Shown here: piece after piece, positions 1 to 32,178 of the stretch
Layout of the letters: the number at the start of each line of letters is the position of its first letter
How positions within the stretch are numbered: position 1 is the stretch's first letter
Origin: a virus
Reading direction: 5' to 3' (one strand)
Virus record (IMG/VR): IMGVR_UViG_3300042319_000910
Span: 1 to 32,178 of that record
DNA length: 32,178 nucleotides
Made by a program: the position numbers and the translations under genes
The notes under the pieces: model-generated
The model's input: the letters and a program-made list of their open reading frames with translations, nothing else
Databases searched by the model: none
What the model was told of the DNA's origin: nothing

Positions 1-948
1 ATCAGCTACCGCATTAAGATATGGAATTTGTCTAAAATCATCATCAATACCACCATATAGTAAACGGAACGTAATTCCCTTACCTTCATTCACATCACAT
101 CCGTATTGTTCGGCTAACCACTCATGTACATTTCCTTCCGGCATATGGAACTTAATCAATTTACCAATTAGTCGTGGGTGATATGCGTTATAATCCATTT
201 GTAAGAATATTCCATCCGAAACGAAACATTCTCTACTACCATCCGTTTTATTGAGGGCGGCATAGTTCACACCACCATGTCTATTGGAGGGTCTACCTGT
301 CACCGTAAATGGATTGTACTCCGTAAACACTAAATTATCGGGTGAAAGCTGTTTGAGGGCTTGGGGCCATCTATCAATGAATTTTTCCCTAACGACACGA
401 ATTCCGAATTGTTCAATATCTGAAAGGGTTGGTATAAACACTTCGTTGTACCACTTAAGAGTAGTAGTATAAGGTTCATTATGAAAGTACTTACCAAATT
501 GCGGTTCTATTGCTTCTACAATCTTCATTAGAGGAAGGGATTGGATTAAGTCATCTCTATACCCTTTGTGAGTCAACGTTGAAAGGAGAGGATTTAAAGG
601 GGATTCATAATCAATTACCTTTGCTTCCTTTCTAAAGTATGCTGAATCTACATCATATAGATTTACCGAAACATTAAGAGTATGTAATATCTTCTTTTTT
701 TGGAATATCCACTTTTGTCCGTTGGTATTAAGTATGGTCTCTATTTGCTCAATAGATAGCGATAGAGCGTCTGTATGTGTATGTGGTAGAATGTACAAAC
801 CATCAGAACATCGTACAACTATGAGCGAAAGGGGGGTGTTTAAAGGATGCTTACTATTATCTACCCACATAGGATACCAAATAGATACTTCCGTTTCCAG
901 CTTTTCTTTTAATTGATTAATTTCGTCAATAGACTCAACAATATTCAT
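1..948 (-). CDS. Family A DNA polymerase (PolA-like), N-terminal 316 codons, cut by window edge
   Basis: The frame opens with ATG at 948 and runs open for 316 codons to base 1, so the C-terminus lies outside the window. Residues around 225-245 carry TGRPSNR and VNYAALNK, the counterpart of the TGR(L/P)SS...LQNI block of Pol I. Motif A is DYNAYHPR with the catalytic Asp at about residue 252. Motif B (O-helix) is KGITFRLLYGG, with Lys290, Phe294 and Tyr298 in the expected K-x3-F-x3-YG spacing. The palm motif C would be outside. The first 190 residues resemble the position of a 3'-5' exonuclease domain, but I see no D-x-E motif, so that domain may be inactive. It presumably replicates the phage genome. 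The divergent motifs argue against a host polA. It lies downstream of the tmRNA and has its own promoter. Confidence 0.82.
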   Translation of the reverse strand, partial: MNIVESIDEINQLKEKLETEVSIWYPMWVDNSKHPLNTPLSLIVVRCSDGLYILPHTHTDALSLSIEQIETILNTNGQKWIFQKKKILHTLNVSVNLYDVDSAYFRKEAKVIDYESPLNPLLSTLTHKGYRDDLIQSLPLMKIVEAIEPQFGKYFHNEPYTTTLKWYNEVFIPTLSDIEQFGIRVVREKFIDRWPQALKQLSPDNLVFTEYNPFTVTGRPSNRHGGVNYAALNKTDGSRECFVSDGIFLQMDYNAYHPRLIGKLIKFHMPEGNVHEWLAEQYGCDVNEGKGITFRLLYGGIDDDFRQIPYLNAVAD

Positions 949-953
949 AAGTA

Positions 954-985
954 CAAAGATACAAAAAAAATCCCAAACTACCAAA
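954..985 (-). promoter_or_regulatory. Bacteroidota-type promoter of the DNA polymerase gene
   Basis: On the minus strand TTTG (985-982) is followed after exactly 20 nt by TATCTTTG (961-954). This fits the Bacteroidota sigma-A consensus TTTG-N19/21-TAnnTTTG perfectly. The -7 box ends only 5 nt before the ATG at 948, so the message should have almost no leader. The 14 bases at 974-987 are repeated exactly in the tmRNA promoter (1421-1434). Confidence 0.72.
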
Positions 986-1004
986 TTAATGTAGAATGGG
1001 ATTT

Positions 1005-1390
1005 TGGTGGAGATGAGGGGAATCGAACCCCTGTCTTACAAAGTAATCATAATACCAGCATATCACACGTTTAGGTAAAGTTTAATCTTATTCACTTTCC
1101 AAAATAATTGGGGCCGTATGGTTAGTACAGCTTTCCACCAACCTATCAGTTTTTAAGAGCCGATAGGTAGAGCTCCGTTTTGTTCACTTCTATTTAAATG
1201 TTCCACGAGTGATGCGGAATGAACTAAGCAGCGTATGCGTACTCAGAAGCCCCAATGAATTCCATCATAGAATCAAAGGTCATAGTTGACATTTCGTCAG
1301 TTGTTTGTTTGCGCAGATTTAAAGAGCTCTAGCACATCTCTCTACGTGTGGTACTACCATTCTCATTGCAATCAAGTCCATGGCATCCCC
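1005..1390 (-). ncRNA. ssrA: tmRNA (transfer-messenger RNA)
   Basis: This is a one-piece tmRNA of 386 nt for ribosome rescue and protein tagging. The 5' GGGGATG (1390-1384) pairs with CATCTCC (1015-1009) as the acceptor stem, followed by an encoded ACCA (1008-1005). The T-arm is AGGGG-TTCGATT-CCCCT. GGACTTGATTG near the 5' end matches the conserved tmRNA D-loop block. P2 is CACACGT (1350-1344) with ACGTGTG (1070-1064). PK1 can form from AGAGAG/CTCTTT and GTGC/GCGC. PK2 (TTCCGC/GTGGAA with TCACT/AGTGA) and a further pseudoknot (ACCTATC/GATAGGT with GAGC/GCTC) follow the stop. The tag frame ends EYAYAA then TAG (1226-1224). Placed 12 nt after PK1, the resume codon would be GAC at 1298, giving a 24-codon tag. 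It stands between phage genes and has its own promoter. Confidence 0.93.
1224..1298 (-). other. tmRNA tag-peptide reading frame (24 codons plus stop)
   Basis: The frame is fixed by its 3' end: GAG TAC GCA TAC GCT GCT TAG encodes EYAYAA-stop, the recognisable end of a proteolysis tag. Upstream it stays open through DEMSTMTFDS. The GAC resume codon is inferred from the usual distance to PK1, so the N-terminal boundary is uncertain by a few codons. Known bacterial tags are mostly 8 to 15 residues and end ALAA or a close variant. This one is longer and has Tyr in place of the usual Leu. Confidence 0.6.
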
Positions 1391-1400
1391 ATATAATATG

Positions 1401-1432
1401 TAAATATACGAAATTAATTTCAAACTACCAAA
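1401..1432 (-). promoter_or_regulatory. Promoter of the tmRNA gene
   Basis: TTTG (1432-1429), a 20-nt spacer, then TATATTTA (1408-1401), one base from the Bacteroidota TAnnTTTG box. The mature tmRNA 5' end lies 10 nt further on, which leaves a few leader bases for RNase P to remove. The -33 side overlaps the stop codon of the upstream 125-aa gene. The sequence also contains TATTTACA, one base off the late-type box seen elsewhere in the window, so it may serve both programmes. Confidence 0.6.
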
Positions 1433-1810
1433 TTATTTTACTTTTGCGAATTGTAAAAGATTTGAAAGATAATGTGATAAGTTTGGAATAGTTGTAGTAG
1501 CTGCTCTTACAGAATTTGAATTTGATTCCATAATTTCCTGAGGTATTCCTGTTAATCGCCATTGTACCGATACAATGGAGTAATAATCATTAAAGTTTGC
1601 ATTAGATGCGTTAATTGCCTCTATTTCAAAAATAGGTGCATTTATATCATTTGCCTTTTGTATAAAATATCTTTCAATATATCCATTATAATAATCCCCA
1701 TCGGTTGGTTTTGGAAAATATGATATAGGTCTGGCCGGTGTTACGCTAGGTAAGTTTTTGTCCAATGCCAATTTTGCATATGAAAATACATTTGTTAATC
1801 CAGTTTCCAT
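1433..1810 (-). CDS. Unrecognised 125-aa protein, last gene of the tail operon
   Basis: I do not recognise this protein. It is 125 residues, without a signal peptide or membrane segment. The N-terminal half is rich in Tyr, Pro and Asp (YFPKPTDGDYYNGY near residue 31), and residues 58-90 look beta-rich (FEIEAINAS, YYSIVSVQWRLTGIP). It starts 5 nt after the hub gene with the leader AATAATATG and ends exactly where the tmRNA promoter begins. No terminator separates it from the tmRNA. Its position at the end of a baseplate gene run suggests a small tail or baseplate component, but that is inference from location only. Confidence 0.75.
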   Translation of the reverse strand: METGLTNVFSYAKLALDKNLPSVTPARPISYFPKPTDGDYYNGYIERYFIQKANDINAPIFEIEAINASNANFNDYYSIVSVQWRLTGIPQEIMESNSNSVRAATTTIPNLSHYLSNLLQFAKVK

Positions 1811-1815
1811 ATTAT

Positions 1816-4617
1816 TTATTTTTCAAAGTGTTGCCTATATTGTCCAGTTACAGTAGTTGTCCATAAGTTACCATCAATGTTTTGCTCAATATTAATTACT
1901 TGAAAAAATCCATTTTTTTCATATCTTTCAGGTATACCAACTATATTAAATATATCTCCTCTACGAATTCCACTCTTTCCCATAATTTTAAAAGTGTATT
2001 TTATTGGTAATAATATAGAAGTTTTTGAAACATCACCATATGATTCAAATGCATTGTTTTTCATAATATCAAATATTTGAGTATCCGTACAACAATATAT
2101 TCTAAAATCATTTCGTAAATTTACAAATTTACGAGTAGCATCTTCAAAATCCTGCTGTGGTCTCTTATCTGACATAGCCGCAATAACTGGATTTAAAATT
2201 ATATCAATTTTGTTTATATTATTTGTAAGTGTGGTAGTAGCCGTTTCTTGTACTTGCCTTTTTAAATCCTTTATATCATTTTTTAATTTTTCCCAAGCCT
2301 GGCCGTCGGCCGTTGTAGTATCACCTCTCATATTGTAATATGGGTCATCCGCAAGTCTAGTAGCCTCAATTATACCGGGATTATAATTAATATAGTCTGT
2401 AAAAACCAAAACACCGGCTGCAGTTCTGTATTCAATAAATTCAGCTTTAGCTAAACCTATTTTAATTGCTCTCCATGCTTTACCTTTCCAACCTGTTGGA
2501 TTTTTTTGCTTTACCAAAGTACCCTTCCATGTTGCTAATTGAGCTTCCTTTGCAGCTAAATCTACTTTAAGAGCAGCTGTGGTTTTTCCTCCTACCGGCG
2601 CAGTACCAGTTGGCGTATTATCAGTAAAGCCAATTCCACTAAAAAATAAATCCTTTTTATCAGTAAAGATACCACCAATATCTAATCCTTGTGAACTTGG
2701 ATTTGATGTATAATTTTCTCTTTTTAAAATTATTTGATTAGTCATTTCAGATGGAATATCTACTTGTAAATTGGCTTCTAAAAATACAGATAGTTCACCA
2801 GCATGCCTAAACAGTTGTATGTTATTTTTTGGTATAGCACAATACCCTGCAAAATTTTCATCTATAACCGAAAGTTCAATATCTCCATTTTCACCAACTC
2901 TTTCTACAATTTGAAAATTCCAAAAAGAATTTACAGCATCAGACATTTCGTTTAGCATATCTAACAATACGTCTTTTATTGATTTATTTGCTGAATTTTT
3001 TATGGCTTTGCTAAATACATCAAAATTAACATAAAGGTTTTCCAATTGGCCATGATATCCACTCTTTTCAAAATACCCCGGCCATGATTTGTAATTCCAA
3101 GGCTTTCCTCTTGAATCTACTCCAGTTGGAATATTCGTATATTGAACAAATGATGTAGTACCAATAGATGCATCAAACTCACTGTTTAATACAGAATCAA
3201 CAGGTACTTCACTATCATTTAAAAAATATGTAAAGAAATCAGGTATCTTTCCGGGTATTATTAATTTAGCCGGATTTGTTGAGAATATTTTTGGGAACGC
3301 TCCAATTGTGGAATCCGCATTTATTCTTACATTTATTTCTTTATCTCCTACTTTATAAGTAGTTAAACCATTATTTGCATTTAAAATTCTAATAGCTAAG
3401 TCAAACTTTATATATTTGTAATCAGACCCTAATTTTTCTCTAGGAACAATCCAACTACCAACTTTAAATTCTTTCATCAATCCCAAGCTCTGTCCTACGC
3501 TTTCTAAACTATCAATTGTTTTGTATGAATTTACAACACTATTCACTGCGTAATCAAATCCAATTAAATCTCTGGAGTTCCAGGCTGGAACACCCATAAC
3601 TGCTTTTGTAACCATTTTTGCGACTTCGCCAATTTGCCTTTCCGGTGGTAATAAATTGAACATATATTTGTATCGTCTACCAGCAACTTCAGGGGCGGTA
3701 ACGCCTGCCTTTGATATATCGGATATACTAAATAATCGTACCGAAGGGAACTTTGATACTACTTTTGTTTTTTTACCAGTGGTGGCGTCTGTTTTTACCG
3801 TTATTATATTTATATTTTTATGTTGTTGTAAAAAAGTAGGTAAGCCCGGCATACCTCTTAAATTTACAGTTATTATAAAATTTTCATTTTCGGATGCTAC
3901 ACTACCACCAACTATAAATGCAAAAAATGAATCATAGTTTCCATAGGATTCAAATCTTTTATTTTGCAATACATCAAAATCTAAATTATCATCTGCAGCT
4001 TGTGTTACAATTGTTTTGGTATCGGTTGTATCTATTAATTGAGCCAATGCTTCCGTATCACCCCATCCATATTCTATTAATATACTAAAGCCAGGTTCCA
4101 TAAAATACCTTTGCATTTCTTCTAATTGAGGTAATGAGAAGCATTTTATTATTAATGTTCCAACTCTTGATATATGGTCTTTCCCTTCTTTTATTTCTAA
4201 ACTTGTAACAACAGGAGATGGCCTCAATATCCAATCTTGGTCTTCATCATTATTTTCATTTCCATTTGTTTTTATCAAACCACGTTGATATGCTACAGAT
4301 GGATATACCCATTTATTTTTAAAGTTTTTTCCAATAGGGCCGCTACCTTTTTGATTACCATAACTACCTCTATCACTATTTCCTGACATTACTGTTGTAG
4401 CTGCTCTAAATGAATCTACTATTTTTAATTCATCATCTAAAGTTGCAGATTGTAATATTAACCCATCCTCTGCTCCAGAAAAAATTCGTATCCAAGGAAA
4501 TTTACCAGATAAAGTTTTATTTCTATTTTTATCTTTATATGGTCCAGTTGTCATACCGGATGTAATACTATTATACTGGTTTGCTCCTATTTTTGTAAAT
4601 TTTGGAAATGTTGACAT
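1816..4617 (-). CDS. Putative baseplate hub protein (gp27-like), 933 aa
   Basis: This large soluble protein probably forms the central hub that joins tail tube and baseplate. The clearest signal is the C-terminus, about residues 875-933: a beta-barrel-like stretch with GIRRGDIFNIVGIP, FFQVINIEQNI and NLWTTTVTGQYR. That follows the pattern of phage hub proteins (gp27 and late-control D type), in which a barrel strand is followed by an internal tube-domain strand ending W-T-T-x-(L/V)-x-G-x-(Y/F)-R. An N-terminal region near residue 185 has FSILIEYGWGD, also seen in hub-like proteins. It is much longer than T4 gp27 (about 390 aa), with extra central segments. It follows the LysM protein and precedes the 125-aa gene. 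The family assignment is by pattern only. Confidence 0.6.
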   Translation of the reverse strand: MSTFPKFTKIGANQYNSITSGMTTGPYKDKNRNKTLSGKFPWIRIFSGAEDGLILQSATLDDELKIVDSFRAATTVMSGNSDRGSYGNQKGSGPIGKNFKNKWVYPSVAYQRGLIKTNGNENNDEDQDWILRPSPVVTSLEIKEGKDHISRVGTLIIKCFSLPQLEEMQRYFMEPGFSILIEYGWGDTEALAQLIDTTDTKTIVTQAADDNLDFDVLQNKRFESYGNYDSFFAFIVGGSVASENENFIITVNLRGMPGLPTFLQQHKNINIITVKTDATTGKKTKVVSKFPSVRLFSISDISKAGVTAPEVAGRRYKYMFNLLPPERQIGEVAKMVTKAVMGVPAWNSRDLIGFDYAVNSVVNSYKTIDSLESVGQSLGLMKEFKVGSWIVPREKLGSDYKYIKFDLAIRILNANNGLTTYKVGDKEINVRINADSTIGAFPKIFSTNPAKLIIPGKIPDFFTYFLNDSEVPVDSVLNSEFDASIGTTSFVQYTNIPTGVDSRGKPWNYKSWPGYFEKSGYHGQLENLYVNFDVFSKAIKNSANKSIKDVLLDMLNEMSDAVNSFWNFQIVERVGENGDIELSVIDENFAGYCAIPKNNIQLFRHAGELSVFLEANLQVDIPSEMTNQIILKRENYTSNPSSQGLDIGGIFTDKKDLFFSGIGFTDNTPTGTAPVGGKTTAALKVDLAAKEAQLATWKGTLVKQKNPTGWKGKAWRAIKIGLAKAEFIEYRTAAGVLVFTDYINYNPGIIEATRLADDPYYNMRGDTTTADGQAWEKLKNDIKDLKRQVQETATTTLTNNINKIDIILNPVIAAMSDKRPQQDFEDATRKFVNLRNDFRIYCCTDTQIFDIMKNNAFESYGDVSKTSILLPIKYTFKIMGKSGIRRGDIFNIVGIPERYEKNGFFQVINIEQNIDGNLWTTTVTGQYRQHFEK

Positions 4618-4634
4618 ATTATTGTAATTGTTTA

Positions 4635-4904
4635 TTAAAGATAGCGTGGATAATCAACAGGAATTCTTAAAATTGTACCATCTTTAAATCCAATCGGAGC
4701 AGTATGTATATTATTTGCCGATGCAATTACCCACCACTTACCAGGATCTCCATAAAATTCATTTGCTAATGTATCCAATCTATCTCCAGTTTCTGTTGCA
4801 ATAGTAATATCCATTGCGTTTATTGGAATGTTTGGTAATATAGTTGCTTGATAAGCATCCTTACCATCTAATGTTTTTTTAATAGCATTTTTATTGTATC
4901 TCAT
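4635..4904 (-). CDS. LysM-domain baseplate wedge protein (gp53-like), 89 aa
   Basis: The 89-residue protein is nearly all one LysM-like fold at residues 34-84. It shows ITIATETGDRLDTLANEFYG, then DPGKWWVIASANN, then DGTILRIP. This layout (leading beta strand, D-x-L-x-x-x-A-x-x-x-Y, a W-pair helix, closing GTxLRIP strand) is characteristic of small LysM proteins in contractile tails, including T4 gp53 and P2 gpX types. These act in baseplate assembly rather than peptidoglycan hydrolysis. It lies between two large baseplate-region genes, 11 nt after the 647-aa gene and 17 nt before the hub gene, as such proteins commonly do. Confidence 0.82.
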   Translation of the reverse strand: MRYNKNAIKKTLDGKDAYQATILPNIPINAMDITIATETGDRLDTLANEFYGDPGKWWVIASANNIHTAPIGFKDGTILRIPVDYPRYL

Positions 4905-4915
4905 ATCAATATATA

Positions 4916-6859
4916 TTAGTTTTTACCAATTTGTGGAGTAAACAAAAATCCTTTCGTACCATAATCATATTTCAAGTTTCCGTTCAACGCAACCTTCTTA
5001 ATGTTATTTATATAGCTGGTTATGTCTATATATTGTTGATTGATTTGTTCACGCTGTTTAAAATCCTTAGCGTTAGGAGCTCTCCCTGCTTTAGTTGTTC
5101 TAGTAAAAAAGCTTGGTTTAAAATTTTCTTCCCATTCCTTTAGTTGATTAAGTAAAGCTTTTTGCTGGTCAACAAGAGCACCAGTTGCTTTGTTTGCTGT
5201 AACTTCTGCTTCAGTCAATAGAGCATCTTTAGGAATATTTCGTCTAATATACTTTAAATCATTAGAAATCATATCACTTCCAGGATTTTTATTTATATAT
5301 GCAGGTACGAATAAAGTATGACTTACGGCAGCAAGTGGTTTTTCTTCTTTTTTTACCTCTTTTTTAGCAGGAAGTTTACCCGTTTTCCACCAAGTTTTTA
5401 AAGCTTTAGCAGATTGGGTTATATTATTATCGATAATTTGTGCATTAATATATGCGTAATTAAGTAAATCATCAACTGGTTCTTTTATAGCTATACCTGT
5501 ATTTATTGCGAAGTTACCAACATTTAATACTGCATTGGCCGTTGATAGTGCAGTATTTAGTGCAAGTACTCCAGGTAAAGCTTTAAAAACCATACCATAT
5601 TCTCCCATTTTCCAAAAATTTGCTGTCATCGAATTTGCATTAATTATAGTATATCGATTCACTCTAATTTGGTCATCAATTTCAGCAGCCCCACTTTCTA
5701 GCGTTTTGGATACATACCCATATACATTATATCCCTTTTTGTGAACTTCATCTTGTCTTTTTCTAAAATTTTTTTCAGGTGAGTAACTATCGGATGCTTG
5801 CTCATATTCTTCAGCATTCTTAAGTAATTTCATAAATGTGCCGCCATATTGTTTTCTATAGTCTTTGCTAGATTGACCATCATAAGCACTCATAGCTGCT
5901 GCATTAATAACATCAAAATTGTTTTCAAATGTCTTTGCTTTTTCTAAATACACATCATTACTTATTCCAAATTTTCCTGCAAAAAAGCTATATGGAGAGG
6001 CTATTTCTTTAAGTCCCTCATATATTCCAACATTACCAATCACTTTATCAGGATTTAGCGTAAACTTAATTGTTTGTAATTTACTACCTCTTGCTTTATA
6101 CCTTGTAAGACTAGAGGATTTATCTATATAATTCCTAAGCGTAAAGATAGACCTTTGTGTTGTAGCACCAAGTATATTTAAATCTTTTACAGCTGTAAAC
6201 AAGTCATGACTTGTATGCGATATAACAGACCCCACTTTACCAGGAAGGATACCTTTTAAACGATACAAAGTGAGGATATTAATATTCTGCCCAGTTGCAG
6301 TTAAAAATGATGATAAAATATCCTGTCCTTTATAATTATAATACGCTGCGGTTGAAAAAATTCTAGGAACTAATGTAGCTGCTTTAACTTGATTTGCCGT
6401 CATTGATATTCCCTTACCAAATCGTACTATCTTACCTCCATTTCCACCGGTAACTACTACATCAAACATACTAAACAAAGCTTTACCGGCCGCCAATCCT
6501 GCTCCCACATGAGATGGGGCCCCTAAAAAAGATGCAGCCTCATTATAACTAGTTCCTACTGGCGCCCATATACCCTCACCATATGTATTTTTAATTTCAA
6601 TTCCACCACCATCGTTTACCGGTACTAATGCATTCCATATTTTTGCGCTTTTTGCATCTTCTTCGGATAATCCTACACCAGATGTTGGCGTTACATTGTA
6701 TATTCTACTATCAGCGGCACGATTAGAAATGGTATTTGATAAAGCGTTTTTTGTTAATTTAATCCCCTGCGAAGGGAGTGTATTCAATGATTTTTTAAAA
6801 TCATCTGTTATAGTCCCAATTTTTATTGGAGTAGCTAATCCAGTTAATATACTTCCCAT
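4916..6859 (-). CDS. Unrecognised 647-aa protein in the baseplate gene run
   Basis: I do not recognise a family. The protein has 647 residues. A small-residue-rich stretch near residues 115-130 (VGAGLAAGKALFSMFDVVV) and another near 425-450 (ALPGVLALNTALSTANAVLN) could be buried helices. A Lys/Glu linker (KLPAKKEVKKEEKP) at about 495-510 separates it from a C-terminal part with helical, charged sequence. There is no signal peptide. It lies 12 nt downstream of the 666-aa gene and 11 nt upstream of the LysM gene, so it is probably translated with the baseplate proteins and likely belongs to the baseplate or tail-tip assembly. Function is not assignable from sequence alone. Confidence 0.72.
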   Translation of the reverse strand: MGSILTGLATPIKIGTITDDFKKSLNTLPSQGIKLTKNALSNTISNRAADSRIYNVTPTSGVGLSEEDAKSAKIWNALVPVNDGGGIEIKNTYGEGIWAPVGTSYNEAASFLGAPSHVGAGLAAGKALFSMFDVVVTGGNGGKIVRFGKGISMTANQVKAATLVPRIFSTAAYYNYKGQDILSSFLTATGQNINILTLYRLKGILPGKVGSVISHTSHDLFTAVKDLNILGATTQRSIFTLRNYIDKSSSLTRYKARGSKLQTIKFTLNPDKVIGNVGIYEGLKEIASPYSFFAGKFGISNDVYLEKAKTFENNFDVINAAAMSAYDGQSSKDYRKQYGGTFMKLLKNAEEYEQASDSYSPEKNFRKRQDEVHKKGYNVYGYVSKTLESGAAEIDDQIRVNRYTIINANSMTANFWKMGEYGMVFKALPGVLALNTALSTANAVLNVGNFAINTGIAIKEPVDDLLNYAYINAQIIDNNITQSAKALKTWWKTGKLPAKKEVKKEEKPLAAVSHTLFVPAYINKNPGSDMISNDLKYIRRNIPKDALLTEAEVTANKATGALVDQQKALLNQLKEWEENFKPSFFTRTTKAGRAPNAKDFKQREQINQQYIDITSYINNIKKVALNGNLKYDYGTKGFLFTPQIGKN

Positions 6860-6871
6860 ATCATAAATTTA

Positions 6872-8872
6872 TTAAGGTGCTACAATTTTTGGATTTAAAT
6901 AATCATATAGAGTATGACCATTTTCATATTCCGTATTATATACAGTTGATTTACTTTCAATAAATTTAACAGTAATATCTACGTCTACTATCATAGGTAA
7001 TATCCAATCTTTTGGAGATACATTAGGGTCAAAATCGTATTTATATCCAATTATACCACCATTATTTTTCCAATCAGATGCCGCTATTGCGCCATTTAGT
7101 AATTGTCCATTATGACCAATTTCCCATGGAGTATTTTCATCAACACTAAATGTCATATTTTCTATAAAGCAATTTCGCTTATCATACATACTACCTAATG
7201 TTATTGCTATTATAGGTGGAGCAACTGCATTAACTTCTCCTTTATATCCCTGTGGATATACCATACCTGCTAATGCGTTCAATCTTCTCCATGCTTTTTG
7301 ATGTTCAGATAAATTCATAGAAAATACTTTGAATTTAAATGTTAAGCTTCTCTCAACACCACCATATGTATATGAATTAAATGGGTTTCCTATAAACTTA
7401 TTAGGCTCCCAGCTTGGTGTAAATGTTTCTTGTAAATCGCTAACCGTACATCTAAATTGTAGTGTTTTTCCACTATATTCACTATAAAATTTAAGTGCTA
7501 CAAAATCATATTCATCAAAAGATTTCTTTTGCGCATCTAACGCAGTTGTACCAAGATGCATTATGTTGTCACTCATATTTAAAAAATCACCTATTGAACC
7601 AATACCTTTATTCAAAAATATAGTGTCTTTCATTTCGTTATTATGTACACTTGAATATAATTTTCTATCAGGTATCATTTTTTCTAATACTCCATTCATT
7701 GTTAGTGTACCATTCACACCATTTAAAGTATAGCCGCCACCATTCATTTCTGGTTCACCTGTTAATGGATTTTCTATTTGTTCTGGCGTAGTTACTGTTA
7801 TTGCATTTTTAGATATTAGTCCTTCCATTCTGTGACGTCTAAAACGACCTTCCATATCTTTTTGAAATGCTAAATTATCAGGTTGTATTGAATTTATTAA
7901 TGTTCTACCATATGGTTTTTTGGAATACCATTGTTTAGCTTGTATTGGTATATTAGGGTCTGATTTTTTCGCACGTTCAGGTCCCAATATCATATACGAA
8001 AACTTATCACTACCTATTGCATTTATTGTTTTTTTAAATAACAAACTTGCACCTGCTTTAAATAAACCAGAAACAACACTAGTAGCGGTAGACATTAAAA
8101 AATCTTTACTTTGTGCTACTATATTTTTATTAGATTTCAGTAAATTATTAACAAACCCAGGTACTTTATCTTTATTTTTTAAATTAATTATTTTTTTTCT
8201 AGTATCATATTCACTTATATAATCTTCTTTATTAGAATCATATCCTTTTGCAAATTCTTCCGCTACTTTACTTGGAATCATTGGGCCGGGTAATATAGAA
8301 CCCAATAATCTACTACCAACATCAGATATTGCATTCAATGCTAATGGTGTTAAATCAGGCTTTGGTGGTAGTGTTGCTTTTTTTCCATTATTAAATAAAT
8401 TAGCCATAGCATCTCCGGCGTAGTTACCAACAGCTTGCCCAATTACATCATCAAGACCACCTGCAGCCCCTTCATCAACCGCCCTTTTCATTACCAATAA
8501 AGTTTGTGTATTTTGATTTGTAATTCTAGGAAAATCTAATCCATATAATACAGGCCTTGCGAAGTTTTGGAATTGTTTCAAACCCACTTCTTCTTGTTCG
8601 GTTAAAGTTTCTGATAATTTTATACTTCTAGTATTCCTCAATTTGTTCATATTACGCAAAACATCAAATCCACTTAAAATATCGCCAACTAAACCACCAG
8701 CCGGTTTTCCAGATATTGTAGCATTATTTAATTTATTAATTGCATAACTGGTTGATGTAATAGGGACAATTCTTTTACTATCTTGGGGCGCATATATTTC
8801 TTTTGCCGTTTTTCCAGTATTTGGGCCTGATGGATTTTTTCTTTCTTTAAATAATTCTTCTAAACTTGGCAT
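6872..8872 (-). CDS. Unrecognised 666-aa baseplate-region protein, possible tube-fold C-terminus
   Basis: This 666-residue protein follows the tape measure gene by 3 nt. Residues 1-280 are low in recognisable features. The C-terminal 220 residues have alternating strands and helices: LKFYSEYSGKTLQFRCTVSD, GGVERSLTFKFKVFSMNLSE, PPIIAITLGSMYDKRNCFIE, NMTFSVDENTPWEIG and IVDVDITVKFIES. This resembles the tail-tube-like fold of proteins that cap the baseplate or start the tube (T4 gp48 and gp54, P2 gpU type), in which a strand ending in a dG-P-W/WEIG turn is followed by a final V-x-V-x-I-x-F strand. That is an inference from pattern and gene order, not a firm match. Confidence 0.6.
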   Translation of the reverse strand: MPSLEELFKERKNPSGPNTGKTAKEIYAPQDSKRIVPITSTSYAINKLNNATISGKPAGGLVGDILSGFDVLRNMNKLRNTRSIKLSETLTEQEEVGLKQFQNFARPVLYGLDFPRITNQNTQTLLVMKRAVDEGAAGGLDDVIGQAVGNYAGDAMANLFNNGKKATLPPKPDLTPLALNAISDVGSRLLGSILPGPMIPSKVAEEFAKGYDSNKEDYISEYDTRKKIINLKNKDKVPGFVNNLLKSNKNIVAQSKDFLMSTATSVVSGLFKAGASLLFKKTINAIGSDKFSYMILGPERAKKSDPNIPIQAKQWYSKKPYGRTLINSIQPDNLAFQKDMEGRFRRHRMEGLISKNAITVTTPEQIENPLTGEPEMNGGGYTLNGVNGTLTMNGVLEKMIPDRKLYSSVHNNEMKDTIFLNKGIGSIGDFLNMSDNIMHLGTTALDAQKKSFDEYDFVALKFYSEYSGKTLQFRCTVSDLQETFTPSWEPNKFIGNPFNSYTYGGVERSLTFKFKVFSMNLSEHQKAWRRLNALAGMVYPQGYKGEVNAVAPPIIAITLGSMYDKRNCFIENMTFSVDENTPWEIGHNGQLLNGAIAASDWKNNGGIIGYKYDFDPNVSPKDWILPMIVDVDITVKFIESKSTVYNTEYENGHTLYDYLNPKIVAP

Positions 8873-8875
8873 ATC

Positions 8876-11224
8876 TTATTTTCTTTGTCCGTATGAAAAA
8901 TTGTTTCTACTACTCTTTTCAGATGCTAAAACAATACCACTTGTAACCTTTTGTCCATCTAAATAAACATTATTTGATTTATTTGAAAACTCTTGTCTTA
9001 ATGCTTTCATTTCATTTACTAAAGTATCAATTCCACTAAAAGCCCCAGCATTACCTGTATTATTTGGCGATAATGACATTTTTCCAATGTTAGATGCTGC
9101 ATTTAAATTTTCAATTATATTAGGCGCTGCCACTAAATCATCATTTGGAGATAGATTTAATAACCCACCTTCTTTTGTAGATATTTGAGTTCTACCATCA
9201 GCAGGTGACATTACATCACCAACACTTTTTGCTTTACCCATAGATGATAGTAATGCCGCAACAACTCCAGCCGCTAAAGCAACACCAACAAAAGGCATTG
9301 CCCCATATGCACTCCATACTTTAGCAATTGCTGCCATTTTAGCAGCAATAGCAACTTTCATAGTCATTAACCACATTGCGGTTAATCCTGCTATAATTGC
9401 CGGAAACACACCAGGTATAAAATTTAATACTTTAAATACAAATCCAAGTGATTCAGCTATCATAGTAACTAAAGGTGCTAACCCTTCCATCAATGGTAAA
9501 AGTGCAGTACCAAGAGATGCAACTATTCCTTTAAATGAGTTTTCCATTTGAGTAACCTTATCAGCGATTTCTTGCTGAGCGGCTAATTCTTTGGTTTTAT
9601 TCATCAATTGGTCTTGTGTTAGATTGGTTATATCCAACCCTTTATCTATTGCTTGTTGTGCTTTTATAGATTCATCATCGGTAAGGCCTGATAATAGTTT
9701 TTGGATTTGTAATTGCTTAGTAAGTTGTTCTACTGTCATACCTGCCGCATCTGCTAATACCTTTTTAGTAAACATATCCTGGTCAGCAAATCTACCACTT
9801 CTTTCAACCTGTTTTAATATTTCTTTCTGAGCATCTACGTTTTTACCAGCATATGCTAATGCTCTTGCTTGCGATAAATTAAATTGACCTCCAACAAATG
9901 TTGCAGCTACTAATTCTTTCTCAATTCCATTTTCAAAATCTAAAAGGTCTTCGGTTGTTTTTAATACATCTTTTAATGTAGTACCTAATCTTCTAGCTTC
10001 AATAGCTTGCTTAGCTATTAAATTAACATCACCTTTAAAATAGGTATAAGTACTTTCAGCTGATTCAGCTATATCCGCAAATACTTGCGATGGAGCTACG
10101 CCAGCTAAATTTGCCATTTGAGCTACTTGCTGTGAAACTCCTTGTGCAGTTTCCGCAGATAACCCAGCCATACTCTGCATTATCATACTTACTTTGGCTG
10201 CATCTTTTTGAGCAATTCCAAAGTTTTTATTTAATACAGTCATTGATGATACCAATGCTTCGGATAATCTAGCGTTATCAGCAAATTCTCCTTTTAGTGC
10301 ACTAATCGTATCATATACATCATCAGCCGCTATTCCTAATTGAGAAAAATTATTTCTAATCTTTTTAACTTGATTATCTAAATCTTTTGATTGAGATGCA
10401 GTTATTCCAGTTTCTTCTCTAAACTTTTTAGATGCTGCCGATAATTCTGTAAATGAATCTACAGCTGCTGCTAATAATAATCCTATCAATACAAGTGGTA
10501 ACATTCCCGACATCAATCCTTTACCTAAATCTTTGGCCAAATCAACACCATCTTGAAGAAAACCTGGAAGTTTTTCATATAATCTATTACCTTCTTCTTT
10601 TATTTGATTTAATCGTTCTTCTTGTTGAATTAAATTTTCATTTAATTGAAATAAATCTTTTAATTTTTTTTGTTCAGCAGGTCCTAAACTAGCAATACTT
10701 TCTTCAAATTTAAGTCTTCTATTAGCTGCATCATTTTGACCTAAAATTTCATCTTTTACTTTAGCTGCTTCTTCCGCTTGAGTTGTAATAGATGTATATA
10801 GGTTTGAATATAGTTCTAATTTTTTTTGATTAATTTTTAACTCATCATCGCTTAATCCAAATTGTTGTTCTTTTAAATCTAAAATATCTTTAGCAAGAGA
10901 AGCAAATGCAGAACCTCCTACTTTATTTGTAGTTATTAATTTTCTAGCATTAATGTTTAATTTTGTAAAAGAAGTTCCTAAAGAATCTTGTAAATCTTCA
11001 TATTCTTCAGCTAATGTATTTTGTTTCTCTAATGGTTCTGCTTGTTTTTGTAAAATCTTTAGCTTTTCCTTCTCTTTCTCAATTCTCTTTTCAAGTCTTT
11101 TACGTTCTTCCGCACCAACTATCGCAGCCTTTTTGTTTTGCTCCTCAATACGCTGATTAGTTTCCTCAATTTCTCTAAGAAGTTCTAACCTAAGCTCTTC
11201 TGCACTATCTGATAGTTTATCCAT
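8876..11224 (-). CDS. Tape measure protein, 782 aa
   Basis: The protein sets tail length and is packed inside the tube. Residues 5-75 are a strongly charged coiled coil. A hydrophobic helix lies at about 238-256 (MLPLVLIGLLLAAA). Residues 260-580 are helical with Ala/Gln/Leu. A second hydrophobic cluster spans about 590-665 (FIPGVFPAIIAGLTAMWLM and FVGVALAAGVVAALLSSMG). The C-terminus is Asn/Ser-rich. Coiled coil plus internal membrane-type helices, in a gene lying after the sheath, tube and chaperone-like genes, is the usual tape measure signature. At roughly 0.15 nm per residue it predicts a tail near 115 nm. Its ATG overlaps the previous stop as TAATG, indicating translational coupling. 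Confidence 0.9.
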   Translation of the reverse strand: MDKLSDSAEELRLELLREIEETNQRIEEQNKKAAIVGAEERKRLEKRIEKEKEKLKILQKQAEPLEKQNTLAEEYEDLQDSLGTSFTKLNINARKLITTNKVGGSAFASLAKDILDLKEQQFGLSDDELKINQKKLELYSNLYTSITTQAEEAAKVKDEILGQNDAANRRLKFEESIASLGPAEQKKLKDLFQLNENLIQQEERLNQIKEEGNRLYEKLPGFLQDGVDLAKDLGKGLMSGMLPLVLIGLLLAAAVDSFTELSAASKKFREETGITASQSKDLDNQVKKIRNNFSQLGIAADDVYDTISALKGEFADNARLSEALVSSMTVLNKNFGIAQKDAAKVSMIMQSMAGLSAETAQGVSQQVAQMANLAGVAPSQVFADIAESAESTYTYFKGDVNLIAKQAIEARRLGTTLKDVLKTTEDLLDFENGIEKELVAATFVGGQFNLSQARALAYAGKNVDAQKEILKQVERSGRFADQDMFTKKVLADAAGMTVEQLTKQLQIQKLLSGLTDDESIKAQQAIDKGLDITNLTQDQLMNKTKELAAQQEIADKVTQMENSFKGIVASLGTALLPLMEGLAPLVTMIAESLGFVFKVLNFIPGVFPAIIAGLTAMWLMTMKVAIAAKMAAIAKVWSAYGAMPFVGVALAAGVVAALLSSMGKAKSVGDVMSPADGRTQISTKEGGLLNLSPNDDLVAAPNIIENLNAASNIGKMSLSPNNTGNAGAFSGIDTLVNEMKALRQEFSNKSNNVYLDGQKVTSGIVLASEKSSRNNFSYGQRK

Positions 11225-11469
11225 TAGTTATAATCATTTGGTATCAACCCCCAATCCTGAAACATTCTGAACATTTCAGGTCTATCATTTTTTAATTTAT
11301 CAATTTCCGGCTTATATTTGTAGTTTAATTTATCTACATCAGCCTTTAACTTTTGTAAGACAGGGTCTTTATCAATCAATTTTTGAAGTTTTTCAGGTGT
11401 TCTCTTTTTAGTAAACAATCCAAAAAATTCTTTTAATTTAGATTTTCTTATTTTATAATGTGATGCCAT
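11224..11469 (-). CDS. Small basic protein (81 aa) coupled to the tape measure gene
   Basis: The frame is open back to a TTG at 11493, but I place the start at the ATG at 11469 (MASHYKIRKSK). The late-type box TATTTATA at 11496-11503 would then leave a 26-nt leader, the same spacing as at two other genes, whereas the TTG would sit almost on the transcription start. The protein is 81 residues, Lys-rich and predicted helical, with RTPEKLQKLIDKDPVLQKLK and a C-terminal MFQDWGLIPNDYN. I recognise no family. It ends in TAATG, overlapping the tape measure start. Position between the chaperone-like frames and the tape measure suggests a tail assembly helper, by inference. Confidence 0.72.
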   Translation of the reverse strand: MASHYKIRKSKLKEFFGLFTKKRTPEKLQKLIDKDPVLQKLKADVDKLNYKYKPEIDKLKNDRPEMFRMFQDWGLIPNDYN

Positions 11470-11495
11470 CTTCGTTTGTTTATAGTTATTCAATC

Positions 11496-11503
11496 TATAA
11501 ATA
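11496..11503 (-). promoter_or_regulatory. Candidate late promoter box before the 81-aa/tape measure operon
   Basis: TATTTATA on the minus strand, 26 nt before the ATG at 11469 and 14 nt after the preceding terminator hairpin. It is one of six intergenic copies near gene starts. I see no TTTG at the expected -33 distance. Confidence 0.5.
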
Positions 11504-11507
11504 TCTA

Positions 11508-11558
11508 ATAAAAGAAAAAAGTTAGGAATAAGAGTGGTTATCTCTTAATCCTAACTTT
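11508..11558 (-). terminator. Intrinsic terminator overlapping the end of the 67-aa gene
   Basis: The arms AAAGTTAGGATTAAGAG (11558-11542) and CTCTTATTCCTAACTTT (11534-11518) match over 17 positions with a single T-T mismatch and a 7-nt loop. They are followed by a T-rich run (TTTCTTTT). The stop codon of the 67-aa gene (11540-11538) lies in the loop, so the last six sense codons form the left arm. Confidence 0.82.
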
Positions 11559-11741
11559 AGATGCGTTGGAAGATTGTGCTTTTTTAGTATCTTCGTTTTC
11601 TTTTTTCTTCGATTCAACTAATTTATTATAATAAAATCTCCTAAGATGGGTTGGCATTTTGTACAATTCCATCATCGAAAAACCATTACTATACTCCACC
11701 ATTTCAAATATTTGAGTGTGGAGTAATAGACTATGATTCAT
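11538..11741 (-). CDS. 67-aa overlapping frame, putative T-type tail assembly chaperone segment
   Basis: The ATG at 11741 lies inside the end of the gp26-like gene, which stops at 11731, giving an 11-bp overlap in the +1 frame. The protein is 67 residues. A helical N-terminus (LLLHTQIFEMVEYSNGFS) leads to MPTHLRRFYYNKLVE at about 28-42, then a Lys/Glu/Arg-rich tail. A short MP-x-x-x-R-x-(F/W)-Y motif is common in the second frame of tail assembly chaperone pairs and in small proteins next to gp26-like genes. It may be made by coupled reinitiation, by frameshifting at the T7 run at 11751-11757, or both. Gene order just before the tape measure fits a chaperone role. Confidence 0.6.
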   Translation of the reverse strand: MNHSLLLHTQIFEMVEYSNGFSMMELYKMPTHLRRFYYNKLVESKKKENEDTKKAQSSNASKVRIKR

Positions 11742-12492
11742 CGCCAGGCCAAAAAAACCCTACGCCCATTGGAATAGGCGCCACCTCACTTTCTCCATCT
11801 TCATGTACATATGTAAATGTCATGTTCATATCTGGAGAGATTTTTTTAATATGTTCTCTGAATGCTCTACTATCTTTTGCTAAAAATGAGTTATTAATGA
11901 ATTTATTGATATGACCTAAATCTGAATTACCATCCACACTTTTAATCATATATCTTAATCTAGTTGTAATTTCATACGAACCATCTTTATTCATTTTCTC
12001 TAATGCTGTTATATCTTTATCAATTAACTTCTCATCACCATGTGTAAGTAATTTAAATACTAATGTATTACCAGTAGGTGTTGTGAATTGAAATTCATTT
12101 TGATTTCCAAAATTAGAATAATCAACATCCTTTGTTTTAATTTGAGCCAAATCTACTGTTGTTTCAATAGATTTTCCTGCTTTAGATGAATAAAATGAAA
12201 TATTATAGTTAGGACCATATCCTAATAGTCTTGTTGCTAATACGATTGCATTTTTATCACCTACTAAAATATCATCTATATTAACAGCATCAACAATAAT
12301 TGATTCAAATAACTTATCCAATACAATTCCTTTTTTAATTAGGTTTGTAGAAGAAAGTATATCTTCCTCTTTTGCTGTCATATATTTTATTGTAATTTGT
12401 CCAGAAGATAGAGGATGCTCTTTTGGATATAATTTACCTTTTGATGGTAAATCCAACACTTCTGTTGGGAAATCGAATTGTTTTTGATTCAT
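11731..12492 (-). CDS. gp26/gp51-like T4 baseplate family protein (PF12322 type), 253 aa
   Basis: Residues 13-23 read LDLPSKGKLYP, followed by GQITIKYMTAKEEDIL (31-46), LVGDKNAIVLATRLLGYGPNYNISFY (77-101) and a beta region. This is the pattern of the T4 baseplate/hub assembly family: LPS-x-G-x-xY, a (Y/R)-M-T-x-x-E-E helix, then G-D-x-x-x-x-L...YG-x-x-Y. T4 relatives help build the central hub. Here it sits upstream of the tape measure where tail chaperone G proteins usually lie, so it may act as a chaperone. It has its own promoter box and lies between two terminators. Near its 3' end GGG TTT TTT TGG offers a +1 slip that would replace the last 6 residues by the 67-aa frame (about 317 aa in all). 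Confidence 0.82.
   Translation of the reverse strand: MNQKQFDFPTEVLDLPSKGKLYPKEHPLSSGQITIKYMTAKEEDILSSTNLIKKGIVLDKLFESIIVDAVNIDDILVGDKNAIVLATRLLGYGPNYNISFYSSKAGKSIETTVDLAQIKTKDVDYSNFGNQNEFQFTTPTGNTLVFKLLTHGDEKLIDKDITALEKMNKDGSYEITTRLRYMIKSVDGNSDLGHINKFINNSFLAKDSRAFREHIKKISPDMNMTFTYVHEDGESEVAPIPMGVGFFWPGDES
11751..11760 (-). promoter_or_regulatory. Candidate +1 frameshift site (GGGTTTTTTT)
   Basis: In the zero frame the site reads GTA GGG TTT TTT TGG CCT. Phe-tRNA on the second TTT can move +1 and still pair with TTT, while the next zero-frame codon is TGG; after slipping, GGC is read and the frame continues into the 67-aa ORF with no stop. A -1 slip would meet TGA within five codons. No recoding structure was tested. 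Confidence 0.35.
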
Positions 12493-12518
12493 AACTTTAC
12501 TTTGTTTAAGTTTGTATA

Positions 12519-12526
12519 TATAAATA
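12519..12526 (-). promoter_or_regulatory. Candidate late promoter box before the gp26-like gene
   Basis: TATTTATA on the minus strand, 26 nt before the ATG at 12492 and about 30 nt past the tube-gene terminator hairpin. Confidence 0.5.
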
Positions 12527-12553
12527 CATAGTTTTTAAAAAATTAGAAAGCAT

Positions 12554-12582
12554 AAAAAAGGGGATATTTTAGTATCCCCTTT
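12554..12582 (-). terminator. Intrinsic terminator after the tail tube gene
   Basis: The perfect 10-bp hairpin AAAGGGGATA (12582-12573) / TATCCCCTTT (12566-12557) with a 6-nt loop is followed by three more T, making six T in a row on the minus strand. It lies 21 nt after the tube stop codon. Confidence 0.9.
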
Positions 12583-12603
12583 AGTTTTATGTTTTTTTGA
12601 ATA

Positions 12604-13104
12604 TTAATATTCAAGAATTGCGTAATCGTATGTTAATGTCAAATCGATTGTTGCTGGTTCATTTGTGTTAGAAAAGTCCAATTCACCAAAAGAAGCTTTA
12701 GTAATAAATGCTCCTTTTAAAGTCCATTGTTCAACCTTATCACCAACAGGACCTAACATATAAAAACTAATGTCCTTTTTATAGAATTCAGCGTATCCAT
12801 CTCTACCAGTAATTGATTCATGTGATAATCTCACCCACTCCATTACTAATTGAGCTGCTGAAGGAACTACTGGGTCATATAAAGTGATATTTAAGTCCTG
12901 CCACTCACCTTTACCCTTTAATTTTCTATAAACGTTGATATGGTCTATTTTTACAGTTTCAAAATTTATTTCTGGTCTGTTTGCTGTTTTAACCATATAT
13001 GCGGGAATACCCACACTTGTCATTTCCATATAGTAGCGGTTTTTCATCTTCGGTTCGAAGGTATCCGCTATCATTTGGGTATAATTTAATATATTATCTG
13101 CCAT
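12604..13104 (-). CDS. Tail tube protein (gp19-like), 166 aa
   Basis: This protein forms the inner tube of the contractile tail. Its 166 residues match the usual length of gp19-family tubes (about 160-170). Family features are an N-terminal FEPKMKNRYYMEM block, PAYMVKTANRPEINFE, the YRKLKGKGEWQDLNITLYDP hairpin, LVMEWVRLSHESITGRDGYA, and closing strands WTLKGAFITKASFGELDFS and EPATIDLTLTYDYA. It lies 53 nt downstream of the sheath, with a candidate promoter box 24 nt before the start and a strong terminator after it. That arrangement suits a protein needed in high copy. Confidence 0.93.
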   Translation of the reverse strand: MADNILNYTQMIADTFEPKMKNRYYMEMTSVGIPAYMVKTANRPEINFETVKIDHINVYRKLKGKGEWQDLNITLYDPVVPSAAQLVMEWVRLSHESITGRDGYAEFYKKDISFYMLGPVGDKVEQWTLKGAFITKASFGELDFSNTNEPATIDLTLTYDYAILEY

Positions 13105-13128
13105 TTTTGTTCCGTTTTATTTTATATT

Positions 13129-13136
13129 AATAAATA
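13129..13136 (-). promoter_or_regulatory. Candidate late promoter box before the tube gene (variant)
   Basis: TATTTATT on the minus strand, one base from the common box, within AGATATTTATT, which matches the copy at 11496-11503 over AGATATTTAT. It lies 24 nt before the ATG at 13104. Confidence 0.42.
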
Positions 13137-13157
13137 TCTACTTTGTTTATTTTCGTA

Positions 13158-15506
13158 TTATGCTGAGAAAGATGCTCCAGTTGGTAAGATGTTGAAATCA
13201 ATTACTATGAATTCAGCAGTCTTAGTTGGTTGAAGGAATATTGCTCCAGCTAATATGTTTCTATCAATTACATCCGGTGTGTTATTAGATTCATCCATTA
13301 CAACATTGAATGCGTACAAACCTTGTCTTTGTTGGATACCCTCTAAATAAGGAGTCACAGTGTTAATGAATCTTGCTCTAGTTTCAGTTGTATTTTGTTC
13401 AAATACTAAGTAACGAGATGTAGATGCTATGAACTTCTTCATAGTGATTAACAATCTTCTAACATTGATTCTATCTAAAGCAGATGCTCTATCTTGCAAT
13501 GTCTTTTGTCCAAATGCTACAATACCTTGTCCAGGGAAAGTTGCGATAGGGTTTACTTTATTTTCATAAAGGATATCTCTTTCAGCGTGTGTTAATCTAT
13601 TCAATACACTAACTGCTCCAGTAATACCACCCCTATTCAAACCAGCCGGTGCGAACCACTCTGCTGATAATCTATCACTACTAGCGAATACCGCTGGTAA
13701 TAATGTAGATGGAGGTACAGTTGTAAGTTTGTTTGTGTTAGAATCTATTGTTTTCATCCAAGGATAGTAACAAGCTGCGTAGTTTGAATCTACTGCTTGC
13801 GCTTGTTCAGTTGCTGTTGTAATTGAAGAATTATAATCAGTAAAATCAGCAATATAGAAACAATCTTGTCTATTTTCAACCATATCAATCATTTTAGTAA
13901 CGATTGCAGGATGTAATTCTCTATTAATACCAGGCATTGATACTAAGTTAATATCATATTCATCAGGATTAGATAAAGCGTTAATTGCTTTTGAATATCC
14001 TAAAGAGCCAGATGCTGTTGATTTAGAACAGTTTAAACCTTGTGTATTTGCTGCTCCCCATCCATCATCACCAGCTAATGCTATTTTTACAGTTGGAGAT
14101 ACACCATCAAAACCACCTTGGAAACCTAAAATAAATTGTCTCTTAACTAAATCAGCTCCAGCTGAACCAGTCATAACATAACTCAATTGAGAATCAAATG
14201 AGAATGCTGTATTTGCTCCCGCAACTGCTCCGTTAGGAATTGGATTTAAATAAGTTGAATTATCTCCAGCTACACCAGCCGTATCAAAGTTCATACCACT
14301 ATAATATACAGTAGAAGTTGTTGTGTTATTTGCTGAACCAGTTTGGTAAATTACCGCTGGTACATATGATGCTTCGGTTGAGTTATTAGTTGCTATTGGA
14401 TTTGTATATGCTCCATGTCCAAATGGTGCTGCTGATATTGGGAATGAACCCGGTTCAGATACTTCAACTCTAAAGTGAATTGATTTATTTGAGTAATCAC
14501 CATTTTCAGTAATCTTACCATTATCATCAATTGTAAACCATCTGTCGCCAATTACTCTAGCAATATATCTAGGAGATGATGGGTCTAAGTTTACATTACC
14601 AAATGATTCAATTATAGAAGCTTTCTTATCACTATCACCATAACTTCTAAGTGTTACAGAGAATGTTGAATAATCCGTTGAACTATCTTGCCCAGCTGCC
14701 TTAACATTAGAAATACCAATTTTGTATTTAGTATTATATGGAGTACCATGTCCTAATGTATGGAAACGGAAAAGTTGATATCTTTCACCACTTACTAATT
14801 GAGATACAACCCAAGGAGTAGATGCCTCTTGAGCATCATATTCAAAATTTTGGTCAGGTAAATAAAGTAAAGAAGCAGATGCTCTATTACCAATTATATC
14901 GGATGAACCAGTAAATGAAGTTGCTATATTTTCAAAGAATGTATAAGCGTATGCGGCTTTAGCACCAAATGGAGATTCACCAAATACATCAGCTACATCA
15001 TTTGTTGCTGTTGCTAAAATTGATGCAGATACACTTGCTGCGGCTGAACCAGAACTTATCAAACCAGATATTACAAATGAACCAGGTATAGTAGCGCTAC
15101 TTGTAATAGTAGTTTCTGCTTGTATAAATCCTACATCTTTTAATCCATATGCAGTTGAATGTAATGTAGAGATTAATTTTTGGGAAGTTCCATTAGTAGA
15201 ACCTGATATCAAAATACCTAAAGGTTTTACTTGTTTATATCCATTAATTCCTCCAACTCTTACAATAGTTGCTGCTCCAGCTTCTCTTAAGTAGTTTTGT
15301 ACTGCATATTCAGTATAATATGTTCCATCAGGTGTTCCAAAAATTTGTTGGAATTCTGATTGACTTCTTACAATAGTTGGAATGAATGCAGGTCCTTGTT
15401 TAAAAGGTCCTACGAATGCTGCTCCAATTTGTCCAACTCCTTGCGCTAAGAAGGATAGGTCATTTTCTCTTGTAAATACGCCGGGTGATACGATTCTTTC
15501 TGCCAT
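13158..15506 (-). CDS. Contractile tail sheath protein (gp18-like), 782 aa
   Basis: The N-terminus has the sheath signature SPGVFTRENDLSFLAQGVGQ, then IGAAFVGPFKQGPAFIPTIV and a SQSEFQQIFG block. The C-terminal third carries the conserved core: FPGQGIVAFGQKTL, SALDRINVRRLLITMKKFI, YLVFEQNTTETRARF and the final AEFIVIDFNILPTGASF strand that docks neighbouring subunits. T4 gp18 is 659 aa; the extra length lies in the Ser/Thr/Gly-rich middle (about residues 90-480), the usual place for surface-exposed insertions. The start has GGAG 7 nt upstream, the only clear Shine-Dalgarno-like sequence I found here. A promoter box and a terminator precede it, and the leader is about 60 nt. Confidence 0.96.
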   Translation of the reverse strand: MAERIVSPGVFTRENDLSFLAQGVGQIGAAFVGPFKQGPAFIPTIVRSQSEFQQIFGTPDGTYYTEYAVQNYLREAGAATIVRVGGINGYKQVKPLGILISGSTNGTSQKLISTLHSTAYGLKDVGFIQAETTITSSATIPGSFVISGLISSGSAAASVSASILATATNDVADVFGESPFGAKAAYAYTFFENIATSFTGSSDIIGNRASASLLYLPDQNFEYDAQEASTPWVVSQLVSGERYQLFRFHTLGHGTPYNTKYKIGISNVKAAGQDSSTDYSTFSVTLRSYGDSDKKASIIESFGNVNLDPSSPRYIARVIGDRWFTIDDNGKITENGDYSNKSIHFRVEVSEPGSFPISAAPFGHGAYTNPIATNNSTEASYVPAVIYQTGSANNTTTSTVYYSGMNFDTAGVAGDNSTYLNPIPNGAVAGANTAFSFDSQLSYVMTGSAGADLVKRQFILGFQGGFDGVSPTVKIALAGDDGWGAANTQGLNCSKSTASGSLGYSKAINALSNPDEYDINLVSMPGINRELHPAIVTKMIDMVENRQDCFYIADFTDYNSSITTATEQAQAVDSNYAACYYPWMKTIDSNTNKLTTVPPSTLLPAVFASSDRLSAEWFAPAGLNRGGITGAVSVLNRLTHAERDILYENKVNPIATFPGQGIVAFGQKTLQDRASALDRINVRRLLITMKKFIASTSRYLVFEQNTTETRARFINTVTPYLEGIQQRQGLYAFNVVMDESNNTPDVIDRNILAGAIFLQPTKTAEFIVIDFNILPTGASFSA

Positions 15507-15513
15507 TTTATTT

Positions 15514-15517
15514 CTCC
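15514..15517 (-). promoter_or_regulatory. Shine-Dalgarno-like GGAG of the sheath gene
   Basis: GGAG followed by AAATAAA and the ATG. The other starts in this window are preceded by A/T-rich leaders with no comparable match, so this site may raise sheath translation. Confidence 0.55.
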
Positions 15518-15566
15518 GATTATATTGTTTTTAAATGCTAATATTGAGTATATACAATATTACCTA

Positions 15567-15574
15567 TATAAATA
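15567..15574 (-). promoter_or_regulatory. Candidate late promoter box before the sheath gene
   Basis: TATTTATA on the minus strand, 60 nt before the ATG at 15506. It starts 7 nt beyond the hairpin of the preceding terminator, so terminator tail and promoter overlap. Confidence 0.45.
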
Positions 15575-15627
15575 TAAAGAAAATGTCCAAAACACAAATT
15601 TGTTTATAAATAAGTGCTTTGGACATT
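15573..15627 (-). terminator. Intrinsic terminator between the EF-hand gene and the sheath gene
   Basis: The arms AATGTCCAAAGCAC (15627-15614) and GTGTTTTGGACATT (15595-15582) form a 14-bp stem with one G-U pair and an 18-nt AT-rich loop, followed by TTCTTTATATTT on the minus strand. It lies 24 nt after the 133-aa gene stop. Confidence 0.78.
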
Positions 15628-15651
15628 CAATATTATTGTAAGTAAATACTA

Positions 15652-16053
15652 TTATGCAGGTGCTCTCTCACCAGTAGGTTCAGGTGTAACACTACCAGAG
15701 GTAGGAGACCAAGGTAAATCGTTTTCAGTAACATCAATTCTACTGTATTTAACCTCATCTATTTGTCTTTGTATCATTTCGTTAATATGGTTCATATAAT
15801 TAGATGGACCTACTCCACTAACATAATCTTTAATCCATTCCAATACTATTTCTTCTGTCAAATCTTGATAGTCTATAAAACCATCACCATTTACATCTTT
15901 AGCTTCAAACGGAGTTGCTCCATGAAATATTCCAGTATTACCATCGGAATCCGTACCAGTTATTGTCCATTGAGTACCAACCACAATATTATTTAATGTA
16001 TCAGTATTTTGCTTTCTTAATGATGTCAATTTCCATTCGTATGTCAGTGCCAT
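15652..16053 (-). CDS. 133-aa virion-type protein with an EF-hand calcium loop
   Basis: Residues 53-64 read DVNGDGFIDYQD, a textbook EF-hand loop with acidic or Asn ligands at positions 1, 3, 5, 9 and 12, Gly at 6 and Ile at 8. The rest resembles small proteins common near the tail genes of marine T4-like phages: a beta start (YEWKLTSL), VVGTQWTITGTDSDGNTG, GATPF, then LTEEIVLEWIKDYV, a helix near the end and a terminal PW. In those relatives, as I remember them, the EF loop position holds a shorter non-calcium turn. The role is unknown. It has a private promoter box (19-nt leader) and terminator and lies directly before the sheath gene, suggesting a strongly expressed structural part. Confidence 0.78.
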   Translation of the reverse strand: MALTYEWKLTSLRKQNTDTLNNIVVGTQWTITGTDSDGNTGIFHGATPFEAKDVNGDGFIDYQDLTEEIVLEWIKDYVSGVGPSNYMNHINEMIQRQIDEVKYSRIDVTENDLPWSPTSGSVTPEPTGERAPA

Positions 16054-16072
16054 AATTTATTTGTTTATATGT

Positions 16073-16080
16073 TATAAATA
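16073..16080 (-). promoter_or_regulatory. Candidate late promoter box before the EF-hand gene
   Basis: TATTTATA on the minus strand, 19 nt before the ATG at 16053, in an intergenic gap of 42 bp. Confidence 0.45.
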
Positions 16081-16095
16081 TATATTTTTTTGTTT

Positions 16096-16527
16096 TTAAA
16101 CTTCTAATGAACCACTATAATAATCAGTAGTTAATAAATGTCTATATGCTTGTGCCATATGGTCTAATTCAGATGGTACTTCTAACATAAATCTACAATA
16201 ATGGTCCATACCAGCTGTTCCGATACTTACACCATATTTATTATCTCCTGCAATTGTACCAACAAATCCAACTGGTTTTGCATCATTATTTCTTGCAGCT
16301 TGGTCTTTCCAAATGGTAACAGCTATTGTTGCCACATATCCCGCTATCCAATAAACTTCAGTACCAGGAGATTCATCTCTAACTGTAAACCCATCTGGTC
16401 TAGACGTATCCACTGGTGGGGGAGTATCTGCCATTCTTTTTTCAATTGTTACGTTTGTAACTACATGATATGCATTAGGTACAATAACTCCAGTTCCAGG
16501 TATTTCAAAATCTTTAATTAGTGCCAT
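16096..16527 (-). CDS. Unrecognised 143-aa protein following the S74 fiber gene
   Basis: I do not recognise the family. It begins MALIKDFEIPGTGVIVPNAYHVV, followed by a Pro-rich loop at residues 34-46 (DTPPPVDTSRPDG). Strands VYWIAGYVATIAVTIWKDQAA and a helical C-terminus (ELDHMAQAYRHLLTTDYY) follow. The beta-rich start with an exposed loop suits a virion component. It starts 4 nt after the 2337-aa fiber stop with leader AATAATATG, so it is probably made with that fiber. It could be a fiber-associated or connector protein, but only its location suggests that. Confidence 0.75.
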   Translation of the reverse strand: MALIKDFEIPGTGVIVPNAYHVVTNVTIEKRMADTPPPVDTSRPDGFTVRDESPGTEVYWIAGYVATIAVTIWKDQAARNNDAKPVGFVGTIAGDNKYGVSIGTAGMDHYCRFMLEVPSELDHMAQAYRHLLTTDYYSGSLEV

Positions 16528-16531
16528 ATTA

Positions 16532-19500
16532 TTATCCTTTAATATTAAATATTAAATTATTTAAAATTTCTTTTAATTCTTTAATTTCTTCTGATTGTTT
16601 TTTTACAATTTCATTTTGCTCCTTAAATGCTTCAATAAATAATCCTGCAAGATTACCATATGCAACCGCATATTCATCTAAATCTTTCACATATGATACA
16701 ACTTCCGGAACAATTTCATTTACTTCTTGTGCAATTACACCCAATTGTCTTTTATCAGCACCACCATCAGGAATCGTATCATTTTCATTATAAATTTTAG
16801 TATAGTAAATACCTCTTAATTGTAAAACTTTATCCAAAGCGTTATCAACTGTAACAATATCCTTTTTCTTTCTTATATCCGAATAAGCTACGATATTGCC
16901 TGTTGCGTAAACACCACCATTACAATATATTGCATACCCTCCGGCGGTTGAGGATGTACCCATTCCAGTACAATTATTTCCCAATGAATGATAAAACACC
17001 CATCTACCATATCCCTCTATATAACATCCACCATTACCACTTCCATCAAACATATAGTAAGGTGAGTTACCAGTACCAATACTTAAACCATACCACCCAT
17101 TTCTATTACCATCAATTATCCATGAACCATATGACCTGTTACTTGGGTAGAAGTGTGCACCATTTATTCCAGAATATATTCCATGATGTCCAGTAAGATT
17201 TTGCCATGTATGCCAAAATGAATAGTTAGATGAACCACTCAATTGAATTAGAATACCACTCATATCATAATCAGAATATAATCTAACTCCTTCATATGAA
17301 CCAGCGTTTGCTCCAAACTTAAGACCTGTATGATATGCAATTCTTAAATCCGGATAAGGATAACCCCAACCACCACCTTCTTGGAAGATAGAGTATGCGT
17401 TTGTACCTTGTCCAGAGTTACCACCAACTCCAGTGAAATCTAAACGAGCTATTCTACAATAATCATTGAATTCACCAGAACTCAATTGAGAATATCCAGT
17501 TGGGTTACAATAATATGATGTATTAACTCCTTTATAAAAGGCGTTAGCCATTACATTTTTATTACCACCACCAGGTCCAATTCTTACTTCACCACCATCA
17601 TAGTAGTTTAATTCCAATGGGTCACCACCTCTACCATTTACAGTATCAAAATATCCGTTTCTACCAATAACGCCATATGAACTATCACCTTGCCAATATA
17701 AATTATAATAATATACTGCGTTTAAAGATGATGTTCCATCAGGATCTAAATAATATCCACCATTGTTTGAATCTCTAAATGATGTTGCCCATAATGCTGA
17801 TGTACTTGAATTATTATCATACATTGCAATCTTATACCAACCACTAGGGCTATTCCAGCTATATCTCCACCATAAGTTTGCATTCACACCACCAATCATC
17901 TGCCATCCGTATGCGTTACTACCATTACTCCAGTGGAATGTTTGAATACCAACGTGATGTGATGTATCACCCGGTCTATTTTGTGCACCAGTAGAACCCC
18001 AGCTATCAATAAATCCAGAACCCCATCCTAACATTTCATTGAAAGTATAAGAACCCCATCCCATATTACCAGTCCAATAAACTTGGTCTCCTGTTATGTA
18101 AGGTCTCCAGTAATTATATCTACCGGTTATACCAGTTTTAGCTTGCGTAGTTTGATTCCATCCATTAATATTTGAATCTCTATCTCCAGCAGGATTTAAA
18201 TAGTATCCAGTACTTTCATTATCACGATAATAAGTTGCATCTACATATTGTCTAAACCAAGCTCTTGATGAAATTGCTGCGAATGTTGTACCATAGTTCA
18301 TTATCAACATACCATGGTCATTCAAAAATCCAGCTTGTCCTCCCGCGTTTGGATGTGACCAAGCTATACCATACATATTGTTGGTAGCTGAGCCATCATT
18401 TGATATTTTATATGCATCACCCATCGCATATACCATTTGATATCTAGTTGATGTATAAACCCCAACTATACCAGACCCATAGTTATTATCAAGATACAAA
18501 TAGTTTCCAGAATAAATGTTGTATCCGTTAAGCCTTCCATTACTATACCAGTTTGTTTCACCATGAAATCTAATGTTCTGTCCACTATAATAGTTTAAGT
18601 ACATTTGCTTACTAGCACTTGCCGAGTCCAAATGTAAATTACCATCCGTTGAAATTACTTGTGCTTGATAACTACCAAGTTTATTACTTGCAGCACCTAC
18701 ATATAGATAAGCTCCCCAAGATGCATTTGGTCCATATAGTGTACCAGAGTTATCTCCATTTTGTACAGCCTCTCTAACATATGAATAGTTTCCAGATACA
18801 GCAAATGTTTTAATTGTTGAACCATTACTACTTTGAATTCTAAATCCAGTACCAGAGTATGCTCTAATTTCTTCCCAATCATCATCTGCGTTCCATAAGA
18901 AGTGATTTGTATCTCCGTTAGTTCTTAGATATAATCTTTGGTCATTCAAACCATAAGAACCAGTCATATTAATACCACCACTAATAGGAATTGCATAAGA
19001 ACCATAGTTTCCAGCATGCAACATTGCTCTCCATCCACTTTGCCAGTTTGTAGTACCATACCATCCGTATCTATGAAGAATTTCACCCTGATAGAAGTAA
19101 TATTGGTCATGTTGATGTCCACCTAATCCATAGTATTCAATTAATGTACCATATGAAGATGGTGCTCCACTTTGAGTGTAACTATCCCACATTCTAAATG
19201 ACATTGATTGAGTACCACTACCATTACCATGAGCTCCCCAACTATAATCCCATTCTCTATAAGGGAATGTTACTTGGTTTACTACTATTCTATTACTATT
19301 CCATAAATAAGTTGTATCATCTGAAACATAATATAATGGTGAACGGAAATTACCATTTACCGAATCTGGTGTTATCCATACAGTTTGGTCAGTCATTCTA
19401 ATTGTTGTAAAATTAGAGTTACCTTCTGTACCAGTATTCAAATCTATTCTTCTTGATGAACCTCTATTTGAGATAATCATTTTACCAGTACCATCATGAT

Positions 19501-22500
19501 TTAATGAGAAACCTTGAGCTGTATAAGCTGCATAAGTTCCAAATGATTGAGATGAGCCTCCCAAACCAATATATGCTCTATGTGTACCATTTTCAGTAAA
19601 GTCTGCTAAACCATATGTAGTTGAATCATTTAAATTTAATCTAACATTACCAGTAGTAAGATTATTAGTTAAAGTAGTTGTGCCAGCTGTAGTTAATGAA
19701 TTTATATTAGATGTACCTGCCGGGTCTGAATAGTATCCAGTATTATCTCTATCATAGAATCTATATGCGTATAAATCTCCAGCTAAAGTAAGAGTACCAC
19801 CATTAGATAATGCCATTATTTGAGTTGCCCCAGCATTATACCAATCATATGCACCATTACCAAAGTTTCTTAAACGAGATGTACCAGCATCTTGTATAAA
19901 TCCAGTATAATTAGAAGCATCTCCAATATTTAAACCAGTACTCCAACCAACACCAGCTGCACCACCTGCCCAAATACTTACTCTACCAGAAGAAATTGCA
20001 GCTGTGCCACTTAATACAGTTTGTCCACCATATACATAGAAAGGAACTGATGGTGAACCAGGAGAACCAACGGATACACCTGCTGTAAAGTTATTATATC
20101 CATTAAGGTATAACATGTTAGTATTCCAACCGCTATATCTCCCTATTGCTTGCCATCCAGTTAATTGTACAGTCGTATCACCACCACCTGCTACGTTTAA
20201 TGTAGGTCCAGCAAAATATCCATTACCACTTTCATTTACTGAAAATAATTCGTTTGATGCTTTTCTTGCATTGTTTCCAACTATAAATTTACTATCGGTT
20301 TGGTTATTATTAGAATCTATACTTACACGTACATCACCAGCACCAGCCATATAAAGTACATTACCAGATGAATTATCTTGTACAAGAATCACATCATATG
20401 TATTATCTCTATACAAACCAGCGGAAGTATCACTTAAATAAAATGCCCCTCCATTTCCACCAGAGTTTGCAATTACCTGATTGAATACAACGTTATCGGT
20501 TGTACGAACATTTTGGTTCATATTATAAGCATAAGGGTCACTTACACTATCCAATAGATATTTCCAACCAGTCCAAGAGTTACCACTATTAGTACTATAA
20601 TCACCAAAACGAACTCCTAAACGAGTACCACCATAAACAGAACTATATGGTGTATATAATTGTAACGAACCGCCACCACCAGAATAAGTTCTCATCATCA
20701 TTACAGACCCATAATTTGGAAATCCTTCTGTAGATGAAACGAATGCATTTGTTATGCCTTGTCCAAATGCTTGTGGTAAAGATGATGCACTCCAACCATA
20801 ATTAGCTAATGCATTTAATAGGTTAGCCGATGTTGCTACACCACTTAAGTTTGATGTTACGTTTACAAATGTTGGTGAATCGGTTGTTCTAAGATTTTGA
20901 TTCATTAAGTGAACTTCCGTAGCTCCCTGTCCAGTATCAACCGTAGCAAACGTTACTGCATCAGTTGTACGAACATTTTGATTCATTGCGTACAATTCAT
21001 TTGCACCTTGTCCAGTATTAACGGTTGCAAATGTTACACCATCAGTAGTTCTTACGTTTTGGTCCATTAAATAAACTTCGGTTGCTCCTTGTCCTGTGTT
21101 TAATGTACCACTAAGAACTACGTTACCACTTACGTTTACGTTATCATCAAATGACCATCTATCATTACCCTCATCCCAAATAAATTGTTTTGTTGCTGCA
21201 TTACCTCTCTTAACTTCTATACCAGCGTTTTCGGTTGGTGTGGTTGATGCTCCAATATCTGCGTTTAATGTAATGATATTATCACCTACATTTAAAGTTG
21301 TTGTATTAATATATGTTGTTGTACCACTTACAGTAAGGTCACCACTAATTGTAGCGTTACCAGTTACTGCTAATGTAGTTCCATCAAAAGTTAAATTTGA
21401 TTCAACAGTTCCGTTTGGCGCAGTTCCATTTAAAGTTATTACACCATTATTTGTTCCACCAGTTAATGATAATAATCCAGATGAACCAGATGTACCACGT
21501 GTTCCTGATGTGCCAGAAGTTCCTGATGTGCCAGAAGTTCCTGATGTACCGCTTGTGCCAGAAGTTCCCGAACTTCCACTTACACCAGATGTTCCTGATG
21601 TGCCACTACTTCCACTTGTTCCCGATGTGCCACTTGTACCAGATGTTCCTGATGTGCCACTTGTACCAGATGTTCCTGATGTACCTCTTGTGCCAGATGT
21701 TCCTGATGTGCCAGACGTTCCCGATGTTCCAGAAGTTCCGGATGAGCCACTAATACCAGATGTTCCCGAAGTTCCGCTTGTGCCAGAAGTTCCCGATGAA
21801 CCACTAACTCCAGAAGTTCCTGATGTACCAGATGTACCATTTGAACCTTGTGCCCCAGACGTACCACTTGTGCCAGACGTTCCTGATGTACCACTTGAAC
21901 CTTGTGCCCCCGATGTACCACTTGTGCCAGAAGTTCCTGATGTACCTCTACTTCCGCTTGTGCCAGAAGTTCCTGATGTACCAGACGTTCCTGATGTACC
22001 ATTTGAGCCGGATGAACCTTGTATTCCAGAAGTTCCTGATGTTCCAGAAGTTCCTGATGTTCCACTACTTCCACTTGTGCCAGACGTTCCTGATGTTCCC
22101 GATGAACCACCTGTGCCACTTGCTCCACTAGTACCACTACTTCCAGAAGTTCCTGATGTACCCCTACTACCTGATGTGCCGCTTGTACCGCTTGTGCCGC
22201 TTGTGCCACTTGTACCACTTGTACCACCAGCGCCACCAGCTCCACTTATACCAGATGTTCCAGAAGTTCCTGATGTACCAGAAGTTCCTGATGTGCCGCT
22301 TGTGCCACCACTTCCAGATGTACCACCACTTCCTGCAGTACCAGAACCTCCACCTGCTCCAGTTAGACCAGATGTTCCCGATGTACCACTTGTGCCAGAT
22401 GTACCGCTTGTGCCAGAAGTACCTCCACTTCCACCAGTTCCAGTTGAACCAGTTGGTCCTATTAATCCCGATGTACCAGACGTTCCCGATGAGCCACTAC

Positions 22501-23545
22501 TACCACTACTACCACTCACTCCACTACTTCCACTAGTACCAGATGACCCAGATGTACCAGATGACCCAGAAGTTCCCGATGAACCAGATGAACCATTTTG
22601 TCCTGATGTTCCTGATGTGCCAGAAGTTCCTGATGTGCCAGATGAACCGCTTGTACCAGAAGTTCCTGATGACCCAGAAGTTCCACGACTTCCTGATGTG
22701 CCAGAAGTTCCTGATGTGCCAGAAGTTCCTGATGTGCCAGATGTTCCTGATGTACCAGACGTTCCCGATGTACCAGAAGTTCCTGATGTGCCCCTTGTGC
22801 CGGATGTTCCTGATGTACCACTTGTGCCAGATGTTCCTGATGTGCCGGATGTTCCTGATGTGCCAGAAGTTCCTGATGTGCCAGAAGTTCCTGATGTGCC
22901 GCTTGTACCAGATGTACCAGATGATGCTGCAGATGTTTTTATACCTATTTTACCACTTACAGTATTATAAACTAAAACTTCTTGAGTTGTTAAATCTTGT
23001 TGTAGTGAACCAGTTCCAAATGTTAATGAACCAGTTATACCAACACTACCAGTAAATTCTTGCTTATCATTTTGTGCATCACCAAATTTGTTACTTCCAC
23101 TTGCGTAGATTATTGATGATGAAATATATGTTGCGAATAATTCAGTTGTATTTATTTTTCCAGTTACATTTAAGTTACCAGCAATATTTGTATTTGTGTT
23201 TACTTGTAATCCTAAATTTGGAGATATAATTGCTGTTGCAGAGCCTGATTTTAATCTGTCTAAATCCCCAATTGCACCAGCATTAATATTAAATAATCCA
23301 CCTCCATCACCTCTAAATAATGATGCTGTTATTGAACCACTAATTTGTGTGTTTCCTCTTATTTGCAAAGTAGAACCACCACCAGTTCCTATAATATTTG
23401 TCTGAACTGCGGATGCTGTAAAATTTCCTACAACACTTACAGATTCCGATGAAGCATTTATAATAGAGCTACCACTTACAAAAAGAGATATACTATTTAC
23501 ACTATTTAAATTTAAGCCATTTGGGTCTTTACCATTAAACTGCAT
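16532..23545 (-). CDS. Giant tail fiber, 2337 aa, with Gly-X-Y repeats and S74 C-terminal chaperone
   Basis: Residues 1-205 form a beta-rich N-terminal adhesion-type region with FRGDGGGLFNI and LKSGSATAIISPNLGL modules. About 207-690 is a Gly-Thr-Ser triplet stalk. Residues 690-760 hold SNLTFDGTTLAVTGN, a module also present in the other fiber. About 810-910 has tandem 27-residue repeats around GQGATEVYLMDQNVRTTD. Further on lie four Y-x-D/N-P modules such as TGYYLDPDGTSSLN. The end is a Peptidase_S74 intramolecular chaperone: Ser2222 in AYSDIRKKKD, with Lys at +5, LGVIAQEV, and a coiled coil (NEIVKKQSEEIKELKEIL). S74 domains trimerise, fold the preceding fiber and cut before the Ser, releasing about 116 residues. 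It is probably a receptor-binding fiber. Confidence 0.9.
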   Translation of the reverse strand: MQFNGKDPNGLNLNSVNSISLFVSGSSIINASSESVSVVGNFTASAVQTNIIGTGGGSTLQIRGNTQISGSITASLFRGDGGGLFNINAGAIGDLDRLKSGSATAIISPNLGLQVNTNTNIAGNLNVTGKINTTELFATYISSSIIYASGSNKFGDAQNDKQEFTGSVGITGSLTFGTGSLQQDLTTQEVLVYNTVSGKIGIKTSAASSGTSGTSGTSGTSGTSGTSGTSGTSGTSGTSGTSGTSGTSGTRGTSGTSGTSGTSGTSGTSGTSGTSGTSGTSGTSGSRGTSGSSGTSGTSGSSGTSGTSGTSGTSGQNGSSGSSGTSGSSGTSGSSGTSGSSGVSGSSGSSGSSGTSGTSGLIGPTGSTGTGGSGGTSGTSGTSGTSGTSGTSGLTGAGGGSGTAGSGGTSGSGGTSGTSGTSGTSGTSGTSGISGAGGAGGTSGTSGTSGTSGTSGTSGSRGTSGTSGSSGTSGASGTGGSSGTSGTSGTSGSSGTSGTSGTSGTSGIQGSSGSNGTSGTSGTSGTSGTSGSRGTSGTSGTSGTSGAQGSSGTSGTSGTSGTSGAQGSNGTSGTSGTSGVSGSSGTSGTSGTSGTSGISGSSGTSGTSGTSGTSGTSGTRGTSGTSGTSGTSGTSGTSGTSGTSGSSGTSGTSGVSGSSGTSGTSGTSGTSGTSGTSGTSGTRGTSGSSGLLSLTGGTNNGVITLNGTAPNGTVESNLTFDGTTLAVTGNATISGDLTVSGTTTYINTTTLNVGDNIITLNADIGASTTPTENAGIEVKRGNAATKQFIWDEGNDRWSFDDNVNVSGNVVLSGTLNTGQGATEVYLMDQNVRTTDGVTFATVNTGQGANELYAMNQNVRTTDAVTFATVDTGQGATEVHLMNQNLRTTDSPTFVNVTSNLSGVATSANLLNALANYGWSASSLPQAFGQGITNAFVSSTEGFPNYGSVMMMRTYSGGGGSLQLYTPYSSVYGGTRLGVRFGDYSTNSGNSWTGWKYLLDSVSDPYAYNMNQNVRTTDNVVFNQVIANSGGNGGAFYLSDTSAGLYRDNTYDVILVQDNSSGNVLYMAGAGDVRVSIDSNNNQTDSKFIVGNNARKASNELFSVNESGNGYFAGPTLNVAGGGDTTVQLTGWQAIGRYSGWNTNMLYLNGYNNFTAGVSVGSPGSPSVPFYVYGGQTVLSGTAAISSGRVSIWAGGAAGVGWSTGLNIGDASNYTGFIQDAGTSRLRNFGNGAYDWYNAGATQIMALSNGGTLTLAGDLYAYRFYDRDNTGYYSDPAGTSNINSLTTAGTTTLTNNLTTGNVRLNLNDSTTYGLADFTENGTHRAYIGLGGSSQSFGTYAAYTAQGFSLNHDGTGKMIISNRGSSRRIDLNTGTEGNSNFTTIRMTDQTVWITPDSVNGNFRSPLYYVSDDTTYLWNSNRIVVNQVTFPYREWDYSWGAHGNGSGTQSMSFRMWDSYTQSGAPSSYGTLIEYYGLGGHQHDQYYFYQGEILHRYGWYGTTNWQSGWRAMLHAGNYGSYAIPISGGINMTGSYGLNDQRLYLRTNGDTNHFLWNADDDWEEIRAYSGTGFRIQSSNGSTIKTFAVSGNYSYVREAVQNGDNSGTLYGPNASWGAYLYVGAASNKLGSYQAQVISTDGNLHLDSASASKQMYLNYYSGQNIRFHGETNWYSNGRLNGYNIYSGNYLYLDNNYGSGIVGVYTSTRYQMVYAMGDAYKISNDGSATNNMYGIAWSHPNAGGQAGFLNDHGMLIMNYGTTFAAISSRAWFRQYVDATYYRDNESTGYYLNPAGDRDSNINGWNQTTQAKTGITGRYNYWRPYITGDQVYWTGNMGWGSYTFNEMLGWGSGFIDSWGSTGAQNRPGDTSHHVGIQTFHWSNGSNAYGWQMIGGVNANLWWRYSWNSPSGWYKIAMYDNNSSTSALWATSFRDSNNGGYYLDPDGTSSLNAVYYYNLYWQGDSSYGVIGRNGYFDTVNGRGGDPLELNYYDGGEVRIGPGGGNKNVMANAFYKGVNTSYYCNPTGYSQLSSGEFNDYCRIARLDFTGVGGNSGQGTNAYSIFQEGGGWGYPYPDLRIAYHTGLKFGANAGSYEGVRLYSDYDMSGILIQLSGSSNYSFWHTWQNLTGHHGIYSGINGAHFYPSNRSYGSWIIDGNRNGWYGLSIGTGNSPYYMFDGSGNGGCYIEGYGRWVFYHSLGNNCTGMGTSSTAGGYAIYCNGGVYATGNIVAYSDIRKKKDIVTVDNALDKVLQLRGIYYTKIYNENDTIPDGGADKRQLGVIAQEVNEIVPEVVSYVKDLDEYAVAYGNLAGLFIEAFKEQNEIVKKQSEEIKELKEILNNLIFNIKG
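16535..16882 (-). other. Peptidase S74 / intramolecular chaperone domain
   Basis: The domain comprises the last 116 residues of the 2337-aa fiber. The cleavage Ser2222 lies in SDIRKKKDI, matching the family's S-D-x-R-x-K-x-x-I block, and QLGVIAQEVNEIVPEVV is the second conserved block. The C-terminal heptads form a trimeric coiled coil. Cleavage before the Ser is expected from the family. Confidence 0.88.
20870..21110 (-). repeat. Tandem 27-residue (81-nt) repeats in the S74 fiber
   Basis: Three consecutive copies share TGQGA-(T/N)-E-(V/L)-x-x-M-(D/N)-QN-(V/L)-RTTD. A fourth, partial copy (MNQNVRTTDNVVFNQV) lies about 400 bp further downstream in the gene, near 20490-20540. At DNA level the copies differ at many third positions. 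Confidence 0.75.
21475..22925 (-). repeat. Gly-X-Y (Gly-Thr-Ser) triplet repeat region of the S74 fiber
   Basis: Nine-base protein triplets coding Gly-Thr-Ser run for about 485 residues, varied by GSS, GAQ, GVS, GIQ, GSR and GTR. Glycine stays at every third position through most of the run. Synonymous codons vary between units. The long open frame on the opposite strand is a by-product of this composition. Confidence 0.92.
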
Positions 23546-23564
23546 TCCGTTTACCTTTTATTTT

Positions 23565-23897
23565 TTATGATACTTCTAATACTGAAACAACAACATCGGC
23601 AGAATTTGCTAATGATGATGTTACTGATATAAAATCATTTGCTCCTAAAACTAATTTTTGTTCTCCACCAACCAAAACAGTTGCACTACCTTGTGGTATC
23701 AATACATCTTTAACTAAATATACACATTTATTTTGAGTTGAATTTCTAACCATAGCACTTACTGAAATATTTTGTGATGCTGCATTTGCAACATTCACAC
23801 CAATTATCGTAGTTGTTATTGCTAATGGTGTTTGGTATGCAATTACGCCAGCCGTTCCTACCGAACCTGTAATACTATTTTTGAATGTGTTTGCCAT
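23565..23897 (-). CDS. Small beta-rich virion-type protein, 110 aa
   Basis: The protein of 110 residues begins MANTFKNSITGSVG and continues AITTTIIGVNVANAASQNISVSAMV, a Cys-Val-Tyr strand (NKCVYLVKDVLIPQG), GEQKLVLGANDFISV and a final DVVVSVLEV strand. This alternating pattern, with I-G-x-N-V-A-N and ending L-x-x-x-D-x-I-x-V, recurs in small beta-sandwich proteins of marine tailed phages placed near fibers or structural genes. No precise role is known to me. It sits 12 nt after the 92-aa gene and 19 nt before the S74 fiber gene and is probably part of the same message. Confidence 0.7.
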   Translation of the reverse strand: MANTFKNSITGSVGTAGVIAYQTPLAITTTIIGVNVANAASQNISVSAMVRNSTQNKCVYLVKDVLIPQGSATVLVGGEQKLVLGANDFISVTSSLANSADVVVSVLEVS

Positions 23898-23909
23898 TTT
23901 ATTTTATTT

Positions 23910-24188
23910 TTATCCTAATGCTATTGCAAATGCTAATGCAGTATCTAATACATCAACATTATCAACTCTAAATCCTCCTTGTGTTAAAAATATAGAACCA
24001 GTGATAACTTGAGAACCAGTTACAAATAATCTACTTGTTACATTTAAATTACTAAATGTAGCTTGCTCTACTTCAATAGTACCTTTAAATGAACCAGTAA
24101 TAGAGCCCGTAAATGAACCACTTAAATTAGCGTAAGCATTTGAAGCTTGTGAAATTGAGCCGGAAAATATGGGACTATGAATTATCAT
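23910..24188 (-). CDS. 92-aa fiber-like protein
   Basis: The protein is 92 residues, Ser/Gly/Thr-rich and beta-prone: SPIFSGSISQASNAYANLSG, then FTGSITGSFKGTIEVE and LFVTGSQVITGSIFLTQGGF. The GS-(I/F)-x-G-S-(F/I) alternation matches the N-terminal adhesion modules of the two giant fibers, so it may be a short relative that binds fibers or forms a short fiber tip. The final residues (VLDTALAFAIALG) are hydrophobic. A promoter box lies 26 nt upstream, making it the first gene of the unit containing the 110-aa gene and the S74 fiber. Function beyond that is unknown. Confidence 0.7.
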   Translation of the reverse strand: MIIHSPIFSGSISQASNAYANLSGSFTGSITGSFKGTIEVEQATFSNLNVTSRLFVTGSQVITGSIFLTQGGFRVDNVDVLDTALAFAIALG

Positions 24189-24196
24189 CTATATTA

Positions 24197-24218
24197 TATA
24201 CATTTCGTTATGTGTATA
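24197..24218. repeat. Short inverted repeat between promoter box and 92-aa gene start
   Basis: TATACA and TGTATA are separated by 10 nt, overlapping the downstream edge of the promoter box. It could be a hairpin or an operator, but six-base AT-rich arms also arise by chance. Confidence 0.25.
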
Positions 24219-24228
24219 AATATAAATA
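24215..24228 (-). promoter_or_regulatory. Candidate late promoter (two overlapping boxes) before the 92-aa gene
   Basis: TATTTATATTTATA on the minus strand contains two overlapping TATTTATA copies. The nearer one ends 26 nt before the ATG at 24188. Confidence 0.5.
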
Positions 24229-24237
24229 ATTTTCCTT

Positions 24238-24681
24238 TTAAGGTTTAACAGGCCAGTTGATGGAAAACGGATTGGATTGAGATGTAATATCTCTTAATGT
24301 TTGTCTATATGTTTGCCACAATTCTTTAGTTTCGGTAGGAATATCCGCTAATTGTGTCCAATCGCATTCTGACAATAATTCATTTCGTTGTGTTCTAACA
24401 ATAAACCATTGATTTTCTATTCTATAATCAATTTCGGATTGGGTTGCGGTTGTTTGATTCCAGCTTTGATAATATACACCATCCGTTAGGACAGGAGTTC
24501 CTTCGGTAATATTTTTTGTGTAGTCATTTGGTATTATAGTTGGTGTAACTTCATACATATCCCACTCAGCCAAAACTTCATTTGTTAAATTAATAGGAAA
24601 ACTTACATTAGGATGCGATGCTCTTAGTGTAGGTATATCATATGGATAATTAATTGTATCTTCTATTATTCTTAAATACAT
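24238..24681 (-). CDS. Tail fiber assembly chaperone-type protein (Phage_tail_APC-like), 147 aa
   Basis: The C-terminal 55 residues hold RNELLSECDWTQLAD, KELWQTYRQTLRDIT and SINWP. This closely follows the pattern R-x-x-L-L-x-x-x-D-W-T-Q-x-x-D...W-x-x-Y-R-Q-x-L-R-D-I-T...W-P of phage tail assembly chaperone domains (PF16778 type), found in genes next to tail fibers. The N-terminal part (about 1-90) is beta-rich and variable, as usual in that group. It is likely a cytoplasmic helper or a small virion part for the fibers. It begins one base after the PKD/LRR gene stop (TAATATG), so the two are translationally coupled. Confidence 0.82.
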   Translation of the reverse strand: MYLRIIEDTINYPYDIPTLRASHPNVSFPINLTNEVLAEWDMYEVTPTIIPNDYTKNITEGTPVLTDGVYYQSWNQTTATQSEIDYRIENQWFIVRTQRNELLSECDWTQLADIPTETKELWQTYRQTLRDITSQSNPFSINWPVKP

Positions 24682-24682
24682 A

Positions 24683-25585
24683 TTATTTAAAGTTTGCAGG
24701 TATAGATGCGAAGTTTGATAAGCCTATACAATTCAAAAATGCACCAGTACCAGTTGGTGTTGGTGTTCTACTCCATATTGTAGGAGCTGTTCCAACTAAT
24801 GCATTTGATGTAGTAGTCATATTATAAACATTTTGAAAGTTGGTTACACTTAAATTATTTGTAAATTGTAATACGTTTGTCAATGCTCTACAATTTCTAA
24901 ATGTACCAGAAAAAGATACTACATTTGTATTAGTATCAAATAGTGTTGATGGAACTGTTGTTAAATTTGTACAAGCAAGAAAACAAGATGCAAATGTTGT
25001 TGCTAATGTTGGTGCATCAAATAGTCCTGATGGTACAGTTGTTATTGTTGTTATACTAGAAAAACTATCCGTAAATGATGTTGCATTTGGAGAATAATCA
25101 AATAAATCCGCTGGTATTGCTGTAATTTTTGTACCTCTCATAAATGATGCAAAACTTGTTACTTCACTTAATCCCGTATATCCACCTACTCCACTCAAAG
25201 ATGCACTACCGGGAATTGCTGTTAAATTTAAACATCCATAAAAATTAACTACTCTCAATCCAACAATTCCCCATTGAACTAATTCAGTTATCAAACTTCT
25301 AATAGATGCGTTATTATCCACACGAAATCCTGGCATATATCCACTAATAGTAATTGTATATGTTCCAGCAGATGCGTATGTATGAATTCTATCTGCCGAT
25401 GTAGATGATGTAATTAATGGAGAGTTTGCACTTCCATCACCCCATTGAATATATAATGAAGGGGTTAATCCTGCAAAATCTACTAAAGGTACAGTAAATA
25501 CCGTACTTGCTGCTGTTGTTGTTACTTTAAATACAAATGGATACACTGCTGATGATGATGTTTCTACTAATCTTTTATAAATCAT
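24683..25585 (-). CDS. PKD plus BspA-type leucine-rich-repeat adhesin, 300 aa
   Basis: Residues 15-90 form a PKD/Ig-like domain with the hallmark IQWGDGS (46-52) and HTYASAGTYTITISG (68-82). From about residue 95 onward, repeats of about 25 residues follow the BspA-like pattern: ITAIPADLFD, ITTVPSGLFD, LTTVPSTLFD, each followed by SF or TF and a small-residue turn (FASCFLACTN, FSGTFRNCRA). Such repeats bind proteins or glycans on bacterial surfaces. There is no signal peptide or anchor, which fits a virion component rather than a host surface protein. It lies between a giant fiber and a fiber chaperone, so it is probably a tail adhesin. Confidence 0.82.
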   Translation of the reverse strand: MIYKRLVETSSSAVYPFVFKVTTTAASTVFTVPLVDFAGLTPSLYIQWGDGSANSPLITSSTSADRIHTYASAGTYTITISGYMPGFRVDNNASIRSLITELVQWGIVGLRVVNFYGCLNLTAIPGSASLSGVGGYTGLSEVTSFASFMRGTKITAIPADLFDYSPNATSFTDSFSSITTITTVPSGLFDAPTLATTFASCFLACTNLTTVPSTLFDTNTNVVSFSGTFRNCRALTNVLQFTNNLSVTNFQNVYNMTTTSNALVGTAPTIWSRTPTPTGTGAFLNCIGLSNFASIPANFK

Positions 25586-25596
25586 AACCTTTTATT

Positions 25597-28500
25597 TTAA
25601 GCCATATTTTTACCAACCACAAATCCATAGAATGTAGTTCCTCCATCATAAGTATAGAAAACTAAAACATCTATACCAGAAGTTGTAAGGATTGGAGCAC
25701 TTCCACCAGCCCAATCAACATTCACAGGCCATGTAATTACAAATGCTTGTGCATTTGCAGTTATCAATGTAAATCCAAATGCTTTACCTGCAGGTGCGTT
25801 ACTAAATGTTATAGTTGCGTTACCATTAAATGTTCTTTTGAAGTTATTAGCGGTTGACATATCTATTGTAGCAGACCCACCAGTTCCTAAATCATTATAA
25901 ATTTCTCTATATGATGTTGCTTCCAAATATGTACTAGCATCCATTCCACCTGTTAGTGTGATGTTACCAGTTTGGTTAGTATCACCAATTAATGTTAATA
26001 TACTTCCATCAAATGTAAAGTTGCTTTCCGCAGTTGCTCCAACAGGTGCATTGTTATATGTTAATATACCATCATTTGTTGTTCCTACTATACTAAGACC
26101 AGATCCCGATGTACCACCACTACCAGAAGTACCAGATGAAAAACCTGGAGCGTTTGTTCCAGATGAACCACTACTTCCCGTATTTCCTGATGTTCCAGAA
26201 GTTACACCATAGAAAGATGTACCAGACGAACCACTTGAACCAGCTGCTCCAGTAGAACCAATAGCACCAGACGTACCCGATGTTCCAGATGAACCAAAGA
26301 ATGTACCATTTACACCAGATGAACCAGATGTTCCAGATGACCCAGATGTTCCAGAAGAACCATATCCAGATGTTCCTGATGTGCCACTACTTCCTGAAGT
26401 TCCAGATGAACCAAACATTGTACCATTCACACCGGATGTTCCCGTTGAACCAGAAGTTCCTGAAGACCCGGCTGTACCTGTTGAGCCGCTTGTACCAGAA
26501 GTTCCTGATGTTCCAGAAGTTCCCGATGAACCAAACATTGTACCATTAACTCCCGATGTACCAGATGTTCCATTAGAACCACTTATACCAGATGTTCCAT
26601 TAGAACCACTTATACCAGACGTTCCTGATGAGCCAGACGTTCCTGATGAACCAAACATAGTACCATTAACTCCCGATGTACCGGCCGAACCAGTTGTACC
26701 GCTTGTGCCAGAAGTTCCACCAGTACCCGTTGTGCCAGAAGTTCCCGATGTACCAGAAGTTCCTGATGTTCCGGAAGAACCAAACATTGTACCATTTACA
26801 CCAGACGTTCCTGTTGAACCAGAAGAGCCTGCAGTTCCCGATGTACCATTTGTTGCATCTAATCCAGACGTTCCAGATGACCCAGATGTCCCACTACTTC
26901 CAAAGAATGTACCATCTAATCCAGAAGTTCCTGATGTGCCAGATGAACCAGACGAACCAGATGTACCAGCTCCAGATGTTCCCGATGAACCAGATGTGCC
27001 ACTACTTCCAAAGAATGTTCCATCTAAACCGCTTGTTCCAGATGAACCCGATGACCCAGACGTTCCAGATGTACCAGCTCCAGATGTTCCACTACTTCCA
27101 GCTGAACCATTTGTACCACTACTTCCAAAGAATGTACCATCTAATCCAGAAGTTCCTGATGAGCCAGATGAACCAGACGTTCCACTTGAACCAGCACCAT
27201 CAGTACCACTTGTACCAGTTATACCACTAGTCCCACTACTTCCAAAGAATGTACCATCTAATCCAGAAGTTCCTGATGTGCCAGATGAACCAGACGTTCC
27301 TGAAGACCCAGATGAACCAGACGAACCTCCACTACCATTTGTACCACTAGTCCCACTACTTCCAAAGAATGTACCATCTAATCCAGATGTGCCAGACGTT
27401 CCGGATGAACCTCCACTGCCGCTTGAACCACCACTTCCACTTGAACCGCTTGTACCACTACTTCCAGATGTTCCTGATGAACCTCCACTGCCACTACTAC
27501 CACTACTTCCAAAATAAGTACCATCTAATCCAGATGTTCCACTTGTACCAGATGTACCGCTTGAGCCACTTGTGCCAGATGTACCGCTTGTGCCAGATGT
27601 TCCACTACTTCCAAAATAAGTACCATCTAATCCAGATGTTCCAGATGACCCAGATGTTCCTGATGTGCCAAATGTTCCCGATGTACCATCCGTACCAGAT
27701 GTGCCAGATGAACCGGATGTTCCGCTAGTGCCAGAAGTTCCATTTGTACCTGTACTACCACTCGTACCACTACTTCCTGATGTACCAGATGTACCATCAG
27801 AACCAGATGTGCCCGATGTACCAGAAGTTCCCGATGTACCAGCTGATCCCGATGAACCTCTTTCACCAGAAGTTCCCGATGTGCCAGATGTACCATCAGT
27901 ACCACTTATTCCCGATGTGCCAGATGTTCCATCCGTACCACTCGTACCACTACTTCCAGAAGTGCCGCTTGTGCCAGATGTACCATCAGTACCACTTATT
28001 CCGCTTGTGCCAGAAGAACCAGAAGTTCCTGACGTACCAGATGAGCCATCAACCCCAGACGTTCCTGATGACCCAGATGTACCAGAAGTTCCCGATGAAC
28101 CCGTTGAACCAGAAGTTCCTGAAGACCCAGACGAACCAGAAGTTCCTGAAGACCCAGATGTTCCGGATGACCCAGATGAACCTGTTGTACCACTTGAGCC
28201 GCTTGTACCAGAAGTTCCCGATGAACCAGATGTACCATCAGAACCAGACGTTCCTGAAGACCCAGAAGTTCCCGATGACCCAGACGAACCAGCTGAGCCA
28301 GTTGTTCCCGATGTACCAGATGATCCCGATGAACCTCCACTTCCCGATGTGCCAGATGTTCCCGATGTACCACTTGAACCAGCTTCTCCTTTAGAACCAG
28401 ACGTACCAGACGTTCCCGATGTACCAGCAGTTCCTGATGTGCCAGAAGTTCCAGATGAACCGTTTGAACCAGAAGTACCCGATGTGCCAGATGTACCACC

Positions 28501-31500
28501 CGTACCACCTGTACCAGTTGTTCCCGCTGTTCCACCACTGCCACTAGTACCACTTGAGCCACCAGTACCAGTTGAACCAGAAGTTCCACTACTACCGCTT
28601 GTACCACTACTTCCGCTAGAACCACTACTACCAGACGTTCCTGAAGACCCAGAAGTTCCTGAAGACCCAGAAGTTCCGGATGAGCCAGATGTACCACTAC
28701 TTCCAGAAGTTCCCGATGAACCGGTTGAACCAGATGTTCCTGAAGACCCAGATGAACCAGAAGTTCCTGATGAACCAGAAGACCCAGAAGTTCCCGATGT
28801 GCCACTTGTTCCAGAAGTTCCTGATGTGCCAGATGTTCCAGATGAACCACTACTACCAGAAGACCCAGATGTTCCCGAAGACCCAGATGAACCAGAAGTT
28901 CCCGATGAGCCAGAAGTTCCCGAAGACCCAGATGAACCAGACGTTCCTGAAGACCCAGAAGTTCCTGAAGACCCAGAAGTTCCGGATGAGCCAGATGTAC
29001 CACTACTTCCAGATGAACCCGTAGAACCAGAAGAACCAGAAGTTCCTGATGAACCAGCTGAACCGGAAGAACCACTACTACCAGATGAACCTGACGTTCC
29101 TGATGAGCCGGCAGTTCCAGATGAACCTGCTGTGCCAGATGAACCGGCTGAACCATTTGTACCAGATGAACCACCAGTACCTGTTGTACCTGATGAACCT
29201 ACTGCTGCTGCTATATTTCTTCTTTCTAATTTTTTAGTTAAACTATTCCATACAACAACTTCTTCGGATGAGCCAGTTGGTAATGAGTTTATTAACAAAT
29301 TACTATTTGCTATAATACTACCACTAACACCCAAGCTACCACTAATTGTAAGTGATGCGTTTATTGTTTGGTCTGTGTTAATTTGTAAGAATGATGATGT
29401 ATCAGATGATGGAGTATTTAATGCAAATAATGCATAAGATGCGGTGAATGCTAACGATGCAGTTCCAACTAACATTGAAGAAGTTTGTGAACTAAGTAAA
29501 TCACCAAAACCAGCACCACCACCACCTAATATTCTTACTAATACTCCATCTGAACCAGAAGATATTACATCAACACCAGAACCAGTAAAATGAATTTTTC
29601 CTACTTGTGCTTTTACTAATGAACTTGTTTGATATATAAATAGTTCAGTACCACCACCACCGGCTCCTGCATTTAATGCATATGATGCGGTTAATGCGTA
29701 AGAAGAACTTACTGCACTAAACACAGCCATTGAAGATGTTTGTGAGTTTCTTACTAAGTTTTGAATATCATTTAATGCTGATAATGATGCTGAATCAAAT
29801 CCAGTAACATTTCTTGCTGTTTCAGCAACGAATGCATATGATGATGAAAGTACCGTACCAATAACTCTACCACCTTCTATTGTACCACTAATCAAAGAAC
29901 CACCACTACCAATTACAGCATGTCCACTTGTCAATCCACTAAATACAATTTGAATTGTATCATCATTTATTGATTTTATTGTACCGGGTAGGATTTGGTC
30001 TTCTGAACCTGTAGCGTAAACCTGTACCATTGGATATCTAATTCCTAAATTGTGTACAATTGTTAAACTACTTACATTGTTAAAAGATACCGTTTCAGTT
30101 AATGAAGTTTCAGGTTGAGGAATATAATGTCCTCTAGTTGGGTCATATCTTAAAATATCATAATCAATACTTGCAGTTGGTCCATTTCCTTCATATGCGT
30201 ATGTACCTCTTAAACCTCCACTTACTATTGGAGAATATATTTGAGTACTTCCGGTTATTGTATATGCTCTTAAATTATCACCAACATAAAGATTACCCCA
30301 AATACTTGCAGATGTATTAACTACAAATCCGTTATCAGGGGAAATTGATGCTGTAAATGAACCACTTTTTAATATAAATGTTTCAAATGATAAGTTAGCA
30401 ATATTAATATTATATAACCCACTACCATCTCCTCTAAAGGTTGAACCACTTCCAACCAATGATACATCACCACCAGTTACAAACAATCCACCACTAACTA
30501 ATAAAGATGATGATATGTTTACTTTTGTATTTACTACTAAACCCAAATTAGGAGAAATTACAGCTTCAACAGACCCAGATTTAATTCTATCTAATTGTAA
30601 ATCTTCCAATGCATTTGCAGGGATATTAAATAATCCACCACCATCACCTATATAAAGAGATGCTGTAATTGGTACATTTACATTCAATTCATCAGGACTT
30701 ACTATTGCTCTAGCAGAACCAGATTGAATTCTGTCTAATTGAAGGTCTTGTAATGCTGATGCGGGGATATTAAATAGTCCACCACCATCTCCATCATAAC
30801 GAGATGCCGATAGAGTACCACTTACTATTGCTGCACCACTCACTATTAAACTCAAAGATGAAGATGGTACAACTCTATCAATTGTCGTATAAGTGTTAAT
30901 TACGAGTCCCGTATTAGGTGCTATGGATGCTGTTACAGAACCAGATGCTATTCTTGGTGCAGCTGTTGCAGCTACATTTGTTAAATTAGAACCATCTCCT
31001 ATAAAAGTAAATGCTTCTATACTACCACTTACTTTTATAGAACCAGTAAATTGAGAACCTATTTGAGAGCCAGTTGCAGGTGTTTCTACTCTAAATCCAA
31101 AGTTAGGAGATACAGAAGCTGTGACACTTCCACTTGAGATTTTTGGAGATGCCGCCGCAACAACATTTGTAATTTGAGAACCATCTCCAATGAAATAATT
31201 TGCAGATACACCATCTAATACAAATATAGAGCCACTAACATCCAGAGAACCAGTAAATTGAGAACCTATTTGAGAACCGGTCTTTGCCGTTGTTACTATA
31301 AATTGTTCTCCACTTGTAACAGATGCAGTTGCAGAACCACTTGCTATCAATGGAGATGCTGCCGCTTGTACGTTTGTTATAAATCTACCATCACCAAAAA
31401 AGAATCCATCATTTGATAATCTTACACTTCCGCTTACTGAAATACTTCCACTAAATTGTGAACCACTTTCTTGCGATTGTACTTTAAATCCATAATCAGG

Positions 31501-32157
31501 TGCTACCGAAGCGGTTACAGATCCTGATTTAATTTCCGTTGATACTAATGCATCTTCAGTTAATGCTGAACGAGGAATACGTCTTAAATATTGTCCTTCT
31601 GCATAAATAAATGAAGATGAGCCAATAAATAATCCACCACTCATGTCATTCAAATATACACTACCACTTATATCCAAAGAACCAGTAAATTGAGAACCTA
31701 TTCGTGTACTAAAGAAATCAGTATCTATTGATGATGTAAACGGAGTTATAACTTTAAATCCATAATCAGGTGCCACAGAAGCGGTTACTGAACCTGATTT
31801 AATTTCTGCCGATATTAATGCATCTTCCGTTAATGCTGCTCTAGGAATTTGTCTTAAATAAGTTCCTAATGAATATATAAAAGATGATGAATCAATTCTA
31901 ATACTTCCACTAAAATCAGAACCACTATCAAATGATGATACTCTAAATCCAAAAGTTGGAGATACAGATGCAGTTACACTACCACTTGCTATTCTAAATA
32001 CTTCTTGTGATAATGCGGAAATTGGTATATCAAATAATCCTTTACCAGAACCAGAATACATTGAAGCGGTAATATTTCCTTCAACTTTTGTATTACCAAT
32101 TAATTTTATTTCAGCAGGTATGTATAATGCATCTACTACATTGATTGTACCCGCCAT
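25597..32157 (-). CDS. Giant tail fiber, 2186 aa, with Gly-X-Y repeats and beta tip
   Basis: Residues 1-700 contain about nine related modules built on SGSVTASVAPDYGFKV, followed by GSQFTGSLDISGS and a F-(I/R)-GDG-(S/G)-x-(L/I)-x-N-(V/I) motif, typical of beta-helical phage fiber shafts. About 985-2022 is a Gly-Thr-Ser/Gly-Ser-Ser triplet stalk interrupted by 12 hinge motifs of type LDGTFFGSSG or VNGTMFGSSG. A SNFTFDGSILTLIGD module follows, then a compact tip (about 2100-2186) with FNGNATITFSNAPAG, FVITWPVNVDWAGG and DVLVFYTYDGGTTFYGFVVG, a pattern seen at the ends of other phage fibers. The start has no Shine-Dalgarno. There is no S74 domain. It is likely a long receptor-probing fiber. Confidence 0.88.
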   Translation of the reverse strand: MAGTINVVDALYIPAEIKLIGNTKVEGNITASMYSGSGKGLFDIPISALSQEVFRIASGSVTASVSPTFGFRVSSFDSGSDFSGSIRIDSSSFIYSLGTYLRQIPRAALTEDALISAEIKSGSVTASVAPDYGFKVITPFTSSIDTDFFSTRIGSQFTGSLDISGSVYLNDMSGGLFIGSSSFIYAEGQYLRRIPRSALTEDALVSTEIKSGSVTASVAPDYGFKVQSQESGSQFSGSISVSGSVRLSNDGFFFGDGRFITNVQAAASPLIASGSATASVTSGEQFIVTTAKTGSQIGSQFTGSLDVSGSIFVLDGVSANYFIGDGSQITNVVAAASPKISSGSVTASVSPNFGFRVETPATGSQIGSQFTGSIKVSGSIEAFTFIGDGSNLTNVAATAAPRIASGSVTASIAPNTGLVINTYTTIDRVVPSSSLSLIVSGAAIVSGTLSASRYDGDGGGLFNIPASALQDLQLDRIQSGSARAIVSPDELNVNVPITASLYIGDGGGLFNIPANALEDLQLDRIKSGSVEAVISPNLGLVVNTKVNISSSLLVSGGLFVTGGDVSLVGSGSTFRGDGSGLYNINIANLSFETFILKSGSFTASISPDNGFVVNTSASIWGNLYVGDNLRAYTITGSTQIYSPIVSGGLRGTYAYEGNGPTASIDYDILRYDPTRGHYIPQPETSLTETVSFNNVSSLTIVHNLGIRYPMVQVYATGSEDQILPGTIKSINDDTIQIVFSGLTSGHAVIGSGGSLISGTIEGGRVIGTVLSSSYAFVAETARNVTGFDSASLSALNDIQNLVRNSQTSSMAVFSAVSSSYALTASYALNAGAGGGGTELFIYQTSSLVKAQVGKIHFTGSGVDVISSGSDGVLVRILGGGGAGFGDLLSSQTSSMLVGTASLAFTASYALFALNTPSSDTSSFLQINTDQTINASLTISGSLGVSGSIIANSNLLINSLPTGSSEEVVVWNSLTKKLERRNIAAAVGSSGTTGTGGSSGTNGSAGSSGTAGSSGTAGSSGTSGSSGSSGSSGSAGSSGTSGSSGSTGSSGSSGTSGSSGTSGSSGTSGSSGTSGSSGSSGTSGSSGTSGSSGSSGTSGSSGSSGSSGTSGTSGTSGTSGTSGTSGSSGSSGTSGSSGSSGTSGSTGSSGTSGSSGTSGSSGTSGSSGTSGSSGTSGSSGSSGSSGTSGSSGTSGSTGTGGSSGTSGSGGTAGTTGTGGTGGTSGTSGTSGSNGSSGTSGTSGTAGTSGTSGTSGSKGEAGSSGTSGTSGTSGSGGSSGSSGTSGTTGSAGSSGSSGTSGSSGTSGSDGTSGSSGTSGTSGSSGTTGSSGSSGTSGSSGTSGSSGSSGTSGSTGSSGTSGTSGSSGTSGVDGSSGTSGTSGSSGTSGISGTDGTSGTSGTSGSSGTSGTDGTSGTSGISGTDGTSGTSGTSGERGSSGSAGTSGTSGTSGTSGSDGTSGTSGSSGTSGSTGTNGTSGTSGTSGSSGTSGTDGTSGTFGTSGTSGSSGTSGLDGTYFGSSGTSGTSGTSGTSGSSGTSGTSGTSGLDGTYFGSSGSSGSGGSSGTSGSSGTSGSSGSGGSSGSGGSSGTSGTSGLDGTFFGSSGTSGTNGSGGSSGSSGSSGTSGSSGTSGTSGLDGTFFGSSGTSGITGTSGTDGAGSSGTSGSSGSSGTSGLDGTFFGSSGTNGSAGSSGTSGAGTSGTSGSSGSSGTSGLDGTFFGSSGTSGSSGTSGAGTSGSSGSSGTSGTSGLDGTFFGSSGTSGSSGTSGLDATNGTSGTAGSSGSTGTSGVNGTMFGSSGTSGTSGTSGTSGTTGTGGTSGTSGTTGSAGTSGVNGTMFGSSGTSGSSGTSGISGSNGTSGISGSNGTSGTSGVNGTMFGSSGTSGTSGTSGTSGSTGTAGSSGTSGSTGTSGVNGTMFGSSGTSGSSGTSGTSGYGSSGTSGSSGTSGSSGVNGTFFGSSGTSGTSGAIGSTGAAGSSGSSGTSFYGVTSGTSGNTGSSGSSGTNAPGFSSGTSGSGGTSGSGLSIVGTTNDGILTYNNAPVGATAESNFTFDGSILTLIGDTNQTGNITLTGGMDASTYLEATSYREIYNDLGTGGSATIDMSTANNFKRTFNGNATITFSNAPAGKAFGFTLITANAQAFVITWPVNVDWAGGSAPILTTSGIDVLVFYTYDGGTTFYGFVVGKNMA
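26095..29210 (-). repeat. Gly-X-Y triplet repeat region of the 2186-aa fiber
   Basis: About 1040 residues of Gly-Thr-Ser, Gly-Ser-Ser and related triplets (GTD, GTN, GSG, GIS, GER), coded by variable synonymous codons. Within it, 26285-27625 shows a higher-order period of roughly 105-145 nt marked by the hinge motif. Confidence 0.92.
26285..27625 (-). repeat. Higher-order repeat with 12 hinge motifs
   Basis: Two TYF, five TFF (after LDG), four TMF and one TFF (after VNG) versions of (L/V)-(D/N)-G-T-(F/M/Y)-F-G-S-S-G recur. Four adjacent copies are spaced almost exactly 120 nt apart (near 26292, 26412, 26532 and 26652); the others are 105-145 nt apart. Confidence 0.8.
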
Positions 32158-32178
32158 AGATGAGTGTAATTGACAATT

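Follow-up and report, generated by a model that had tools for sequence, protein, structure and literature searches.

In the Bacteroidota, promoters read by the primary sigma factor (sigma-A) carry TTG at -33 and TAnnTTTG at -7. The sigma-A box published for flavobacteria is TAnnTTTG, and individual sites vary around it (PMC9723704). The late promoters of phage T4 consist of a lone -10-region box, TATAAATA, without a -35 element, which is read by the phage sigma factor gp55 with the help of gp33 and the gp45 clamp (PMC1524935). Group 2 jumbo phages encode sigma factors that redirect the host RNA polymerase; like the viruses described here, they are T4-type phages, and one of their subgroups includes phages of Bacteroidota (PMC7824862). 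In the open-access literature, outside of which most subscription papers lie, we found no late promoter sequence reported for T4-like Bacteroidota phages and no report of the protein family of immuto26A_153, described below, as a sigma factor.

The DNA under study is a virus record of 32,178 bases (IMG/VR IMGVR_UViG_3300042319_000910), referred to below as the window. Its minus strand carries all of its genes, which include those for tail fibre-like proteins, a small EF-hand protein, the tail sheath and tube, a gp26-like hub, a probable tape measure protein and the baseplate. A DNA-level search of a phage collection found no relative. We report that a box with the core ATATTTATA marks the starts of virion-structure operons in widespread T4-like Bacteroidota viruses, and that it is supported as a candidate late promoter.

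A lone box before six tail-region genes

A sequence-only reading of the window had pointed to an octamer upstream of six tail-region genes, at 26, 26, 24, 60, 19 and 26 nt from the respective ATG, and all six boxes and spacings proved exact, on the minus (coding) strand. The first box, TATTTATA, lies at 11496-11503, 26 nt from the ATG (at 11469) of an 81-aa gene (11224-11469), which is followed by the probable tape measure gene (8876-11224); the corresponding gene of a 274-kb relative keeps the box. The same octamer is found at 12519-12526, 26 nt ahead of the gene for the gp26-like baseplate hub (11731-12492; PHROG 150 baseplate hub, E 7e-9), and an intrinsic terminator detected by a terminator scan (12557-12582, minus strand) ends about 30 nt upstream of it. 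The tail tube gene (12604-13104; PHROG 4542 tail tube, E 2e-30) is preceded at 24 nt by the variant TATTTATT (13129-13136), and the tail sheath gene (13158-15506; PHROG 23 tail sheath, E 3e-75) at 60 nt by TATTTATA (15567-15574). The last two of the six boxes, both TATTTATA, stand at 16073-16080, 19 nt before the EF-hand (DUF7936) gene (15652-16053; PF25590, E 3e-15, plus a weak EF-hand match), and at 24215-24222, 26 nt before a 92-aa gene without a family match (23910-24188). The latter box is overlapped by an extra TATTTATA, read from the sequence at 24221-24228 on the minus strand. A second TATTTATA upstream of the sheath gene (15605-15612, minus strand) sits in the loop of a terminator-like inverted repeat, ATGTCCAAA...TTTGGACAT, and is probably not the active sheath box.

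No -33 element accompanies these boxes, as had been claimed: the host-type TTTGG is absent at the proper distance upstream of all six, and the TTTTGG upstream of the sheath box belongs to the inverted repeat and is 7-8 nt too close to serve at -33. None of the six shows the Bacteroidota sigma-A combination of TAnnTTTG at -7 and TTG at -33. A scan for E. coli-type promoters was uninformative here, with 72 found and 68 in shuffles.

By raw number the octamer is unremarkable, TATTTATW occurring 19 times on both strands of the whole window against 13.8 expected, a count reached by 8 of 100 shuffles; what stands out is its placement. Seven of the eight minus-strand copies of TATTTATA fall in intergenic DNA, which comes to 1,068 nt in total, and every one of them is in sense toward the next gene. 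We compared the nine window gaps, namely the six bearing a box and three without (949-1432, 4618-4634, and 23546-23564), with dinucleotide shuffles, the kind of intergenic control that the sequence-only reading had proposed. The gaps hold seven sense and no antisense copies of TATTTATA, whereas the shuffles average 0.34, and none of 3000 reaches seven. The accompanying statement that coding DNA contains few copies is about right for the sense strand, where TATTTATW occurs three times (16634, 29635, and 31624), the rest being antisense. The observation of the box is thereby confirmed.

An IMG/VR scan with the sheath protein yielded 80 relatives. We took the distinct upstream regions of the homologues of each gene, scoring a box as kept when TATTTATW lay within 100 nt upstream. 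It was kept before the 81-aa gene in 30/30 regions, the hub gene in 35/35, the tube gene in 27/27, the sheath gene in 25/26, the EF-hand gene in 22/22, and the 92-aa gene in 5/5, that is, in 144 of 145, whereas ten neighbouring operon-internal genes, boxless in the window, had one in only 2 of 104; because the homologues are related to one another, they do not count as independent trials, yet the difference from the operon-internal genes stands. After the removal of near-identical regions, which left 13-15 at each of the five alignable sites, the octamer columns remained invariant or nearly so, and the flanks were variable at some sites.

Two promoter classes and their distribution across genomes

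Word counts in the upstream regions of the 274-kb relative revealed two families, one of host-type promoters and one of the lone ATATTTATA. The host-type promoter has TTTGG about 23-24 nt before TATATTTG, and its consensus agrees with the published TAnnTTTG (PMC9723704). The second class, hereafter the late box, has the 9-mer core ATATTTATA, occasionally GTATTTATA or ATATTTATT, without a -33 element, and mostly lies some 15-30 nt from the first ATG of structural operons. Of the host-type promoters, 24/26 had TTTG in the -33 window, compared with 7/31 of the late-box promoters, a comparison favoured by preselection of the host-type set for TTG in a wider upstream window, although the fixed-column TTTGG was not imposed. 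The late box resembles the host -7 element TATATTTGTA, except that A replaces the G and no -33 element is left.

The window itself holds both classes, with late boxes in the tail region and host-type promoters before the tmRNA gene and the gene at the left end. The tmRNA gene (1005-1390, minus strand; Rfam RF00023, 94.2 bits), which ARAGORN missed, has its promoter at 1401-1432 on the same strand, with TTTGG at 1428-1432 and TATATTTA at 1401-1408. The other host-type promoter (954-985, minus strand; TTTGG at 981-985, TATCTTTG at 954-961) precedes a gene cut by the left end of the window (1-948). This gene probably encodes DNA polymerase A, because the relative has a matching arrangement of the tmRNA-side gap and the tail genes, next to which lies a homologue of polymerase A that has a host-type promoter.

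We read the 274-kb relative in full. It carries 37 intergenic copies of TATTTATA, compared with 3.7 expected, and 33 of the 37 face a gene, whereas the reverse complement, TATAAATA, does so only three times. Its upstream regions hold 30 boxes, against a mean of 3.0 and a maximum of 11 in shuffles. Late boxes occupy 15/33 structural gaps and 14/91 gaps elsewhere (P=0.001), so that 14 of the 29 boxed gaps fall outside the regions called structural, and host-type promoters follow the opposite trend (1/33 versus 19/91, P=0.02). A few boxes stand before nonstructural genes, such as the ribonucleotide reductase gene of this relative. A host-type promoter and a late box occur together in the regions upstream of 132920-133549 and of 161242-162063, the latter being a single-strand DNA-binding protein gene. 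An association of late boxes with upstream terminators was weak in this genome (5/26 versus 10/101) and was dropped as evidence.

The cultured Flavobacterium phage immuto, which infects Flavobacterium sp. LMO8, shows the same preference, with 33 of its 45 boxes intergenic and boxes standing before the terminase, portal, sheath, tube, hub, and tape measure genes. Counting upstream gaps of at least 20 nt, we found a box in 17/26 gaps of the structural/lysis modules and 5/64 others (P=5e-8, a value somewhat flattering since the module borders were set from the annotation after the box positions were known). The association with structural genes rests on gene identity, not on timing. The immuto gaps also contain another upstream word, TATATTTAGGTAT, which has a strong strand bias (TTTAGGTA, 18 versus 2) and possibly represents an early or middle promoter class of its own.

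Run on T4 as a positive control, the same script recovered the known TATAAATA, with 18 of its 19 intergenic copies in sense. Gene-facing copies of TATTTATA and TATAAATA numbered 7 and 18, the opposite of the 274-kb relative (33 and 3). Three Cellulophaga phages of unrelated families, each scanned over its first 50 kb, showed no enrichment of either octamer facing genes. The box was not enriched in Rhodothermus phage RM378 either, although that phage encodes a remote homologue of the sigma-like protein described below, so the box does not extend as far as RM378. Bacteroidota-type promoters, GTAnnTTTGnA, were also found in the Microcystis phage Mel-JY01 (PP395634), where 14/14 intergenic copies face a gene. 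Mel-JY01 has the late box and the sigma-like gene as well, although its recorded host is Microcystis, and this host label may deserve checking.

A sigma-like protein in box-bearing phages

A gp55-like sigma gene, which the sequence-only reading had suggested looking for, was absent from the window fragment; a sigma-like gene is, however, present in both the 274-kb relative and the cultured immuto. The unannotated immuto26A_153 gave a weak match to PHROG 234, the T4 late sigma family (gp55; E=0.008), and the same PHROG 234 search of the 274-kb relative gave none. The 274-kb relative encodes a homologue of immuto26A_153 at 12519-13241, and further homologues are found in Mel-JY01, an uncultured 484-kb phage, and at least 600 viral contig stretches; the protein is about 230-240 aa in size. 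All three long genomes bearing the box also carry the sigma-like gene.

Profile and structure comparisons strongly suggest that the protein is sigma-like. SigI models (NCBIfam) matched 23 of 43 family members (best E-value 1.3e-5), and the remaining top-ranking models likewise mostly represented sigma factors; for the one family with a known curated cut-off, matched by member 1, the score lay far below it. Pfam Sigma70_r2 did not match the protein, a search with PHROG 12791 found nothing, and no sequence match was obtained in the PDB. An hhalign comparison with gp55 gave E=0.006 but a probability of 6%. A first structure model, led by the protein of the 274-kb relative, had a mean pLDDT of 74 and a pTM of 0.44. 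In a Foldseek search of the PDB its matches were mostly sigma factors, and no match reached an E-value under 0.001. The N-terminal domain of SigE (region 2) superposed on the model with an rmsd of 2.0-2.4 Å over 65-67 columns (probability 0.94), and T4 gp55 (7d7c) was matched with a Foldseek probability of 0.84. In a viral structure library the best match had E=1.7e-4, and numerous other matches were named phage sigma factors. When the immuto-type sequence led a second model, the sigma matches were only weak and were mixed with ferritins. On these grounds, the immuto26A_153 family probably consists of sigma-region-2 proteins.

Two remoter matches were seen. RM378 has an unannotated 264-aa ORF (17032-17826) that matches the family with E=9e-10 and equals in length the best viral structure hit of the model, besides a separately annotated sigma factor. 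Cellulophaga phage phi13:1 has a weak 51-aa match to the sigma profile (E=2e-4).

The late box ATATTTATA was found in none of 133 distinct 700-nt regions upstream of the sigma-like gene, which fits a factor made before the late genes. In the nearest clade, up to 31 of 61 such regions match the host-type pattern, a rough figure in that some loose matches use the TTTGG of a neighbouring promoter as their second half, while diverged promoters escape the pattern. In the 72 regions of the more distant clade nothing matched this pattern, and the absence of the late box is firmer than the host-type count.

Readings of the box and their meaning

We consider the six boxes to be late promoters served by the host RNA polymerase and a gp55-like phage sigma factor, in a lineage of contractile-tailed Bacteroidota phages of the T4 superfamily, and put the probability of this reading at roughly 0.8. 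The late promoter reading is supported because the box is enriched in sense in intergenic DNA, conserved at orthologous sites, and concentrated before the structural and lysis genes of immuto. The ordinary host-type promoters would serve the other genes of these phages, and the sigma-like protein would be made by the phage, often from such a promoter. It would probably replace the host sigma factor on the host RNA polymerase and read an altered -7 box that host sigma-A would not, and the head, tail, and lysis genes would thereby be switched on. That the protein reads this particular box is suggested by their co-occurrence, and transcription from the boxes would be late.

The likeness to T4 that had been noted from the sequence holds in its logic but not in its sequence. 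As in T4, a lone box without a -35 element stands before structural genes in phages with T4-type head and tail genes, and a phage protein resembling sigma region 2 is predicted. The sense box, however, is TATTTATA, the reverse complement of T4's TATAAATA, and resembles the Bacteroidota -7 element rather than the E. coli -10 box. A sliding clamp was also not detected, with no PF02916 match over the cut-off and no PF00712 match in three genomes, a search that could miss a diverged clamp. The candidate sigma factor differs further in a predicted C-terminal helical region (helices 161-176, 185-196, and 200-224), which T4 gp55 (185 aa) is, to our knowledge, not known to have. A more specific version of the preferred reading is that this very common group of Bacteroidota phages practises T4-type late transcription without a clamp, in which one phage sigma factor with its own C-terminal helical domain would replace gp55, gp33, and gp45 and read a host -7 box changed from G to A and lacking -33; we regard this version as tentative, at somewhat less than even odds.

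A phage-specific sigma-like factor and a relaxed host box had been offered as two possibilities, and they turn out to be partly one thing, in that the box looks like a host -7 element whose G has been replaced by A and whose -33 partner is lost. The box shares the TATATTT core of sigma-A promoters, true examples of which are present both in these genomes and in the window, and differs in having A for the host G and no -33. It could therefore be a variant sigma-A -7 element read by the host holoenzyme, perhaps with a phage coactivator that makes -33 contacts dispensable, the sigma-like protein having another role. The two classes of box differ mainly at one base (TATATTTA versus TATATTTG), flavobacterial sigma-A sites do vary around TAnnTTTG (PMC9723704), and hybrids exist, a good -33 being combined with TATATTTA in the tmRNA promoter of the window and in one promoter of the 274-kb relative. 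Nevertheless, the classes are well separated at -33 (24/26 versus 7/31) and differ by genome region (1/33 versus 19/91 for host-type promoters, 15/33 versus 14/91 for late boxes), the first 50 kb of three unrelated Cellulophaga phages show no enrichment of such a box, and each of the three long box-bearing genomes has the sigma-like gene. Reading by the host holoenzyme is thus unlikely.

The box might instead be no promoter but a signal in the 5' leader for translation or mRNA stability; Bacteroidota are not known to have Shine-Dalgarno sequences, so another upstream element could serve, and a similar distance of 15-30 nt separates many boxes from the ATG. However, operon-internal genes lack the box (2/104), the sheath box is conserved despite lying about 57-60 nt from its ATG, and in the same genome the box is missing from most genes that have a host-type promoter, which makes a leader signal very improbable. 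Chance occurrence in AT-rich intergenic DNA, with which the raw window count would agree, is refuted by the sense-only enrichment over dinucleotide shuffles, the conservation, and the whole-genome strand asymmetry, and its probability is negligible.

If late transcription by a phage sigma factor is the true reading, a large and largely uncharacterised group of Bacteroidota phages would have a readable expression programme, with host-type promoters first and the late box next, and late operons could be annotated from sequence alone. It would also provide, beside T4, a second case of a phage sigma factor reading a lone box, with a cultured phage-host pair.

Follow-up and report, generated by a model that had tools for sequence, protein, structure and literature searches.

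A probable programmed +1 frameshift in the gp26-type gene of a virus and its relatives

A gp26-type gene in the viral DNA analysed here very probably carries a programmed +1 ribosomal frameshift that gives a 317-aa long form in addition to the 253-aa protein read in frame 0, as judged from the sequence of the gene and of its relatives. With slightly less confidence, and by analogy with known systems, the long and short products can be assigned a role as tail assembly chaperones, the long form presumably being the minor one. The window (the whole stretch of DNA analysed, 32,178 nt, positions 1-32,178 of the IMG/VR record IMGVR_UViG_3300042319_000910) contains the following features at and around the junction.

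8876..11224, minus strand: probable tape measure protein of 782 aa, with a relative so annotated in Flavobacterium phage immuto
11538..11759, minus strand: +1-frame extension, 73 codons and a stop (stop at 11540-11538), C-terminal part of the putative long form (TAC-NC)
11538-11741, minus strand: 67-aa ORF, inside the +1-frame extension
11538..12492, minus strand: putative fused long form, 317 aa, read with a +1 shift
11731..11733, minus strand: frame-0 stop TAG of the gp26-type gene, six sense codons after the second TTT
11731..12492, minus strand: gp26-type protein, 253 aa, putative short form of the tail assembly chaperone (TAC-N), with matches to PF12322 T4_baseplate and phrog_150
11739..11741, minus strand: ATG of the 67-aa ORF, probably not a start (unconserved, 3/156)
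11749..11760, minus strand: candidate shift site GGG_TTT_TTT_TGG (GGG at 11760-11758, T7 run at 11757-11751)
11760..11762, minus strand: TAG that shuts the +1 frame immediately before the shift site
12604..13104, minus strand: tail tube protein (PF06841 / phrog_4542), directly upstream of the gp26-type gene

The junction in the window and its neighbourhood

On the minus strand the gp26-type gene ends with GTA GGG TTT TTT TGG CCT GGC GAT GAA TCA TAG. The initial annotation had proposed that a Phe-tRNA could slip +1 within GGG TTT TTT TGG, with TGG as the sixth codon before the stop, and that the shifted frame is open through the 67-aa ORF for about 317 aa; the sequence is as claimed, and the fused translation comes to 317 aa and contains VGFFGLAMNH across the junction. 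There is little room for the shift: a stop shuts the +1 frame immediately before the site, and a ribosome slipping -1 there would meet a stop within a few codons. The opening of the -1 frame in the window comes just 7 nt ahead of the last base of the stop, and the 21 residues it encodes have no likeness to the extension. T runs of seven or more occur only twice on the coding strand of the 32-kb window, and the shift site is one of the two; the codon in the A site there is UGG, not a stop.

We infer the slippage itself, its frequency, the UUU that slips and the chaperone role as follows. Most ribosomes would reach the TAG and release the 253-aa short form, and a minority would slip one nucleotide forward with tRNA-Phe in the P site on a UUU within GGG_UUU_UUU_UGG; the tRNA would re-pair with the overlapping UUU, and translation would continue for about 70 residues to complete the 317-aa long form. 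If the system works like lambda gpG/gpGT, the tape measure protein, whose gene lies downstream, would be coated by numerous short copies, and the tail tube protein, whose gene lies upstream, would be brought in by the helical extension of a few long ones.

The 253-aa protein matches PF12322 (T4_baseplate) with 29.8 bits (cut-off 24.5), and phrog_150 is matched over 12-150 by the unfused protein (E 7e-9) and over 12-281 of 282 by the fused one (E 6.7e-10). The 67-aa ORF alone gave only matches below the cut-offs or at chance level in Pfam and PHROG. Both gp26 and gp51 of T4 belong to PF12322 and phrog_150, and along phrog_150 gp51 reaches to 280 and gp26 to 235. A gp26-type first partner had been taken as a departure from the logic of the G/GT chaperone pairs, a view that was not borne out, because T4 gp26 and gp51 are members of the same family and gp51 extends past the end of gp26. 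The gene order is tube, gp26, extension, tape measure, which places the gp26-type gene and its extension between the tube and tape measure genes as in G/GT pairs and confirms what had been claimed of their position upstream of the tape measure; an ORF at the place of the tail sheath also lies upstream of the gp26-type gene. The 782-aa ORF has no Pfam or PHROG family match; it is related to the annotated tape measure protein of immuto (6e-20) and, in Microcystis phage Mel-JY01, to the ORF in the corresponding position (1e-21).

Elsewhere in the window, two very long proteins are encoded on the minus strand (16532-23545 and 25597-32157), the genes of which contain large tandem arrays of 9-bp-based units (about 21476-22923 and 26215-29199); the translation of the protein at 16532-23545 shows Gly-Thr-Ser repeats. 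Long open frames on the opposite strand (21096-22970 and 27665-29437) overlie the arrays and are probably by-products of them.

Frame, overlap and shift site among relatives

Frame-0 proteins were used to scan viral contigs, phage records and species genomes for relatives. Two of these scans were capped at 80 relatives each, the best of at least 592 in one and of at least 600 in the other, and the set leans to near relatives. A total of 228 loci were examined, six of which have no frame-0 stop within the available sequence and were left out (L022, L070, L140, L253, L259 and L277), and the remaining 222 gave 187 unique 120-nt junctions. The extension lies in the +1 frame in 182 of these 187 junctions (including the two scans cut at their best 80 of at least 592 and 600 relatives), among loci whose gp26 identity to the window protein falls to about 25%. 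At the 182 junctions the two frames overlap by 23-125 nt (median 47). Relatives in which a gap separates the two frames had been named as the finding that would speak against a shift; none was found among the +1 relatives fetched, the overlap being at least 23 nt in 182/182. The five exceptions are L028 (LR756511) and L032 (Atu_ph07), in which the extension is in the -1 frame with a start codon overlapping the stop (TAATG and ATGA, respectively), and L279-L281, which are of the cyanophage type with -1 extensions. Two loci, L282 and L284, are in contigs binned as Saprospiraceae and Winogradskyella MAGs; this is perhaps a hint at Bacteroidota hosts, or else phage contamination of the bins.

Shift sites were picked in the first 158 unique junctions by a pattern of TTY followed by YTH, which leaves out TTG and CTG. 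The sites found were TTT TTT TGG (101), TTT TTT TAC (28), TTT CTT TGG (17) and TTT CTT TAC (3), with two cases of TTT TTT TTC and single cases for the rest; the stop follows the second shift codon four codons on in 83/158 junctions and six codons on in 59/158. Conservation of the T7 run had been suggested as a check, and it stood in part: T is present at 87-100% at each of the seven positions (102 non-redundant junctions), but the run is broken in some loci that are otherwise intact, e.g., to TTT CTT T in 20/158 junctions in which the +1 frame is kept, and there a cognate slip is usually still available. Codon choice at the site differs from that in the rest of the same genes. Phe is encoded by TTT in 155/158 cases at shift codon 1 vs 1140/1520 (75%) elsewhere, and in 135/137 at shift codon 2 (both TTC belonging to -1-frame cases); Leu at shift codon 2 is CTT in 20/21 cases, within a pattern that leaves out TTG and CTG, vs 693/3774 elsewhere.

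The branch of phage SP-15 (L248-L274 and L026) carries a second type of site, with runs of TTC TTT CGT and TTT TTT CGT and the +1 frame kept. Within the last 36 nt of the gene TTT_CGT was found in 13/23 unique loci of this branch and TTT_CGN in 16/23, and CGT is uncommon upstream in the same genes (25/252 Arg codons); L261 has a TTT_CGG at a greater distance than the other loci, 51-54 nt ahead of the last base of the stop. Over all +1 loci, an in-frame UUU followed by U or C is present inside the overlap in 178/182, so a single rule, by which tRNA-Phe in the P site moves +1 from UUU onto UUU or UUC, is possible and would fit all of these. The other four of the 182 (L266, L269, L271 and L275) keep the +1 extension with no in-frame UUU then U or C and carry TTT AAT CCC or TTC AAT CCC, in which CCC_A might serve as the slip site.

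No general stimulator was found near the site. A downstream RNA hairpin in the window (11640-11745, minus strand) folds better than shuffled sequences (z -3.37); 15 relatives gave no consensus structure for it, and in 100 loci the downstream folding had a mean z of -0.72 to -0.98 vs -0.49 in a control region. A Shine-Dalgarno-like AGG or GGA within 15 nt upstream is present in only 54/100 loci and so is not general.

The extension as a protein, and alternative explanations

Past the frame-0 stop the extension is open for a median of 79 codons vs 12 in the other frame (98 non-redundant loci), an openness that shuffled downstream DNA reaches with a mean chance of 0.002. Its codons past the stop have a median dN/dS of 0.55, with values below 1 in 98.7% of 597 non-independent pairs chosen for pS of 0.02-0.6 and pN <0.5. 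These statistics indicate that the +1 extension is evolving as a protein. An AlphaFold2 model of the fused window protein, computed with 68 further rows, has a mean pLDDT of 91.1 and predicts helices at 253-266, 273-277 and 281-308 of the extension. Foldseek returned nothing at E <= 0.001 when the fused model was searched against the PDB, and its best matches among viral models include SP-15 and other gp26-type proteins. VIA-align ranked 3klu (yqbn) first (Z 5.1, 79 aligned, rmsd 3.5; weak and below the trusted range) and put 2ob9, the tail assembly chaperone of HK97, in third place (Z 4.0, 78 aligned, rmsd 3.6; likewise below the trusted range); the fold likeness to 3klu and 2ob9 is suggestive only.

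The 67-aa ORF might instead be a separate small gene that is translated from its own ATG (11741-11739) by re-initiation after gp26. Such an ATG is present in the window just before the gp26 stop, L028 and Atu_ph07 have start-stop overlaps at the junction (TAATG and ATGA, though in the -1 frame), and annotators list short ORFs there. However, the ATG is found in only 3/156 unique junctions, near relatives having Thr, Lys, Arg or Pro at its place, and in the stretch that starts where the +1 ORF opens and reaches 30 nt beyond the stop, 56/182 junctions contain no ATG, GTG or TTG (135/182 contain no ATG). The remaining 126/182 have some possible start, so that the start-codon test alone leaves re-initiation open in those; conservation of the +1 frame extends across the overlap, and a separate gene would have no use for the T run. 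We regard a separate gene as very unlikely. Database entries split the shifted extension into small hypothetical proteins (L023:4854-4964, L027:4809-4928, L032:3888-4010 and L024:4755-4991).

If the two frames are read as one protein, the fusion might also arise by normal reading of mixed mRNAs made by slippage of RNA polymerase on the T7 run, or by a -2 shift, as in phage Mu, into the same frame. Both explanations draw on the run itself: a homopolymer of seven T is present in the window and most near relatives, the +1 and -2 frames are identical, and T7 permits cognate -2 re-pairing. Both are disfavoured because of the relatives with broken runs (TTT CTT T in 20/158 junctions, TTC/TTT TTT CGT in the SP-15 branch), which keep the +1 frame; at TTT CTT TGG, AAC TTT CTA TTC and TTC TTT CGT a -2 step is mismatched, whereas a +1 step gives UUU to UUC/UUU re-pairing. 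Transcriptional slippage thus has little to recommend it as the source of the fusion, and a -2 shift would be more surprising still. A further possibility accepts the frameshift as real and gives the long form a task other than tail-tube chaperoning, e.g., in the assembly of the hub proper. Part of a review on T4 does term gp26 and gp51 hub assembly chaperones, with gp51 absent from the final particle (PMC3004832), but the gene order and the logic of short and long forms match those of lambda G/GT in the section on that system in another review (PMC5009743), and a hub role seems to us improbable. Translational +1 slippage that yields the long form of a tail assembly chaperone is thus the reading we follow below.

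The -1 relatives, T4 and the direction of the slip

Among 14 named records, a second segment of phrog_150 (starting at 206-227) follows directly after gp26 in another frame in P-SSM2, HTVC008M and phiM9. Extensions in the -1 frame with U_UUU_UUC, U_UUU_UUU or U_UUU_UUG are present in P-SSM2, syn9, KVP40, HTVC008M, RaK2, phiM9 and phiW-14, and, from the reading of its junction, Atu_ph07 also has a -1-frame extension. Salmonella phage Vi01 (L240) has a -1 extension after gp26 with no canonical slippery heptamer (GAA ATT TTC ATT TAA), T4 and Campylobacter phage CPt10 have two separate genes, and phage G showed a marginal phrog_150 match only and no clear gp26 gene. A scan for P-SSM2-like genes (best 80 of at least 592 relatives) gave 79 unique junctions of the cyanophage type, the genes of this type being L236-L239 and L285-L364; among these best 80, T_TTT_TTC is present in 79/79, the -1 frame runs for 55 codons or more wherever the sequence includes its end, and a stop is reached in the +1 frame after a median of 4 codons. 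The -1 version thus uses the same gene, the same place (FF/FL before the stop) and a related extension in cyanophages, KVP40, HTVC008M, RaK2, phiM9 and phiW-14, and differs from the window in that the site is U_UUU_UUC (also with UUU and UUG endings) and the extension is in the -1 frame.

A profile of the +1 extensions matched that of the -1 extensions (E 5.8e-7, score 37.2, probability 86), and ten column-shuffled controls scored 4.5 or less. The full-length -1 profile matched T4 gp51 with a probability of 98.2 over 241 columns. Set directly against T4 gp51 (BLASTP and profile), neither the window protein nor its family profile gave a significant match, and the +1 family profile gave none with the long form of CPt10 either; the link to gp51 therefore runs through the -1 family. 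By these comparisons the +1 extension is related to the -1 extension and thence to the C-terminus of T4 gp51. In a tree of 69 gp26 domains (built with a quick method), all 45 +1 rows and L028 fall on one side of a branch with an SH-aLRT of 96, and the three states (-1, +1 and two genes) need four changes; the rows of T4 gp51 and CPt10 are on long branches and their placement is unsure.

Taken as one joint reading, to which we lean with some reserve, the direction of the slip would have changed within the family, with -1 in the cyanophage type, +1 in a large lineage and two genes in T4. The +1 lineage would comprise Flavobacterium-type, Microcystis, Bacillus, Listeria and Streptococcus phages and would shift at the same Phe-Phe place as the -1 members, one branch using UUU_UUU_UGG and another the influenza-like UUU_CGU; it would be an undescribed class that works with neither a conserved RNA structure nor a Shine-Dalgarno element.

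The window gene resembles lambda gpG/gpGT in that a single gene, immediately upstream of the one for the tape measure protein, would yield a short and a long form by a frameshift close to its 3' end; lambda, as set out in the review, shifts -1 (PMC5009743), whereas the window gene would shift +1 and belongs to PF12322, and the two are likened by organisation, not by sequence. With T4 gp26/gp51 the window shares the family (PF12322, phrog_150), gp51 having a C-terminal extension that is absent from gp26, but T4 has two separate genes where the window phage would have one gene and a +1 shift. A canonical -1 frameshift (X_XXY_YYZ) is not matched by the window, whose extension is not in the -1 frame, nor is the -2 shift of Mu, with no cognate -2 re-pairing at the TTT CTT, TTT CTA and TTC TTT CGT relatives. 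Influenza PA-X is described as made by a +1 shift at UUU_CGU by re-pairing of tRNA-Phe from UUU to UUC before a rare A-site codon (PMC3498833); the identical site is present in 13/23 loci of the SP-15 branch and the window has UUU_UGG, the genes being unrelated and the sites convergent at most. For Halorubrum virus HSTV-2 a passage of the 2016 review gives a +1 shift as very likely at a G/T-type tail junction (PMC5009743); both would be +1 shifts at a tail chaperone junction, HSTV-2 is archaeal, and the two are again likened by organisation.

G-T frameshifting is, according to the same review, conserved widely among long-tailed phages, with T4 as the exception (PMC5009743). Two later papers cite Vladimirov et al. 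2022: in the PRFect paper, some T4-like phages are said to possess both a short copy and a longer, fused one (PMC10885494), and in the Adele paper, poly-T sequences in the TAC-N genes of T4-like phages are named as known signals for a -1 shift (PMC12846349). The short/long chaperone pair of Vladimirov et al., as it appears in these citing papers, is presumably gp26 and gp51. From the citing papers, the assignment as chaperones, the form with two genes and shifting by -1 were already known; no report of the +1 lineage, its two types of site or the change of direction was found in the open-access literature searched.

A frameshifted extension would explain why annotators find only short hypothetical proteins at the junction. 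The gp51 of cyanophages was reported, in a passage of an earlier study, at about 20% of the usual length (PMC3037559), and this "short gp51" is probably caused by a gp51-like extension in the -1 frame. The family of T4 gp26 appears to hold three answers to the need for a short and a long form, i.e., a -1 shift, a +1 shift and two genes, and with three solutions in one family it lends itself to the question of how programmed frameshifting is lost or turned from one direction to the other.
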